Assembly (NCBI GenBank): GCA_019358855.1
Contig: JAHHII010000002.1
Coordinates: forward strand, 374,690 to 438,689
Direction: 5' to 3'
DNA: 64,000 nucleotides
Source of the DNA: Timaviella obliquedivisa GSE-PSE-MK23-08B
GTDB taxonomy: Bacteria > Cyanobacteriota > Cyanobacteriia > Elainellales > Elainellaceae
In this document: positions 1 to 64,000 of the stretch, piece after piece
Layout: each line of letters starts with the position of its first letter
Numbering within the stretch: position 1 is the first letter of the stretch
Translations under genes and position numbers: made by a program
The notes under the pieces: model-generated
Told to the model about the DNA's origin: nothing
What the model saw: only the letters and a program-made list of their open reading frames with translations
Database searches by the model: none

Positions 1-1398
1 GTTGGGCGATCGCCCTTACCTCTGATCACAGCCGAGCATCTTGCCTTTTTGCAATACACCTCCGGCTCTACAGGCATCCCTAAAGGCGTAATGGTCACCC
101 ATGCTTGCATCCGCAGCAATCAAAAAACCTTGGAAATTGCCTTTGGCAGTAACCCGCAAACCATCAGCGTCGGCTGGCTTCCTCTTTTTCATGACATGGG
201 ACTGATTGGCAATATCCTTCAGCCCTTGCACTTGGGCATTCCTAGCATTCTCATGTCTCCCCTTGCTTTTATTCAAAAACCCGTTCGCTGGCTCCAAGCC
301 CTCTCTCATTACCAAGCGACTACCAGCGGTGCCCCCAACTTTGCCTACGATCTTCTCTGCCGTCAAACAACCCCTCAACAGCGGCAAACCCTTGACCTGA
401 GCCATTGGGAAGTCGCCTTCACAGGAGCCGAACCGATCCGCACCCAAACCCTGAGCCAATTTGCCGCGACCTTTGCTCCATGTGGCTTTCGCTCCCGCGC
501 CTTTTATCCTTGCTACGGCATGGCAGAAGCTACCCTCTTGATTACGGGCAGCATCAAAACCGAGCCGCCCACTATCATTGACCTCAACCCAGTTTTCCTG
601 AAAGAGAACCGAGCGATCGAAACCAGTGCCGCCGATCCTGAAAAGCGCTCCATCATTAGCTGTGGTCGCCCTTGGCTAGACACTCAAATCGTCATCGTCG
701 ATCCCCAGGCTCTCAAGCCTTGTCCCTCAGACCAAATTGGAGAAATTTGGGTGACTGGCTCAGGGATTGGCAAAGGCTATTGGAATTTGCCTGAACAAAC
801 TCGGCAAACTTTCCAAGCCACCCTCACCCAATATCCCGATCAAACCTTTCTGCGCACTGGCGACCTCGGCTTTCTCAAAAACCAGGAGCTTTACATCACA
901 GGTCGCCTTAAAGAAATCCTGGTTTTCTGGGGCTTCAATCACTACCCCCAACACATTGAACAAACCGCCGAAAACTGCCATCCGGCTCTCCGTTCCAATG
1001 CCAGCGCTGCTTTTGCTGTACCCGTAGAGGGCGAAGAAAAGCTCGTGATTGCCCTAGAAGTCGATCGCCACTATCGCCACAGCCTAGACGTAGAAACTAC
1101 TGTAGAGGCGATTCGCTGGGCAGTATTTGACCAACACTTTGTTGATGTCTACGCGATCGCCTTCCTCAAACCCGGTAGCCTGCCTAAAACCTCCAGCGGC
1201 AAAATTCAGCGCCAAACCTGTCAAGAAAAGTTTCTCGCCCAGCAGCTAAATTTAGTGGCAGAATGGCGATCGCCCCAACCCCATGACATCACCACCCTGC
1301 TCAAAAAATATCTGACTCCGACTACCCACGTCCGACGTTATCTCTCTCTGCTACGCAGCAAACTTAAAAGAAGTTTATCCCTACTGCTTAAACGATGA
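1..1398 (+). CDS. Fatty acyl-AMP ligase (FAAL), C-terminal part, 5' end outside window
   Basis: The reading frame is open from base 1, so the gene begins upstream of the window. The visible ~465 residues form most of an ANL-superfamily adenylating enzyme: the phosphate-binding motif TSGSTGIPKG near the start, the YGMAEATL motif, the RTGDLGF motif, and a C-terminal subdomain with a lysine in TSSGKIQR. Overall resemblance is to the FAAL group, which activates a fatty acid as acyl-AMP and passes it to an acyl carrier protein or other acceptor rather than to CoA. I infer FAAL from the general sequence pattern and could not check the FAAL-specific insertion by alignment. It overlaps the next gene by 4 bp (ATGA), so the two are translationally coupled. 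The partner acyl carrier, if any, is not in view. Confidence 0.85.
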   Translation, partial: VGRSPLPLITAEHLAFLQYTSGSTGIPKGVMVTHACIRSNQKTLEIAFGSNPQTISVGWLPLFHDMGLIGNILQPLHLGIPSILMSPLAFIQKPVRWLQALSHYQATTSGAPNFAYDLLCRQTTPQQRQTLDLSHWEVAFTGAEPIRTQTLSQFAATFAPCGFRSRAFYPCYGMAEATLLITGSIKTEPPTIIDLNPVFLKENRAIETSAADPEKRSIISCGRPWLDTQIVIVDPQALKPCPSDQIGEIWVTGSGIGKGYWNLPEQTRQTFQATLTQYPDQTFLRTGDLGFLKNQELYITGRLKEILVFWGFNHYPQHIEQTAENCHPALRSNASAAFAVPVEGEEKLVIALEVDRHYRHSLDVETTVEAIRWAVFDQHFVDVYAIAFLKPGSLPKTSSGKIQRQTCQEKFLAQQLNLVAEWRSPQPHDITTLLKKYLTPTTHVRRYLSLLRSKLKRSLSLLLKR

Positions 1399-3020
1399 TT
1401 TGCAAACCCCAAGCTTGGCTCGCTACTTTCATTCTCACTGCTATCATCGCGATCGCTGCTCCTGCTAAAGCCGCCGACCGCATCTATTTCAACTATGGTC
1501 CTTTCGAGTTTTCTGTTGCAGTAGATGACCTCGACCAATTTGCTCAAACGGGCACCATTCCCCCCGATTTGAAGTTCATCCTCAATCGCTTCAGCCCTGA
1601 ACGACAAGACCAAATTAGAACACTCCTTCGCCTTAAAAACGAGGTTAACCCGGTTACTCTCTCCCGTGTCACTTATACTGTCACCGCCGAACGGTTGATT
1701 ACCCGCCTTGGCGACCTAATTCAAACCCGCGATCGCCAGAACGGATTCTATGCTATCCGGGCTGCTCTCCTCCAAGCTGCTGCCGATCCTGAAGGACTCA
1801 GCCTTCTCAACTTCCTCCAAAAATTTCCGACTGATCTCCGCCTAAATCTTACAGGCACCCTAAAATTTGTCAACCAACTCAAAACAACAATTCAAGAAAC
1901 CGATACTTTTGTTGCAGATTTAGAAAAAGAAACCACAAAAATTGCTCAGTCTAACCCTCCAGTAGATCCAACTCAAATACCTGATTTACGACAGCCTGGA
2001 AAACTTGCGGTAGTCACGCAAGCGTTAAGCTTAAAAGATGAAAAACGCGCGCTGCCTCGCAGATACCCCGAAGGTCGCCCCCTCACGATCGATCTTTATC
2101 GTCCCAACACTTCAAACCCGACTCCCGTTATTTTCATTTCCGGCGGCTTAGGTGGCGAACGTAGCCACTTCAAAGACCTGGCTCGACACCTAGCATCCCA
2201 GGGCTTCACAGCCATAGTTCTCGATCATCCCGGCAGCAACGCCCAGCGTCAGAGAGATTTCTTCAAAGGACTCTATAGCGAAAACTTTGACAGCCAAGAC
2301 TTTATCGATCGCCCCCTAGATATTTCCTTTGTGCTAGATGAACTCACCCGCCGTAATGCCAACGAATTTAACAATCAACTCAACCTGCACCAAGTGGGAA
2401 TGTTTGGCTATTCCTTAGGCGGCACCGCAGCCCTTGCTTTAGCAGGTGCAACGATCAACTTTAATCAGCTAGAACAGGACTGTGGTAATCAAATTAACAT
2501 TATCAACATTGCTGTTCTCTACCAATGTCGTGCCCTAGAACTTCCTCGTGACAAGTATCAGTTAAAGGACGATCGCATCAAAGCCATATTTTTATTCGTT
2601 CCATCTAGCAAACATCTCTACGGTAGCCAGGGCATTAACCAGGTTCGTATTCCTGTTTTCTGGCAAGCCACGAACGAAGATATCGTTACGCCTCTCCTGC
2701 TTGAACAAGTTCCTATGTTTAATGCGTTACCATCTCCTAAGAAGTACCTGGCAGTATCCCAAAAGCTGCCCCATACCCGTGTTATTTTACAGTTACTCGA
2801 TCGCGTTACAGGCACTAACCGTGCCATGCTTTCTGATGAACTTTTTAATGTTACGCAAAATTATCTAAAAACATTCAACACAGCATTCTTTAAAACGTTT
2901 ATTAGTCAGGATAAAACCTATCAAACCTATCTCACTGCATCTTACGCAAAAGCCTTTGCTCAGCAACCCTACAGTCTCACTTTAATTGAATCAGGGCAAC
3001 ACCTCGTGAATAGAAATTAG
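1395..3020 (+). CDS. Secreted alpha/beta hydrolase with N-terminal DUF1400 domain
   Basis: This 541-residue protein has an N-terminal signal peptide (hydrophobic stretch about residues 9-23, ending in APAKA). A cyanobacteria-typical DUF1400 region of about 110 residues follows (starting ADRIYFNYGPFEFS). The C-terminal half is an alpha/beta hydrolase with an HPGSN stretch and the nucleophile elbow GYSLGG, placing the likely catalytic serine at residue 340. The family resembles platelet-activating-factor acetylhydrolase-like esterases, and the substrate is unknown. The gene overlaps the upstream fatty acyl-AMP ligase by 4 bp and ends just before pabB. Coupling to an acyl-activating enzyme suggests an acyl ester or lipid substrate, which is inference. 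The signal peptide indicates action in the periplasm or outside the cell. Confidence 0.85.
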   Translation: MICKPQAWLATFILTAIIAIAAPAKAADRIYFNYGPFEFSVAVDDLDQFAQTGTIPPDLKFILNRFSPERQDQIRTLLRLKNEVNPVTLSRVTYTVTAERLITRLGDLIQTRDRQNGFYAIRAALLQAAADPEGLSLLNFLQKFPTDLRLNLTGTLKFVNQLKTTIQETDTFVADLEKETTKIAQSNPPVDPTQIPDLRQPGKLAVVTQALSLKDEKRALPRRYPEGRPLTIDLYRPNTSNPTPVIFISGGLGGERSHFKDLARHLASQGFTAIVLDHPGSNAQRQRDFFKGLYSENFDSQDFIDRPLDISFVLDELTRRNANEFNNQLNLHQVGMFGYSLGGTAALALAGATINFNQLEQDCGNQINIINIAVLYQCRALELPRDKYQLKDDRIKAIFLFVPSSKHLYGSQGINQVRIPVFWQATNEDIVTPLLLEQVPMFNALPSPKKYLAVSQKLPHTRVILQLLDRVTGTNRAMLSDELFNVTQNYLKTFNTAFFKTFISQDKTYQTYLTASYAKAFAQQPYSLTLIESGQHLVNRN

Positions 3021-3021
3021 C

Positions 3022-4758
3022 ATGGCATCCACTGCACCTACCGTTATCATCCACGACGTTCAAAGCCAGACTTGGCTTGATTTCCACGATCCTGTAACCA
3101 TCCTCGTAGCCCACACGCCCGACCAAGTTCTGTCCCTCTTAGAAACGCTTCAACAACAAATCGATCAACACCATTTGTACGCCGCAGGTTTTCTAAGCTA
3201 CGAAGCTTCTCTCGCGTTTGATCCTGCCTTTACGGTCAAACCGACTCTGTTTCCCCTAGCCTGGTTTGGACTTTATTCCAAACCCGAAGTCATTAACCTG
3301 CCTCCACTCTCCTTGTCCCAACCCCTGAACTGGATACCCGACATCACCCGAGCTCAATATGACGAAGCCTTTAACCAGGTCAAACACTACATTTGCCAAG
3401 GTCTTACCTATCAAGTCAACTTATCTTTTCGCCTCAACGCTCAGTTTCCACAATCCCCTTGGCACTACTTCAACCAGCTTGCTCAAAACGCCCAATATGG
3501 AGCTTTTATTGAAACCCCAGACTGGGCAATTTGCTGTGCCTCGCCAGAACTCTTTTTTCGCCAAAACCACCACGAAATTCATTGCCGACCCATGAAAGGT
3601 ACTGTTCCACGCGGGTTGACCCATAAGGGCGATCGCCTCCTCGCTCAATGGCTGCAAAACTCCAAAAAAAACCAGGCTGAAAATATCATGATTGTAGACA
3701 TGATTCGCAACGATCTAGGACGCATCGCGCAGGTAGGCACCGTCAAAGTCAATAGCCTCTTCAACATTGAGCAGTATCCTACCCTTTGGCAAATGACATC
3801 CTCGGTTCAATGCCATACCCAAACCACTCTCAGTGAAATCTTTCAAGCTCTCTTCCCCTGTGCTTCTATTACAGGCGCACCTAAACGGCAAACGATGAAA
3901 ATTATTGCAGAATTAGAAAATACGCCCCGCAAAATATACACGGGCACTATCGGGTTTATTACGCCTGATAGAACGTCGCAATTCAATGTTGCCATCCGCA
4001 CCGTTCTCATTAATAAGAACGACCAAACCGCAGAATATGGAGTGGGCGGTGGCATCGTTTGGGACTCTCAAGCAGGAGAAGAATTTGAAGAATGTCGCAC
4101 AAAAGCCAAAATTCTGACTGCCCAGCCACCCGAATTTTCACTGCTAGAAACGCTGCTCTGGACACCTGAAAAAGACTATTTTTTACTAAATTTGCACCTT
4201 GAAAGACTCATCGCATCAGCCGAGTACTTTGCCTTTCCAACTGATCAATCAACGGTACAAAATTACCTCAAAGCGATCGCCCTTACCTTTCCACCGCATC
4301 CTCAAAAAGTCCGTCTGCTTCTCTCCAGCCAAGGTACTTTAACCCACGAATCCAGTCTACTTGTTCAAACTCACACGCCCTTACGAGTTTGCCTTGCACC
4401 CTCTCCAGTAAAATCTAGCCACGTTTTCCTTTACCACAAAACTAGCGATCGCCAAATTTACGCGCAAGCACAACAGCAATGCCCTGGTTACGACGACGTT
4501 ATTTTATGGAATGAAAACGGAGAACTCACCGAATTTTGTACTGGAAATCTGGTCGTTGAACTGGACGGACAATGGTACACGCCGCCGATTGAGTGTGGAT
4601 TATTGCCAGGAACGTATCGGGCTTGGCTTTTAGAGCAAGGAATGATTCAAGAGCGGATCATTCGGGTTAAAGAATTAGCAAATTGTGCACATGTTTTCTT
4701 AGTAAACTCAGTGCGGCAGAAACGAGAAGCGATCATTGATCCACCTTTCAGCATTTAA
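3022..4758 (+). CDS. pabB: Aminodeoxychorismate synthase component I fused to 4-amino-4-deoxychorismate lyase (PabB-PabC)
   Basis: The 578-residue fusion serves p-aminobenzoate and folate synthesis. Residues ~1-365 are a chorismate-utilising PabB domain (motifs RPMKGTVPRG, IVDMIRNDLGR, ITGAPKRQTM and GGGIVWDS). Residues ~370-578 are a class IV aminotransferase-fold PabC domain with the probable PLP lysine at K473 (YHKTSDRQ) and the cofactor-binding TEFCTGNLV stretch. PabB forms aminodeoxychorismate using ammonia from a separate PabA glutaminase, which is not in the window. PabC releases pyruvate to give p-aminobenzoate. PabBC fusions occur in many bacteria. The start codon follows the hydrolase stop after 1 nt, so the gene is probably read with the two genes upstream. 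Confidence 0.93.
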   Translation: MASTAPTVIIHDVQSQTWLDFHDPVTILVAHTPDQVLSLLETLQQQIDQHHLYAAGFLSYEASLAFDPAFTVKPTLFPLAWFGLYSKPEVINLPPLSLSQPLNWIPDITRAQYDEAFNQVKHYICQGLTYQVNLSFRLNAQFPQSPWHYFNQLAQNAQYGAFIETPDWAICCASPELFFRQNHHEIHCRPMKGTVPRGLTHKGDRLLAQWLQNSKKNQAENIMIVDMIRNDLGRIAQVGTVKVNSLFNIEQYPTLWQMTSSVQCHTQTTLSEIFQALFPCASITGAPKRQTMKIIAELENTPRKIYTGTIGFITPDRTSQFNVAIRTVLINKNDQTAEYGVGGGIVWDSQAGEEFEECRTKAKILTAQPPEFSLLETLLWTPEKDYFLLNLHLERLIASAEYFAFPTDQSTVQNYLKAIALTFPPHPQKVRLLLSSQGTLTHESSLLVQTHTPLRVCLAPSPVKSSHVFLYHKTSDRQIYAQAQQQCPGYDDVILWNENGELTEFCTGNLVVELDGQWYTPPIECGLLPGTYRAWLLEQGMIQERIIRVKELANCAHVFLVNSVRQKREAIIDPPFSI

Positions 4759-4832
4759 CATTACTCGTCATGAGTGTTTAGTCGTAAAATAGATATACTG
4801 CTTAGAATTAGCTCAAAATTACGATCGCCCCT

Positions 4833-6317
4833 ATGACTGCTGCAACCCCCGTCAAAACCCAGTACGAGGCAATTATTGGTCTAGAAACCCATTGCCAACT
4901 CAGTACCGAAACCAAAATCTTTTCCACCAGTTCGGCTCAGTTTGGCGCTGACCCCAACACTAACATCGATCCGGTGTGTATGGGGCTACCAGGGACGCTG
5001 CCTGTGTTGAATCAAAAGGTGTTGGAGTATGCAGTTAAGGCAGGACTGGCGTTGAATGCTCAGATTGCGCCCTACAGCAAGTTCGATCGCAAACAATATT
5101 TTTACCCCGACCTGCCCAAAAACTATCAAATTTCGCAGTACGACTTGCCGATCGCTGAGCATGGTTGGCTAGAGATTGAGCTAGTGGATGCAGACGGGAG
5201 TTCACGTCGTAAGCGCATTGGGGTGACGCGGCTGCACATGGAAGAAGACGCAGGAAAACTGGTGCATGGTGGCAGCGATCGCCTGGCTGGCTCAACGTAT
5301 TCTTTAGTGGATTACAATCGCGCGGGTGTTCCTTTAGTAGAAATTGTCTCCGAACCTGATTTGCGATCGGGGCAGGAAGCCGCAGAATATGCTCAAGAGA
5401 TGCGTCGAATTATGCGTTATTTAGGCGTAAGCGATGGCAACATGCAAGAAGGTTCGCTGCGCTGTGATGTCAATATTTCGGTGCGCCCAGTGGGGACTGA
5501 GAAATTTGGCACCAAGGTCGAAATTAAGAATATGAACTCGTTTAATGCCATTCATCGGGCGATCGATTATGAAATTGAGCGGCAAATTGAAGCGATCGCC
5601 GCAGGCGAAAAAATCGTTCAAGAAACTCGTCTGTGGGATGAAAGCTCACAGCGGACGTTCAGTATGCGAGTCAAGGAAGGCTCCAGCGACTATCGCTACT
5701 TTCCCGAACCAGATTTGGGGCCCATTGAAGTTACTCCAGAACAGTTGACGCGCTGGAAGGCTGATTTACCAGAACTGCCCGCAACTAAACGCCGTCGCTA
5801 TGAAACAGAGATGGGTTTGTCGGCTTATGATGCGCGGGTGATGACGGATGACCGAGCAATGGCAGAATATTTTGAGGCGACCGTTGCTGCTGGGGCTGGG
5901 GCGAAGCTGGCGGCGAACTGGATTATGGGTGATATCAGTGCCTATCTTAACAATGAAAAGCTAACCATTGGGGCGATCGCGCTTAAGCCTGAGATGCTGG
6001 CAGAGATGGTTGGGTTAATTGAATCGAACACGATTAGTAACAAGATTGGTAAGGATATTTTACCGGAGTTGTTAACGAAGGGCGGATCGGCAAAAGCGTT
6101 AGTAGAAAGTAAAGGTTTAGTTCAAGTCTCTGATCCAACAGTGATTGAAGAGGCGATCGACAAAGTGTTAGCGGCTCACCCAGATGAGTTGGAAAAGTAT
6201 AGAGGTGGGAAGAAAAACATGGCAGGCTTCTTTGTGGGACAAGTCATGAAGCAAACGGGCGGAAAGGCAGACCCGAAGCTAACCAATCAGTTGTTGATGA
6301 AAAAGCTGGAAGGTTAA
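4833..6317 (+). CDS. gatB: Aspartyl/glutamyl-tRNA(Asn/Gln) amidotransferase subunit B
   Basis: This 494-residue protein is a full-length GatB, the subunit of the GatCAB complex that phosphorylates and amidates Glu-tRNA(Gln) (and Asp-tRNA(Asn) where used). Cyanobacteria lack GlnRS, so this is essential in translation. Characteristic stretches are [13 protein letters not shown] near the N-terminus, [19 protein letters not shown], and [19 protein letters not shown]. The C-terminal YqeY-like tail contains [17 protein letters not shown]. It has its own 74-bp upstream gap containing an AT-rich TAAAATAGATATACT stretch that could hold a -10 element. It is not obviously coupled to pabB. Nothing unusual was seen. 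Confidence 0.97.
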
Positions 6318-6357
6318 TTCTTTTGAATTGAATCTAGATGCTAGATCATTAATGGGG

Positions 6358-6434
6358 CGATCGCGGCTTTGAGTAGATTCATACTTCTACTCAGCAATGC
6401 CCACAGCGACTCATTTATTTAAAGGCTGCGATCG
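6358..6434. terminator. Inverted repeats between convergent genes (possible bidirectional terminator)
   Basis: The gap between convergent gatB and the minus-strand ATPase gene contains a 7-bp hairpin (GAGTAGA at 6371-6377 with TCTACTC at 6386-6392). It is nested inside a larger imperfect inverted repeat made of GCGATCGC-GGCTTT (6358-6371) and AAAGGCT-GCGATCGC (6420-6434). No strong T-tract follows either arm. The position suggests a shared transcript end, but two HIP1 octamers facing each other would also produce the outer arms. Confidence 0.4.
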
Positions 6435-6435
6435 C

Positions 6436-7977
6436 TCACTGATAGGCAAGTTCTTTGAACTCATCATGTTCAGGAAAAGGATAAACCCGCAAATTCTGAC
6501 TAAGATTAATATTAAGCCGCTGATAAAACATTGGATGAACCACACAATAATCCGTTACCATCAGCGGTAATCTTGCTTTTGAACTATATTCAAAGTCTGC
6601 TTCCACAAAACCTGATTTTTGATCAATTCGTCGCGTTCGCCCAATGATGCCAAGCTCGGCGATGAGTTGCCGAAACGCCAGAGGAGAATATTCACCAGAC
6701 GGCCATTCCGATGCAGTCAGCGGCGCTCTTTTATCTAGTTCATTCCCTTTAAAGATCATCGGCAAACCCGAGAGCGCTTCTACAATTCTACCAACTTTAG
6801 GATAAACAGAACTATAGGAGTTAAGTACCTCTTCTGCCAGGGCATACTGACCTTCTGCAACTGCTTTGACAATCATTTTGGGGTGAAAAAGAGGAAATGT
6901 TTTCTCTTGAAACGCTCGATCTGCGATCTTGTTACAAAGCACGATTAGTTGCCGAGGACGCATTTGTGTATGCCGCAACACGTAAGGAAAAGACAGTTCA
7001 GATAGTCCTCTGTCATTCTGCAAGCTGTTGCCAAAATAGGGATTCCACATCTTCTCACGGACTTCGTTGTAGTCATCCCATTTAATATTGGCAGACTCTT
7101 TAGAAAGCTGACCCACCGCCTGTAAATAGTGATGAAATCGCCAGCTAATGAGTCGCATCAAGTCTCTAGGTCGCCAGTGCAAGTAAATTTCATGCCGAAT
7201 GAATTTCAGCGTATTAAGAATGACTTCTTCTTTCAGGTAGGGAAAAACTTCAGCCATCAAAAAGATCTTTAAATGAACTCCATTTCTAGCGTGATCTCGA
7301 TTAAACTCGGAACCGCACTGAATCAGCGCTGCGATCGTTCGCATCATGATGTCATCATGGATGGCATAATTTTCTAACGTATCGATCGCCACAATAATTG
7401 GTTTTTTGCACGCCAGTTCCAGTACGGCTGCTTTACCTGCGGCAATTCTCTCATCTGAAAGAATGGCTTCTAATTCACTCAATAAATCGCCTTCGGTTTC
7501 TAAAAAGTGATTGACTAAAGCGCTAAGCGTATGGCGAATGAAGTTAGAAACTTTGCCATTTTCGTCACCAAAAATACAGGCAGCCCGAATCCGAATATCT
7601 TGATCTTTTAGCTCTCTAAAGATAATTAACCAAATTAGAAAATTCCATATTTTTGCAATTTTAGGAATCGCCACTTCCCGAGACTGCATTGTTAGTTTGG
7701 AAACTTTTTCCAGCACTTGGTCAAAGGCTACAGGCTCATCTACATCGATCGCGATCGTATTACGAAGCTGCTTTTGGAAGGAGAAGAATTGAGCCAGGGC
7801 AGTTTTTCCCGATCCTCGTCTGCCCACAATAAGAAACACGTTTGGATCGAGCGATAAGCTGTTGAATCGGGTTTCGTAAAAGAAATATTCGCTGTACTCT
7901 TGCTTGAGGAGCTTCACTTCAGATTCACAGTCTGCCTCTCCAAAAGGACTGACTTGCTTAGCAGTTTCCTGATCCAC
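6436..7977 (-). CDS. P-loop ATPase of the Sll1717 family
   Basis: This 513-residue protein has a Walker A motif GRRGSGKT at residues 52-59 and a Walker B-like IIVAIDTLEN stretch. The layout matches cyanobacterial 'P-loop ATPase, Sll1717 family' proteins, which resemble STAND/KAP-type signalling or defence ATPases. The role is not established. The start is a GTG preceded by GAGGAGAA, a good ribosome binding site. The gene stands alone, convergent with gatB and divergent from nirA. No membrane segment is evident. A housekeeping or a conflict-related role would both fit. Confidence 0.8.
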   Translation of the reverse strand: MDQETAKQVSPFGEADCESEVKLLKQEYSEYFFYETRFNSLSLDPNVFLIVGRRGSGKTALAQFFSFQKQLRNTIAIDVDEPVAFDQVLEKVSKLTMQSREVAIPKIAKIWNFLIWLIIFRELKDQDIRIRAACIFGDENGKVSNFIRHTLSALVNHFLETEGDLLSELEAILSDERIAAGKAAVLELACKKPIIVAIDTLENYAIHDDIMMRTIAALIQCGSEFNRDHARNGVHLKIFLMAEVFPYLKEEVILNTLKFIRHEIYLHWRPRDLMRLISWRFHHYLQAVGQLSKESANIKWDDYNEVREKMWNPYFGNSLQNDRGLSELSFPYVLRHTQMRPRQLIVLCNKIADRAFQEKTFPLFHPKMIVKAVAEGQYALAEEVLNSYSSVYPKVGRIVEALSGLPMIFKGNELDKRAPLTASEWPSGEYSPLAFRQLIAELGIIGRTRRIDQKSGFVEADFEYSSKARLPLMVTDYCVVHPMFYQRLNINLSQNLRVYPFPEHDEFKELAYQ

Positions 7978-8435
7978 CTGGGTTCTCCTCTATCTTCAAG
8001 ACGGGGGCTATCTGTTCACATCATACGGGAGCCGAATTAACTGTGTAATTCTCCTTGTAAATATTTTATTCTATTCAGTTGTTTTAGAACCCATCCGAAT
8101 TGTTTACAAAGCAGGTTTTATAAATTCTCCAACTCATCAAGCCCACTAATTCTCTATTCATTGATTAGAAAGAGTCATCTTATACCAATGCAATAGGGCG
8201 ATTGCAGTAAGATGCGCTTCTATAATTCGCGATCAACAGCAACCCCTTACGGGTATCTCAAACGGCACAACAGCTTCAAAAACTCTAGCCAATGCAAAAG
8301 ACGCATAGAAATCTCGCAGATCCTTCATAATTTGCAAGATTTTGTAACAGAAGTCACGAAACTAGAGGTTGATTCACCCTACCTTAGCTTTCAGTGGTTC
8401 CAATTCGGTTGGGTTCGTCCCAAATCAATAAACCC
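7978..8435. other. Divergent intergenic region upstream of nirA
   Basis: This 458-bp spacer lies between the minus-strand ATPase gene and nirA. Apart from the NtcA-type promoter at 8344-8385 I see no supported gene. A short open frame at 8212-8448 that runs into nirA lacks recognisable protein features. The AT-rich section 8035-8170 probably holds the promoter for the minus-strand ATPase. Confidence 0.6.
8344..8385 (+). promoter_or_regulatory. NtcA-activated promoter of the nitrate operon
   Basis: GTAACAGAAGTCAC at 8344-8357 fits the NtcA box GTA-N8-TAC with one mismatch in the right half (CAC). Exactly 22 nt further lies TACCTT (8380-8385), matching the TAN3T -10 element. The GTA-N8-TAC-N22-TAN3T arrangement is the established architecture of NtcA-activated cyanobacterial promoters, in which NtcA replaces the -35 contact. 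The expected transcription start is about 8392, some 45 nt before the nirA start. This implies activation of the whole operon when combined nitrogen is limiting. Confidence 0.8.
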
Positions 8436-9995
8436 ATGGTTACTATGATGACTGAGCAAGCGCCTAGCTTAAACAAGTTTGAAAAACTCAAGGTCGAAAA
8501 AGACGGTTTGGCAGTCAAGGCAGATTTAGAAAGCTTTGCCCAAGTCGGCTGGGAAGCAATGGATGAAACCGATCGGGATCACCGCCTCAAGTGGTTAGGT
8601 ATCTTTTTTCGCCCAGTGACTCCGGGCAAGTTCATGATGCGGCTGCGCTTGCCCAGCGGCATCATCAGCAGTGTTCAAATGCGAGTCCTCGCCGAAATTG
8701 TTCAGCGCTATGGAGAAGATGGCAATGCCGATATTACTACACGGCAAAACTTACAGCTTCGAGGCATTCGGATTGAAGATTTACCTGATATTTTTCAGCG
8801 GCTCGCCAGCGTTGAAATGACCAGCGTGCAATCAGGCATGGACAATGTACGAAATATCACAGCGTCTCCGGTGGCAGGGTTAGATGGCGATGAATTAATT
8901 GATGTGAGAGACTTGGTGCAACAAGTCCAGGACATGATTACGAACAGTGGACAGGGAAATCCTGAGTTTACGAATCTGCCCCGCAAATTTAACATTGCGA
9001 TCGAAGGCGGACGCGACAATTCAATTCATGCAGAAATTAATGATATTGCTTTCGTTCCAGCATTTCAAGACGTTGAAGGCGAGTCTCAACTAGGCTTTAA
9101 TGTCGTTGTGGGCGGGTTCTTCTCTGCAAAGCGTTGTGAAGCCGCAATTCCGCTGAACGTCTGGGTCTTGCCTGGTGAGGTCGTCGCTCTCTGTCGCACC
9201 ATTCTGGAAGTATACCGCGACCATGGACTGCGTGCAAATCGCCAGAAGTCACGGCTAATGTGGCTCATTGATGAATGGGGTCTAGAACGGTTTCGATCGG
9301 CTGTTGAGCAACAGATCGGACACACGCTTCACTTTGCTGCCGCGAAAGATGAAATTGACTGGGAGAAAAGAGATCACATTGGCATATATCCGCAGAAGCA
9401 ACCCGGCTTGAACTACGTCGGAATATTAATTCCTGTAGGGCGTTTATACGCCTCTGACCTGTTTGAACTGGCGCGAATCGCTGAAGTTTATGGTAGCAGC
9501 GAGCTTCGGCTAACCATTGAACAGAATGTGATTATTCCCAACATCCCTAACACTCGGCTAGAAGCATTTTTGCAAGAGCCTGTGTTGGAAAAGTTTGCAG
9601 TTAACCCCAGTCCACTGATGCGATCGCTCGTATCCTGTACTGGGTCACAGTTCTGCAATTTTGCCCTAATTGAAACCAAAAATCGGGCACTGGCAATGAT
9701 CAAAGAATTGGAAACAGAAATAGAAGCTCCCCAACCCGTGAGAATTCACTGGACGGGCTGCCCTAATTCTTGTGGTCAGCCGCAGGTTGCCGACATTGGT
9801 TTAATGGGTACCAAAGTCCGTAAAGATGGCAAGACGGTCGAAGGAGTAGACATCTACATGGGCGGCAAAGTGGGCAAAGATGCTCATTTGGGTGCTTGCG
9901 TCACTAAGGGAATTCCCTGCGACGATTTGAAGCCCGTCTTGCACAATTTGCTCATCGAGCATTTCGGTGCCCGTAGCAAAGCGGTTGTAGCCTAA
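8436..9995 (+). CDS. nirA: Ferredoxin-nitrite reductase
   Basis: The enzyme reduces nitrite to ammonium with six electrons from ferredoxin, using siroheme and a [4Fe-4S] cluster. Two duplicated NirA/SiR ferredoxin-like and siroheme-binding halves are evident. The cluster and siroheme ligands sit in CTGSQFC (C401, C407) and GCPNSCG (C442, C446). I chose the ATG at 8436 (MVTMMTEQ). The ATG at 8445 would also fit the family, whereas the longer upstream extension does not. It is first in an operon with the nitrate transporter and nitrate reductase, 54 bp ahead of nrtA, under the NtcA-type promoter at 8344-8385. Confidence 0.97.
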   Translation: MVTMMTEQAPSLNKFEKLKVEKDGLAVKADLESFAQVGWEAMDETDRDHRLKWLGIFFRPVTPGKFMMRLRLPSGIISSVQMRVLAEIVQRYGEDGNADITTRQNLQLRGIRIEDLPDIFQRLASVEMTSVQSGMDNVRNITASPVAGLDGDELIDVRDLVQQVQDMITNSGQGNPEFTNLPRKFNIAIEGGRDNSIHAEINDIAFVPAFQDVEGESQLGFNVVVGGFFSAKRCEAAIPLNVWVLPGEVVALCRTILEVYRDHGLRANRQKSRLMWLIDEWGLERFRSAVEQQIGHTLHFAAAKDEIDWEKRDHIGIYPQKQPGLNYVGILIPVGRLYASDLFELARIAEVYGSSELRLTIEQNVIIPNIPNTRLEAFLQEPVLEKFAVNPSPLMRSLVSCTGSQFCNFALIETKNRALAMIKELETEIEAPQPVRIHWTGCPNSCGQPQVADIGLMGTKVRKDGKTVEGVDIYMGGKVGKDAHLGACVTKGIPCDDLKPVLHNLLIEHFGARSKAVVA

Positions 9996-10048
9996 TCGTT
10001 CCTCATTACACAAACTGCTCTCTCAAACTGAAATTTCACCAGGTAAAT

Positions 10049-11377
10049 ATGTCTAACTTGTCCAGACGGAAATTTATGATCGCGGCAGGCGCCACTACTG
10101 CTGCTACCTTATTGGTTCATGGCTGTACCTCCACTGCCGAAAATCCGGCTGCATCCACAGGCAGCGCTTCTGGCGCGTCGCCATCTCCCGTTGCCGCAGG
10201 TGATGCGCCGGAAGTGACCACTGCCAAGCTGGGCTTCATTGCCCTAACTGACTGCGCTCCTCTAGTGATCGCTAGAGAAAAAGGGCTGTTTGCTAAGTAC
10301 GGCATGACGGATGTGACGGTTGAGAAACAAACCTCTTGGGCAGTGACCCGTGACAACTTAGAACTGGGTGCCAAAGGCGGCGGCATTGATGGAGCCCATA
10401 TTCTCAGTCCCCTCCCTTACTTAATGACCACGGGCAAAATCACCAAGGGCAACAATCCAGTGCCCATGAACATCCTGGCTCGGCTCAATACCGATGGTCA
10501 GGGAATTTCTTTGTCCAACGATTATAAAGATCTTAAGGTTGGCACCGATAGCTCTGTCCTTAAGGATAGAATTACTGCTGCCGCTGCCGCAGGCAAGAAG
10601 TTTAAGTGTGCAGTCACTTTTCCGGGCGGCACCCACGATATTTGGATGCGCTACTGGTTGGCGGCAGGTGGCATTGATCCTGAAAAAGATGTCGATATCG
10701 TCGTTATTCCACCGCCACAAATGGTTGCCAACATGGAAACAAAAACCATGGATGCTTTCTGTGTGGGCGAACCCTGGAATGGTCGGTTAGTCAGCAAAGG
10801 ACTAGGTTTTACAGCAGTCACTACTGGGGAACTGTGGAAAAATCATCCTGAAAAAGCGTTTACCATGCGTGCCGACTGGGTTGAACAAAATCCTAAAGCT
10901 GCTAAAGCGATCACGATGGCAATTCTAGAAGCGCAAATTTGGTGTGATGAGCCAGCTAACAAAGAAGAAATGTGTGAGATCATTTCTGCTGATAAATACA
11001 TTAAGGCACCTGCAGAAGACATTTTAGAGCGGGCGAAGGGCAATTTTGATTTTGGCAATGGTCGCAAACTTGAAAACAGCAACTTGCTGATGAAGTTTTT
11101 CAAGGAAGATTCTTCCTATCCCTTTAAGAGCCACGATGCTTGGTTTGTAACTGAAGATATTCGCTGGGGTAAGTTACCTGCTGATACTGACGTGAACAAG
11201 TTGGTAGATCAGGTTAACCGAGAAGATATTTGGAAGGAAGCAGCAAAGACGATCGGGCAGGAAGCTGCTATTCCTAAGAGCACCTCACGCGGGGTAGAAA
11301 CTTTCTTTGATGGCACCAAGTTTGATCCGGCTGATCCGGCTGCTTACCTGAAGGGACTCAAGATTAAGAAGGCTTAA
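10049..11377 (+). CDS. nrtA: Nitrate/nitrite ABC transporter substrate-binding lipoprotein NrtA
   Basis: This 442-residue protein is the periplasmic nitrate/nitrite receptor of the NrtABCD transporter. The N-terminus combines a twin-arginine-like SRRKFM motif with a hydrophobic stretch and a lipobox ending in HGC (cysteine about residue 26), so it is probably exported and lipid-anchored. A low-complexity Ala/Ser/Pro linker follows before the CmpA/NrtA-type binding domain (starting around TTAKLGFIALTDCAPLV). It lies 54 bp after nirA. A 164-bp gap with a strong hairpin separates it from nrtB, which may allow the binding protein to be made in excess over the membrane subunits. Confidence 0.96.
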   Translation: MSNLSRRKFMIAAGATTAATLLVHGCTSTAENPAASTGSASGASPSPVAAGDAPEVTTAKLGFIALTDCAPLVIAREKGLFAKYGMTDVTVEKQTSWAVTRDNLELGAKGGGIDGAHILSPLPYLMTTGKITKGNNPVPMNILARLNTDGQGISLSNDYKDLKVGTDSSVLKDRITAAAAAGKKFKCAVTFPGGTHDIWMRYWLAAGGIDPEKDVDIVVIPPPQMVANMETKTMDAFCVGEPWNGRLVSKGLGFTAVTTGELWKNHPEKAFTMRADWVEQNPKAAKAITMAILEAQIWCDEPANKEEMCEIISADKYIKAPAEDILERAKGNFDFGNGRKLENSNLLMKFFKEDSSYPFKSHDAWFVTEDIRWGKLPADTDVNKLVDQVNREDIWKEAAKTIGQEAAIPKSTSRGVETFFDGTKFDPADPAAYLKGLKIKKA

Positions 11378-11389
11378 GAACTTCTAGCC

Positions 11390-11432
11390 AGATACTCTCG
11401 TTTTTAGGATTTGCCTGGGAACGAGAGTATCT
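11390..11432 (+). promoter_or_regulatory. 13-bp stem-loop between nrtA and nrtB
   Basis: A perfect 13-bp inverted repeat has its left arm at 11390-11402 (AGATACTCTCGTT) and its right arm at 11420-11432 (AACGAGAGTATCT), with a 17-nt loop. It begins 12 bp after the nrtA stop. No T-tract follows, so it is unlikely to be a full intrinsic terminator. Protection of the nrtA mRNA 3' end, or partial attenuation before nrtBCD, is the likeliest role by analogy with other binding-protein operons. Confidence 0.65.
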
Positions 11433-11540
11433 CAGAACAAAGTTTTTCACCGTCAGTCCTATCACCGCCTGGGTAACAAAAGACTCAGAACTGAAACACT
11501 AAACCTCATAACCTTAAAAGGTTCAGCAGGAATCCTCACC

Positions 11541-12380
11541 ATGACAACTAATACCTCCCTTCGTCCTAACGCTTCTTCTCAATGGTCAGAGCGGCTCAAT
11601 AAGCAGGGGGCACAGCTTTTGCCGCCCATTGTTTTCACGTTGGCGATTCTGGCGATATGGCAACTGCTGTGCCTGAGCCCGACATCTCTGATTCCGGGGC
11701 CCATTCGCATGGTTAGCGATACCTGGAATTATATTATCGATCCATTTTTTGACAATGGCGGCACCGACAAAGGCTTGGGCTGGCAAATTTTGATTAGCTT
11801 GCAGCGTGTCGCACTGGGGTATTCGATCGCTGCTGTCGTTGGCATTGTAGTTGGCGCAATCATTGGCAGCAATATGTTGATTCGCCGAGGGTCTGATCCC
11901 ATCATTCAGGTTTTACGAACCGTTCCTCCCCTGGCATGGTTACCGATCGCCCTGGGCGTATTTCAAAACAGTGATCCCGCAGCGATCTTTGTCATCTTCA
12001 TTACTGCCGTCTGGCCCATTATTATCAATACGGCAATGGGCGTTCAACAAATTCCTCAAGACTATAAAAACGTAGCAAAAGTTTTACGTTTATCGCCTCA
12101 GGAATATATTTTTAGCGTTCTCATTCCCGCTACAGTTCCCTATGTGTTCACAGGCTTACGAATTGGTGTGGGTTTGGCTTGGTTAGCGATCGTTGCAGCC
12201 GAAATGCTGAAAGCGAATGGTGGTATTGGTTTCTTTATTTGGGATGCGTACAATAGCAGCGGCAGCGACGGCAACAGTCAGATTATTTTGGCAATCATTT
12301 ACATGGGTCTGGTTGGCTTGGTGTTAGACAAATTAGTCGGTTGGGTGGGTCATTTGATCTCTCCGGGTGAACAGCACTAA
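11541..12380 (+). CDS. nrtB: Nitrate ABC transporter permease NrtB
   Basis: This 279-residue inner-membrane protein has several hydrophobic segments (for example LPPIVFTLAILAIWQLLCL and AVVGIVVGAIIGS). A binding-protein-dependent transport permease loop, the EAA-like region, lies near residues 170-200. It forms the nitrate/nitrite channel with the NrtC and NrtD ATPases. The ATG is preceded by an AGCAGGAATC stretch that serves as a weak ribosome binding site. It is followed by nrtC after 29 bp. Its length and family pattern are normal for the NrtB/CmpB permeases. Confidence 0.96.
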   Translation: MTTNTSLRPNASSQWSERLNKQGAQLLPPIVFTLAILAIWQLLCLSPTSLIPGPIRMVSDTWNYIIDPFFDNGGTDKGLGWQILISLQRVALGYSIAAVVGIVVGAIIGSNMLIRRGSDPIIQVLRTVPPLAWLPIALGVFQNSDPAAIFVIFITAVWPIIINTAMGVQQIPQDYKNVAKVLRLSPQEYIFSVLIPATVPYVFTGLRIGVGLAWLAIVAAEMLKANGGIGFFIWDAYNSSGSDGNSQIILAIIYMGLVGLVLDKLVGWVGHLISPGEQH

Positions 12381-12409
12381 TTTCATCGTCCTCTTATTCC
12401 CTATTTGCC

Positions 12410-14452
12410 ATGACAGCATTTGTAGAAATTGACCACGTTGATAAAGTTTTTCCTCTGCCTGGAGGCGACCCTCGCGGTAACGGCGAAGCCGATCGCTATA
12501 TCGCTCTTTCAAACATCAACCTGACCATTAAAGAAGGCGAATTTGTCACTCTCATTGGTCACTCAGGCTGCGGCAAATCAACCCTGCTCAACATTGTGGC
12601 CGGGTTAGATAATGCCACGACAGGCGGCGTTGTTTTAGAAGGCTCGGTAATTACCCGACCCGGGCCCGATCGCATGGTGGTGTTTCAAAACTATTCATTG
12701 TTGCCCTGGAAAACCGTGCGCCAGAATATTGCCCTGGGCGTTAATGCAGCCCTGAAGCATCTTCCGGCAGCCGAACGACACGCCCTAGTTGAGCAGCACA
12801 TTAAACTAGTAGGCTTGGAACCGGCAGCAGACAAACGTCCGCACGAATTATCGGGTGGGATGAAACAGCGCGTGGCGATCGCCCGTGCCCTCGCCATTCG
12901 CCCCAAAGTGATGCTGCTAGACGAACCTTTTGGCGCACTAGATGCCTTAACCCGAGGCGGCTTGCAAGAGCAGCTGATGCACATTGCCGAGCAAACCGGC
13001 ATGACCTGCTTAATGGTGACCCATGATATTGACGAGGCGTTGATTCTATCCGATCGGGTGGTCATGCTGACGAACGGTCCAGAAGCGCATATCGGTCAAA
13101 TTCTAGAGGTAAAAATTCCTCGTCCGCGCACCCGCATGGAGGTCGTTAATCATCCTAGCTACTATGCTCTACGCAGCGAAATGATTTACTTCCTCAACCA
13201 GCAAAAGCGCGCTAAAAAGCGCAAAAGTCAACCTGTGGGGGTGGTTGCAGGCAATGGGTTAGAGAAGGTGAATCTAGACATTGGGTTTGCGGCTGTGAAT
13301 GACTGTGCGCCCTTAGTCGTGGCAAAGGAAAAAGGCTTTTTTGAGAAGCATGGGTTAACCCAAGTCACCCTGAGCCGGGAGCCGAGTTGGAAAGCGATCG
13401 CAGATGGTCTTGCCAATAAGCGATTAGATGCAGCGCAGGTCGTGGCAGGAATGCCCCTCGCCATGACCCTAGGATGCGATGGCAACCCGCCGATGCCGAT
13501 GGTCAGTGGCTTAATTTTGAGCCGGAACGGCAATGCTATTACGCTAGACAAGCGATTCTATGATCAGGGGGTGCGATCGCTCCAGGACTTTAAAGCAGCG
13601 ATCGCCAAAGATCCTGACAAAATCTATACCCTGGGCGTGGTTCACCCTGCCTCAATGCAGAATCTGATGACGCGCTACTGGTTGGCATCCGCAGGTATCG
13701 ATCCGGATAAAGATGTCAATTTAGTCATCCTTCCCCCTCCGCAGATGGTCTCCAACCTACTGTCGGGTAACATTGACGGCTTCTGCGCTGGCGAACCCTG
13801 GAACTCTCGCGCCGTCCAGGAAGGGCATGGTTTTGTGATTGCCACAGATTTAGACGTTTGGCCCGGGCATCCTGAGAAAATGCTGAGTGTGCGGGAAGAT
13901 TGGGATAGCCAACATCCTCGCACCCATATCGCCTTAGTGACAGCCCTGCTGGAAGCCTGCATGTATTGCGACGACCCTCGCAATCGGGAAGAAATTGTCA
14001 AACTGCTGAGCAAGCCTGATTACATTGGCACTAATCTCGAGTACATCCGCCCCGGTTTGGTCGGGCCTTTCAATCGCGGTACGGATGAGCTTCCGCAGAT
14101 CCTCCCGCGATACCATCAGTTCTACATCGAAAAGAGCGCTTGCCCCAGTCGATTTGAAGGACTGTGGGTGTTGACTCAATTGGCGCGCTGGGGCATTACT
14201 TCCTTCCCTAAAAACTGGGTCGAAATCTTAGAGCGAGTCCGGCGAGTTGATATCTATAGTCAGGCGGCTAGAGATCTCGACTTACCGGATCAAGAACCCG
14301 ATCGCCATCCAATTGAGCTATTTGACGGCAAGGTTTTTAACCCCGATAGGCCGATCGATTATCTTAATAGCCTCGACATCCACGGAAACATTCAAATCGA
14401 AGAAATTCTGATCGACGAACCCATTCCTGCTGCTGTTAAGACCGCTGTTTAG
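12410..14452 (+). CDS. nrtC: Nitrate ABC transporter ATPase NrtC with fused NrtA-like regulatory domain
   Basis: This 680-residue protein has two parts. Residues ~1-260 are an ABC ATPase (Walker A GHSGCGKS, signature LSGGMKQR, Walker B VMLLDEPFGALD). Residues ~275-665 are a NrtA/CmpA-like domain that lacks a signal sequence and is therefore cytoplasmic. In characterised cyanobacterial NrtC the extra domain mediates ammonium-promoted inhibition of uptake, and the same role is expected here. The C-terminal domain retains NDCAPLVVAKEKG, the counterpart of TDCAPLVIAREKG in NrtA. It is the middle gene of nrtBCD. Confidence 0.97.
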   Translation: MTAFVEIDHVDKVFPLPGGDPRGNGEADRYIALSNINLTIKEGEFVTLIGHSGCGKSTLLNIVAGLDNATTGGVVLEGSVITRPGPDRMVVFQNYSLLPWKTVRQNIALGVNAALKHLPAAERHALVEQHIKLVGLEPAADKRPHELSGGMKQRVAIARALAIRPKVMLLDEPFGALDALTRGGLQEQLMHIAEQTGMTCLMVTHDIDEALILSDRVVMLTNGPEAHIGQILEVKIPRPRTRMEVVNHPSYYALRSEMIYFLNQQKRAKKRKSQPVGVVAGNGLEKVNLDIGFAAVNDCAPLVVAKEKGFFEKHGLTQVTLSREPSWKAIADGLANKRLDAAQVVAGMPLAMTLGCDGNPPMPMVSGLILSRNGNAITLDKRFYDQGVRSLQDFKAAIAKDPDKIYTLGVVHPASMQNLMTRYWLASAGIDPDKDVNLVILPPPQMVSNLLSGNIDGFCAGEPWNSRAVQEGHGFVIATDLDVWPGHPEKMLSVREDWDSQHPRTHIALVTALLEACMYCDDPRNREEIVKLLSKPDYIGTNLEYIRPGLVGPFNRGTDELPQILPRYHQFYIEKSACPSRFEGLWVLTQLARWGITSFPKNWVEILERVRRVDIYSQAARDLDLPDQEPDRHPIELFDGKVFNPDRPIDYLNSLDIHGNIQIEEILIDEPIPAAVKTAV

Positions 14453-14497
14453 CCTACAACTCATCAACATACCCTCGTCAGATCCCCCTGAATCCTT

Positions 14498-15328
14498 ATG
14501 CAAACATACTCAGAAACTGTGATTCATTCTCCGACTACCGTGCCCCAACCCTTCCTAGACATCAACAACGTCTCTAAGGTTTACGACACCCCCAAAGGCG
14601 CTTATACCGTCTTAGATGGCATCAGTCTCACGGTCGATGAAGGCGAATTCGTCTGCGTCATTGGTCACTCGGGTTGCGGTAAATCAACGTTGCTCGACAT
14701 GGTTTCTGGATTTCGTCAACCTTCTAGCGGCGAAGTCAGGCTGAAGGGAGAGGTGATTGAGCGCCCAGGGCCCGATCGCATGGTAGTGTTTCAAAACTAC
14801 TGTTTGCTGCCCTGGAAAACCGTGTTTGAGAATGTGTATTTGGCAGTTAAAGCTGTTCATCCTGATAAGTCGAAAGCAGAGAAAACTGAGCTAGTTCACA
14901 AGCACTTAGCCATGGTGGGACTGGAGGAAGCGGCAAATAAAAAGCCGGGTCAAATTTCGGGTGGGATGAAGCAGCGAGTAGCGATCGCCCGGGCTTTATC
15001 CACCTATCCAGAGGTATTAGTTTTGGATGAACCGTTCGGTGCCCTGGATGCCATCACCAAAGAAGAACTGCAAGAAGAACTATTGCAAATTTGGACTGAT
15101 CATCGCGTCACTATCATGATGATTACCCACGACATTGATGAGGCATTATTTCTTGCCGATCGCGTCGTCATGATGACCAACGGCCCTAGCGCAAAAATTG
15201 GTGAAATCATGACGGTTCCTTTTGCTCGACCTCGTAATCGCAGTCAAATTATGGATGACCCACGCTACTACGCACTCCGCAACCAGGCGCTAGACTTCTT
15301 GTTCAGCCGCTATGCCCATAGCGAGTAG
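14498..15328 (+). CDS. nrtD: Nitrate ABC transporter ATPase NrtD
   Basis: This 276-residue ABC ATPase is the second nucleotide-binding subunit of the nitrate/nitrite importer and pairs with NrtC. Visible motifs are Walker A GHSGCGKS, signature ISGGMKQR, Walker B LVLDEPFGALD and the switch histidine in MITHDIDEAL. It is strongly similar to the ATPase half of NrtC (shared GPDRMVVFQNY). It starts 46 bp after nrtC. A 220-bp gap without a recognisable gene separates it from narB. No C-terminal regulatory domain is present, as expected for NrtD. Confidence 0.97.
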   Translation: MQTYSETVIHSPTTVPQPFLDINNVSKVYDTPKGAYTVLDGISLTVDEGEFVCVIGHSGCGKSTLLDMVSGFRQPSSGEVRLKGEVIERPGPDRMVVFQNYCLLPWKTVFENVYLAVKAVHPDKSKAEKTELVHKHLAMVGLEEAANKKPGQISGGMKQRVAIARALSTYPEVLVLDEPFGALDAITKEELQEELLQIWTDHRVTIMMITHDIDEALFLADRVVMMTNGPSAKIGEIMTVPFARPRNRSQIMDDPRYYALRNQALDFLFSRYAHSE

Positions 15329-15548
15329 TTCCTCTTCGCTTTTCTGCTCAATAATTTTGAGTCCTAAGTTCAATTCCTGTGAATGCAATAACTGCGTGTA
15401 ATCAGGTCATGCAGTTGTTGCATTCATTTTGGGCGGTTTCCGGTGGGCTGAGCAGGTTTAGTAGCAAAAGTAGCGGATATTGCCCATTTTTCTCGCTATG
15501 GTGCAGATGTGATCGCAGAATATATTCTCAGGGTTGGAGGCAACTCCG

Positions 15549-17762
15549 ATGGCAACAGATTCAGTTAAAACATTATGTCCTTATTGTGGGGTAGGCTGCG
15601 GGTTGGAAGTGTTGCCGCCAGCCCAGCCCGGTAAACCGGTAAGCCGAGACAGTGAAGGTAACCCCATGTGGCAGGTGCGGGGCGATCGCTCCCATCCCTC
15701 CAGTGAAGGCATGGTCTGCGTTAAAGGCGCAACCATTACCGAATCACTGAATAAAGATCGGCTCCAATACCCCATGATGCGCGAGTCGTTAGACCAACCT
15801 TTTCGGCGGGTTAGCTGGGATGAAGCCCTGAATCGCATCGTCAGCCATATTCAGGCTGTACGGCACACCCATGGTGCAGATGCGCTTTGCATGTACGGTT
15901 CTGGGCAGTTTCAAACCGAAGATTACTACCTTGCACAAAAGCTAATGAAAGGCTGTTTGGGCACCAATAATTTTGACGCGAACTCTCGCTTGTGCATGTC
16001 TTCCGCCGTGTCCGGTTACATTCAAAGTTTTGGTGCCGATGGTCCCCCTTGCTGTTACGACGACCTGGAAAAAACCGACTGCGCTTTTTTAATAGGGACA
16101 AATACTGCTGACTGTCATCCCATTATTTTTAATCGCTTCGAGAAGTACCACAAAAAAAATCGCAACGTTAAATTAATTGTGGTTGACCCTCGCAAAACGG
16201 CAACCGCCGAAGCCGCTGATTTGCACTTAGCCATTCGTCCTGGTACTGACGTGGATTTGCTCAATGGCATTGGCAATTTGCTCTTACGCTGGGGCTGCTT
16301 CGACCAACAATTCATTGACGCTCACACCACAGGCTTCCGTGAATTTGAAAAAATTGCGAACTTCTATCCACCAGAACTGGTGGCAAAACGCTGCGGTATT
16401 TCGACACGGATGTTGGAAACGGCGGCAGAATATTGGGCAAACGCCAACAATGTCCTGTCAATGTGGTCGATGGGTGTCAACCAATCTTCAGAAGGCACCG
16501 CTAAAGTCTGCTCTTTAATTAATCTCCATTTAATGAGCGGACAAATCGGCAGACCGGGCGCTGGGCCCTTTTCTCTAACCGGACAACCGAATGCCATGGG
16601 TGGACGCGAAACGGGTGGATTGTCTCATCTTTTGCCAGGATATCGCCTGGTCAAAAATCCAGAACATCGCGCTGAAGTGGAAAAATTGTGGGGACTGCAA
16701 GAGGGAGATATTTCACCCGAACCAGGACGAACCGCCTGGGAAATGATCACGGGGCTAGAAACAGGAGCCGTGCAGTTTCTTTGGGTAGCGGCAACTAACC
16801 CTGCCGTCAGTATGCCTGATATCGATCGCACTAAAGCTGCATTAAAGCGATCGCCCCTCACCATTTACCAAGATGCATACTATCCGGCAGAAACCGCTGC
16901 CTACGCCCACATTCTGCTGCCTGCAACGCAGTGGAGCGAAAAAACGGGCGCAATGACCAACTCCGAACGCCGCGTCACCCTTTGTCCGGCGTTCCGTTCT
17001 GCGCCCAGAGAAGCTAAAGCCGACTGGGAAATCTTTGCCGAAGTGGGGCGGCGCTTGGGGTTTGAAAAACAATTTAGCTTCTGGCGATCGGCTGAAGTTT
17101 ACCAAGAGTTTGTGCAAATGACCGCAGGTCGCCCTTGCGACATGACAGGGTTAAGCCACGATCGCCTGCGAATACAAGGGGCGATTCAATGGCCTTGCCC
17201 GCTAGAAGACCCTCAAGAAAAATGGGATATTGCATCGGTCGCCATTGCTTCCAGCCGTTTATACACCGACCTCAAGTTTCATACTCCCGATCAAAAAGCA
17301 CGGTTTGTGGCTTTCCACTCGCGCGGCTTAGCAGAACCCCCCGATGAACGCTATCCGCTGGTATTAACCAACGGACGACTGTACGGGCATTGGCACACCT
17401 TAACCCGCACTGGACGGATTGAAAAACTTCAAAAAATGCACCCCCACCCATTTCTCGAAGTTCATCCTAAAGATGCAAGGGCGCTGGGCATTAAAGACAA
17501 AGATTGGGTCGAGGTGAAATCGCGGCGGGGGAAAGCTCGGTTCCCGGTAAAGCTGACGAAAGCCATTAGTCCAGGGACAGTTTTTGTGCCCATGCACTGG
17601 GGCGAATTGTGGGCAGACCATGCTGAAGCAAATGCGATGACGCACCCAGAATGCTGTCCTATTTCTAAGCAACCGGAGCTTAAAGCTTGTGCTGTCCAAC
17701 TGGTTAAAGTGCAACCTCAAAAGAGTGGCGATCGGGCTGAAAGTTTAACGGCTGTGAGATAA
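15549..17762 (+). CDS. narB: Ferredoxin-dependent assimilatory nitrate reductase
   Basis: This 737-residue molybdoenzyme reduces nitrate to nitrite. It contains an N-terminal [4Fe-4S] cluster motif CPYCGVGC (C10, C13, C17) with the fourth cysteine in GMVCVKG, followed by the bis-MGD molybdopterin oxidoreductase domains and a molydopterin-dinucleotide-binding C-terminal domain ([18 protein letters not shown]). The ATG at 15549 is preceded by GGAGG at 15535-15539, which decides the start over an upstream TTG. NarB completes the pathway nitrate to nitrite (NarB) to ammonium (NirA) encoded by this operon. No diaphorase subunit is present, in keeping with ferredoxin as electron donor. Confidence 0.96.
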
Positions 17763-17791
17763 ATACGTGAATCTCCGAGCAGTGAACGAGT

Positions 17792-17986
17792 ATGACTTCA
17801 ACATCTAATCCAACATTCAATGATGAACAAGCTGCGATCGGACGTACAGGACATGAATTAACGATTTCTGGCACGCGCATCACAATCTATGATGTGATAA
17901 ATTATTTTGCGGCGGAATGGACACTTAAGCTAATTGGCATTGTTTGTATCAAGAAAATCTCTGTAGCAAGCTCTAGTTTCTATTAA
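17792..17986 (+). pseudogene. Truncated DUF433-type antitoxin-like gene remnant
   Basis: The 64-residue frame contains a recognisable DUF433 core (GTRITIYDVINYFAAEW), a domain of small DNA-binding antitoxin-like proteins common in cyanobacteria. After KLIG the similarity to that family stops and the frame runs through unrelated sequence to a stop, so the C-terminal half is missing. No toxin gene is adjacent. I read this as a decayed gene. A short functional peptide cannot be excluded. Confidence 0.5.
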
Positions 17987-18050
17987 ATAATGTACGCCTC
18001 TAGCGGCTCCCCCTTCGCTAACCCCTGTATTATTTGGGGAGAGATTGTGA

Positions 18051-18896
18051 GTGTGGCATATGAATGGGTTGGTAAACGGGCTAGCTATCTTAGATGGATT
18101 TCACAGTTTGCACGGCTGGCACGGGCTGGCGCAAACGCCTGATGGGGCTGCAACCTCACAAGTCGAGTTTTTGCGACAGCAGCTTGAGTTTTTGGCGAGG
18201 GAAAATGCGCGGCAGGGGGCAGAGTTTACCGAGAAGCTGAAGCTGTTGGCAGATGAAAATCAGAAGTTGAGTGAGAGCTTTAAGACCTTTGTTAGCGCCA
18301 TGAAGGATGGCGTTTATTTTGTCGGGATTTTGTCGGCGCTAGGCATCGGAATTTTGACGTTTTTATTTGGGAAGAGTTTGAAGGAGGCAAAGGATACAGC
18401 GAAGGCGGCAGTGACTCGACAGGTGGAGGAGAGAATGGCAGCGATCGCAGATCATCGCATTGATGTTGTGCGGCGATCGCTAGAACGCGAAAGTGTGGTC
18501 GATCGAGCGCAAGTGGCGTATTGGTTGCTAGACGCACAAATGCAGCCGCGAGAGTTAGCATTATTAGAAACCCGAGGGTTTCAGGTGCAGTTTTGCACTC
18601 AGCCCCAGCGAGGACGCGATATAGATGTAGTGGTAGTGGATTTGAATAATTGGCAAGATGGTCAGGGGCGTATCTTTGCTGAATCATCTCCAATGGAAAA
18701 GGAACAGCAGGTGCGACGGCAAGTCGATTTAGTCAAAGCAATGATGGTTCAGGCAGCGATCGTTGTGTTTGTATCGGGGCGATTTGATTATTTGGATCAG
18801 GTAGGACGCGATCGCTTGGTGGCTCCAACGAACAACTCGGTAACGTTGGTCGGAATGGTGGTGGATGCAGCTTATTTGATGGTGGGCGATCGGTAA
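18051..18896 (+). CDS. Hypothetical membrane-anchored coiled-coil protein
   Basis: I do not recognise a named family for this 281-residue protein. A coiled coil is predicted around residues 36-80 (FLRQQLEFLARENARQ, with heptad-like leucines). A single transmembrane helix (FVGILSALGIGILTFLF, about residues 92-108) follows, then a second charged helix. The C-terminal ~130 residues have an alternating beta/alpha pattern ending in VDAAYLMVGDR. That fold could be a small nucleotide-binding or TIR/receiver-like domain, which is inference. The GTG start at 18051 has GGGGAGAG 8 nt upstream. An ATG at 18060 is an alternative. It stands alone. Confidence 0.7.
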   Translation: MWHMNGLVNGLAILDGFHSLHGWHGLAQTPDGAATSQVEFLRQQLEFLARENARQGAEFTEKLKLLADENQKLSESFKTFVSAMKDGVYFVGILSALGIGILTFLFGKSLKEAKDTAKAAVTRQVEERMAAIADHRIDVVRRSLERESVVDRAQVAYWLLDAQMQPRELALLETRGFQVQFCTQPQRGRDIDVVVVDLNNWQDGQGRIFAESSPMEKEQQVRRQVDLVKAMMVQAAIVVFVSGRFDYLDQVGRDRLVAPTNNSVTLVGMVVDAAYLMVGDR

Positions 18897-19616
18897 GATA
18901 AAGCGTATACTTCTTCTACTAACTCTGATACAGTACAAACTACCTAACTGACGGCTAAATTGTAGCACCATAGATTCATGACCGAAGCGATTGAGTACGA
19001 TCGTCTCTTGGTAGTGGTTTACTGTGAAAACGTATCGAGAAGGTAACTGAGGGAGCCGAAGTCTAAGTCTGGCAAAAGTAGCGGTGCAGGTGAAAGTGCG
19101 AACACAGGCAGGATCAACGTACAGCGCTGCTATTGGAACATTGTGCAGTGATCCATTAAGCACAAACGTGAGCGTGTAATTGACTGTGTCTGCAACGCAG
19201 GTTCTAACGGACGAATCAGCCAGTCGTAGACCGTTTGTCCCAACTGCTTGCCTTACTGGCTGTGAAAGGTTTTTCCAGGTTTTGTCGCAGTTGGCGATCG
19301 ATGGGGCGAAACTGAGGTGTATTCAACCAGACATTCAAATGGGTTTGAATGTCTGGCAAAGGTTGTTAAATTCTGCTTCAGAGATATGACTAATATCCTC
19401 GTCGTCATCAATTGCGATCAGAGGCGATCGCAACCGCCAACCCTTGTATGCATAGAGAGCCTGATAAAGCTGCCGCCAACGCCCGCAGAGATGACCCAGT
19501 TCTAAACTCCCTAAAATGTTTGTGCGCGACCTTATGACAGGCACAAACACCCGTGTGTCATTAAACGCTAGAGGCGATCGCCCTCTCAAAATGCGATCGC
19601 CATGTTCATTCTCTCC
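18897..19616. other. 720-bp region without a supported gene
   Basis: Neither strand holds a convincing gene. Frames on both strands are short and have no recognised motif. A minus-strand stretch at 19335-19589 could be a gene remnant, since it follows the 3' end of the neighbouring minus-strand gene. A plus-strand stretch near 19050-19182 has a beta-strand-like composition but lacks a start. The only strong structural signal is the perfect hairpin at 19327-19356. Confidence 0.5.
19327..19356. repeat. Perfect 13-bp inverted repeat with 4-nt loop
   Basis: CCAGACATTCAAA (19327-19339) and TTTGAATGTCTGG (19344-19356) are perfect reverse complements around the tetranucleotide TGGG. No T-tract follows on the plus strand. 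It sits downstream of the minus-strand hypothetical gene, so it may end that transcript, or it may be the relic of a small mobile inverted-repeat element. Confidence 0.7.
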
Positions 19617-20597
19617 CTACCCAACTCTCTGCAAACTTGCCTGCTGCTGCCCTTCTAAATACCAAAGAAACAAATAAAGCTCGGACACGCCTAATGCAGA
19701 TCGCGATCGCTTGCCATACCGCTGCAACAAGGTATTTTGAGTCTTCTCGGCTTCCCAGCCCAGCCTGTTAAGCTGAACATCAGTCAGGGCGCGGACAGGG
19801 CTTAAATCGTCAGGCGCGAGATTGGCGATCGCCTTTGCCAATTCTTGCTTGACGGAGGATGCCGTTGCCGGAACCTCATTAACTTGCTTCCAGACCGCTC
19901 TATCGGTGATCCAGTGATAGAACTGACGGCATTTTTCAATGTCATCCAGACGCTTGAGCAGGTGATTAACTCTATCCATCAACGGCATCTCTGAGGGTGG
20001 CACTTGAGCTAAAGGGTCGGGGGGCGTTTCTTCCAGCAGTGCTTCTTCTGGTTTCTCTCGGAAACTGCGCCCTGTAGCGTGTTCCAAATTTGCGATCGCT
20101 CGTTCTAACACATCATCCCAATTTGGTTCACCCTGGCGTTCAACATAAATAGATTTGCCCTCTTGAATCATGCGGCAAAACATCACGCCATCCTCTTCTC
20201 CTGGATGCGGGTTTAAGATGATCGGCTGTTGTAATTGCTGCTGAGTCATGTGCGCAATTGTCCAGACCAAGCTCTTAGCGAAAGATTGTTCTTTGGGCAG
20301 AGTTGACCAGCCGGACTCTAAGACATAAGGGCGATCGCCCTGCACATAAAGCCGGAACTTATCGCACTCACCCTTCTTCTTGCGGGTGACAGACTTAATT
20401 AACAAGCCTTCGAGATAGCAAGTGAGGCGATCGCCTTCAATGGTTCTCGGCACCAGGTCATCGCCAACTTTATCTAAGGTGTACCAAAGCCCACCTTTAG
20501 AACGGTTGCAATAGACGGGCACTCGTTGGCTACCACTACTGAAGCCCAGTTTTGTTTCAAGCAGTAAACGTTCAATGCGATCGAGTTGGGAAGTCAT
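19617..20597 (-). CDS. Hypothetical cyanobacterial protein
   Basis: About 326 residues, family not recognised. The N-terminal half looks like a mixed alpha/beta domain with a conserved-looking FRLYVQGDRPYVLESGW stretch. A Pro/Glu-rich linker (EEALLEETPPDPLAQVPP) joins it to a helical C-terminal half. The ATG at 20597 (MTSQLDRIERLLLE) was chosen. An ATG at 20627 would add ten hydrophobic residues and has a slightly better upstream AGG. It is divergent from the CRISPR-Cas operon, with a 341-bp gap between them. No evidence ties it to CRISPR function. Confidence 0.7.
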   Translation of the reverse strand: MTSQLDRIERLLLETKLGFSSGSQRVPVYCNRSKGGLWYTLDKVGDDLVPRTIEGDRLTCYLEGLLIKSVTRKKKGECDKFRLYVQGDRPYVLESGWSTLPKEQSFAKSLVWTIAHMTQQQLQQPIILNPHPGEEDGVMFCRMIQEGKSIYVERQGEPNWDDVLERAIANLEHATGRSFREKPEEALLEETPPDPLAQVPPSEMPLMDRVNHLLKRLDDIEKCRQFYHWITDRAVWKQVNEVPATASSVKQELAKAIANLAPDDLSPVRALTDVQLNRLGWEAEKTQNTLLQRYGKRSRSALGVSELYLFLWYLEGQQQASLQRVG

Positions 20598-20938
20598 TAG
20601 ATGGCTCAAGATAAGGTTGAGTAGCATACCTAACCCTGTATACCAGAGGGAATGATGAGAGTAGCGGTGATAGTAACGGCATTAATATTAATTTTAGAAC
20701 GTTTTTATCAAGATATCCATTAGCTCTAGGATGCCTATGGATTAGAGAGTTTCAAGCTTTGTAATCTCAATGTTTCTTCGAAGGCAGAATTAATAAAACG
20801 CGCTTTGATTGCTTACTCTACATTGCCCACTTCACATTGCGGAGTAGCTGATTTTGATCACATGAGGATTGATTAGCCATGGGTGCTATTTGATAGTAAT
20901 ATTTCCTAAGCTCTATACTTGCTAACTATGCTTCAAGG
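20598..20938. other. Divergent intergenic region upstream of cas3
   Basis: This 341-bp spacer separates the minus-strand hypothetical gene and cas3. It contains the cas3 promoter candidate at 20890-20919. The rest is AT-rich, with no recognisable gene or repeat. Confidence 0.5.
20890..20919 (+). promoter_or_regulatory. Sigma70-type promoter of the cas operon
   Basis: TTGATA (20890-20895) and TATACT (20914-20919) each differ from the sigma70 consensus at one position and are separated by 18 bp. They lie 20 bp upstream of the first possible cas3 start. Expected transcription start is about 20926. Confidence 0.6.
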
Positions 20939-23161
20939 ATGGAACTCATGACAAAGCCAATATTTTCTGCTCATACACCCAACGAGAGTCAGGAATGGCA
21001 TCCACTCAACGCCCATCTCAAGAAAGTAGCAATCAGAGCCAGATTGTTAGCTGCTAAGTTTCAGGCAGGTGAAGTGGGTTACTATGCAGGACTTTGGCAT
21101 GACTTAGGTAAATATAATTCTGAGTTTCAAGCCTATTTATCACAGTGTGAAGTAGCGTCTCGCTTAGGAGTACCAGCACCGCTCAGCCGAATTCCCCATG
21201 CAATTTATGGTGCAAAGCTAGCAGCAGAAAAGTTTGAGCCGATTACCCAGCTAATCTATGGACATCATGGTGGTTTGCCGCAAGTGACTCATATGCAGAA
21301 CAGGCTGGCGCAAATAAATGCTACTGCTTATCAAGAGATTTTGCAGAACGCTGCGGCTGAAGAGATTAGCTTTGAGGTGTCACCAGAAGCTAGCCAGCAA
21401 TTACTGGCACTGGTTCAAGACGAGTATGGGTATGAACTGTTGCTCAGGCTACTTTTTTCCTGTTTGGTAGATGCTGATTATTTGGATACAGAAACACATT
21501 TTGATTCTGAAACTACAAGACAAAGAGCATCGATCGCCAAGGCAGCAGATCTGTGGAAAGCATTACAAATTAATCAAAATAAATTGCTCAGAGATGTTCA
21601 GAATACGCCTGTTAATCAAGTGCGATCGCAGGTGTACCAAACTTGTTTAGAGGCTGCCGCTCTGGAGCCAGGAGTGTTTCGTTTAGCTGTGCCTACAGGC
21701 GGTGGTAAAACCCGGAGCGGTCTGGCGTTTGCTTTGGCTCATGCAGTAAAACACCATCTCGATCGCGTCATTGTAGCAGTACCTTACACCAGCATTATTG
21801 AACAAACTGTAGATGTTTATCGCGGCATTTTTGGACAAAATGCAGTGCTAGAGCATCACAGTGCTGTGAAGCCGGATGAGGGGAACGAAGAAGATGCGCG
21901 ATCGCGTCAAGCGCAAGCCCGATTGGCGACACAAAATTGGGATGCTCCACTTATTGTCACCACAACAATGCAACTCTTTGAGAGCTTATTTGCTAATCGC
22001 ACAAGTCGTTGCCGTAAGCTTCACAATATTGTTAACAGTGTCATTATTCTAGATGAAGTGCAAACGTTACCTGCTGGGTTACTAAAACCAATTCTCAGCG
22101 TTCTGAAAGAACTGTGTCGGCAGTATCATGTCAGCGTAGTGCTATGTACCGCAACTCAACCCGCATTGGAAGGTGAAACGCCTTATTTAGAGGGATTTGC
22201 TGAGGGAACAGTGCGAGACATTGTACCTGTCAATCTGGCAAAGCATCATTTTACGGCATTGAGCCGAGTGGAATATGCGGTGCCATCGGTAAAGTGGAGT
22301 TGGGCAGATGTCGCACAAGAGGTTCAGCAGCATGAGCAAGCGCTGGTAATTTTGAATACTCGCAAAGATGCGTTGGCTGTGTTAGATGCTATGGATACAG
22401 GTGAGGCAGATGGGGTATTTCATCTATCCACATTGTTGTGTGGTCAACATCGACGTAAAGTGTTACAGCAGGTGCGCGATCGCCTTAATTTTAGTCATCC
22501 TCAGCCTTGTACCCTTGTATCCACACAGGTGGTAGAGGCAGGTGTAGATCTAGATTTTCCAGTAGTATATCGGGCGATCGGGCCGTTAGATCGGATTGTC
22601 CAGGCAGCGGGACGTTGTAATCGGGAAGGGCGCAGACTGGAAAAAGGACAGGTTATTGTGTTTTATCCCCAAGATGGCAAAATGCCACATGGAGAATATC
22701 GCAAAGCCTTTGAGGAAACCTCGATTTTGCTGAATTGTGAAAATCTTGACTGGAATGATCCGAGTATCTTTGAGGATTATTTTCGGCGGCTGTATCAGGG
22801 GTTAAATACGGATGCGCAGGAGGTACAAAAATATCGGGCGGCGTATGATTTTCCAGAGGTGGCAGCGCGTTTTCAGATGATTCCAGATGATACGACAGCC
22901 GTATTGGTGGAATATGATGATCGGGCTGGTGAGATAGTTCAGCAGGTGCGGCGGCGCGGCTTGCGGGCAGGAGATGTGCGATCGCTCCAGCCTTATTTAG
23001 TTAGCTTGCGAAACCGAGACTTTAAGACCACAGAGGAATTGCGGGAGGAGATTGCGCCGGGAATTTGGCTTTGGTTAGGTCATTATGACAGGCGGTTAAA
23101 AGGGATTGCAATTGGGGATGAGGCGATCGTTCGTGATCCGGCGGATTTGATTTGGCAATAA
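20939..23161 (+). CDS. cas3: CRISPR-associated nuclease/helicase Cas3 (type I-C)
   Basis: This 740-residue protein has an N-terminal HD nuclease domain (ending around residue 200, with WHDLGKYN carrying the metal-binding HD pair). A superfamily 2 helicase follows, with Walker A PTGGGKT, motif II DEVQ (the Cas3 variant of DEAD/H) and motif VI-like QAAGRCNREG. Cas3 is recruited by target-bound Cascade, then nicks and unwinds the non-target strand. The length fits type I-C. The start is ambiguous between ATG 20939 and ATG 20948. A 607-bp gap before cas5, unusually long for a type I-C operon, holds the crRNA-like element described separately. Confidence 0.95.
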   Translation: MELMTKPIFSAHTPNESQEWHPLNAHLKKVAIRARLLAAKFQAGEVGYYAGLWHDLGKYNSEFQAYLSQCEVASRLGVPAPLSRIPHAIYGAKLAAEKFEPITQLIYGHHGGLPQVTHMQNRLAQINATAYQEILQNAAAEEISFEVSPEASQQLLALVQDEYGYELLLRLLFSCLVDADYLDTETHFDSETTRQRASIAKAADLWKALQINQNKLLRDVQNTPVNQVRSQVYQTCLEAAALEPGVFRLAVPTGGGKTRSGLAFALAHAVKHHLDRVIVAVPYTSIIEQTVDVYRGIFGQNAVLEHHSAVKPDEGNEEDARSRQAQARLATQNWDAPLIVTTTMQLFESLFANRTSRCRKLHNIVNSVIILDEVQTLPAGLLKPILSVLKELCRQYHVSVVLCTATQPALEGETPYLEGFAEGTVRDIVPVNLAKHHFTALSRVEYAVPSVKWSWADVAQEVQQHEQALVILNTRKDALAVLDAMDTGEADGVFHLSTLLCGQHRRKVLQQVRDRLNFSHPQPCTLVSTQVVEAGVDLDFPVVYRAIGPLDRIVQAAGRCNREGRRLEKGQVIVFYPQDGKMPHGEYRKAFEETSILLNCENLDWNDPSIFEDYFRRLYQGLNTDAQEVQKYRAAYDFPEVAARFQMIPDDTTAVLVEYDDRAGEIVQQVRRRGLRAGDVRSLQPYLVSLRNRDFKTTEELREEIAPGIWLWLGHYDRRLKGIAIGDEAIVRDPADLIWQ

Positions 23162-23235
23162 AATATGCGGGATGGGACGATCCTTAAGCAACTGCTTTAA
23201 CAGATCCCCAATAGTGATAAGGTGAAATCGCATAG

Positions 23236-23297
23236 GCATCTAAGTGTGTTTCGCTTAGATGAGGATTGGAACACGTTCATGATACTGGCTGATAGTA
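23236..23297 (+). ncRNA. Candidate crRNA-like regulatory RNA: degenerate CRISPR repeat plus pseudo-spacer
   Basis: The 37 nt at 23236-23272 end in TGAGGATTGGAAC, identical to the last 13 nt of the array repeat, including the 11-nt 5' tag that Cas5 leaves on type I-C crRNAs. The preceding stem differs completely in sequence (ATCTAAG 23238-23244 with CTTAGAT 23254-23260, extendable by a G-T and a G-C pair to 9 bp) but pairs as well as the CCCAGC/GCTGGG stem of the array repeat. A 25-nt pseudo-spacer follows, ending at a GC-rich hairpin. Its first 17 nt (ACGTTCATGATACTGGC) recur at 23340-23355 behind a TTC. This is the layout of crRNA-like regulators such as CreA and CreR of other type I systems. 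Processing by Cas5 and regulation are inference, and I see no clear promoter for the RNA. Confidence 0.6.
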
Positions 23298-23313
23298 GGG
23301 GGCTTTTGCCCCC
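23298..23313 (+). promoter_or_regulatory. GC-rich hairpin closing the crRNA-like element
   Basis: GGGGGC (23298-23303), TTTT, GCCCCC (23308-23313) form a very stable 6-bp hairpin directly after the pseudo-spacer. Seven A residues follow rather than T residues, so it is not a classical intrinsic terminator in this orientation. It may define the 3' end of the crRNA-like RNA by stalling polymerase or blocking exonucleases. Confidence 0.5.
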
Positions 23314-23336
23314 AAAAAAATAGTAAGTTTGATACT

Positions 23337-23355
23337 TTCACGTTATGATACTGGC
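23337..23355 (+). promoter_or_regulatory. Candidate self-target of the crRNA-like RNA: TTC PAM plus protospacer over a -10 box
   Basis: TTC (23337-23339), the established type I-C PAM, is followed by ACGTTATGATACTGGC (23340-23355). This matches the pseudo-spacer in positions 1-5 and again in 11 further nucleotides, with one nucleotide missing at position 6, the position normally flipped out in type I R-loops. Similarity then ends, so Cas3 cleavage would not be expected. TATGAT (23344-23349) inside the match is a plausible -10 element for the transcript that begins the small reading frame at 23387 and cas5-cas8c-cas7. Cascade bound here would block that promoter. No good -35 element was found. 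Confidence 0.55.
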
Positions 23356-23386
23356 AGCAGCTTAAATTACTGGAGAGGCAAATTCT

Positions 23387-23617
23387 GTGTCTATTGAATC
23401 GAAGAACCAATCAACCTATTTCTTTAGGCAATTACGAGCTTTGCAGAGCAGGGCTGAAGCGCTCCAGCAAGATATTTCTGACATTGAATCATTGGTTAGT
23501 CAAATTGTGACAACTCAAGAAAATCAAATTTGTGAGATGCAAAGCTTGGTGAATCCATATTCTAATTATGGCGAGGCAATATGCAATCAACGTGAGAGTT
23601 TTGGGAATTATGACTAG
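23387..23617 (+). CDS. Small coiled-coil protein between cas3 and cas5 (uncertain)
   Basis: This is a 76-residue frame with a GTG start and GGAG 12-15 nt upstream. Residues ~10-55 are heptad-like and polar (RALQSRAEALQQDISDIESL), suggesting a coiled coil. No family is recognised and it is not a known type I-C subunit. It is the first frame downstream of the putative self-targeted promoter. It could therefore be the gene guarded by the crRNA-like RNA or simply part of the cas5 leader. A second, overlapping frame (23568-23759) has no recognisable features. The function is unknown. Confidence 0.4.
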   Translation: MSIESKNQSTYFFRQLRALQSRAEALQQDISDIESLVSQIVTTQENQICEMQSLVNPYSNYGEAICNQRESFGNYD

Positions 23618-23768
23618 AGGAATCTACGATTTCGTAGATGGTCAGAGTTCATGTTTACTATACGTAGAATTACTACCGACGTTTTTTCAAGCTCTTGAGG
23701 CGATCGCAATAACCTCTGAACCAATATTACGTCTGGGAATGTCGTGTACCCTTGTTTAGAGGATATCA

Positions 23769-24440
23769 ATGAGTCCACCGTTAATGGTGAAAGTTTGGGC
23801 TGACTACGCTTGCTTCACCCGTCCAGAATTTGGGGCAGAGCGCGTGAGTTATCCGGTCATGACTCCGAGCGCAGCAAAAGGCGTTTTGGAAGCAGTGTTT
23901 TGGAAGCCAGAATTTTGTTGGAAGGTACGAGAAATTGAGGTGCTGAAGCCGATTCAGCATTTTTCGATTGTGCGGAACGAGATTAATAGTTGGCAAAGTC
24001 CAAGTTCTGCTAAGAGCGAAAACTATCGCTATTTTGCGGATGACGATCGCGCTCAACGCCATACGTTAGGATTACGTGATGTGGCATATCTAATTAAAGC
24101 TGATGTTGAACTCAAAGCTCACGCCAACGAGAACGAGGCGAAATATCGAGATCAATTTCGGCGGCGAATCAAAAAAGGGCAGTGTCACCATCAGCCCTAT
24201 TTAGGAACACGCGAGTTCAGCGCTTTCTTCGGCGAACCCGAACCGGATGATCATCCCATTTCCTACAGCGATGAGTTGGGCTTGATGCTGCTAGACGTAG
24301 AATTTACGGTCACTACTGATTCACCAACACTAGAATATTTTACTCACGATGAATCAGGTGCAAGAGTGACCAAGGGCAAAGCTCAGCCCAAGTTTTTTCG
24401 AGCACGGTTGGACAATGGTGTATTAAGTGTGCCGACATGA
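23769..24440 (+). CDS. cas5: Type I-C CRISPR-associated protein Cas5 (Cas5c/Cas5d)
   Basis: This 223-residue RAMP protein begins with the family-typical MVKVWADYACFTRPEF. It contains VSYPVMTPSAAKGVLEAVFWKP, the glycine-containing stretch characteristic of Cas5d. In type I-C this subunit replaces Cas6: it cleaves pre-crRNA at the base of the repeat stem and then holds the 11-nt 5' tag in Cascade. No cas6 is present in the window, in keeping with this. It overlaps cas8c by 4 bp (ATGA). The GAGG 8 bases before the ATG supports the start. Confidence 0.94.
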   Translation: MSPPLMVKVWADYACFTRPEFGAERVSYPVMTPSAAKGVLEAVFWKPEFCWKVREIEVLKPIQHFSIVRNEINSWQSPSSAKSENYRYFADDDRAQRHTLGLRDVAYLIKADVELKAHANENEAKYRDQFRRRIKKGQCHHQPYLGTREFSAFFGEPEPDDHPISYSDELGLMLLDVEFTVTTDSPTLEYFTHDESGARVTKGKAQPKFFRARLDNGVLSVPT

Positions 24441-26179
24441 TTCTTTCTAAACTCAAAGATTACGCTGAAAATCGCATGAGTTTGCCGCCGACCATGTATG
24501 GCGAAACAAAGGTGGCATGGTGGATTAGCTTGACCGAAGCAGGTAATTATGAGGGCATTGTCTGCCTCAAAACGAAAGAAGCCAAGCGAGGGACACCGAC
24601 CATTGCACCGCACATTGGGCGGACGGTTGGCGTAAAGCCTAAGCTTTTGGCAGATACGGGCGAGTATGTTTTGGGGATTGGACGAGCAACGTCTAAGCCT
24701 GAACGCGTGGTGGAATGTCACGAGCAATTTAAGCAATTGCTGCAAACTTGCGTTGATGTGACTCAAGAACCTAGCGTTCAAGCTGTTTTACGATTTCTCA
24801 ATTCTGATGAATTGGAGCCAGTTAAAGCAGAATTACTGAAGCACAAAGATTTTGATCCTAGTGAAGTGGTGACCTTCCGGGTAGGGGCGATTATTCCGGC
24901 TGCTGCTGACTACAGGCTAAAACGGGTGGAGGAGTTTTGGGGGAAATACACGGCGAGTGACAGTGGAGACGAATCCGGGGGCAAAAATCCGATCATGACT
25001 TGCTTGGTTACGGGTGAGGAATGCGTGGTTGAAGCCCGATTGCCGTTTCTGGTGAAAGGTTTAATTGGGGGGCAACCTTCTGGAACGGCTTTGGTTTCAG
25101 CGAACTCTGCCCCCTTTATGTCTTATGGCTTGCAGAATTCACTGACTTCTCCGATCTCTCGTGATGCGGCAGAAAAGTTTGCTAAAGCGTTAAATGGGTT
25201 GATTAGTGATCCACAGTCGCGGATTTATATTGGCTCAACTGCTTACGTTTTCTGGACTAGAGAGAAGACGGCGTTTAGCCCACTAGCTTATTTAAGTCAG
25301 CCTAAAGCTGAAGAAGTAGAAGCCTTGTTCAAGTCACCATTCAACGCTCAACAGTCTTTGAGCTTAAATGACGAGAAAGTTAACAAGTTCTATGCGTTGG
25401 CACTCACTGCTAGTAACGCGAGAGCAGTAGTAAGAGATTGGCTAGAAACAACGGTTCCTAATGTTCAGGAAAACCTGCATCGATGGTTTCAATATCAACA
25501 GTTAGTTGATGCCTATGGTGCAGAGTCGCGTCCGTTCAGCGTTTATACTTTGGCGGCTAGTGTCTACCGAGATGCTTCTAAGGAAATGCAGGCTTCTGCA
25601 CCGATGGCGTTGATTCGTTGTGCTTTGCATGGCGATCGCCTCCCTGATGATTTGCTCATGAAATTGATTCGCCGTAACCGGGTCGATGAACAGAAAATTA
25701 ACTATCCGCGTGCAGTGTTGCTGAAGCTGATTTTTTCAAGTGATTTAAAACGAAGAGACATGATGACGAATATGGAACAGTTAAATCCCAATCCTAATTT
25801 ACAGGGGAATGACTTAGCAGCTTACTCTTGTGGGCGATTGTTAGCAGTACTGGAAGCGATTCAGCGATCGGCGATCGGATCGGTCAATGCATCGTTGACC
25901 GATCGCTACTATGGGGCAGCATCTAGCACGCCCAGCGTTGCCTTTCCGCCGCTGCTACGAGGCGCAAGGGCACACTTTTCTAAGCTGCGGAAAACTACAC
26001 CCGGAACTTGCAAAGCTCTGGAAGAGAGAGTTGAAGACATTACGCTGAGATTGCCCATGTTCCCAAAGACGCTGAATTTGCAGCAGCAGGGGCTATTTGG
26101 GTTGGGGTATTACCACCAACGAGCGGGCGATCGTGCAGCGGCAAAAGCCAAAGCTGAAGCGACTAAAGCTGAAAAATAG
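24437..26179 (+). CDS. cas8c: Type I-C CRISPR-associated protein Cas8c (Csd1)
   Basis: This 580-residue protein is the large subunit of type I-C Cascade, which recognises the PAM and recruits Cas3. Family-typical stretches are LSKLKDYAENRMSLPP at the N-terminus, CLVTGEECVVEARLPFLVKG, and NSAPFMSYGLQNSLTSPIS. In type I-C an internal start within cas8c supplies the small subunit Cas11. The C-terminal ~130 residues here are helical and consistent with that, but I could not identify the internal start. The C-terminus is Ala/Lys-rich (AKAKAEATKAEK). It lies between cas5 and cas7. Confidence 0.95.
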   Translation: MILSKLKDYAENRMSLPPTMYGETKVAWWISLTEAGNYEGIVCLKTKEAKRGTPTIAPHIGRTVGVKPKLLADTGEYVLGIGRATSKPERVVECHEQFKQLLQTCVDVTQEPSVQAVLRFLNSDELEPVKAELLKHKDFDPSEVVTFRVGAIIPAAADYRLKRVEEFWGKYTASDSGDESGGKNPIMTCLVTGEECVVEARLPFLVKGLIGGQPSGTALVSANSAPFMSYGLQNSLTSPISRDAAEKFAKALNGLISDPQSRIYIGSTAYVFWTREKTAFSPLAYLSQPKAEEVEALFKSPFNAQQSLSLNDEKVNKFYALALTASNARAVVRDWLETTVPNVQENLHRWFQYQQLVDAYGAESRPFSVYTLAASVYRDASKEMQASAPMALIRCALHGDRLPDDLLMKLIRRNRVDEQKINYPRAVLLKLIFSSDLKRRDMMTNMEQLNPNPNLQGNDLAAYSCGRLLAVLEAIQRSAIGSVNASLTDRYYGAASSTPSVAFPPLLRGARAHFSKLRKTTPGTCKALEERVEDITLRLPMFPKTLNLQQQGLFGLGYYHQRAGDRAAAKAKAEATKAEK

Positions 26180-26230
26180 CGGCAAGGTTATTCTCATTTT
26201 TGTTTCAAACTCATCCGTAAGATATTCCTC

Positions 26231-27367
26231 ATGACTCACCATCTCAATCCCAGCTACCGTCACGATTTTGTTCTTTTGTTTGATGTTATCGATGGTAATC
26301 CCAACGGTGATCCCGATGGTGGCAACATGCCTCGTACCGATGTCGAAACCTCTCAAGGTTTAGTGACGGATGTTTCTCTCAAACGCAAGGTGCGGAATTA
26401 CATTGCAACCTATGCCGAATATGAGGCGGCTGAGGGAGAAAAAGAACGGTTGAAAATCTTTGTGGAACATCATGGTGTTTTGAATGACCAAATCCGTCGG
26501 GCTTATGTGGCGGAGGGTATTGCGATCGGAAAGTCTGCTAAAGAAAAAGTAGACGATAAAGTTCTGGCAGCGTTGCGGGAAGTGCAGCCCTATCTACCGC
26601 CTGCGTTTAAGTTTGTGGATAACGATGAAGAATCGGGTGAGGTAGATGCAACGCTGGAATACAGTGGTGAACTTTCAGAAGATGAGCTGAAAGTTTTCTA
26701 TGAACTGGATACGGTTGCAGAATTGTTCACCCAAACTAAGGCACTGAGCAAGTTTATTAAAGACTTGGTGAAAAAAGCGGGTAAGCCCGACAAAAATCGT
26801 GCCAATGCTGAAAAGGCGAAAAAGTGGATGTGTGCCAACTTCTATGATGTGCGGATGTTTGGGGCGGTAATGTCTACAGGGCTGAATGCGGGACAGGTTC
26901 GGGGCGCAATGCAGCTAACGTTTGCGCGATCGCTTGATCCGGTGCAGCCAGTTGATTTGGCGGTGACTCGTGTTGCAGTAACCGATGCGAAAGATCGAGA
27001 AAAGCTGCAAACCATTGGGCGTAAGACTTTAATCCCTTATGGCTTGTACAAAGGTTACGGCTTTTATTCGCCGTGCTTAGCTGATCAAACGGGTGTAACC
27101 GCTAAAGATCTCGAACTGTTCTGGGATGCGCTGGTCAAAATGTGGGAGTTCGATCGCTCCGCCAGCCGGGGAATGATGGCTCCGCGTGGGCTATATGTGT
27201 TTAGTCATGAGTCGAAACTGGGCAATGCTCCGGCGCACAAATTGTTTGAGCGAATTGCTGTAGCGTTAAATCATGAAGGCACGGTTCCTCGTCAGTTTGG
27301 AGATTATGGGGTGACGATTGATGATGTCAATCTGCCTAGCGGTGTGCGTCTGACGCAGTTGGTGTAA
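26231..27367 (+). CDS. cas7: Type I-C CRISPR-associated protein Cas7 (Csd2)
   Basis: This is a 378-residue Cas7/Csd2 protein, the backbone subunit that polymerises along the crRNA spacer. Motifs include FVLLFDVIDGNPNGDPD near the N-terminus and YDVRMFGAVMSTGLNAGQVRGA in the centre. At 378 residues it is longer than typical Csd2 proteins, with a lysine/glutamate-rich insertion around residues 90-195. It starts 51 bp after cas8c. The C-terminus is followed by a short gap and a DUF29 gene rather than directly by cas4. Confidence 0.95.
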   Translation: MTHHLNPSYRHDFVLLFDVIDGNPNGDPDGGNMPRTDVETSQGLVTDVSLKRKVRNYIATYAEYEAAEGEKERLKIFVEHHGVLNDQIRRAYVAEGIAIGKSAKEKVDDKVLAALREVQPYLPPAFKFVDNDEESGEVDATLEYSGELSEDELKVFYELDTVAELFTQTKALSKFIKDLVKKAGKPDKNRANAEKAKKWMCANFYDVRMFGAVMSTGLNAGQVRGAMQLTFARSLDPVQPVDLAVTRVAVTDAKDREKLQTIGRKTLIPYGLYKGYGFYSPCLADQTGVTAKDLELFWDALVKMWEFDRSASRGMMAPRGLYVFSHESKLGNAPAHKLFERIAVALNHEGTVPRQFGDYGVTIDDVNLPSGVRLTQLV

Positions 27368-27407
27368 GCAGTATGATGGAGGCAGTTGTCGTCTGGGAGA
27401 TTGAGCC

Positions 27408-27887
27408 ATGTTAGAGCGATCGCTCTCTGAAGTTGAAGCAACTGATTTGTATGAGCAAGACTTCTTCCTATGGACACAGCAGATGGCGACTGCCCTGCGA
27501 GAAGGGCGATTCGATCAGCTTGATATAGAAAACTTGGCGGAGGAAATTGAGAGTGTGGGGCGATCGGAAAAACGTGAGTTGGCTAGCCGTTTACGAGTGT
27601 TGCTGATTCATCTACTGAAATGGCAGTTTCAGTCTGAGCGCCGCAGCCATAGCTGGCAATCGACGATTACCGAACAACGCATTCAGCTTGAGTTGGTTCT
27701 GGAAGATAGCCCCAGTCTCAAAGGACTCGTTCCAGATCTGCTTGAGGGAGCCTATCAACAAGCTCGTGTAAAAGCAGCGGATGAAACCCAACTGGCGATC
27801 GCTACTTTTCCTGAACAGTGCCCCTATGCTTTGGTAGATGTGCTGCGTTCAGATTTTTGGATTGATGCTCCCGATGTTGCCCAATAA
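27408..27887 (+). CDS. DUF29 family protein inserted in the cas operon
   Basis: This 159-residue protein carries the DUF29 signature (LYEQDFFLWTQQMATALREGRFDQLDIENLAEEIESVGRSEKREL) and a helical RLRVLLIHLLKWQFQ stretch. DUF29 proteins are abundant and widely scattered in cyanobacteria, and their function is unknown. The gene lies on the same strand with 40 bp before it and 14 bp between it and cas4, so it is probably cotranscribed with the adaptation genes. No standard type I-C operon has this gene. It may be a passenger or an accessory factor. Confidence 0.85.
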   Translation: MLERSLSEVEATDLYEQDFFLWTQQMATALREGRFDQLDIENLAEEIESVGRSEKRELASRLRVLLIHLLKWQFQSERRSHSWQSTITEQRIQLELVLEDSPSLKGLVPDLLEGAYQQARVKAADETQLAIATFPEQCPYALVDVLRSDFWIDAPDVAQ

Positions 27888-27901
27888 CGGCTAAATAATT
27901 T

Positions 27902-28531
27902 ATGGCTTTCGATGAGATGGAGTATGTGATGCTGAGTGCACTTCAGCATTTTGTGTTTTGTCCTCGGCAATGTGCATTGATTCATATTGAACAATCTTGG
28001 ACAGAAAATATTTATACGCTGCGAGGATTGCGGGTGCATGAGAAGGTTCATACGCCGGGGGATGAGGCGATCGAGGAGGGCATACGTGTGGAGCGATCGC
28101 TACCACTCTACTCTCACAAGCTAGGTCTGAAAGGGATTTCGGATGTGGTGGAGTTTTCCCCAGACGGTAGACCTTATCCGGTGGAGTATAAGGCGGGTTC
28201 CAAAAAGGGACGGGATGCCGATGATGTCCAGCTTTGCGCCCAGGCGCTGTGTTTAGAAGAAATGATGGGCTGCGAAATTCCTGCTGGGGCAATTTTTCAT
28301 CACGGATCACGGCGGCGGCGGGAGGTGCAGTTTGAGCTAGCGCTGCGGCAGTTGACGTTGCAAACGATTTTAGACACGCGCGCGATGCTGCAAGCGCAAC
28401 AATTACCGCCGCCTGTGAATGATCCGCGTTGTGAAGATTGTTCGTTAATTGAAACCTGTATGCCAGAGGCGGTGAAGCAGTTTGAGTCTTCTGCTAAACG
28501 GCAACGTTTATTTGAGGTGACTGAGGAATGA
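27902..28531 (+). CDS. cas4: CRISPR-associated exonuclease Cas4 (type I-C)
   Basis: This 209-residue RecB-like nuclease trims prespacers and selects PAM-containing ends during adaptation. Cysteines that would ligate an iron-sulfur cluster appear near the N-terminus (FCPRQCALIH) and at the C-terminus (CEDCSLIETC). The nuclease core includes GISDVVEF and YPVEYKAGSKKG. Cas4 normally works with the Cas1-Cas2 integrase encoded immediately downstream. Its last 4 bp overlap the cas1 start (ATGA). Confidence 0.94.
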   Translation: MAFDEMEYVMLSALQHFVFCPRQCALIHIEQSWTENIYTLRGLRVHEKVHTPGDEAIEEGIRVERSLPLYSHKLGLKGISDVVEFSPDGRPYPVEYKAGSKKGRDADDVQLCAQALCLEEMMGCEIPAGAIFHHGSRRRREVQFELALRQLTLQTILDTRAMLQAQQLPPPVNDPRCEDCSLIETCMPEAVKQFESSAKRQRLFEVTEE

Positions 28532-29562
28532 AGCAGATTTTAAATACGCTGTATGTGCAAACTCAAGGTTCATATCTGCGGCTTGATCATGAGACATTGA
28601 AGGTGGAAGTTGAGAAGGAAATGAAGTTCCAAATTCCGTTGCATCATTTGGGTGGAATTGTGACATTTGGTAATGTGCTGATGAGTCCATTTTTGATTCA
28701 TAAGTGCGCAGTAGATGGGCGAAATGTGGTGTGGTTGACAGCGTATGGAAAGTTTAAGGGGCGGCTGGTAGGAGCGACGACGGGGAACGTGTTACTACGG
28801 CGATCGCAGCATGAAACGGTGAGTGATGCAGAGAAGGCGTTGGCGATCGCGCGGTGTATGGTGGCGGGAAAGCTACAAAATGCGCGAAATGTGGTGATGC
28901 GATCGGCGAGGGAGGCAAAGGGGGAGGCAGATCAGTCGATGCTGAAGCTGGCGGCGCAAGTCCAAGCGGAGGGGATTCGCAGTGCAGAAACGGCAGCGGA
29001 TTTGGATAAATTGCGGGGGGTAGAAGGTTATGCAGCACGGGCTTATTTTGGTAGTTTTACCGCGATGATCCGGCAGAACCGAGAGGCGTTTGAGTTTGTG
29101 GAGCGATCGAAGCATCCGCCGCTTGATCCAATTAATGCGCTGTTGTCATTTACCTATACCTTATTGACAAGCGATTGTGTGTCGGCTTGTGAAAGCGTGG
29201 GGTTAGATCCGCAAATGGGTTTTTTACATGCGGTGCGTCCAGGAAAGCCTTCGCTGGCGCTGGATTTGATGGAGGAGTTGCGATCGTTGATGGCAGATCG
29301 ATTAGTGTTGACATTAATTAATCGGGGGCAGATTACGCCGGATGATTTTACAGAGCGTCCGGGTGGAGCGATTTCTTTAAGCGAGGAGGGGCGCAAAACA
29401 CTGCTGGCGGCGTATCAGAAGCGCAAACAGGAGGAGATGATGCATCCGATTGTAGGGCATCGGATGCCGTTAGGTTTGGTGCCCCATGTGCAGGCGCGTC
29501 TACTGGCAAGACATCTACGGGGAGACGTACCAAGTTATCAGCCATTTATTTTACGGGCTTGA
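28528..29562 (+). CDS. cas1: CRISPR-associated integrase Cas1 (type I-C)
   Basis: This 344-residue Cas1 is the catalytic subunit of the spacer integrase. Family metal ligands are visible: the glutamate in LRGVEGYAARAYF, the histidine in GFLHAVRPGKPSLALDL and the aspartate a few residues later. The N-terminal beta domain begins MKQILNTLYVQTQGSYLRLD, as in type I-C Cas1. It overlaps cas4 by 4 bp and is followed by cas2 after 3 bp. The three adaptation genes form one translationally coupled block next to the array. Confidence 0.96.
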   Translation: MKQILNTLYVQTQGSYLRLDHETLKVEVEKEMKFQIPLHHLGGIVTFGNVLMSPFLIHKCAVDGRNVVWLTAYGKFKGRLVGATTGNVLLRRSQHETVSDAEKALAIARCMVAGKLQNARNVVMRSAREAKGEADQSMLKLAAQVQAEGIRSAETAADLDKLRGVEGYAARAYFGSFTAMIRQNREAFEFVERSKHPPLDPINALLSFTYTLLTSDCVSACESVGLDPQMGFLHAVRPGKPSLALDLMEELRSLMADRLVLTLINRGQITPDDFTERPGGAISLSEEGRKTLLAAYQKRKQEEMMHPIVGHRMPLGLVPHVQARLLARHLRGDVPSYQPFILRA

Positions 29563-29565
29563 GCA

Positions 29566-29856
29566 ATGGATATTTTGGTGTCATACGATGTCAATACGGA
29601 GACGAAGGCAGGGCGAAATCGGTTGCGGAAGGTGGCAACGCTTTGTAAGAACTATGGTCAACGGGTTCAGTTTTCGGTGTTTGAGTGTCGGGTGAATGAG
29701 GCGCAGTATGAGATGTTCCAAGCCCAGTTGGTTCAAGTGATTGATAAGCAAACAGATAGCATTCGGTTTTACCGTTTATTGGCTCCAAGAGAGCGATCGG
29801 TATTGTCGTTTGGGGTAGACAAGTATACAGATTTTGATGAACCCCTGATTTTATAG
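29566..29856 (+). CDS. cas2: CRISPR-associated protein Cas2
   Basis: This 96-residue ferredoxin-fold protein forms the Cas1-Cas2 integration complex. The N-terminal strand MDILVSYDVNTET carries the conserved aspartate, and VATLCKNYGQRVQFSVFEC is the typical Cas2 core. It ends 169 bp before the first CRISPR repeat, so the leader lies directly downstream. Its length and family pattern are normal. Confidence 0.96.
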   Translation: MDILVSYDVNTETKAGRNRLRKVATLCKNYGQRVQFSVFECRVNEAQYEMFQAQLVQVIDKQTDSIRFYRLLAPRERSVLSFGVDKYTDFDEPLIL

Positions 29857-30025
29857 CGCGAACCTATAGCGGGAGTCTTTTTCCCAGGAGGTTCGCGAAG
29901 GCTTATAAGGACTGGATTTGAGTAGTATGGCTGTGTTTTTGAGAGGAGCATATAATGATGATTTTGGTAGGTTCGCGGAGGAATTGGCTGAAATGTTTGA
30001 CCTGTAAGGGTTTAAAATAAACGCT
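29857..30025 (+). promoter_or_regulatory. CRISPR leader
   Basis: These 169 bp lie between cas2 and the first repeat. TATAAT (29951-29956) is a consensus -10, with only a weak -35 at the expected distance, and would start pre-crRNA about 60 nt before the first repeat. Copies of GGTTCGCG followed by AGG or GAGG near 29890 and 29971, and the inverted GCGCGAACC at 29857, form a repeated motif. This could serve integration or RNA structure. The leader position, next to cas2 and upstream of the array, fits type I-C. Confidence 0.75.
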
Positions 30026-32384
30026 ATTGCGCCCAGCTTTCGGGCTGGGTGAGGATTGGAACTTAACCGTTAATAAGAACTACGAGCATATCGTTGTAGA
30101 TTGCGCCCAGCTTTCGGGCTGGGTGAGGATTGGAACTACATAGTCTTCAGGCTTGATCTCTGCAATAACCGCATTGCGCCCAGCTTTCGGGCTGGGTGAG
30201 GATTGGAACTATTAACTGGGTAGACGGTTTACTTATCCCTAACTGATTGCGCCCAGCTTTCGGGCTGGGTGAGGATTGGAACCCTGTCCTATCGGCGGGT
30301 AAAGACTCAGCTATAGTAAATTGCGCCCAGCTTTCGGGCTGGGTGAGGATTGGAACTTTGTGAGCGGGGTTGCCTGATTTTCTAAGTTTTTTAAGATTGC
30401 GCCCAGCTTTCGGGCTGGGTGAGGATTGGAACGCTAGAAGTTGTTCTATCCATAGGTCTACTGAATTGCGCCCAGCTTTCGGGCTGGGTGAGGATTGGAA
30501 CCCTCAACCAGTTACTCCATTCTTACCCCCCTCTAAAATTGCGCCCAGCTTTCGGGCTGGGTGAGGATTGGAACCGATAATGGTGAGCGAAATTTCGACA
30601 ATAATCTATATTGCGCCCAGCTTTCGGGCTGGGTGAGGATTGGAACACGACAAGCTTTCAGCAGTTGAAAAGCTAATGAAAATTGCGCCCAGCTTTCGGG
30701 CTGGGTGAGGATTGGAACCAATCTCCATTAGTTAGCCAAATCGCCAACCGACGATTGCGCCCAGCTTTCGGGCTGGGTGAGGATTGGAACAAAAAGATCA
30801 TAAGCACGGGGTAGATCGGATTTACGATTGCGCCCAGCTTTCGGGCTGGGTGAGGATTGGAACCGTTGATCTCTCGGATGGTTGGACCCTAAACGTTCAT
30901 TGCGCCCAGCTTTCGGGCTGGGTGAGGATTGGAACCGTTTAATGATCCACAAAATCCAGGTTAGGGGTCATTGCGCCCAGCTTTCGGGCTGGGTGAGGAT
31001 TGGAACTCAAGAACGAGATGCTGCGAATGGTGTATACTCGGTTATTGCGCCCAGCTTTCGGGCTGGGTGAGGATTGGAACAAAATGAACGCCTTCGTCAG
31101 TCCGCATTTGACTTTATATTGCGCCCAGCTTTCGGGCTGGGTGAGGATTGGAACACAAGTGAGGCAACCTACTAGCATCGGCACTCCTCCATTGCGCCCA
31201 GCTTTCGGGCTGGGTGAGGATTGGAACCTATGGCTCTGGCAGCCGTGCCAAGCCCGATCGCCATTGCGCCCAGCTTTCGGGCTGGGTGAGGATTGGAACT
31301 ATTGTTACATCAAAATTTGTGCTAACTCGCTGGCAATTGCGCCCAGCTTTCGGGCTGGGTGAGGATTGGAACAATATACAAACAGGCGATCGAATAGAAA
31401 CGATCGATTGCGCCCAGCTTTCGGGCTGGGTGAGGATTGGAACAATATTTCCAGTCCAGCAAACGAAATACTTGTTTATTGCGCCCAGCTTTCGGGCTGG
31501 GTGAGGATTGGAACCTTCCCAACGATCGCCCCTACTGAATCTACTGGGATTGCGCCCAGCTTTCGGGCTGGGTGAGGATTGGAACTAGATGATCGCCCGG
31601 TTGAGTTGCTGCGCGGCGTTATCAATTGCGCCCAGCTTTCGGGCTGGGTGAGGATTGGAACAAGAATTGCTTTTAACTCCTTGTCAGGCTTGATCAAATT
31701 GCGCCCAGCTTTCGGGCTGGGTGAGGATTGGAACCAACTGTTTTCTCAAAATCTCACAAATCTTTGATTGCGCCCAGCTTTCGGGCTGGGTGAGGATTGG
31801 AACCTATCTCTACAAAACGCTGCAAGTTTACGAGGTGGATTGCGCCCAGCTTTCGGGCTGGGTGAGGATTGGAACACATCCGGGCTAAGGGCGATATCAA
31901 GTTTTACTCAATTGCGCCCAGCTTTCGGGCTGGGTGAGGATTGGAACTCTTCAGATTCTGCCTCTAGTATTAGCTCCATGGATATTGCGCCCAGCTTTCG
32001 GGCTGGGTGAGGATTGGAACAATTAATATCGATCGCATCTGTTCGAGGTTTGCGATTGCGCCCAGCTTTCGGGCTGGGTGAGGATTGGAACCACATCGAT
32101 CGCCCCCATTATCGCAGAGCGATCGAAATTGCGCCCAGCTTTCGGGCTGGGTGAGGATTGGAACCCAAAATAGCGATTACCAGCAGATGTAGCATGATCT
32201 ATTGCGCCCAGCTTTCGGGCTGGGTGAGGATTGGAACCATTGGTGGATTTTCATGCTGTCTACCGCTACCACGAATTGCGCCCAGCTTTCGGGCTGGGTG
32301 AGGATTGGAACTAAATAGTATTTAGTTTTTATGTACTCATATCATCAATTGCGCCCAGCTTTCGGGCTGGGTGAGGATTGGAAC
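30026..32384 (+). CRISPR. Type I-C CRISPR array, 33 repeats and 32 spacers
   Basis: A 37-nt repeat starting ATTGCGCCCAGC and ending TGAGGATTGGAAC occurs 33 times, and I see no variation between copies. Spacers are 32-39 nt, mostly 34-37. The repeat forms a CCCAGC/GCTGGG stem with a TTTCGG loop. The 3' end gives the expected 11-nt type I-C crRNA tag. Orientation is set by the leader at 29857-30025. Five spacers contain CGATCG: numbers 17, 19, 21, 28 and 29 (numbering from the leader). Several apparent reading frames across the array are only translations of the repeats. A degenerate terminal repeat follows at 32397-32433. Confidence 0.98.
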
Positions 32385-32396
32385 TTTCGCTGAGGG

Positions 32397-32433
32397 CGCG
32401 CCCCTTCGGAGCTAAGGTATTGAGGATTGGAAC
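32397..32433 (+). repeat. Degenerate repeat at the distal end of the CRISPR array
   Basis: After a gap of only 12 nt from the last full repeat, 37 nt end in TTGAGGATTGGAAC, matching 12 of the last 13 repeat bases. The 5' part has lost the stem apart from scattered CGCCC and TTCGG matches. Decay of the leader-distal repeat is common. The short spacer suggests a deletion at the array end. Confidence 0.7.
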
Positions 32434-32606
32434 ACCACCACGGGAACCTTGCGGGTGGCAATATTAAAAACATTGCTCTAGCTGCTGCTTTCTTAGCCCC
32501 AAATGCCAATGGAACGACTGGAATGAAGCACCTACTCAAGGCAGCCCGTCGAGAGTATCAAAAATTAGGGCGCAATTGTGATAGGTATCGCAGCGTTGAA
32601 AGTTGA
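32434..32606 (+). pseudogene. C-terminal remnant of an AAA+ ATPase gene
   Basis: The frame reading LAGGNIKNIALAAAFLAP, then MKHLLKAARREYQKLGR and a stop at 32604-32606, matches the C-terminal helical lid seen in cyanobacterial AAA+ ATPases of the type found with phage-tail-like contractile systems (recalled pattern, not searched). No start codon or upstream ATPase core exists, because the frame runs directly into the CRISPR array end. The fragment is therefore a truncated relic, presumably cut by the event that positioned or shortened the array. Confidence 0.55.
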
Positions 32607-32663
32607 ATGGGTGTGAGGGGGTATAGCGAGGTTAAAGTAGACAACCTAACCTCAGTTTGACTA

Positions 32664-33863
32664 CTACGCCACTACCTGCGGCTGATACCGAATTCCGGAT
32701 TGTTTGAGGCGATCGAGGGCTTGTTGAAGGCGATCGCAATCTGCAATTAAGCTAATTCGTACGTAGCCTTCACCGCCTGCCCCAAAGGCATTACCTGGAG
32801 TAACGACAACGCCAGTCTGTTGTAAGACTGAAAGGGCAAAGTCTGTGGAGCCCGTATCGGGTGGGCAGGGAACCCAGAGGTACATAGTGGCACGAGTCTT
32901 AGGAATATCCCAACCCAGTTCGCCTAACCCCGCAATGAGGAAGTCTCGGCGAGTGCGGTAGCGGGCTTGCACTTCGTGGAGGTACATGTCGGGGAGTTGC
33001 AACGCCGTTTCTGCTGCGGTTTGAATGGCAGAAAAGATGCCGTAGTCCATGTTGGTTTTGAGAGTGCGCAGCCCTTGAATAATATGACGATTGCCGACAA
33101 CGAAGCCCACGCGCCAGCCTGCCATATTATAGGTTTTGGAGAGAGTATGGAATTCGACACTGATGTCTTTAGCGCCAGGAATTTCGAGGAGGCTAGTAGG
33201 TTGGTAGTTGTCGAAGGCAAGTTCGGCGTAACACAGGTCATGAACTAAAAGAATTTCGTGGCGACGGGCAAAGGCAACAACGTCTTCAAAGAATTCGCGG
33301 GGAGCGGTGGCGGCGGTGGGGTTGCTCGGATAGTTAAAGTACAGGACTTTGGCTTGTTGTGCGACGCTGTCAGGGATGGCGGCTAGGTCGATTAGCCAGT
33401 CGTTTTCAGGTTTAAGAATGAGTTGGTGAATTTTGCCGCCTGCAATCAAGGGGCCCCGAAAGTGGGCGGGGTATGCCGGACTGGGGACGAGGACGAGGTC
33501 GCCCGGGTTAATGTAGGCGATCGCCAGATGGGTCAAGCCTTCTTTGGAACCGAGGAGGGGCAACGCTTCGCCATCGGGGTCAAGCTCTACGTCATAGCGC
33601 CGTTTATACCAATTTGTGATGGCGCGGCGGAAGCTAGCGGTGCCTTCAAAAGGCGGGTAGCCATGGTTAGCAGCGTTTTGGATGGCGGCGATCGCGGCAT
33701 CAACAATGGGTTGCGGGGTGGGACCATCTGGATTGCCCATGCCAAGATCGATCAAGTCCAGACCTTGTTCGCGGGCGTTTGCCTTAAGTTCATCCAAACG
33801 GGCAAATACGTAGGGAGGAAGGGCTTTAAGGCGATCGGCAGGGGAGATCCAGTCTAGGTTCAT
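32664..33863 (-). CDS. PLP-dependent aminotransferase, AlaC/aspartate aminotransferase-like
   Basis: This 399-residue class I/II aminotransferase has the PLP lysine in HTLSKTYNMAGWRVGF and a substrate-binding region GMGNPDGPTP. The motif pattern is close to E. coli AlaC (alanine-forming transaminase), including ADRLKALPPYVF, NPDGPTP, GSKEGLTHLA and the HDLCYAEL stretch. Cyanobacterial orthologs are usually named aspartate aminotransferase or LL-diaminopimelate aminotransferase. I would call it an alanine/aspartate aminotransferase. It is directly downstream of the alcohol dehydrogenase gene, with a 4-bp overlap. Confidence 0.9.
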   Translation of the reverse strand: MNLDWISPADRLKALPPYVFARLDELKANAREQGLDLIDLGMGNPDGPTPQPIVDAAIAAIQNAANHGYPPFEGTASFRRAITNWYKRRYDVELDPDGEALPLLGSKEGLTHLAIAYINPGDLVLVPSPAYPAHFRGPLIAGGKIHQLILKPENDWLIDLAAIPDSVAQQAKVLYFNYPSNPTAATAPREFFEDVVAFARRHEILLVHDLCYAELAFDNYQPTSLLEIPGAKDISVEFHTLSKTYNMAGWRVGFVVGNRHIIQGLRTLKTNMDYGIFSAIQTAAETALQLPDMYLHEVQARYRTRRDFLIAGLGELGWDIPKTRATMYLWVPCPPDTGSTDFALSVLQQTGVVVTPGNAFGAGGEGYVRISLIADCDRLQQALDRLKQSGIRYQPQVVA

Positions 33864-35050
33864 GATAGTACGGCGGGGAGAGAGGAAAAATCAGAGTCCT
33901 GGGTGCGCGGAAAGGAGCAAGGGGCAGTAGTGGAAACCATAGCAGCCATAAGCTGGGCAGGAGCGACCGCAAAGGGCAGACGATGAATGTCTGAGCCTTC
34001 CTGGCAGGTTATTTCAGCCGATCGCCTTAACTCAGCAATGGTAACCCCATCTAGTCCTAAGTGGCTCAAAGTCTGGGGTAAACCAACTTCGGTATAAAAC
34101 TTGAGCAACTGTTGGCGTGAGGTGGCTGCGAGTAGGTTGCCTTGTAGCATTTCTTCAAGACGCAACTGTACCAGAATGCCGTAAGCGACTTTTTCACCAT
34201 GCAGGGCATCATGGCTTTGCAATAGATGGGTTAACCCATTGTGAACAGCATGGGCTGCGACGGTACGGCACTGTGCGCCGCCCAGTCCACCAATCATTCC
34301 TGCCATCAGCACTGAGGCATCTACAACTTCTCGCCACAGGTGACTACCAGGGACTTCTAAGGCAGCAACGGATTTTTGAAGAAGCAAATCTCGCAAGACC
34401 CTAGCCTGTTGGACGGCAGCGATGACGAGAGTGTGATCGGAGTGTCCACTGCTGATAGAGGCTTCGTACCATTTGGCAAGGGCATCACCAATACCTGCAA
34501 CCAAGGTGCGCTGAGGAGCGGTTTGAATCAGGTCGTAGTCCAGAATAAGGAGGTCAGGACATCTCATTAAGCTGACATCATACTGAAACGCGCCTTGGTC
34601 GGAGTAGACGTTGGAGAGGGCTGTCCATGCCGCGCAGGTGGCGGCGGAGGTCGGAATGGTGACGATGGGGAGTTGAGATTGGTAGGCGACTAATTTTGCG
34701 GCATCAAGGGCTTTACCGCCGCCAACACCAATGATGAGGTCGGCTTGATGGCTAGCGATCGCCTCTTTCAGTCTTGCTAAGCCTGTTTCACTACAGTTGC
34801 TGCCGTAGGAAGCTTGGGCAGTTTGCAGCGACTGATCTCTAAAGAGAGGCTGGAGAAAGGGCTGGGTAATTGCCAGGGTACGATCGCCGCCTATCACCAG
34901 AGGACGCTGACCGAAGCGGGCGATCGCAGTGCCGCACTGGTTTAAGATGCCGCTGCCGCGCATGACCTGAGCAGGAGCGATCGTTAGGGTGGGATAGTCA
35001 GTTACTGTGCTGATATTCAGTGATGAGTCATTCAGCGATGAATTTGTCAT
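33860..35050 (-). CDS. Iron-containing alcohol dehydrogenase family protein (glycerol dehydrogenase-like)
   Basis: This 396-residue protein has the NAD(P)-binding GVGGGKALDAAKLVAY stretch near residue 110. The metal-binding region includes AGIGDALAKWYEA and the histidines in AAHAVHNGLTH and ALHGEKVAYG. It resembles the glycerol/sn-glycerol-1-phosphate dehydrogenase branch of the iron-type dehydrogenases, and the substrate is uncertain. It shares a 4-bp overlap with the aminotransferase gene and is followed on the minus strand by it. Upstream lies a 135-bp gap to ycf51. Confidence 0.85.
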   Translation of the reverse strand: MTNSSLNDSSLNISTVTDYPTLTIAPAQVMRGSGILNQCGTAIARFGQRPLVIGGDRTLAITQPFLQPLFRDQSLQTAQASYGSNCSETGLARLKEAIASHQADLIIGVGGGKALDAAKLVAYQSQLPIVTIPTSAATCAAWTALSNVYSDQGAFQYDVSLMRCPDLLILDYDLIQTAPQRTLVAGIGDALAKWYEASISSGHSDHTLVIAAVQQARVLRDLLLQKSVAALEVPGSHLWREVVDASVLMAGMIGGLGGAQCRTVAAHAVHNGLTHLLQSHDALHGEKVAYGILVQLRLEEMLQGNLLAATSRQQLLKFYTEVGLPQTLSHLGLDGVTIAELRRSAEITCQEGSDIHRLPFAVAPAQLMAAMVSTTAPCSFPRTQDSDFSSLPAVLS

Positions 35051-35185
35051 TGAGTGAAACCCCAGGAACTTAATTTTGAGGTAGAAATTACTTTACTACA
35101 CAGAGCTATTTTTTAGCTTAACAGTTCTGTACTTTAGGCTACCGTCAAGGGCTTGTCCTGGGAATTTTAACGGAAATTGATAGGG

Positions 35186-35725
35186 CTACGCCTTAGATTC
35201 TTTTGCCGCTTGGTTGATTTTGGCGATCTTTGCTAAATTTTCGGGATAGAGCTTCACTCTTAAGGGAGCTTCTTTGCTGTCACTCAGCGATCGCCGCAAC
35301 TCTCCTAAATATAAAGGTTGGGAAAGTCCTTCTTTAACATGAATCATCGTGCGTGCCCGAATCAGCATTTCTTCCCTGCCTCGCCCTAATCTTCCGGGGG
35401 AGAATAGGTCGCTGGAGGCTTGCTGCAATGTTGCGGTGAGTTGCGATTCGGTAACAGTGGGAGCAACGACAATAGTGGCTATGTTGGAGCCACCATCGTA
35501 GACGGTGGTGAAACGGGCGGCACCCGGAACAACAGTGCGAGTAATGGGAACAACGCTGAGGGCAAATAAACCAACGGTAAAGACAACCATGAAGCCAGTT
35601 GCGCCGACTAGACGGAACCGAAAGCCCCATTTAAACAAAAAGCTGATGCCTGTGACGACAGCGCAAACAGCAGCAAAAATCGCTGACCATTGGGTGTAGG
35701 TAAGGAAGTCGGAAGTGGATGGCAT
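35186..35725 (-). CDS. Ycf51 family protein
   Basis: This ~179-residue cyanobacterial/plastid Ycf51 protein has two N-terminal transmembrane helices (WSAIFAAVCAVVTGISFLF and ATGFMVVFTVGLFALSVV). A soluble region ends in LYPENLAKIAKIN. Its function is unknown. I chose the ATG at 35725 (MPSTSDF). The longer frame would run into the preceding sufU gene, whose stop lies 3 bp upstream. Ycf51 and sufU are therefore probably cotranscribed. Confidence 0.88.
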   Translation of the reverse strand: MPSTSDFLTYTQWSAIFAAVCAVVTGISFLFKWGFRFRLVGATGFMVVFTVGLFALSVVPITRTVVPGAARFTTVYDGGSNIATIVVAPTVTESQLTATLQQASSDLFSPGRLGRGREEMLIRARTMIHVKEGLSQPLYLGELRRSLSDSKEAPLRVKLYPENLAKIAKINQAAKESKA

Positions 35726-35727
35726 GG

Positions 35728-36189
35728 TTACTCGTTGGTGACGAAGCCGACAGGCTGGGGAGTGGAGGTTTCGATCGCCGCCTTCAGGGTGTGCCACGAG
35801 AGGTTAGCACATTTGATGCGCACTGGAAACTGGGCAACGCCGCGCATGGCGTTGAGTTTGCGAAATTCTTGGGGAAATTCGGCTTCACCTTTCATCATGG
35901 ATTGGAAGCGCTGCACCATCTCGGCGGCTTCGGTGAGGGTTCTGCCTCGAAGGGCTTCTGCCATTAGGTCGGCGGAGGAGATGGCGATCGCACAGCCTTC
36001 GCCTTCAAATTTGACATCTTCGATGCGATCGCCATTGATCTTCAGGGTCAATTCAATGGTGTCGCCACAGGAGGGATTGTGCCCTTTTTGGTAGCGATCG
36101 GCGGGATCGGTTTTGCCTTTGTTCCGAGGTTTTTTGTAGCGCTCTAGAATGACCTGTTGATACAGATCGCGCATGTTATCCAAAGACAT
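35728..36189 (-). CDS. sufU: SufU/IscU-like iron-sulfur cluster assembly protein
   Basis: This 153-residue SufU-type protein has the three conserved cysteines typical of the family: one in HNPSCGDTIEL, one in GEGCAIAISS and one in RIKCANLSWHTL. SufU transfers sulfur from SufS or acts as a scaffold in Fe-S cluster synthesis. The rest of the Suf operon is not nearby, which is common in cyanobacteria. It is separated from ycf51 by only 2 bp. The ATG start is preceded by AACCCCCACT, which has no strong Shine-Dalgarno. Confidence 0.93.
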   Translation of the reverse strand: MSLDNMRDLYQQVILERYKKPRNKGKTDPADRYQKGHNPSCGDTIELTLKINGDRIEDVKFEGEGCAIAISSADLMAEALRGRTLTEAAEMVQRFQSMMKGEAEFPQEFRKLNAMRGVAQFPVRIKCANLSWHTLKAAIETSTPQPVGFVTNE

Positions 36190-36333
36190 AGTGGGGGTTG
36201 CTGAAGGTCTACGATTCTATCTCCATCCTATCAGCATCGCTGAATTTGGGGGGTGGATGGAGGCTAGGCGGAAGGATTCTATAGGTACAATCTTCTCTAG
36301 GAGATAACTGGGCGATCGTCAATGGAAAATCAG

Positions 36334-36828
36334 CTACTCATCCGCAGTATGCAAAACTGCTGCGTACAATTGACTACTGACTCGAAGATCCGCTGTCTCA
36401 ATCAACTGATCCACAAGGGGTTTAATAGTTGAAATCAAATTACTGCGTTTGGCTTGTAGCAAAACGCCTAACAGACCAGTTACGTTAAGTCCATAGTTGA
36501 TTGCCAATTCTCTGCCTCGACGCTCATCCATCAAGATCAGGTCTGCTTTGAGTTCTAGCGCCAAAATAATTGCTTCGGCTTCACCTAAATCAATACTGTC
36601 TTGATTAGCTCGAACGACTATAACGCTCTGGGCATTAGCAACTGTTTGAGTTTGAATCCAAGCAAGAGTCTGGACTTCGATCGCGCCAGGAACAACTTTA
36701 TCCACAGCTACCATTTCGTTGTAAACGGCTAGAGGAATAACAATGGTTGCGTAAAGTTACTGCAACAAATCTAACCGACTAATTGCTGCGAGGTTTGTGA
36801 TAGGTGAGGTATCACTGACAACAATCAC
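36334..36828 (-). pseudogene. DUF3368 PIN-like toxin gene with in-frame stop
   Basis: The full frame begins with GTG at 36826-36828, overlapping the antitoxin stop by 4 bp, and reads VIVVSDTSPITNLAAISRLD before an in-frame TAA at codon 24 (36757-36759). It continues open to 36334 with a typical DUF3368 body (DLGEAEAIILALELKADLILMDERRGR). This keeps the conserved aspartates of the PIN-like nuclease. A start at 36714 could make only a truncated protein lacking the first catalytic aspartate. The stop differs by one base from CAA or AAA, so a point mutation or a sequencing error would explain it. Confidence 0.8.
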
Positions 36829-37070
36829 AGCAAGCCCAGCATTTGCAATGTTTTAACATCCAATTGAAAATCTTCTACATCATAGTTAATATAAAGCCCG
36901 CGTTTTGCCAATTCGTGCTGGAACTCAATGACCGTCAGCCCAGTCCAAGCAAGAACTTTGCCACTGCTAATTTTTTCCTGCTGATATAGCATGATGGCAA
37001 TTTCCAGCTTCAGTTCATCCTCAGTCATTTGGGTTGCTTGGAGGATGTCATCAGGAATCACAACGCTCAT
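36825..37070 (-). CDS. UPF0175 family antitoxin
   Basis: This 81-residue protein of the UPF0175 family is the usual antitoxin partner of DUF3368 toxins. It has a helix-turn-helix-like centre (SSGKVLAWTGLTVIEFQHELAKRGL) and a C-terminal stretch (YDVEDFQLDVKTLQ) that in such pairs contacts the toxin. Its stop overlaps the toxin GTG (GTGA), which shows the original translational coupling. The antitoxin frame is intact while the toxin frame is broken. Confidence 0.9.
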   Translation of the reverse strand: MSVVIPDDILQATQMTEDELKLEIAIMLYQQEKISSGKVLAWTGLTVIEFQHELAKRGLYINYDVEDFQLDVKTLQMLGLL

Positions 37071-37198
37071 GGGTTTTTGTTGAAGATAACTGGGTAGCCT
37101 ACGATATCTACAAAGATAAGCGATATTGAGCAGTTTTTAGAGCATACAAGCAAGTGAGTAGATATGAAGAAAACTAGACTGATCTGCCGCTAGCTACC

Positions 37199-37214
37199 CA
37201 ATACTTCGGTATTG
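37199..37214 (-). terminator. Small UUCG-type hairpin downstream of the exopolysaccharide operon
   Basis: CAATAC (37199-37204), TTCG, GTATTG (37209-37214) form a 6-bp stem with a stable tetraloop about 38 bp beyond the last glycosyltransferase stop. No T-tract follows on the minus strand, so termination is only suggested. Confidence 0.35.
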
Positions 37215-37251
37215 AGTGGACTCAAGCCGCCTGTGGAAGGTTAAAGGTTGC

Positions 37252-38451
37252 TTACTGCTGCGTTTTATTGTTCGATCGCCTTATCACTTTTTCGTAAATC
37301 GACATTAGCTGCCGATAGTTTGTTTCAGGTGTGTAGTGTTGTTCGTAGGTCGATCGCGCTTTTCGTCCCATGGCTAACATGCGTTCAGGGTGGGCGATCG
37401 CCCAGTTAATTTTTTCGGCTAAATCTTGAGGATTTCCTGCTTCAAACAGCAGTCCGGTCTGCCTATCTTCAACAATTTCTGCTATGCCACCGAGTCGTGA
37501 TGCAATGACAGGAACTGAGCAAGCAAAAGATTCAATCATCGATAATCCGAAGGTTTCGTACCAGACAGAGGGGAAAATTAGGAATTGAGCTTTTTGCATT
37601 AAGGCTAAAACTTCTGGCTTCTTCTGCCAGCCTAAAAACTCAATGCGGTGGCTTAAGCCTGCCCGTTGCACCTGTTGCTGAAGGCTGTCTTTAAGGATGC
37701 CATCGCCAACGATTTTAAGAGGGATTTGAATATTTTGAGTAATATATGCATCAATTAAGGTGGTGATGCCTTTCTCTGACCACAAGCGTCCAACATAAAG
37801 GGCGTAGCGATCGGACTGAGAGGGAGGCAAGATAACGGGATCGAAGAGAAAATTGGGTTTGACGTGGATTTTGTGGGAGGGTAAGCCAATTTGCTCCATT
37901 TTGGCTTTTTGAAAGGAAGTAAGGGTAATGTAGGCATCGACTTTTTCGTGCCAAGTACGACGAATGTTATGGATAGCAATCATGGTGGCGATGGCGAGAC
38001 TCTCCGGGAGAGAGTCGCGGTAGCAACGGTGAACAATTCCGGCTAAAGGAACGGTTTTACCCATGCAGGTTTCACAAACTTTGCCGTCTCGGAACAGATT
38101 AGCGCTAGGGCAGATAATACGATAGTTGTGTAGAGTCTGAACGACAGGTACTTTAGCTTCTGAACAGGCATCGTATAGGGAAGGGGATAAAATCGGAAAG
38201 AAGTTATGAACGTGAACAATATCAGGGCGAAACTGCTGGATTCTTTCTTGGAGACGCTGTTTACTCTCGAAGGAATAAACGACAGAAGCCGCAGCTTTGG
38301 CTTTACCGATCGCCCCTTTAATGGATTGATTGTCAGCTTCTAAAACGGCGATCGCATGGTCATGAGATTTGAGCAAAGACATTTCGGCTTCTACGACCAC
38401 ATCTTCTCCTGCCTTGACCTGGTAGTGGTTGTGGGCAATCAAAATTCTCAT
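37252..38451 (-). CDS. GT4-family glycosyltransferase
   Basis: This ~399-residue GT-B fold enzyme has an N-terminal acceptor domain (MRILIAHNHYQVKAGEDVVV). Its C-terminal Glycos_transf_1 domain contains ALYVGRLWSEKGITTLIDAY and the E-x7-E region WYETFGLSMIESF. A cysteine-rich CETCMGK stretch near residue 125 is also seen in related polysaccharide GTs. The ATG at 38451 was chosen because it overlaps the upstream polymerase stop (ATGA). It is the last gene of a five-gene operon for a surface polysaccharide. The sugar donor is unknown. Confidence 0.9.
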   Translation of the reverse strand: MRILIAHNHYQVKAGEDVVVEAEMSLLKSHDHAIAVLEADNQSIKGAIGKAKAAASVVYSFESKQRLQERIQQFRPDIVHVHNFFPILSPSLYDACSEAKVPVVQTLHNYRIICPSANLFRDGKVCETCMGKTVPLAGIVHRCYRDSLPESLAIATMIAIHNIRRTWHEKVDAYITLTSFQKAKMEQIGLPSHKIHVKPNFLFDPVILPPSQSDRYALYVGRLWSEKGITTLIDAYITQNIQIPLKIVGDGILKDSLQQQVQRAGLSHRIEFLGWQKKPEVLALMQKAQFLIFPSVWYETFGLSMIESFACSVPVIASRLGGIAEIVEDRQTGLLFEAGNPQDLAEKINWAIAHPERMLAMGRKARSTYEQHYTPETNYRQLMSIYEKVIRRSNNKTQQ

Positions 38452-39833
38452 AGGGCATTGTCTGCCAATTGTTCTGCACGTTTTAAGCGAGTCTGCCATT
38501 GCAAGCCAATAATGCTAACGACGAATAACATGTAGCCAGGTTCTTCTAACCAGGAAAAGATGCCGCCAAAAATTAGCATATTCAGCACTAGAAACTTAGA
38601 AAGACTATCGACACAAATTTTTTGCCAGGTGATGAACCAAAGATAGAAATAAGCGCTGACACCCAGTATACCCAGGTCGCCCCAAATGCCTGCCCAAGAA
38701 AAGGTGAGGGAAAACATGCTAGATCCAGTGACGGCGTTGGTCAGATGATTGGTATCATTTTCAGCAAATATAGCGGCGGTAACGGGAGTAGTGGTAACTC
38801 CTAAGGGGCTGAGGATTTCTCCATAGTCGGGGATGAGCCAGCCTAATCGTCCGATGGTATGCCCAGGGCCTAAGCCAATGAGCCAGTTGATGGGAGTGGT
38901 GAAAGAGCTATTGATAATGTGAAAAACTGAAAGTTTTGCAGCGAAGCTGTCGATTAATAGAGTGATGTTAAGCCAATAGGCTAAAGCTGGAAACAGGTTG
39001 ACAATGACCCAATAAACGATGGCGATCGCGCCTAAAGTTAGCACAACGTACTTTAAGACCTCAAAGATTTTTTTAAACTTAGTTAGGGTTAAAATAATCA
39101 TTGAGCCGAGGAATACAACAATGACTTGTTTTGAATCCGACATCGGAAATGTTTGGGGAATGAATGCAACTGCGAGGAAAATTTTAACCCAAAGTGAACG
39201 GATCACAGGCTGATTAAAAATGTAGAGAGCACCGGTCAGGGCTACGGCTCCGCCAACGTGATGCCCTGCACCTTGATTTAGGAAAACGCCTTTAATAGCA
39301 TCAGGACCACCAACAATATCAAGTTTTAGAACAAAGTATTGAACGTAAGCAAACAGCACGTTGATAATGCTGGAGATTATCAGAACCCAATGAAATCGAT
39401 GAATGCTGCTGTAATTCATTCGTAAGCCGACGATCGCTAGGAGCAAAATGAAGGGTTCACCAAGGAGAAGAAAATCTAACAGGATGTTGATGATGCCTGC
39501 GTCATTCCAGAAGGCGCTCGCACTAATAATTAATAGAACGGCGTACAAGCCATAAAGTATTTGAGTTGAGAGGTGAACCTGGAGACGAGAGCGAATGCGA
39601 GGCAGCGTGAAAATAAGTAGAAGGAGAGTACAGGCAAAATGGAGAAAGTTGACCGCAGAAGGGACTTTCATTGCCGCTAGTACCCGTGGGTAAAAGGCGA
39701 CAACAAAAGTGAGAATGATCAAGCTAGAGCTTTTGAAAAGTTGGCGGCTGGTGGCGGAAGGAGGAATGGAATAAGGGCGATCGGGTTGAGAGCCGGGTAA
39801 GGAATCGCGGTTGAGCGGAGTATTTTCTAGCAC
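38448..39833 (-). CDS. Polytopic membrane protein, O-antigen ligase/polysaccharide polymerase-like
   Basis: This 461-residue protein has about ten hydrophobic helices (for example SSLIILTFVVAFYPRVLAAM, VLLIISASAFW and MNYSSIHRFHWVLIIS). It has one longer extracytoplasmic loop near residues 320-385 (GLGPGHTIGRLGWLIPDYG). The pattern is typical of Wzy/WaaL-like proteins, which join oligosaccharide repeat units or attach glycans. Flanking glycosyltransferases, with overlaps of 4 and 7 bp, support a polysaccharide polymerase role. The exact reaction is not determinable from the sequence. Confidence 0.82.
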   Translation of the reverse strand: MLENTPLNRDSLPGSQPDRPYSIPPSATSRQLFKSSSLIILTFVVAFYPRVLAAMKVPSAVNFLHFACTLLLLIFTLPRIRSRLQVHLSTQILYGLYAVLLIISASAFWNDAGIINILLDFLLLGEPFILLLAIVGLRMNYSSIHRFHWVLIISSIINVLFAYVQYFVLKLDIVGGPDAIKGVFLNQGAGHHVGGAVALTGALYIFNQPVIRSLWVKIFLAVAFIPQTFPMSDSKQVIVVFLGSMIILTLTKFKKIFEVLKYVVLTLGAIAIVYWVIVNLFPALAYWLNITLLIDSFAAKLSVFHIINSSFTTPINWLIGLGPGHTIGRLGWLIPDYGEILSPLGVTTTPVTAAIFAENDTNHLTNAVTGSSMFSLTFSWAGIWGDLGILGVSAYFYLWFITWQKICVDSLSKFLVLNMLIFGGIFSWLEEPGYMLFVVSIIGLQWQTRLKRAEQLADNAL

Positions 39834-41086
39834 AGGTGTTCAACTCCGCTGGGCACAGGGGAAGTTTGCACAAGAGTTTGGTAAAGCTGCGAGAGTTCTG
39901 CTCCCTTAGCTTGCCAACTATAGAGTTCACGCACTCGCTTTTGTCCGGCACTGCCAAGCTGCGATCGGAGTTCCTCGTTGACTGCCAAACGCACCATGGC
40001 GGAGGCTAAGCCTCGAACCGCTTGCTGAGGATGGAGGGCAGGAATCTTAATGCCAGTTTGCTCTGTAACCTGGACGGCAGGCCCCCCCAAGTCGAGGCAA
40101 AGGACGGGGCGACCCGCTGCCATAGCTTCCATGCAAACCCAACCACCAGAGTCATGGAGACTAGGGTGAACCAGGATGTGACAATCAGCAAGTTTTTCGA
40201 GGGTGGCGGCGCGAGCAAGTCTGCCGAAAAATTTGACTCGTGAAGCGACCTCTAGTTCGATCGCCAACGCTTGCAGACGATGCTGTTCTGCTCCGTCGCC
40301 CAAAATCCAGTATTCGGCGTTGGGGATATTGGCTTGAGCAAAGGCACGGATGCCCAGGTGAAAGCCTTTCCAATGGAGGAGGCGACCCATGCTAATAAAG
40401 CGGATGGGGGTGGCAGATGGGATGGGGCACTGACCGAGTTGGACAATGTCTTCAGTGGATAAGCCAGATTCAGTGACAATTTGGATAGAGCTAGCTCCAA
40501 GATGACGGAGGCGCTGAGCGGTATCTTCTGTCGTCGCGCGAATGACAGCGCTGCGTTGTCCTGTCAGGCGAACAAAGGGGTCGAGTTCTCCAAGTCTACG
40601 GACGGTAGCTCTTGCCCACTCATAGGCTTTGGCGCGCAGGCTAAAGTCTTGCCAAAAACTAGAGGGAGCGGATTCGCCACCGCCAACTGGGCCCCAGACA
40701 AAGGGAATGGGCAGGAAAGAAAGAAAGCTGGGGTTGGAGTATTTGACAAAGGTGACGTGGTGAACAGCGTCGAAGCCAATTTCTTGGTGAAGTTGGCGGG
40801 CAACGAAGTAGGCTTGAATTTGCCACAGATAGTAGTGAACTTGCATAGCTCCAGATTCGCCCCAGCGCCAGCCGCCGCCCCAAATTGGCAGGGTAAAGTA
40901 AACGAAATGAAGGTTAGGAACAGGGTGGCGATCGAGTTCTGCTTGAATAATGTCGCCGCTTTCATCGGGGCGGGTCAGAACCCAGACTTCGTGGTGTTGT
41001 GCCACTGCTCGTACCATATTCCATCCCACTCCAGGTTCTGAGCCTCGACCCGGTTCACAGGAGTATGCCGACATGAGAATTTTCAT
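39827..41086 (-). CDS. GT4-family glycosyltransferase
   Basis: This 419-residue GT-B enzyme starts MKILMSAYSCEPGRGSEPGVGW, the glycine-rich N-terminal motif of a GT4 subgroup. Its C-terminal donor domain carries ISMGRLLHWKGFHLGIRAF and SLHDSGGWVCMEAMAAGRPVLCLDLGG, where the E-x7-E element is replaced by a divergent form. It overlaps the polymerase start by 7 bp and the next upstream GT by 4 bp, so the cluster is tightly coupled. It probably adds one sugar of the repeat unit. Confidence 0.9.
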   Translation of the reverse strand: MKILMSAYSCEPGRGSEPGVGWNMVRAVAQHHEVWVLTRPDESGDIIQAELDRHPVPNLHFVYFTLPIWGGGWRWGESGAMQVHYYLWQIQAYFVARQLHQEIGFDAVHHVTFVKYSNPSFLSFLPIPFVWGPVGGGESAPSSFWQDFSLRAKAYEWARATVRRLGELDPFVRLTGQRSAVIRATTEDTAQRLRHLGASSIQIVTESGLSTEDIVQLGQCPIPSATPIRFISMGRLLHWKGFHLGIRAFAQANIPNAEYWILGDGAEQHRLQALAIELEVASRVKFFGRLARAATLEKLADCHILVHPSLHDSGGWVCMEAMAAGRPVLCLDLGGPAVQVTEQTGIKIPALHPQQAVRGLASAMVRLAVNEELRSQLGSAGQKRVRELYSWQAKGAELSQLYQTLVQTSPVPSGVEHLC

Positions 41087-42225
41087 GGATTCACCTTCTG
41101 AGTTACCTTGGAACGGACAGTAGGGGACTGAGGCAGGAGGGATTCGTAGATTTGGGCGATCGTTTCTGCAACGGCTTCCCAGGTGAATACTTTGACTCGT
41201 TCTAGCCCTTTTTGAATCAGGGCTTGGCGATAGGTGCTATCCCGCCTCAGATGAAGGAGGGCGGCGGCGATCGCTTCTACGTTAAGGGGATCAATAAGTA
41301 CGCCCGCATCACCGACAACTTCGGGCATAGCTGAAGTGTTAGCGGTAATAACAGGGGTACCGCACGCCATGGCTTCTAAAAGGGTAATGCCAAAGCCTTC
41401 GTGGGTAGAAGGAGCTAGGAGCATATCGGCAGCATTATAGAGTTGCAAGAGGGTGGATTGGTCAGGTTTGCCTAAATAGGTCACGAATGATTGCAGGTTA
41501 TGGGCTTGAATCCAGGCTTGTTGCTCTGAGGTGAAGTCTTCGCCAACTTTCCAAAATTGAATGGGAATTTGCTGAGTTTTGAGATATTGAATTACCTGCA
41601 AAATGGTGATGATATTTTTGCGGGGATGGTTAGAACCTACGTTAAGAAGGCAGGTGGTATCCGGTGAAAGTTGATAATGTTGGCGTAGGGCTTCGCGCTC
41701 TAAAGGAAAAAGGGGATGGAAGCCTGATGTGGCGTTGGGAACAACAGTAATTTGAGCCGATGGAATGCCTAAGATCTGGGTGACATCATGGGCAGTTTGT
41801 TGGGAAACAGTAACGATGTGGTTAGCATGCTTCATGCCATGGATCGATCGCCGCCAGAGGGCGTTACTAATCCAGGGCGTTTGAACGGAGCCTTGCAGGT
41901 TTTGAGGATAAAAATAGTTAATCAAATCATGACAAGTAATCACCATAGGCTGATCCTTTAAAGCATAAGCAATATGTCCATCACTATGATCGATAATATG
42001 AACGATGTCTGCTTTGTATAGATGAACGGTACGTGGAAATTTCCAAAAACGCTCATAGTACTTATGAAATCTAGTTTGCCAGGAACGGCTAGAACGACTG
42101 AGAGGAACAGGAGCGATCGCTTCTATTTGCCAATCAGGTCGAACGATTGCAAGTCCAGCAATTAAGCCGTTAGCGTAGATATCCATGCTAAATTCGGGCA
42201 TGGTGCGGACAATTAAGACTTTCAC
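41083..42225 (-). CDS. GT4-family glycosyltransferase (mannosyltransferase-like)
   Basis: About 380 residues. I chose a GTG start at 42225, which overlaps the stop of the preceding GT (GTGA). The frame can be extended to 42345, but that part runs over the neighbour and lacks family features. N-terminal VKVLIVRTMPEFSMDIYANG is followed by a donor domain with NVGSNHPRKNIITILQVI and the E-x7-E region HEGFGITLLEAMACGTPVITA. The pattern resembles mannosyltransferases of the WbdA/B type. It is the second gene of the operon. Confidence 0.88.
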   Translation of the reverse strand: MKVLIVRTMPEFSMDIYANGLIAGLAIVRPDWQIEAIAPVPLSRSSRSWQTRFHKYYERFWKFPRTVHLYKADIVHIIDHSDGHIAYALKDQPMVITCHDLINYFYPQNLQGSVQTPWISNALWRRSIHGMKHANHIVTVSQQTAHDVTQILGIPSAQITVVPNATSGFHPLFPLEREALRQHYQLSPDTTCLLNVGSNHPRKNIITILQVIQYLKTQQIPIQFWKVGEDFTSEQQAWIQAHNLQSFVTYLGKPDQSTLLQLYNAADMLLAPSTHEGFGITLLEAMACGTPVITANTSAMPEVVGDAGVLIDPLNVEAIAAALLHLRRDSTYRQALIQKGLERVKVFTWEAVAETIAQIYESLLPQSPTVRSKVTQKVNP

Positions 42226-43454
42226 AGGTTTCCTCCTTGCCTCAAGATTTTTCGCCAAAGCGTCATTAGCTTTTGGGCGATGCGATCGTGGGTGTAATGC
42301 TGCTGGACGCGGAGGAGACAGTACTGCTGAATTTTTGTTCGCCAAGCAGGGTTTTCGATAAGATCTTGAAGAATTCGGGTTAGGGCAAGGGCGTTGTCCT
42401 CTGGAAATATCAGGTCAGGTCGTCCAATCACGTTAGGGATTTCGCCGGAATCGGAACCAATGACGGGAATGCCCATTGCCATTGCCTCAATGAGAACATG
42501 CCCAAACTGCTCTTTCCAGGTCGGAGTGGTGCGAGATGGGAGTACTAAGACATCAAATTGGCTCATGACGCTGGGTGCCTGATGATGAGGGATGGCTCCT
42601 TGCCACGTAACCCATTCAGATATTCGTTGATCTTGAGCAATTTTCTTGAGGGCAGTTTCGCTGCTGCCAGATCCACAGAGGATCAGGCGGCAGTTGAGGG
42701 ACTGCGATCGCAACTGGTGCAGAGCCGTGAGGAGAGTATCAATGCCTTTTTCAGGCACTAGACGACCCAGGTAGCCGATGCGAAATTCTGGGGGGTCTGG
42801 TTCGACTGCTGGAGCGGTGATAGGGTGGAACAATTCTGGGTCTACGCCCATCTGGGGCATGACTTCAATCAAGCCGCGATAACCCCACTGATGAAGTAAA
42901 TCTGCGCCATCATGATTTCCGGCAATAACCAGGGAGGCAGTGCTGAGGACAAATTGGCGAATCCAGCGGCGAAGAAGGGGAAGCGATCGCGCTTGGTTTT
43001 CCCAGCCAAAAAAGACGAGGGGCATTTGAGTCAGCCGTGACCAGATGGCGAATTCTAAAGCGCAAAGAGAAAAGACTTCTTCTTCCACTTGAATCAGATG
43101 GGGCTGAAAATCTCGGAGGACTTGCCAGACGCGCCAAGGCGCATAAAAATGGGCACCGCCACGTCCAGTCAGGGCAACCGGGGCAGCGTAAATTTTGAGT
43201 TGGGGATAGGGAGATTCTAGGGGAAGGGTGCGATTCCACTCTAGGGATTTCCAGTTAGAGGGAGCGAGCAAGCCAACGGTGATGGCAGGGGCGATCGATT
43301 GGAGGGACGAAGACTGGGAGGATGCAGGGGCGATCGCGTTGAGTTTGCCCTGGTTGATGCCAACCACGTAGGTATGGCTAACAAACAGCACTCGTAAAGC
43401 AGCGTCTGTTGCTGTATCTGGATGTGTTAAAGCAACGTGATCCAAAGCAGCCAT
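42222..43454 (-). CDS. GT4-family glycosyltransferase
   Basis: About 410 residues. The ATG at 43454 has GGAAGAGAGAG just upstream, which I prefer over a TTG at 43469. The N-terminal domain begins VLFVSHTYVVGINQGKL. The donor domain has RIGYLGRLVPEKGIDTLLTAL and the E-x7-E region WKEQFGHVLIEAMAMGIPVIGS. It is the first gene of the minus-strand polysaccharide operon (five genes, 37252-43454). The promoter should lie in the AT-rich 43470-43640 stretch. Confidence 0.9.
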   Translation of the reverse strand: MAALDHVALTHPDTATDAALRVLFVSHTYVVGINQGKLNAIAPASSQSSSLQSIAPAITVGLLAPSNWKSLEWNRTLPLESPYPQLKIYAAPVALTGRGGAHFYAPWRVWQVLRDFQPHLIQVEEEVFSLCALEFAIWSRLTQMPLVFFGWENQARSLPLLRRWIRQFVLSTASLVIAGNHDGADLLHQWGYRGLIEVMPQMGVDPELFHPITAPAVEPDPPEFRIGYLGRLVPEKGIDTLLTALHQLRSQSLNCRLILCGSGSSETALKKIAQDQRISEWVTWQGAIPHHQAPSVMSQFDVLVLPSRTTPTWKEQFGHVLIEAMAMGIPVIGSDSGEIPNVIGRPDLIFPEDNALALTRILQDLIENPAWRTKIQQYCLLRVQQHYTHDRIAQKLMTLWRKILRQGGNL

Positions 43455-43737
43455 TTCTCTCTCTTCCAATTCAGGTTAGGTCAATGAGTCTGCATCACTT
43501 AACCAGAACTTTGAAGCCATATCAGGAAAAAAGTGAAACTTTCTACGAAAAGTATCGCGGACTTGCTCTAAGTTTTCGGGGTCTGAAGTCAACTAATGTC
43601 ATAATTTTGTTTCTGCAATTCTGTAAAAAGGGTTCTAGATAAAATAAAGGCGTTGCTAAATGAAAGTATAAAAATTCATTTCCTGAAGCTTTTCTCTCAA
43701 TGGCTGCTGCTTATAAACCTTATTGCCATAGAAGTCT

Positions 43738-45072
43738 TTAGGAAGGCATGTCTGTTTGCTCAACTGGAATTTCAATGATAAACCGAGTGCCCTTTCCCGG
43801 AGTCGAGTCGCACTCAATCTTCCCATTGTGTTTCTTCACCACAATTTGATAGCTGATGGATAGCCCCAACCCGGTTCCTTTGCCAACAGGTTTGGTGGTG
43901 AAGAAAGGGTTGAACAACTTATGCCTGACTGCTTCGGGAATGCCTGCCCCATTGTCAGAAATTTGTATCGCAACTCGTTCAGAATCAATCGATTGGGTTT
44001 CAATCCAAATCTTGCTAGGATCGTCTTTTAGTTCTTCAGGCGATCGGGTAGTGTCTTGTTCCTGCAATGCATCGATCGCATTACCAATGATATTCATAAA
44101 TACTTGGTTAAGCTGTCCAGGAAAGCAACTGACTTTTGGAATTTGCCCGTAACCCTTAATGATTTGAATTTCTGCCTGTTCTACATTTGCCTTAAGCCGA
44201 TGGTGCAAAATCATGAGTGTGTTATCAATGCCTTCATGCAGATCAACTTCTTTAAAGTCTGCCTCGTCCAACCGAGAAAAGTTGCGCAGAGATGCCACAA
44301 TTTCACGAATGCGATCGGCTCCTATTTGCATCGAAGAAATAACTTTCGGAAAGTCCTTAGCCAAAAACTCTAAATCAATGTCATTAACTTTCTTTTGCAG
44401 CCTAGAATTCGATTGAGGATATTCTTCTTGATAAAGTTTGACTAACTCTAGTAAATCTTGGGTGTATTGATTAGCAGGAGTGCAGTTGCCGTAGATAAAA
44501 TTAACAGGATTATTAATTTCATGAGCCACACCTGCCACCAGTTGCCCCAAAGAAGATAACCTTTCCTGCTGAATTAGCTGGGCATGTGCCTGTTGCAGTT
44601 CTGTAGTACGCTCTGCAATTTTCGCTTCTAAATGAGCACTAAAATTCTTGAGTAAATTATTTTTCTCTTCCAGGGTTATCGTCATGCTGCGAATTTGTAG
44701 ATGAATCTTGACTCGTGCCAATACTTCTTCATGCTGAAATGGCTTGGTAATGTAATCTACAGCCCCAGCATTTAGACCTCTAATTTTGTTCTCCGTCTCG
44801 GACAAAGCTGTCATAAAAATGACGGGAATATTGGAGGTTGCAGGATTAGCTTTGAGGCGATGACATGTCTCAAAACCGTCAATTCCAGGCATCATCACGT
44901 CTAATAAAATCAGATCAGGGCGACTATTTTGTGCTTGTTCTAAGCCACTCTCCCCGTCCATTTCAACCAAAATATCGTAACCTGCGCTGCTCAATGCGCT
45001 ATACAAAACCTCCAGATTAGTAGGAGTATCGTCTATGACTAAAATTGTTTCACCTAAATTGCCACTGACCAT
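43738..45072 (-). CDS. Response regulator-histidine kinase hybrid
   Basis: This 444-residue soluble protein has three parts. A receiver domain (residues ~10-125) has the phospho-acceptor D58 in LILLDVMMPG and lysine in YITKPF. A coiled-coil linker follows. The kinase core has H184 in GVAHEINNP and an HATPase domain ([28 protein letters not shown]). This REC-HK order is common in cyanobacteria and places the kinase under control of an upstream phosphodonor. Immediately upstream on the same strand, 78 bp away, lies a hybrid kinase ending in a receiver domain, so the two probably share a relay. There is no membrane segment. Confidence 0.92.
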   Translation of the reverse strand: MVSGNLGETILVIDDTPTNLEVLYSALSSAGYDILVEMDGESGLEQAQNSRPDLILLDVMMPGIDGFETCHRLKANPATSNIPVIFMTALSETENKIRGLNAGAVDYITKPFQHEEVLARVKIHLQIRSMTITLEEKNNLLKNFSAHLEAKIAERTTELQQAHAQLIQQERLSSLGQLVAGVAHEINNPVNFIYGNCTPANQYTQDLLELVKLYQEEYPQSNSRLQKKVNDIDLEFLAKDFPKVISSMQIGADRIREIVASLRNFSRLDEADFKEVDLHEGIDNTLMILHHRLKANVEQAEIQIIKGYGQIPKVSCFPGQLNQVFMNIIGNAIDALQEQDTTRSPEELKDDPSKIWIETQSIDSERVAIQISDNGAGIPEAVRHKLFNPFFTTKPVGKGTGLGLSISYQIVVKKHNGKIECDSTPGKGTRFIIEIPVEQTDMPS

Positions 45073-45120
45073 GATTTACACCTGTTTTTTAATGGCGAAC
45101 TAAGACCTGACTCTGCGGTA

Positions 45121-45152
45121 AACTGTTTCGTTCTCTAACTGTTTCGTTCTCT
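45121..45152. repeat. Tandem duplication of a 16-bp unit
   Basis: AACTGTTTCGTTCTCT occurs twice in direct succession (45121-45136 and 45137-45152) in the short gap between the two kinase genes. The second copy ends inside the stop codon of the upstream kinase. It looks like a recent slippage duplication. Confidence 0.8.
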
Positions 45153-48100
45153 ATGTGGCATCTTGAAGAAACTGCCGAATTCTTTGGATATTAAATCCTC
45201 TAGCAAGTTGACTGAGATAATTTACGAAGGGCTGGTAACTTTCATGTTTTCGGGCTAGCTTTTCTAGTTCCTCTTGGAGTCCTTTGATCTGTCCCTTTTT
45301 GGCGAATTCTATAAGTGCTGTCAGTTCAGAAATGGGGGGAATCACCATTTCGGTTGTCACTTCACTGCTTTGCACCTTGGTATTTTCGCCGTAAACCCAG
45401 TTCAGCGCTAAATGCTTGGCTAACATGCCATAAAGTTCTTCCGTTTCCACAGGTTTTGCTAAAAAATCATTGCCGCCTGCCAGAATGCTCTTTTGACGAT
45501 CGCACTCGTACACACTCGCGGAAGAGATAATCACAGGGATATCTTTCAGAGGTTCTGTTTGCCGTAGTTGCTCCAGCATCTCCCAGCCATTCATTACGGG
45601 CATCGTCAAATCAGAAATAATGAGATCAGGGTAGTGTTGTTTGGCTTGCTCCAGCCCCTCTTGCCCGTTACTAGCTTCTAAAATATCAAAGCCTAGAGAT
45701 TCTAAAAGAGTTTTCAAAACGGAAAGGTTTTCATCATGGTCATCAACCACTAAAATGCAGCGACGATCGCCTTTGTACCCGAGATTTTTTTTCTGGCTGG
45801 CGATCGCCTTTGCCTTCACCCAATCCTCAGCCAGATTGCAATCAAACTCAAACTCAAACACACTTCCAACTCCCCAGTCACTCTGCACCCGAAGAGAACT
45901 ACCCATCGTTTCAACAATTTTTTGACTAATAGAGAGTCCTAACCCAGTGCCTTCTGCCTGCTTTCTGGTATCTCCAACCTGTTCAAATGGTAGAAAGATT
46001 TTCTCTAACTGATCAGGAGTCATCCCTACTCCCGTATCTTCAATTTGAAACCGTAGACGGATGCAGTTCTCCGGTAGGTTTAGCGCTGTGACACGCATTC
46101 TGACATGTCCCGCATCTGTAAACTTGACGGCATTGCCCAACAAATTAATCAAAACTTGACGCACGCGCTTTTCATCAATTACAACACCCACGGGCAAGTC
46201 AGTTGGGGGTTCGTAAAAAAAATCAATTTTTTTTTGTTCTGCCTTGATCCAACAAATCTCTACAACACCTTGAAGCAAGGACGGGAGATGGCAAGGTTTC
46301 AGGTGCAGTTCTAATTTACGAGCTTCAATTTTAGACAAATCTAAAACGTCATTGATGAGAGTTAATAAATGAGAGCCACACTGATGAATGATTTGCACGC
46401 CCCGCTGATCTTGTTCAGCGATAGTTTGTGAGCGTTCTAAGATTTGGGCGTAGCCTAAAATGCCGTTGAGAGGAGTCCGTAGCTCGTGGCTCATGTTGGC
46501 GAGAAAATCGCTCTTTGCTTGGTTTGCCGAATCTGCTGCTTCCATCGCCTTTTTTAGATCGGCAGTTCGCGCCTCAACTCGAATTTCCAAGTCCTGATTG
46601 AGAGTTTCTGCTCGTTGACGAGCCTCTTCAACCGCAATGACTTGGGGCAGCGTTGTCCAACAAGCGATCGCCACTCCCACGAAAGCCACAATAATCAATA
46701 AGACTAGAATGAGATTATTGCCCTGACGAACTGCATTTTGCGCGAGCAAGGAACGAAACCCCCAGCCTGCTAAAACTGCGCCACAAAGCAATAGGATCAG
46801 GGTAACGACCTGAAACATCAACAGATCTTTAAAGATATTAGGGGCATGAGATTGATATAACTTGATCCACCAGTTGGGCTGGAAGGGAGCAAGTTTAACC
46901 CGCCGAATTGATGCATCGAGCAGCATGATAACAATTGGCGAGAACAAGCCAATCAAGAAATCCTGCCATCCCCAAGCCAGCCCTCCCACAAACAATACGA
47001 TCAATTGCAGGAAGAAAATTCCTAAAGCGAAGCGAGGAGCCAGTACGCCAGGTCTACCGCGCTGAAGCCAAAGCGCAAATTGCATCAGCGTGAAGGAAAC
47101 AAACCACCCGACATTCCCAACCACAACAATTTGAGCAACATTCCCCCAGAGGAGATACACCATTGACAGCCCAAAGACCAGAGTCAAAGCAGGGCCAAAC
47201 ACCCCCCGAGGTGAAACAACGCTTAAAACTGGCGCGAGGTGCTTGTCTTTGGCAAGTTGATACAAAATTCGCGGACTATTAGAAACTGCCGTTGCCATGG
47301 TTAACAGACAAGAAGCTGCCAGCACAAATGTGACAACTAGTGCCGCAGATTGCCCCCAAAAGGGCTTTGCAGCAGTGTATAAATATAAGAACACATCACC
47401 CGTTTGATCAAGAGGAGCCAGCCGCAACACGACCCAAGTGCCTGCAATAAAAATCAGAGCGCCCGTCCACCCTGCCACATTTAAAAAACGAAGTGTCTCG
47501 ATCGGACGACGGCTATCAGCCACAAACGATGATGCAGTTTCGCTACTGTAAGTGACAAATGTTGCAAAAAAGAACCACTTTGCCCAATCAGTAAAACTCA
47601 TTACGCCCCAGTTCCAATCGGTAGGGAAAAACCCAGGACTCTCGGGAGAAAAAATTAACCAGCCTATTCCTTGCAAGCTAAATGTGACCAGCAACCCAAT
47701 GGATGGAAGAATAAAGCAAACAAGCAAAATACTCAATGCACGAGTTCCTGTAATGGCTACTCCGAAAGGAAGCAGCATAAAGAATACCCGCATTACAATT
47801 GTTGGAATTATAATATTGAAGGGTTCTAAATTAACAGCGACAAGATCGGTGAGAATAATCGCATTGAGGGAAATTGCTGAAACCCAGTTCAGCAGATAGC
47901 CAATTGCAGCATAGGTCGCAATAATGGGATAGCGATGCAAGAGACGCGTGATGTAATTAGGAGTACCGCCTGCAATGTTTACCTGATGAATTCCTAAATT
48001 TTTGACTTGATAATTAATGAGTACCCCAATGAGTGCTGCTGGAATCCAGACAAAAATGGATTGTACGCCGATCGCAGCTTTAGTTGCCGGAACTAAACCT

Positions 48101-48204
48101 GTCCAACCTGGAGGGCCTGCCAGTCCCAGTCCCCAAGTTTCTAAAGGATTGAGACTACGGGGCAGATAAGAAGGTGAAGCGGATTCTATCGGGATACTCT
48201 GCAT
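45151..48204 (-). CDS. APC-type permease fused to hybrid histidine kinase
   Basis: About 1017 residues. Residues ~15-520 form a polytopic membrane region with about a dozen helices and an APC/cytosine-purine permease-like pattern ([45 protein letters not shown]). After a short coiled coil come a kinase core with H573 in [13 protein letters not shown], an HATPase domain ([26 protein letters not shown]) and a receiver domain with D865 in [14 protein letters not shown] helical C-terminal tail of ~90 residues may be an HPt-like or output region. Transporter-kinase fusions are known for SLC5-type sensors such as CbrA. I start at ATG 48204, and a TTG at 48213 is possible. Confidence 0.88.
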
Positions 48205-48348
48205 GGTGGGCAATGTGAATTTATGTTCTCAGAGAAGAGCGATTGTCTGACCGCTAGAGTACCCCAAATAATAGAATTTCTCTCTCACCACTATTAAAAC
48301 GCGCAGCGTTGCTGAAATTAGTCATTCGGCAACGCCAAAGATGTCATG

Positions 48349-51300
48349 CTACGAGACAAGTACAGACATGTTGTTTTCGATCGGCTCATAGCTTTTGGTC
48401 GAACGAGGTAGGCGTTGCTTAAACCCACAGAGGATTTCCCAAGAAATAGTGCCAAAGATCCGAGACCACTCTTCTATCGAAAGATGTTCAGTGCCATCTT
48501 GGCCAATCAGGGTAACAATTTCACCTTCTTGCAAATCAGGCAGGGAAGTCACATCTAGCATGAGTTGATCCATGGTGATCATACCAACTTGAGAAATTCG
48601 CTGTCCTCGTATTAAAACAGTCATTTGATTAGAAAGACGACGAGACACGCCATCTGCATAGCCAATCCCCACAACCGCTAGTCGCGTTTCTTGAGTTGCA
48701 ATGAACTGATGACCATAGCTGACTCCAGTTCCAGGGGGAATAGTCTTTACCATTGTCACCTTGGCTTTAACCTGGAGAACGGGTTTGAGATCAATCATTC
48801 CTTCAAGATGAGAAGATGGCTCAAGACCATACAAAAGCAATCCGACCCTTACCATGTCGTAGTGCAAAGCCGAGTCTTGCAAGGTTGCCGCAGAGTTTGC
48901 CAGATGAATCTGAGGTAGAGTAAAACCTTTTGCTGTAATTCGATCGATCGCTTCTTGAAAACGAGAATTTTGCAGATACATGGTGCTGGTATCTGGATCA
49001 TCTGCAGTTGCTAGATGAGAGTAAATACTGGCAATTTGTAAGTTAGGCAAATGCTCTACCAGTTGCACAAGCTGATGGCTATTTTGCCAAGAGATTCCTA
49101 ATCGCGACATGCCTGTATCAATACACAGATGTACGGGTAGAGAGCCACTGTACCCAGAAGTTGCCAATGTTGTAGAAAACATCAGGGCTTGTTTCAGTGA
49201 ACATAAAGTGGGCTGTAATCGCCAATCGGCGATCGTTCGGACTTGACTGGGGGTATTGGCAGATCCTAACAGTATGATTGGCGCTTTAATTTCAGATCTC
49301 CGCAACTCAATTCCTTCTGAAATCGTTGCGACCCCTAAACAAGTTGCTCCATGCTCTAACACAGTTCGAGCAACCGTTACTGCCCCGTGTCCGTAGGCAT
49401 CTGCCTTGACGATCGCCATTAGCTTAGTGGTAGGTGACAGTAATTTTTTGATCTGTTGCACATTATGAATCAGCGCTTCTAGATCAATTTCAACCCAAGC
49501 TCGCTCAGTTGGTTGCAACGCTGACCGGGGCGGACGGGGTAAAAACTTATGACGGACAAAATAGGACAGGTAGATCTGTAAAACTTCTGAAGTAATAGCG
49601 GGGCAAGTAATGTTAGTTCCTGCCAACCCAGCCTGAGTATTCTGGGTATCAAAGGCTTGGGAGACAAATGTAGCAGCTTCTACGGGTGCTTTCGGATGAG
49701 TGCAGCTTTGAGTAAACATAGATATAGCCGGAACCAAAGCATTATCTGAAGGCATGGTCAGAAGCTTTGCCTGCCAGTCTAGATGAGGAAGGACATTGAT
49801 TGAGTAGCCTAATGTGGCGATCGCACCAATGAGTTGTTCGAGGGTTAATTGGTGAGGACTAACCAGGTGAAACGTTTGTCCCAATAAATCAGATTGATGA
49901 GATAAATGGGCGATCGCCTGTGCGATGTAATCGACTGGCGCTAAAGACATTTTCAGATCAAGGTCTGATGCATATCCTAATTGGATAAATCCCTTGATCA
50001 TTCTGCATATTAAGTTGTCGAGTTGGAATCCACCCGTTTGGCTATGCCCTGTAATCATGCCCAAGCGATAGATACAAACGGGTAAGCCGCGATCGCGGGC
50101 AGCAATGACTAGCTTTTCGGCAACCCATTTGCTTTGGGCATATCCCTCCGAATAACCGTCACAATGCTCTAGCTGATTAGATTCTAAGATCAATTCCATT
50201 TCCTGATATTCAGGCGCATGAAACACATCAATAGTCGAAATGTAGTGAACTGGTAAAGTTCGGGTTTGGGTAGCCAAACGCAAAACTTCTTGAGTCCCAA
50301 TGACATTGGCGTTGCGCAGAGCCGTGTAGGGATAAACTAAATTGACGTATGCGCCACTATGATAAATCACATCAATTCGGTCTGCTAATTCTCGAAACTG
50401 TTGTTCAGATAATCCAAATAAAGGTCGTGATAAATCTCCTAAAATTGGAATAATGCGAGAACCAAATGAAGGGTGCCAAATGTCGTAGTTTTCTAATGCT
50501 TTACGAAGGCGACTGCTTGCAGTTTCCAAGTCATTTGCCCGGACAAGACAGTAAACCGTAATTTGAGGATATTTGAGTAGGAGTTCATGTAGAAGAAAGG
50601 CTCCTATAAAACCCGTTGCGCCTGTCAGAAAGATATACTGAAACTCAGATTTAATTAGGGTAACAGGTGCGATCGGGCGAATCGATGGATCTAAGTTTGC
50701 ATCAGACATTAATTCCGCAGGACTGGTTTTAAATCCTGTATCAACACCAGCCCGTAAAGCTTTAATAATTTCTGCAAATCCAGCAACGGTTGGGGCTTTA
50801 AATAAACACTCCAGCGTTAATTCTACTTGAAACATTTCTTTGGCACGCGACAAAAGCATTGCGGCACGCAGCGAATCTCCCCCTGATTCAAAAAAGTGAT
50901 GGTCAATGCCCACTTCTACGCCCAGAATGCCAGACCAAAGTTGAATGATCTGTTGTTCGAGAAGGGTGCGCGCCGGAATAATTTCTTCCTGTAAATTGAG
51001 GGTAGTGATAGGAAGCGCCCGGCGATCGACTTTGCGGTTTGGGGTTAAGGGCAAAGTATCCATGAAAAACACAATGCCTGGAACCATATAATCAGGAAGC
51101 TTTTCCTTAAGCCATGAGCGGATCTGAGCCGGACGTAGTTCTGGTGATAGTGAATTTAGAACAACATAAGCAACCAACCGACGGTTTCCTGGAGAATCTT
51201 CTACGGCGATAACAGCAGATTCTCGCACATGGGGATGCTGTGAGAGGGTTGTCTCAATATCTCCTAGCTCAATTCGATAACCTCGAATTTTAACCTGGTT

Positions 51301-52527
51301 ATCCATTCGTCCAATCATCTCAATATTGCCGTCTGCTAAAAGACGAGCCGAGTCCCCTGTTTTATAAAGACGAGCTTCGGAATTGGAGCTAAAAGGATCA
51401 GCAATAAATTTTTCGTGGGTTAGTTCTGGGCGACCCAGATATCCCCGTGCAACTCCTGCACCGCCAATATAGATTTCGCCCGCTTCGCCGACCTCAACAA
51501 GTTCAATCGGATCGCTCTTTCGGCGGGAGCCTTCTTTGACTAAATAAATTTGAGTCTCAGCGATCGCATGTCCTAGTGGCACAGGGCGATCGCTACAATC
51601 GACTTGGTGTACCATCGACCATACCGTTGTTTCAGTTGGGCCATACATGTGCCAAAGTGAGGATACTTTATCAAGTAGCTGATTGGCTAAAGCTCTGGTC
51701 AAAGCCTCTCCCCCACACAAAACTTTAAGGTTAGGGTTGCCTTTCCAGCCAGCTACTAACACCAACCGCCAAGTTGCTGGTGTTGCCTGGACAAAGGTTA
51801 CATCAGGGTCGGATAAAATTTGGGATAATCTATTCGCATCGGCAGCAATTTCACGTTCAATCAGTCTAATTCGTGCACCTGTAATAAGTGGTAAATATAA
51901 GTCGGGAACAGAGAGATCGAAAGAGACAGTAGTGATCGCTAAGAGGGTATCACTCGCAGTTATTCCAGGTTCTTTTTGCATCGATTGAAGCAGGTTAACC
52001 GCTGCACCATGAACAATCTGAACACCCTTAGGTTTACCTGTTGAGCCAGAGGTATAGATGACATAAGCAAGGTTATCTCTTTGAACCTGGCTTTGAGGAT
52101 TTGTGCTGAGATGGTGAGCAATTGTTTCCCAACCCGAATCAATAAACAAGTTTTGAGCATTATGTTGAGGCATCGTCTGATGCAAGTGCTGTTGTGTCAG
52201 CAAAATAGGCACTTGTGCATCCTCTAAAATGAATGCTAAGCGTTCGGGCGGGTAGTTTGGATCGAGGGGAATATATGCCCCTCCTGCTTTAAGAACGCCT
52301 AGTAATGCCACAAACATTTCTAGCGATCGCTCCACACAAACCCCAACTAAAACATCAGGCTTTACGCCCAAAGTTTGCAGGTAATGCGCCAGTTGGTTTG
52401 CCTTTTGGTTCAGTTCACAGTAGGTCAACTGCTGTTCCTTAAAGACAATTGCCACGGCATCAGGGGTTTTTAACGCTTGCGTTTCGACTAGTTGATGAAT
52501 AGAAACCCCTATGCTGTCAGAAAACAT
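48349..52527 (-). CDS. NRPS-like adenylation-thiolation-reductase protein fused to alanine racemase
   Basis: This 1392-residue fusion has four domains. An adenylation domain (~10-510) carries YIYTSGSTGKPKG, MYGPTETTVW and LYKTGDSARL. A thiolation domain has the phosphopantetheine serine S552 in GGDSLRAAM. A thioester reductase domain (~625-1000) has the NAD(P) motif TGATGFIGAFLLHELL and a YAQSK catalytic pair. The C-terminal region is a complete PLP-fold alanine racemase (~1010-1385) with lysine K1041 in AIVKADAYGHG and the second catalytic tyrosine region GIGYADGVSRR. The first three domains should activate a carboxylate or amino acid and release it as aldehyde or alcohol. The racemase suggests an amino acid substrate. 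No condensation domain, other NRPS genes or separate alr are visible nearby. Confidence 0.88.
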   Translation of the reverse strand: MFSDSIGVSIHQLVETQALKTPDAVAIVFKEQQLTYCELNQKANQLAHYLQTLGVKPDVLVGVCVERSLEMFVALLGVLKAGGAYIPLDPNYPPERLAFILEDAQVPILLTQQHLHQTMPQHNAQNLFIDSGWETIAHHLSTNPQSQVQRDNLAYVIYTSGSTGKPKGVQIVHGAAVNLLQSMQKEPGITASDTLLAITTVSFDLSVPDLYLPLITGARIRLIEREIAADANRLSQILSDPDVTFVQATPATWRLVLVAGWKGNPNLKVLCGGEALTRALANQLLDKVSSLWHMYGPTETTVWSMVHQVDCSDRPVPLGHAIAETQIYLVKEGSRRKSDPIELVEVGEAGEIYIGGAGVARGYLGRPELTHEKFIADPFSSNSEARLYKTGDSARLLADGNIEMIGRMDNQVKIRGYRIELGDIETTLSQHPHVRESAVIAVEDSPGNRRLVAYVVLNSLSPELRPAQIRSWLKEKLPDYMVPGIVFFMDTLPLTPNRKVDRRALPITTLNLQEEIIPARTLLEQQIIQLWSGILGVEVGIDHHFFESGGDSLRAAMLLSRAKEMFQVELTLECLFKAPTVAGFAEIIKALRAGVDTGFKTSPAELMSDANLDPSIRPIAPVTLIKSEFQYIFLTGATGFIGAFLLHELLLKYPQITVYCLVRANDLETASSRLRKALENYDIWHPSFGSRIIPILGDLSRPLFGLSEQQFRELADRIDVIYHSGAYVNLVYPYTALRNANVIGTQEVLRLATQTRTLPVHYISTIDVFHAPEYQEMELILESNQLEHCDGYSEGYAQSKWVAEKLVIAARDRGLPVCIYRLGMITGHSQTGGFQLDNLICRMIKGFIQLGYASDLDLKMSLAPVDYIAQAIAHLSHQSDLLGQTFHLVSPHQLTLEQLIGAIATLGYSINVLPHLDWQAKLLTMPSDNALVPAISMFTQSCTHPKAPVEAATFVSQAFDTQNTQAGLAGTNITCPAITSEVLQIYLSYFVRHKFLPRPPRSALQPTERAWVEIDLEALIHNVQQIKKLLSPTTKLMAIVKADAYGHGAVTVARTVLEHGATCLGVATISEGIELRRSEIKAPIILLGSANTPSQVRTIADWRLQPTLCSLKQALMFSTTLATSGYSGSLPVHLCIDTGMSRLGISWQNSHQLVQLVEHLPNLQIASIYSHLATADDPDTSTMYLQNSRFQEAIDRITAKGFTLPQIHLANSAATLQDSALHYDMVRVGLLLYGLEPSSHLEGMIDLKPVLQVKAKVTMVKTIPPGTGVSYGHQFIATQETRLAVVGIGYADGVSRRLSNQMTVLIRGQRISQVGMITMDQLMLDVTSLPDLQEGEIVTLIGQDGTEHLSIEEWSRIFGTISWEILCGFKQRLPRSTKSYEPIENNMSVLVS

Positions 52528-52572
52528 TGTAATTCTCCGTAAAATCGTTTGTTGAGGTGCAAGACAATAATT

Positions 52573-52595
52573 GAGATGTTGACAAAGAACATCTC
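52573..52595. promoter_or_regulatory. Dyad upstream of the NRPS-alanine racemase gene
   Basis: GAGATGTT (52573-52580) and AACATCTC (52588-52595) form an 8-bp inverted repeat with a 7-nt spacer, 46-68 bp upstream of the start codon. It may be an operator or a leader hairpin. The surrounding 52600-52700 is AT-rich and likely contains the promoter. Confidence 0.5.
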
Positions 52596-52761
52596 TCAGA
52601 CCAGCAGTACTAAAACTGGTATATTTTTATTTATCCCGAGGATATATTAAAAGTAACAAAAAGCACTGAAATCTAGTTGTATCAAAAAAAGTCTACTTTC
52701 CTGCAAGCCTCGTCAGTTCTAGTATGCCTCTGAGAAATAAATCCAATATGGGCTGAGACTT

Positions 52762-53088
52762 TTAAGCCTGAAAGGAGTGTGTGTCGATTACCAGTCTTAA
52801 CATGACAAAAAACACTTTTCCAAGTGTGTAATCTAAGTATGTAAGCTGAAACGATAAGTTCTCGCTTTTTTTGCGCTCAATATCATCTAAATTTCCGCGG
52901 GGAGTTTTTGTAATCAGCACTTTTTTCCTAGAACCATCGCTCTGTCGCGGGGACGCGAGATCGATGCCAAACACATGTCCTGGCATCGTTGTAATGAAGA
53001 GGCGATCGTTGCGATCGCCCATAGCGTTATTTAATTGCAACTCCCTTAGGTCTTCAAAGATATTTATTAATTTGTGCATTCTCGGCAA
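52762..53088 (-). CDS. Uncharacterised small protein (low support)
   Basis: The frame encodes 108 residues in the 730-bp gap between two larger genes. The middle part (DNRLFITTMPGHVFGIDLA-like pattern) is not in a family I recognise. It uses HIP1 octamers within the frame, as many intergenic regions also do. The C-terminal part is hydrophobic (GKVFFVMLRLVI). It may be a small gene of unknown function or an unconstrained frame. Codon use gives no clear verdict. Confidence 0.3.
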   Translation of the reverse strand: MPRMHKLINIFEDLRELQLNNAMGDRNDRLFITTMPGHVFGIDLASPRQSDGSRKKVLITKTPRGNLDDIERKKSENLSFQLTYLDYTLGKVFFVMLRLVIDTHSFQA

Positions 53089-53263
53089 GAATCAGAAGCC
53101 CTGTCCTTCCACAGATAGCCACTTATAAAATACAAGGCTAGTAGTCTCTAGCGTAAGTTCACCTATCAATGAGCAAGGGACTTAAGCTCTTTATCTATCA
53201 TCTTAAGCGTGATAATGAGGGCTGTGCTTACACCGTAGTCTACTAGCCATAATTTGACGAAAG

Positions 53264-55228
53264 TTAAGATTCTGACTCAGATAAAATGAGCCAGCGTTCA
53301 GTGGCTTTATCAATAGATTTTTCTAGTTCCGATAACCGTTCAGAAATCTGTTTAACTTCAGAAAAATCACTGGGAGGATTTTGGTAAAGAAGCGTTGCAA
53401 GTTCAATCTTCTCATCTTCCATTTTGGGGATCTGAGTTCCTAAAGTTTCTAGTTCACGCTTCTCTTTGTAGGAGAGTTTTCGAGTTTTTACTGCGATCGC
53501 ATTTAATGTAGCAGGACTTGCGGCAACGCTATTTGAATTGTTCTGAGCCGCAGGCTCTTCAGGTTTCTCGGTCTTTTTCTCTTTTTGTCCTTCTCCCCTT
53601 CCTTGTGATTCGGCTTCTTCGTCAGCTTTCCGATATTCTAAGTAGACCGAGTAGTTGCCAGGATATTGACGAAGTTCGCCGCTAGGCTGGAGAGCAAAGA
53701 TAGTTTCTACCGTGCGATCGAGGAAGTAGCGATCGTGAGAAACGACAATGACACAGCCGTTAAACTCCTCTAGATATTCTTCTAAAACCGCCAGAGTTTG
53801 GACATCTAAATCGTTGGTTGGCTCGTCTAGAATGAGCAAGTTTGGGGCGCTCATTAAAACCCGCAGCAGAAACAAGCGACGGCGTTCGCCTCCAGAAAGC
53901 TTGTTGATGGGAGCATACTGCTGGTTGCCTGGAAACAAAAAGCGCTCCAGCATTTGAGAGGCAGTAATGATAGAACCATCAGAAGTTTTAACCAGTTCTG
54001 CAACTTCTTTCAAATAATCAATAACGCGCTGTTCAGGATTGATAGCCAGATCATCGGAATGCTGGTCGAAGTAACCAATGTGAATAGTGCTGCCCAGTTC
54101 AACTTTGCCAGAGTCGGGTTGTACTCGCCCAGTAATGATATCCATCAACGTAGATTTGCCTGCACCGTTGCCGCCAATGATACCGATGCGATCTTCGGGA
54201 GTGAAATCATAGGTGAAATCTTTAATTAGCGTTCGCCCGTTATAGCCTTTAGAGACATTAGCCAGTTCAACGACCTTTTTGCCAATTCGCCGTCCCGCAG
54301 TTGTAATATCAACCTTGCCCTGGACTTGTTTAAATTCCTTGTTTTGCAGATCATGGGCGCGATCGATCCGCGCTTTTTGTTTAGTACTCCGCGCTTTTGC
54401 GCCCCGTTGCAGCCATTCTAATTCTCTTCGCAGTAGCCCTCGGTGCTTGCGTTGAGTATTGATGTTAGATTCTTCGGCTTGGGCTTTTTTTTCTAAGTAG
54501 TAGGAATAGTTGCCGTCATAGGAATAAAGATCACCGCGATCGATTTCTAGAATCCGATTGGTAACGCGATCGAGAAAATAGCGATCGTGAGTAATCAGCA
54601 ATAACGCACCGCGATATCGATTCAAATAGCTCTGGAGCCATTCTACCGACAGAGCATCGAGATGGTTAGTCGGCTCATCCATGAGCAGCACATCAGGTTC
54701 AGAGAGGAGCGCAGTGGCGAGGGCAATGCGTTTACGATAGCCGCCCGAAAGGTTCCCAATGACGGCGCTAAAATCATCAATGCCTAATTTAGTGAGAATA
54801 ATTTTGGCATTAGTTTCTAAATCCCATGCCCCGATCGCATCCATACGATGAGTCACTTCAGAGAGCCGATCCATGAGCTTATTCTGATCTCCTTGACCGT
54901 GGGTCAGTTGATCGGAAATTGCTTCATATTCTCGGACTAAGGTCATTTGTTCACCGCTGTCGGCAAAAACTTGCTCTAGAACAGTTCGACTTTCATCAAG
55001 ATCAGGTTGCTGAGGCAAATAGACAATGCGAACCCCAGAGTTAAATAAAAGCTTGCCATCGTCGATGGACTCTAAACCCGCAATCATTTTAAGAAAGGTC
55101 GATTTGCCAGACCCATTTGTGCCGATCAAGCCAACTTTATCGGTACTGTTGAGGCTAAAGTTAGCATCTTTGAGAATCTCTTTGATGCCAAAATCTTTTT
55201 TTACTGATTGCAGTGTGAAAATACTCAT
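53264..55228 (-). CDS. ABC-F family ATPase (Uup-like)
   Basis: About 654 residues with two ABC ATPase domains in one chain and no membrane segment, the hallmark of ABC-F ribosome-associated factors. Motifs are Walker A GTNGSGKS and GGNGAGKS, signatures LSGGYRKR and LSGGERRR, and DEPTNHLD and DEPTNDLD Walker B regions. A C-terminal coiled-coil tail of ~70 residues (SYKEKRELETLGTQI, LSELEKSIDKATERW) is typical of Uup. The ATG at 55228 (MSIFTLQ) was chosen. The extended upstream frame is not typical of the family. It is divergent from a second ABC-F gene. Confidence 0.93.
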   Translation of the reverse strand: MSIFTLQSVKKDFGIKEILKDANFSLNSTDKVGLIGTNGSGKSTFLKMIAGLESIDDGKLLFNSGVRIVYLPQQPDLDESRTVLEQVFADSGEQMTLVREYEAISDQLTHGQGDQNKLMDRLSEVTHRMDAIGAWDLETNAKIILTKLGIDDFSAVIGNLSGGYRKRIALATALLSEPDVLLMDEPTNHLDALSVEWLQSYLNRYRGALLLITHDRYFLDRVTNRILEIDRGDLYSYDGNYSYYLEKKAQAEESNINTQRKHRGLLRRELEWLQRGAKARSTKQKARIDRAHDLQNKEFKQVQGKVDITTAGRRIGKKVVELANVSKGYNGRTLIKDFTYDFTPEDRIGIIGGNGAGKSTLMDIITGRVQPDSGKVELGSTIHIGYFDQHSDDLAINPEQRVIDYLKEVAELVKTSDGSIITASQMLERFLFPGNQQYAPINKLSGGERRRLFLLRVLMSAPNLLILDEPTNDLDVQTLAVLEEYLEEFNGCVIVVSHDRYFLDRTVETIFALQPSGELRQYPGNYSVYLEYRKADEEAESQGRGEGQKEKKTEKPEEPAAQNNSNSVAASPATLNAIAVKTRKLSYKEKRELETLGTQIPKMEDEKIELATLLYQNPPSDFSEVKQISERLSELEKSIDKATERWLILSESES

Positions 55229-55798
55229 CTGGCTCTTTATACAAATCCACCATGAGAACCTTAACACTTTGAGATGATAGGCTGACGTATTTTGCAAATT
55301 GAATTAGTCGAGCCAGACCCAGTACATAAAGGATATTGTTGACTTTGAACATTAATAATTGACACGAGTGATTTGAAAGAAGGGTCAAACCTAGAGAATA
55401 AGCCAAGAGTTTTTCAGAGATGATCGCGTTAAGGTATGACTGATCCTGAGTCACCTTGGCTTTTCAACGATCCTTTACTAATTTTCTACATCATCCTGAT
55501 CACTCGTTAGTCTTGTCATCAAGTTGTACAGTCTTAAAGCATGGACAGCAGCGATCGCCAAGATTGGGTTCACTTTTAGATAATTAATAATGAAAACCCT
55601 ACGGCACGCTAGGAAGATGCGCTTGAAACGCTTATGGAGTCTGCACTCTGACTAGAACAGCCCCCGTGAGTTGAAAAGAGAGTGAAGATGCTTTAATTTT
55701 TGTTAAAGTTAGTGAATCTGTGGCTGTCCTTCTCTGTAGAACGCTCAGTCTTAGCTCAAGTATTTCTGCCTGCCCTCTTCCCCTTCTGGAGCTTCTTC
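55229..55798. other. Divergent region between two ABC-F genes
   Basis: These 570 bp hold no gene I can support. A minus-strand frame crossing 55161-55454 only extends the Uup-like gene without family similarity. Promoters for both divergent ABC-F genes should lie here. An attenuator peptide or structured leader, common for ABC-F resistance genes, was not evident. Confidence 0.45.
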
Positions 55799-57505
55799 AT
55801 GCTGCGCTTGGAACATATTAATAAAACCTACCCCACAGGCGAAGTTCTCAAAGACGTGAGTTGGGAAGTTAAAACAGGCGATCGCATTGGATTGGTCGGC
55901 GTAAACGGCGCAGGCAAATCGACCCAGCTTAAAATTATCGCAGGCGAAATAGAGCCAACCTCTGGTGAGATCATTCGCCCTTCTAGCCTTCACATTGCCT
56001 ACCTGAGTCAAGAATTTGATGTTGATCCCGGTCGCACCGTGCGAGAAGAATTTTGGCAAGCTTTCGCTGAAGCTAATCAGGTCAACAAAGCCTTGATGCA
56101 AGTTCATCATGACATGGAGTCGGCAAGCCCTAATGAACTAGAAGATTTGATCCACAAGATGGACAAATTTCAGCGCAAGTTTGAGGGGCTAGATGGCTAT
56201 GGACTGGAGTCGCGCATTGACAAGCTGATGCCAGAACTAGGGTTTGAATTAGATGATGGCGATCGCCTGGTGGAAGCGTTTAGCGGCGGTTGGCAAATGC
56301 GCATGGGTCTAGGCAAAATTTTGCTCCAGTCTCCCGACTTGCTGCTCCTAGACGAGCCAACCAACCACTTGGATCTAGAAACCATTGAGTGGCTAGAAAA
56401 TTACCTGAAGGGGCTGAACACACCCATGGTCATTGTCTCCCATGACCGAGAATTTCTCGATCGCCTGTGCACTCAAATTGTTGAAACCGAGCGCGGCGTA
56501 TCGACGACCTATTTAGGTAACTACAGCGCTTATTTGCTGCAAAAAGAAGAAGCACAGCTGGCTCAACTCAGCGCCTTTGAACGGCAACAAAAGGAGCTAG
56601 AAAAACAACAAACCTTTGTCGATCGCTTTCGGGCGAGCGCTACACGCAGCACCCAGGCAAAAAGCCGCGAGAAACAGCTTGATAAGATTGAGCGAATTGA
56701 TGCCCCAATTGCCGGGGTAAAAACGTTGCGGTTCCAATTTCCTCCGGCACCCCGCAGCGGTCGAGAGGTGGTGATCATTGAAAATTTGACCCATGCCTAT
56801 GGCGAAAAAATCTTGTTCTTAGGGGCTGAACTGCTGGTAGAACGCGGCGATCGCATTGCTTTCGTGGGACCCAATGGAGCCGGAAAATCCACGCTTCTAC
56901 ACCTAATGACGGGAATCGAACAGCCCAGCGAAGGCACTGTTAAGTTAGGGGATCACAATGTCATTTCGGGTTATTTTGAACAGAACCAAGCCGAAGCGCT
57001 GGATTTAGAAAAAACCGTTATGGAGACTATCCATGACGAAGTACCCGATTGGAAAAACGAAGAAGTTCGGACGCTTTTAGGGCGATTTCTTTTCAGTAAC
57101 GAAACAGTTTTCAAGAAAGTTGGGGCGCTCAGCGGTGGCGAGAAAGCCCGTTTAGCACTCGCAAAAATGTTACTCCGTCCCGCTAACTTATTAATCTTAG
57201 ACGAGCCGACCAACCACCTCGACATCCCAGCAAAAGAAATGCTGGAAGATGCTTTAAAAGCCTACGATGGCACGGCTATTGTCGTTTCCCACGATCGCTA
57301 TTTCATCTCTCAAGTCGCCACTAAAATTGTCGAAATTCGGGACGGCGAACTACGGGTTTATCGCGGTGACTATCATTATTACTTAGACAAGATTGCTGAA
57401 GAAAAAGAAAAGGTAAAGTTAGAGGCGATCGCTGCAGAAAGAGCCGCCAAAGAGAGCGTCAAGCGGGATAAGCAAAAGCAAAAAGAAAAATCTAGAAAGG
57501 GTTAG
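55799..57505 (+). CDS. ABC-F family ATPase
   Basis: About 568 residues. It has tandem ABC domains with Walker A GVNGAGKS and GPNGAGKS, signatures FSGGWQMR and LSGGEKAR, DEPTNHLD twice, and a linker rich in charged residues (FERQQKELEKQQTFVDRFRAS). ABC-F proteins act on stalled or antibiotic-bound ribosomes or in translation quality control. The C-terminus is a lysine-rich tail (KEKSRKG). The start at 55799 (MLRLEHINKTYP) fits the family better than an upstream ATG at 55700. It is divergent to the Uup-like gene and 149 bp ahead of gpmI. Confidence 0.92.
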   Translation: MLRLEHINKTYPTGEVLKDVSWEVKTGDRIGLVGVNGAGKSTQLKIIAGEIEPTSGEIIRPSSLHIAYLSQEFDVDPGRTVREEFWQAFAEANQVNKALMQVHHDMESASPNELEDLIHKMDKFQRKFEGLDGYGLESRIDKLMPELGFELDDGDRLVEAFSGGWQMRMGLGKILLQSPDLLLLDEPTNHLDLETIEWLENYLKGLNTPMVIVSHDREFLDRLCTQIVETERGVSTTYLGNYSAYLLQKEEAQLAQLSAFERQQKELEKQQTFVDRFRASATRSTQAKSREKQLDKIERIDAPIAGVKTLRFQFPPAPRSGREVVIIENLTHAYGEKILFLGAELLVERGDRIAFVGPNGAGKSTLLHLMTGIEQPSEGTVKLGDHNVISGYFEQNQAEALDLEKTVMETIHDEVPDWKNEEVRTLLGRFLFSNETVFKKVGALSGGEKARLALAKMLLRPANLLILDEPTNHLDIPAKEMLEDALKAYDGTAIVVSHDRYFISQVATKIVEIRDGELRVYRGDYHYYLDKIAEEKEKVKLEAIAAERAAKESVKRDKQKQKEKSRKG

Positions 57506-57653
57506 GGATCAGTTCACAGGTGAGATTTCAAATAGTTTGAACCATTACTCGCCGTCATATTGCTCATGATTTCTAGCAGAACAGATCCTAGACGGAAAGT
57601 TGGAATGGTATTATTGCTGAGAAAATATTCGTTATCTCATGAGGACGATTCGC

Positions 57654-59252
57654 ATGGCACAGGCGCAAGTTTCTCCAGTCGTGCTCGTGATTATGGATGG
57701 CTGGGGGCATAGCGAAGAAACCGAAGGGAATGCGATCGCTGCCGCTCATACCCCTGTTGTCGATAGCCTCTGGGCAGCCTATCCCCGAACCCTGATCCAA
57801 ACTTCTGGTAAAAACGTGGGGCTACCCGAAGGACAAATGGGTAACTCTGAAGTGGGGCATCTTAACATTGGTGCAGGCAGAGTCGTGCCCCAAGAACTCG
57901 TGCGCATTAGCGATGCGGTCGAGGATGGCACACTTTTAAGTAATGCTGCTCTTCTGCGTATCTGTGCAGAGGTGCGCCAGCGGGAAGCAACGCTGCATCT
58001 GGTCGGTCTGTGTTCAGAAGGCGGCGTTCATTCTCATCTGAGTCACTTGTTTGGGCTGATCGATTTGGCGAAAGAGCAAGGGTTATCCCAAGTCTGTATT
58101 CACGCCATTACAGACGGACGAGATACTAAGCCCACCGATGGTTTGATCGCCATTGAAAAAATTCAGGACTATGTAACGAAAGTGGGAGTCGGTCAACTCT
58201 CCACTCTCAGCGGTCGTTATTACGCCATGGATCGGGATCATCGCTGGGAGCGGGTTCAGAAAGTTTACGATCTGATGACCCAAGAGGGCGCAGTGAGCGA
58301 ACGATCGGTACTAGAGATTCTGCAAGCCTCTTATGCAGAGAAGGTGGGCGATGAATTTATTGTGCCAACCCGTGTCGCTCCTGGATCTATAAAGTCGGGA
58401 GATGGTGTGATTTTCTTTAACTTCCGCCCCGATCGCTCTCGACAACTCACCCAGGCTTTTGTCGATCCTCAGTTTAATGGCTTCGAGCGATCGCTAATAT
58501 CACCTCTGTCGTTTGTTACCTTTACCCAGTACGTTGCTAACCTTCCCGTATCTGTTGCCTTTGAGCCACAGAACTTTAACAATATTCTGGGCGAGGTCAT
58601 CTCTAAGGCAAAGCTGCGCCAGTTCCGCACTGCTGAGACTGAGAAGTATGCCCACGTCACCTACTTCTTTAATGGCGGACTCGAAGATGCTCTAGAAGGG
58701 GAAGATCGGGAATTAGTGCCTAGCCCAATGGTTGCCACCTACGACAGCACTCCAGCAATGTCAGCAGCAAAAGTAACGGCAGGGGCGATCGCCGCGATTC
58801 AGAAAGGGATCTACTCCCTCATCGTCATCAACTATGCCAACCCGGACATGGTGGGGCATACAGGCAACGTAGAGGCGACTATTAAAGCGGTTGAAACCGT
58901 CGATCGCTGTGTGGGAAAACTGCTAGAAAGCATCAGTCAGGCAGGTGGCACTGCCCTTCTGACTGCCGACCATGGCAACGCCGAGCAGATGTTTGATGAG
59001 CAAGGAAACCCTTGGACGGCACACACAACTAACCCAGTTCCGTTCATTTTGATAGAAGGCGAAGGACGAAAAATTCCTGGACATGGGACAGAGGTTTCTC
59101 TCCGCTCAGATGGGAACCTCGCAGATATTGCTCCCACAATTTTACAAATCTTGGGGTTAGCTCAGCCTATAGAAATGACTGGGAAATCTATGATCCAGCC
59201 CGTGGAGTTTGATGTGCGGGCAAATCGGTCTCCGGTTCGCGTTTCTTTGTAA
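57654..59252 (+). CDS. gpmI: 2,3-bisphosphoglycerate-independent phosphoglycerate mutase
   Basis: About 532 residues. The enzyme interconverts 3- and 2-phosphoglycerate with two metal ions and a phosphoserine intermediate. Typical stretches are VVLVIMDGWGHSEE at the start, the phosphoserine GQMGNSEVGHLNIGAGRVV, ITDGRDTKP, NFRPDRSRQL and the metal-binding TADHGNAEQM with VPFILIEG. The ATG at 57654 (MAQAQVSP) was chosen. An earlier ATG at 57639 gives a five-residue extension. It is followed closely by secG, a conserved neighbourhood in cyanobacteria. Confidence 0.96.
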   Translation: MAQAQVSPVVLVIMDGWGHSEETEGNAIAAAHTPVVDSLWAAYPRTLIQTSGKNVGLPEGQMGNSEVGHLNIGAGRVVPQELVRISDAVEDGTLLSNAALLRICAEVRQREATLHLVGLCSEGGVHSHLSHLFGLIDLAKEQGLSQVCIHAITDGRDTKPTDGLIAIEKIQDYVTKVGVGQLSTLSGRYYAMDRDHRWERVQKVYDLMTQEGAVSERSVLEILQASYAEKVGDEFIVPTRVAPGSIKSGDGVIFFNFRPDRSRQLTQAFVDPQFNGFERSLISPLSFVTFTQYVANLPVSVAFEPQNFNNILGEVISKAKLRQFRTAETEKYAHVTYFFNGGLEDALEGEDRELVPSPMVATYDSTPAMSAAKVTAGAIAAIQKGIYSLIVINYANPDMVGHTGNVEATIKAVETVDRCVGKLLESISQAGGTALLTADHGNAEQMFDEQGNPWTAHTTNPVPFILIEGEGRKIPGHGTEVSLRSDGNLADIAPTILQILGLAQPIEMTGKSMIQPVEFDVRANRSPVRVSL

Positions 59253-59328
59253 CCGTCTGTTATTGAATGGATGGACATAGAATAGTTAGACAAGGGCGAT
59301 CGCTCTGGATTCATTTGGGTTGACCACT

Positions 59329-59562
59329 ATGACATTGATCTCAGTTGTTGAAATTGTTTGGATTGTTTCTGCCTTAGGCTTAATTGTGCTAGTTCTACTG
59401 CATAGCCCCAAAGGAGACGGACTGGGCGGGTTAGGCGGACAAGCTCAACTCTTTACCAGCACCAAAAGTGCTGAAACCACGCTTAATCGTGTCACCTGGA
59501 CATTGACCGCCCTGTTTATGGGGCTGACTGTTGTTTTGAGCGCAGGCTGGCTCAATCAATAG
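59329..59562 (+). CDS. secG: Preprotein translocase subunit SecG
   Basis: This is a 77-residue small membrane protein of the SecYEG translocon. It has two hydrophobic helices (VEIVWIVSALGLIVLVLLH and TWTLTALFMGLTVVLSA) flanking the glycine-rich loop GDGLGGLGGQAQLFTS characteristic of SecG. The ATG at 59329 was chosen. A TTG three codons earlier is unlikely. It lies 76 bp after gpmI and is followed by a terminator hairpin. Confidence 0.94.
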   Translation: MTLISVVEIVWIVSALGLIVLVLLHSPKGDGLGGLGGQAQLFTSTKSAETTLNRVTWTLTALFMGLTVVLSAGWLNQ

Positions 59563-59575
59563 CGCTTGCCAACCC

Positions 59576-59617
59576 AAAGCTCCTGCTTTCTTCACCCAGA
59601 GAGCAGGGGCTTTGTTT
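59576..59617 (+). terminator. Terminator hairpin after secG
   Basis: AAAGCTCCTGCT (59576-59587) pairs with AGCAGGGGCTTT (59602-59613) with one mismatch and a 14-nt loop. GTTT follows. It lies 14 bp past the secG stop and fits a factor-independent terminator. Confidence 0.7.
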
Positions 59618-59833
59618 AACGGTCGCGCTCACCTCACACAAATAACCTCTGTCGCTCAACCGATACTTTTGGATGTCCGAGGCAGCGCAGTTGTTAGCTT
59701 TGTGCTCTTCCCTTGGAATGGCTTCCCTACATTTTTGATGTGCCTGATTACAGATTGACTTAGAGTGTATGTTGTTTGTCGAAAGAGATTATGCCATAAA
59801 TGAGAAGTCTAAGTATTGTTACTGAAATAACCC

Positions 59834-60030
59834 ATGTCAGAACCCGTTACTCTTACTGTGGGCGCGATCGCCGCACTGGCATTCGCCAAATTTCTGGAAT
59901 CCAGTGCTGGCGAAGCAGCTAAGAAACTTAACTCCATTTATTCTTAGAGGAAGATATAACGTTAAGCCAGAAGATAGCTGAGCTTGAAAAGAGGCTTACA
60001 GCACTAAAAGCCTCTATCAGATGTAATTAA
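59834..60030 (+). pseudogene. Frameshifted small gene remnant
   Basis: A frame starting ATG at 59834 reads MSEPVTLTVGAIAALAFAKF through SSAGEAAKKLNSI and stops at 59945-59947. The -1 frame continues with LEEDITLSQKIAELEKRLTAL to a stop at 60028-60030, giving a plausible hydrophobic-start plus coiled-coil protein. The N-terminal pattern is seen in short cyanobacterial proteins that precede conflict-type genes (recalled, not searched). I read it as a single gene broken by a frameshift and probably shortened. Confidence 0.5.
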
Positions 60031-60140
60031 ACCTTTCCCCACGAGAAACAGCAGCAATGAAACTTCAGTTAAGTTCGATCGTAGCTCGATCTTCATCGTT
60101 AAGCCCATACCCACCATTTAGCAAGTAGGAAATTCACCCG

Positions 60141-60833
60141 ATGCTCTCTCCAGGCTTTCACCAGAGACTGCAAGATTTAGAAGACCATATTGCTCAAGAA
60201 CAAGAACTTCTCAGGGAATTTGAGGAGGTATTGAGCTACGAAACGAACCCTCGCCGCAAAGCCGGATATCGTCATGACATTGAGCGACAGCAGAAATCCG
60301 TTGCTAGCTACCGACAGGAATATAACGAACTCCAACAGCAACTGACAGGTCAACCCTCGGCTCGAATGCAGGAGATGGGAAATAAATTGCAGCAAATGGA
60401 TGCGAAGTTGAACATTTTACTGAGCAGTCAGGTGTCTATTTATGAAAACCTCGCTCGAATGCGTCAAGACTTGTTGCTCCGCTATGACACAACGGAGCAA
60501 GCCACGATTGAAGCAGTGGCTCAGCATCTCGATCGAAATCAATTGCTGTTGACACAGAACCTTCTGGACGCACTGGAAGCGAACCAAGTACCAGAACAGC
60601 AGATGCAGCAGATGCTGGCAGTGCTAGAGGAGCGCGTCCCTGCTTTGCCTCCCAGTCAAGCTGCCGTTGCTGAAATTATTAAAGCCCCTGAATTAGATGC
60701 TAGGCACAAATTGAAGTTCACACTACCCCTTGTGCCTTTTCTAGTGGACTACGAAGGCGAGTTGGAGTTGGCAAGTGGCTTCAACATCAAGTCAGCCTGG
60801 GAGCAACTGCTGACTAAGTTACGGAGGAAGTGA
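60141..60833 (+). CDS. Coiled-coil protein of unknown function
   Basis: This 230-residue protein has an N-terminal coiled-coil region (residues ~5-90) containing FEEVLSYETNPRRKAGYRHDI. That pattern matches the start of the next protein ([21 protein letters not shown]). It is followed by a helical middle and a C-terminal HKLKFTLPLVPFLVDYEGEL segment that appears in cyanobacterial effector-associated proteins. No catalytic motif is visible. The next gene begins 3 bp after its stop, so the two are coupled. Their shared N-terminal module suggests they oligomerise together. Confidence 0.75.
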   Translation: MLSPGFHQRLQDLEDHIAQEQELLREFEEVLSYETNPRRKAGYRHDIERQQKSVASYRQEYNELQQQLTGQPSARMQEMGNKLQQMDAKLNILLSSQVSIYENLARMRQDLLLRYDTTEQATIEAVAQHLDRNQLLLTQNLLDALEANQVPEQQMQQMLAVLEERVPALPPSQAAVAEIIKAPELDARHKLKFTLPLVPFLVDYEGELELASGFNIKSAWEQLLTKLRRK

Positions 60834-60836
60834 GAA

Positions 60837-63278
60837 GTGAACCTGCACCAGTACCTCGAAGAACAACTGAAAGAAGATTTCAACCTGCTCAAAGAGTATG
60901 AGGAGAAGCTACGTTGTGCCACAGATCCACGGGAAAAGCGCAGGTGCAGTAATGAAATTCAAGAACTAAAACAACGAATCTCTGAGAGGGAAGCTGAAAT
61001 CCAAGCACTGAAAAATGTTAATCTATCACCGCAAGCTTTGATTGAGCATTATCTACAGGCTGACTTAAGCGAACTAGAACCAGCAGACATCCGAAAAATC
61101 GAGCAAGCCCTGCAATCTAATACTTTGGATGCAAGTACGATCGCTCAGGGATTCATTCTTTTAAAAAAAGAGAAGGGTCTCGATCTTGTTATCAACCAGT
61201 TGAACTGGATTCTTGAACTGGCTTACATTTTTGATGGTGCCAAGCCTCGCTACTTTTTACCTGCATCCAAACCAACGGGACGATTCGCTTCAACAGCTTG
61301 GATAGAAACTCTGTTAAAACAAGGTTTACCTGGGGATTCTTCTTGTAGTATTGCATTGACTCTGGGAGCCTTCGGTGTTTTTATTCCTGAAATGATTCCA
61401 CCTCTACGATTCCTGTTCATCAATTCAAAGTATCCGATTGAGAGCAGAGATGCAGCATTAGTCTATTTAAGCCTAATGGGTTCGTCAGAAGTTACATCAA
61501 TGCTCATCCAGGCAGCAGATACCCCCGAAAGTGAAGATGATTATCTTTACAGCCGAGGGCTATTTGGTTTGTTGCTAATTGATAATGTTAACGTGCTTGC
61601 AGAGCAGCTTCGTAAGGCGTTGCCATATGCAGACTTAAATTCCTATGCTTTTGGACTTGCAGGTAGCCGTGATCCTCAGGGTCGAGTTTTATTGGAAACG
61701 ATGAAGAACCATTCCAACGAGCGGGTTCGTACTGCAATAGCAAATTCACTCAACAGCCGTTGGATATCAGCTCCTAGAAATGCTAGTTCAATTGTCGCTG
61801 TTGAGGCACAAGACTTACTTGCTAAACATCAGATTCATCAAATTCAATCTGCTCTCAATCTGATGGAATCATCCTACGTTGATGAGTGGAAACTTTGTTT
61901 CCTAACGTCCAACCAACACTTAGTGCTAGAAGATATTCTCATAAAAGCTCTTTCCTTTGAAGATCAAATAGCTCAGCGTAAAGCTATCAAGGCGCTATGT
62001 TGGCTCATGGGTACAACTATTCAAGAATGGAACAGTAGTTCAGAGTCGATTGTAGGTAAACGCCCTCCACTCTGGCGTAGACAATTGTCTTCTGAAAAGA
62101 TTCAAGAAATAGAAAAGTTCTTACGGGGACAGAGCCTTGATCCGAAGACTCTGGCGGAAGGCTGCTTGCTCCTGACAAAAGAGCAGGGTATCAATCCAGT
62201 GTATAGCCAAGCAGATTGGATATATGAGATTGCTGTTATTGCAGATGGTGCTAAACCCCGACGACATTTAATCACTCCAAAACCGACTGGTCGATTAGCT
62301 TCTGTCGATTGGATGAAAAAGTTTTTAGTCAATGAATTCCCGCAAGAATGGTCGTGTTGGATCGCACAAACATTAGGAGCACTCGGAGTTTTTGTCCCAG
62401 AGATGATCCGTCCTCTTACGTTTCTATTTACCAACCCAAAATATACAGAAGCGGATCGGGATGAAGCGTTAATCTACTTGGCAATGCTTGATATTCCCCA
62501 AGCAGCACCAGTTATAGTTCTGGCTGCTGATCTTATCTTGAGAAATAATAATTCCCAAGATGAGTATTATCCTGGGCGAGGGCTTTTAGGATTATTACTA
62601 CTTGATGATATTAATATTCTCGCTGAACAGATGCTCAAAAACCCCCCGGATACTTATATGGTTCCCTATGCCTACGGACTCGCAGGTAGCCGTAATCTAC
62701 AGGGTCGAGTTCTGTTGGAACAGATGAGAAACAATTCAAATGAGCGAACTCGCGCTGCAATAACAAACGCACTTAACCGACCCTGGATAATAGCTAATTC
62801 AACAGAGGTAGCTTCTTCTCCTCAAGATCCTTCTCCTAAAACCTTTTTTGGTCAATTTACAGACAAAGCCATAAAAGTGGTTATCCTAGCTCAGGAAGAA
62901 TCGCGACGTTTAAAGCATAATTTTGTAGGCTCTGAGCAGATTCTGCTAGGTTTAGTTGGAGAAGGCACAGGTATTGCTGCCGCAACGTTGAAATTGAACA
63001 AAGTCAATCTCAAAAATACACGAATTGAAGTTGAGAAGATAATTGGACGTGGATCTGATAATGTTGCAGCGGAAATCCCATTCACACCAAGAGCTAAGCG
63101 TCTACTGGAGCTATCGAAAATAGAAGCTGATCAACTTGGGCATAACTATGTTGGCACTGAACATTTACTCTTAGGGCTTATCAGAGGAGGTGACGGAGTT
63201 GCAGTGCAAGTCCTCAAAAAGCTAGGTGTGAATCTACAAAGACTAAGAAATTTAGTTTTACAGGCGATCGCTTCATAG
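60837..63278 (+). CDS. Coiled-coil protein with duplicated helical region and C-terminal Clp N domain
   Basis: 813 residues with a GTG start. Residues ~1-60 are the coiled coil shared with the preceding gene. Two similar ~230-residue segments follow (about 80-310 and 418-650). Both contain [10 protein letters not shown]-type and [10 protein letters not shown] motifs, [16 protein letters not shown] or [16 protein letters not shown], and a [18 protein letters not shown] element. The last ~145 residues are a ClpC-type N domain with the usual duplicated repeats ([38 protein letters not shown]). No ATPase module is present. ClpN domains normally bind substrates or adaptors for Clp proteases. Here the domain may tether this protein to them. 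Confidence 0.8.
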
Positions 63279-63407
63279 CTCAAACAAGATTGCTATTAAC
63301 GGACTATTCCAAAACCCACATTCCATAGTTTCCAAGAATTCAATAAAAATCTTCGCAAGGCAATCGAATTAGTCCTTGCTACTGCTTGAAGTTGCTGATT
63401 GTTGCAA

Positions 63408-63977
63408 CTAGGTGTCCTTCTTTGCATCTTTATAACCTTCTTTGGCAGTCCTAAGAATGGTTTGAACAGACTGTTTATCCTTCATAATTTCATCAACTGC
63501 TGTTTTTAAATCTTCTTCGTTAACTTGCCCTGAGTTTTTCGTACTCAGCAATTTTGAGATTGCTTTCATGTAAATAATTCCTGATGCCAATGTAACTCCA
63601 TAAATAGTTGCACCCATTACAGCAGCACCCCCAACTGAACCGAGTCCAGGTACAAACTTGATTACACTCCCAACTACCATAGTTGCTACAGCAGCACCCC
63701 CCAGATTAGTCACAACGCCAGTCGCAAGACTTTTGATAAGATTTTCAGCAAATGGTAATTCAAGTTCCCTATTAATACGTACGTACATTGTCCAGATGTT
63801 AGCTGCTGCTGCTGCCATATCTGCACCAGGCACTGGGATAAAGGCACTTCCAACAGCAATTCCCGCGTGCAACTTGACAATCCCAGCTAATTTTCCTGGA
63901 AGACTTTCATCAGCTGTTCGATTCAATGCTTTCGCTACTTCAGCAGCTACTTGAAATAATTGACTCTGGTTATTCAT
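63408..63977 (-). CDS. Hypothetical glycine/alanine-rich membrane-associated protein (DUF697-like)
   Basis: This 189-residue protein has two hydrophobic, glycine-rich stretches (ADMAAAAANIWTMYVRI and NLGGAAVATMVVGSVIKFVPGLGSVGGAAVMGATIYGVTLAS in parts). It ends in a charged C-terminal helix (EEDLKTAVDEIMKDKQS). The pattern resembles DUF697/YcjF-like domains often linked to dynamin-like or GTPase systems, which I could not confirm. The ATG at 63977 has GGAGAG upstream. It is convergent with the ClpN-containing gene. Confidence 0.7.
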   Translation of the reverse strand: MNNQSQLFQVAAEVAKALNRTADESLPGKLAGIVKLHAGIAVGSAFIPVPGADMAAAAANIWTMYVRINRELELPFAENLIKSLATGVVTNLGGAAVATMVVGSVIKFVPGLGSVGGAAVMGATIYGVTLASGIIYMKAISKLLSTKNSGQVNEEDLKTAVDEIMKDKQSVQTILRTAKEGYKDAKKDT

Positions 63978-64000
63978 AGATTTACTCTCCGTTTGTTTTT

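Follow-up and report, generated by a model that had tools for sequence, protein, structure and literature searches.

A single decayed CRISPR repeat lying between cas3 and cas5 in the type I-C locus of Timaviella obliquedivisa GSE-PSE-MK23-08B is very probably a built-in regulator and not an accident, because the layout recurs in related genomes although the sequences differ. As judged from the sequences compared here, the element likely specifies a crRNA-like RNA that directs Cascade to repress, without cleavage, a small gene and the promoter of cas5-cas8c-cas7. It was found in a stretch of 64,000 nucleotides, hereafter called the window.

The pseudo-repeat and its target in the window

The cas genes of the window, all on the forward strand and assigned with PADLOC, comprise a type I-C cas3 (20939-23161), cas5c (23769-24440), cas8c (24437-26179) and cas7c (26231-27367); a CRISPR array with 34 tag copies (33 perfect repeats) follows on the same strand at 30026-32433. 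A 159-aa frame at 27408-27887, between cas7 and cas4, is one that we take to be DUF29-like. Between cas3 and cas5, ahead of a small reading frame of 76 aa with a GTG start (23387-23617, forward strand; 151 nt before cas5), stands a lone degenerate repeat, whose parts all lie on the forward strand. As a first-pass annotation of this DNA had claimed, it ends like the array repeat, the last 13 nt (TGAGGATTGGAAC, 23260-23272) being identical, and its stem has been exchanged for a different, fully pairing sequence: the arms CATCTAAG (23237-23244) and CTTAGATG (23254-23261) of the hairpin at 23237-23261 form 8 of 8 pairs and are unlike the array repeat stem. The crRNA tag of type I-C systems is 11 nt long, and the 11 nt after the hairpin (AGGATTGGAAC, 23262-23272) are those of the array repeat, both by direct reading and by genome count; the 5' end of a processed RNA is predicted at 23262.

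The guide, or pseudo-spacer, follows at 23273-23297. Its nt 1-17 (ACGTTCATGATACTGGC, 23273-23289) recur at 23340-23355 as ACGTTATGATACTGGC, which is 1 nt shorter and has no base opposite guide position 6, so that guide nt 6 is left unpaired. This copy is directly preceded by TTC (23337-23339), the type I-C PAM according to the available part of PMC8406640, and contains TATGAT (23344-23349), a possible -10 element. The missing nucleotide, the adjoining TTC and the enclosed TATGAT had all been described in the first-pass annotation and are read directly in the sequence. A second hairpin (GGGGGCTTTTGCCCCC, 23298-23313; GGGGGC and GCCCCC around TTTT) begins 25 nt past the tag according to the fold, and is predicted to form the 3' end of the guide RNA. 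It is followed by an A-run, not a T-run, and a terminator search of 23100-23800 was empty, ruling it out as a canonical terminator. An Rfam scan of 19000-33000 returned only array repeats, below the gathering score, and the pseudo-repeat element was not among them.

The first annotation had also considered the combination of tag, stem, PAM and match hard to obtain by chance, and a chance origin is ruled out by the following counts, to which the recurrence of the element in other loci is added below. The 13-mer TGAGGATTGGAAC has 35 copies across the 4.9-Mb genome; the array accounts for 34, and the one at the element is the sole ectopic tag. With a score of 14, the guide-target match outranks every other position within 40 kb on either strand (runner-up 12), and none of 20,000 random guides was as good at a TTC within 250 nt. 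As a control, 1,353 windows of 600 bases yielded seven TTC-type matches and no GTN-type match; the seven were attributed as a group, not window by window, to the locus L012, since then counted among the elements, and on rescanning the only pairs outside known elements were those of L012 and one within the array of L007, which lies outside the control pool. Both the control scan and the random-guide test disregard guide positions 6 and 12. A gap-tolerant search of both strands, exempting no position and tolerating a single gap at any point of guide nt 1-17, recovered the same eight pairs that are analysed below, that of G612, which needs two gaps, tying for top. The window array gave no match to phages from which a PAM could be read.

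Related elements in other type I-C loci

We compared 25 distinct type I-C loci obtained from cas5c relatives, in which cas3 is co-directional or unrecognisable and the upstream stretch was read; 24 are labelled or placed as cyanobacterial and one (L011) is labelled Deltaproteobacteria. L006 (38% identity) and the contig-end cuts L048/L072 and L069 were left out. Ten of the 25 loci carry elements, eleven in total: one each in the window, G010, G434, G433, G612, G611, G633, G490 and G687, and two in L012. The other 15 have no such element, and cas3 directly adjoins cas5 in most of those read, which leaves no room for one. Among type I-C plasmid records (six of 42 read), cas3 likewise abuts cas5 in four, the Zymomonas record has a 105-nt gap and that of Streptomyces carries an IS there.

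The tag reads AGGATTGRAAY in nine elements and TGGATTGAAAC in L012. It agrees with the array repeats of its own locus in the window, G010, G433, G434, G612, G611 and G490, where several repeats are readable, except that the G490 tag ends in T, unlike its array repeats. Stems are paired up to the tag in all eleven elements despite their differing sequences (arm pairing in nine; folds), the 100% pairing of own arms being so by construction, because the arms were chosen by us. In G434 and G633 four pairs adjoin the tag before a bulge interrupts the stem, and one L012 stem is weak (-2.3 kcal/mol). A second hairpin is present in all eleven folds, starting at guide nt 23-46.

The conserved pairing of tag and TTC-linked match that the first-pass annotation had suggested looking for in related loci was borne out, 10 of the 11 elements having such a match. 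Outside L012, eight of nine elements have one, and for each of these none of 20,000 random guides did equally well; the pseudo-repeat of G434 has no TTC-linked match. By the gap-tolerant search, the TTC-preceded site, 67-154 nt downstream, is the top match in seven of eight elements (G612 tied) and also in G687. Since the guides differ between loci, guide and target change together. L012 (Candidatus Caenarcaniphilales, 1-16645) holds two type I-C operons in tandem; each is accompanied by an ectopic element on the other strand, and both guides have TTC-linked top matches, at 15/15 and 14/15 positions.

Several of these loci show further peculiarities. One L012 element faces a gene, presumably PIN-like, directly before cas5, and the other faces a 48-aa hydrophobic frame and a gene that we take to be NYN-like. 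In Leptolyngbya sp. RL_3_1 (L008, 7100-8001) the pseudo-repeat is retained and a gene pair on the other strand, in our assumption HicB/HicA-like, occupies the place where target and small frame would be; L008 yielded no TTC-linked match. Only remnants are left in G435. Chamaesiphon 336R (G433) has two more solo repeats outside its cas locus (L081, 385-480; L080, reverse complement, 370-450), one degenerate and about 35 nt before a presumably PadR-like gene, the other intact and before another gene, neither with a PAM-linked match within 801 nt. In G611 (L065, reverse complement, near 1290-1340) a second degenerate repeat, CGAGGGTTGAAAC, lies between the small frame and cas5, with no PAM-linked match within 4 kb on either side.

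Discrepancies between guide and target are concentrated at two guide positions. Across the eight pairs they fill 13 of the 16 cells at positions 6 and 12 and 3 of 104 in the rest of positions 1-15 (Fisher p ~3e-12), a limit at position 15 that was set after the data had been seen; over positions 1-17 the other cells show 7 in 120 (p ~8e-11), and without the three gapped loci the counts are 9 of 10 at positions 6 and 12 and 2 of 65 elsewhere. Taken singly, position 6 carries a mismatch or gap in six of the eight pairs and position 12 in seven. A target base is missing in the window (opposite position 6), in G010 (12) and in G612 (6 and 12). That these single-base gaps are partly assembly errors, many loci being draft or metagenome assemblies, is unlikely, because the four gaps in three loci can all be placed at 6 or 12 (one equally at 5). 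The L127 guide and one L012 guide are exceptions without a mismatch at 6 or 12. Class 1 complexes flip out each sixth guide nucleotide (PMC11127173, in part), and according to the available text of PMC8501985 CreA uses a TTC PAM and pairs through positions 1-5 and 7-11, 6 and 12 being dispensable. The window guide pairs as in CreTA, all ten seed positions (1-5 and 7-11) being matched beside a TTC PAM. Through the single-base gaps, a simple rule of how Cascade recognizes its targets becomes measurable.

The eight matched type I-C loci each have a short frame between target and cas5, that of G687 being interrupted by an in-frame stop. The frames fall into at least two families. The window frame has a relative at the same place in G433 (35% identical), where the frame stops 5 nt before cas5, and weaker relatives in two type I-D loci; the frames of G611 and G633 are only weakly similar (E 0.046), too little to establish a third family. 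No Pfam or NCBIfam family scored above cut-off for seven of the small frames and PADLOC returned nothing for five, and by eye one type I-C family and the two type I-D frames resemble small DNA-binding proteins. Family A matches occur in 13 genomes besides that of the window, of which G243 and G247 were taken further; the remaining matches (E 2e-4 to 0.01) may reflect chance similarity between coiled coils. Relatives of family B (L122-L126) were rejected, having weak E-values, an apparent location outside cas loci and none of the scanned repeat motifs in the fetched stretches.

As for promoters, the target of G490 overlaps TTGACC-18-TATAAT, and TATGAT lies in the match or at its end in the window and G611. 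The best promoter begins 42-53 nt past the target start in G010, G612 and G687, making simple occlusion less obvious there. A promoter consensus scan of the window gave 0 sites vs a mean of 2.2 in shuffles, with only a weak -10 in the target; cas5 and the frame at 23387 probably sit behind one shared promoter.

Type I-D loci and type I-C loci with divergent cas3

The same plan was found with GTN PAMs in five of nine type I-D loci, the sample consisting of G243, G247 and seven of 13 plasmid records with cas10d; GTN is the type I-D PAM according to the available part of PMC10212523. Two of the five carry a relative of the window's small frame. These frames, in G243 and G247, were reached with the window frame and its G433 relative as query, share a similar end motif with the 76-aa frame (E 3.8e-7 and 1e-4, covering 36-74 and 44-74 of 76), and stand downstream of cas3d and ahead of cas10d (identified with PADLOC in L106 and, for cas3d, in L107; cas10d of L107 by resemblance to L106). 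In both loci the pseudo-repeat is on the opposite strand, the site matched by the guide lies ahead of the frame and directly follows GTT or GTC, and mismatches within positions 1-15 fall at 6 and 12, or at 6, 7 and 12. The plan is also present in Dolichospermum UHCC 0315A, Anabaena sp. 90 and Picosynechococcus PCC 7117; Stanieria is without it, and in Pseudanabaena, Synechocystis 6803 and Picosynechococcus 7002 cas3 abuts cas10d. GTN precedes the top match in four of the five loci; in Anabaena sp. 90 (L128) the GTC site ranks third when no guide position is exempted, and a second repeat there has no PAM-linked match. In Dolichospermum the guide shows no mismatch ahead of position 17, and the 6/12 pattern is therefore not universal.

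Nine further cas5c loci (L049-L054, L071, L089 and L090) have cas3 on the other strand and stand outside the count of eleven elements. Weaker candidate pairs were obtained by the gap-anywhere search in four: L051 with TTC (reverse complement, 815-850), L053 with GTT (reverse complement, 870-940 and 1480-1500), L054 with GTC (770-840) and L089 with GTT (reverse complement, 1145-1260). A GTN PAM would be unexpected for type I-C. Within 17 nt L053 has a mismatch only at 6, and L054 at 3 and 6; in L051 and L089 the first 11 nt match. Random guides were as good in 0 of 400 trials for L053 and L054, and in one each for L051 and L089. The motif overlaps the cas3 frame in L051, L053 and L054, the candidate target ends at the cas5 start in L053 and L054, and a frame resembling family B by eye follows in L089. 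In L049 and L052 the motif is present with no PAM-linked match, and it is absent from L050, L071 and L090.

Possible function and relation to known regulators

As the likely explanation, we propose that a short RNA is transcribed from 23237-23313 and that Cas5c cuts it at the foot of the pseudo-repeat hairpin, which would leave the normal 11-nt tag, the second hairpin forming its 3' end. This guide RNA would enter the cell's own type I-C Cascade and lead it to 23340-23355, directly after the TTC. That site overlaps what is likely the promoter serving both the 76-aa frame and the cas5-cas8c-cas7 genes that follow. A match of 27 bp was needed for killing by the Xanthomonas type I-C system (PMC8406640, in part); the match of ~15-17 nt is shorter, so binding without cutting is expected, and Cascade, the match being too short for Cas3 cutting, would stay as a repressor. 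Whenever Cascade is scarce, occupied by crRNAs or blocked, the promoter would open and yield more of the small protein and of Cascade. Such a circuit would be a candidate means of self-control for type I-C and I-D systems, and it would account for the gap with small genes between cas3 and the effector genes.

What the repression is for allows two readings, both of them put forward in the first-pass annotation, and each of which we hold tentatively. The guide may mainly silence the small gene, in the manner of a CreTA- or CrePA-like guard, so that loss or inhibition of Cascade lets the small protein or RNA harm or arrest the cell, control of Cascade being secondary; we would entertain this without leaning towards it. 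The presence of a short frame between target and cas5 in all eight matched loci, from at least two families, speaks for it, as do the recurrence of one family in type I-D loci under a guide of its own and the toxin-like genes at this junction elsewhere: those of G434, which we take to be HicBA-like, DUF86/HepT-like and nucleotidyltransferase genes, and the PIN-like and NYN-like genes of L012. The shared small gene is thereby a concrete candidate for a Cascade-guarded factor. The empty family and PADLOC searches, however, and the likeness of one type I-C family and two type I-D frames to small DNA-binding proteins do not favour a toxin-like role. It is also conceivable, short of being our expectation, that the ward is Cascade itself, as in pure CreR-type autoregulation, and that the small frame is a leader or passenger. 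The element is placed ahead of cas5-cas8c-cas7, frame and cas5 are 5 nt apart in G433, the candidate targets of L053 and L054 end at the cas5 start, and CreR targets cas promoters (excerpts of PMC12737573 and PMC13131331); yet a small frame in every matched locus, with one family common to type I-D, exceeds what a passenger would need, and 151 nt separate frame and cas5 in the window.

Readings without a regulatory role fare worse. The element could be a functionless relic of an old self-matching spacer or of a duplicated array stretch, as G434 without a remaining match, the remnants of G435 and a similarity running ~20 nt past the core match in G687 might suggest, but decay would not preserve paired stems, a second hairpin, a PAM and mismatches focused on 6 and 12 across diverged loci, and we consider this improbable. 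A decoy RNA poisoning Cascade like the viral Racrs, which share the form of a solitary repeat unit (PMC10651486, in part), is more improbable still: the element sits within a cas locus, and the guide behind it has a PAM-linked target. Returning to regulation through Cascade, a wider generalization strikes us as possible and rather doubtful: that Cascade tolerates targets without a base opposite a flipped-out guide nucleotide and that gaps at 6 and 12 are regular in self-directed guides, perhaps for stable binding while barring Cas3 recruitment, and that type I-C and I-D systems have independently brought one and the same family of small proteins under the control of a promoter guided by their own Cascade, as a conserved read-out of Cascade availability.

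Shmakov 2023, on CRISPR-derived RNA regulatory elements, reportedly predicted that type I loci hold many solitary repeats and mini-arrays whose targets are the promoters of cas or cargo genes, toxin-antitoxin genes for example, and the elements described here resemble them in being standalone repeats in type I loci aimed at such promoters. Regulators of this crRNA-like kind are already known as CreA, CreR and CrePA (PMC12737573 and PMC13131331, as far as these texts were available). CreR (Liu 2023, as cited in PMC13131331 and PMC12737573) is likewise an RNA from a degenerate repeat in the cas locus with a partial match to its own cas promoter. In the window a crRNA-like RNA from such a repeat is indicated by sequence and fold, and the partial match and PAM are present at a promoter that is predicted. 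CreR is listed in the available excerpts for subtypes I-B, I-E and V-A (PMC13131331) or for type I and V-A (PMC12737573), whereas the present elements belong to I-C and also I-D; it is generally without coupling to a toxin gene. In the window a small gene lies between target and cas5. CrePA similarly places a protein gene behind a Cascade-guided promoter (PMC12737573, in part), but CreP typically has a KilA-N domain and none of the seven small proteins scanned does, with no Pfam family above cut-off. Racrs are solitary repeats on viruses or plasmids that inhibit a host effector, whereas this element lies in a host cas locus with guide and target. Within the partial literature coverage we noticed no paper on cyanobacterial type I-C or I-D cases, nor any on bases missing from the target at 6 and 12.

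With CreA (excerpts of PMC8501985 and PMC9458426) the element shares a degenerated repeat, the TTC PAM, pairing through 1-5 and 7-11 and freedom at 6 and 12. In CreTA the promoter that CreA targets drives an RNA toxin, CreT. The element differs in the single-base target gaps at 6 and 12, in that Cas5c, not Cas6, would process it, and in having one repeat and an unrelated hairpin where CreA usually has two repeats; one or, mostly, two flanking degenerate repeats are described for CreA, one being allowed (PMC9458426, in part). A mini-array of two degenerate repeats occurs in the type I-D loci of Anabaena sp. 90 (L128, 2270-2420) and Dolichospermum (L127, 2865-2950), the type I-C elements being single repeats.
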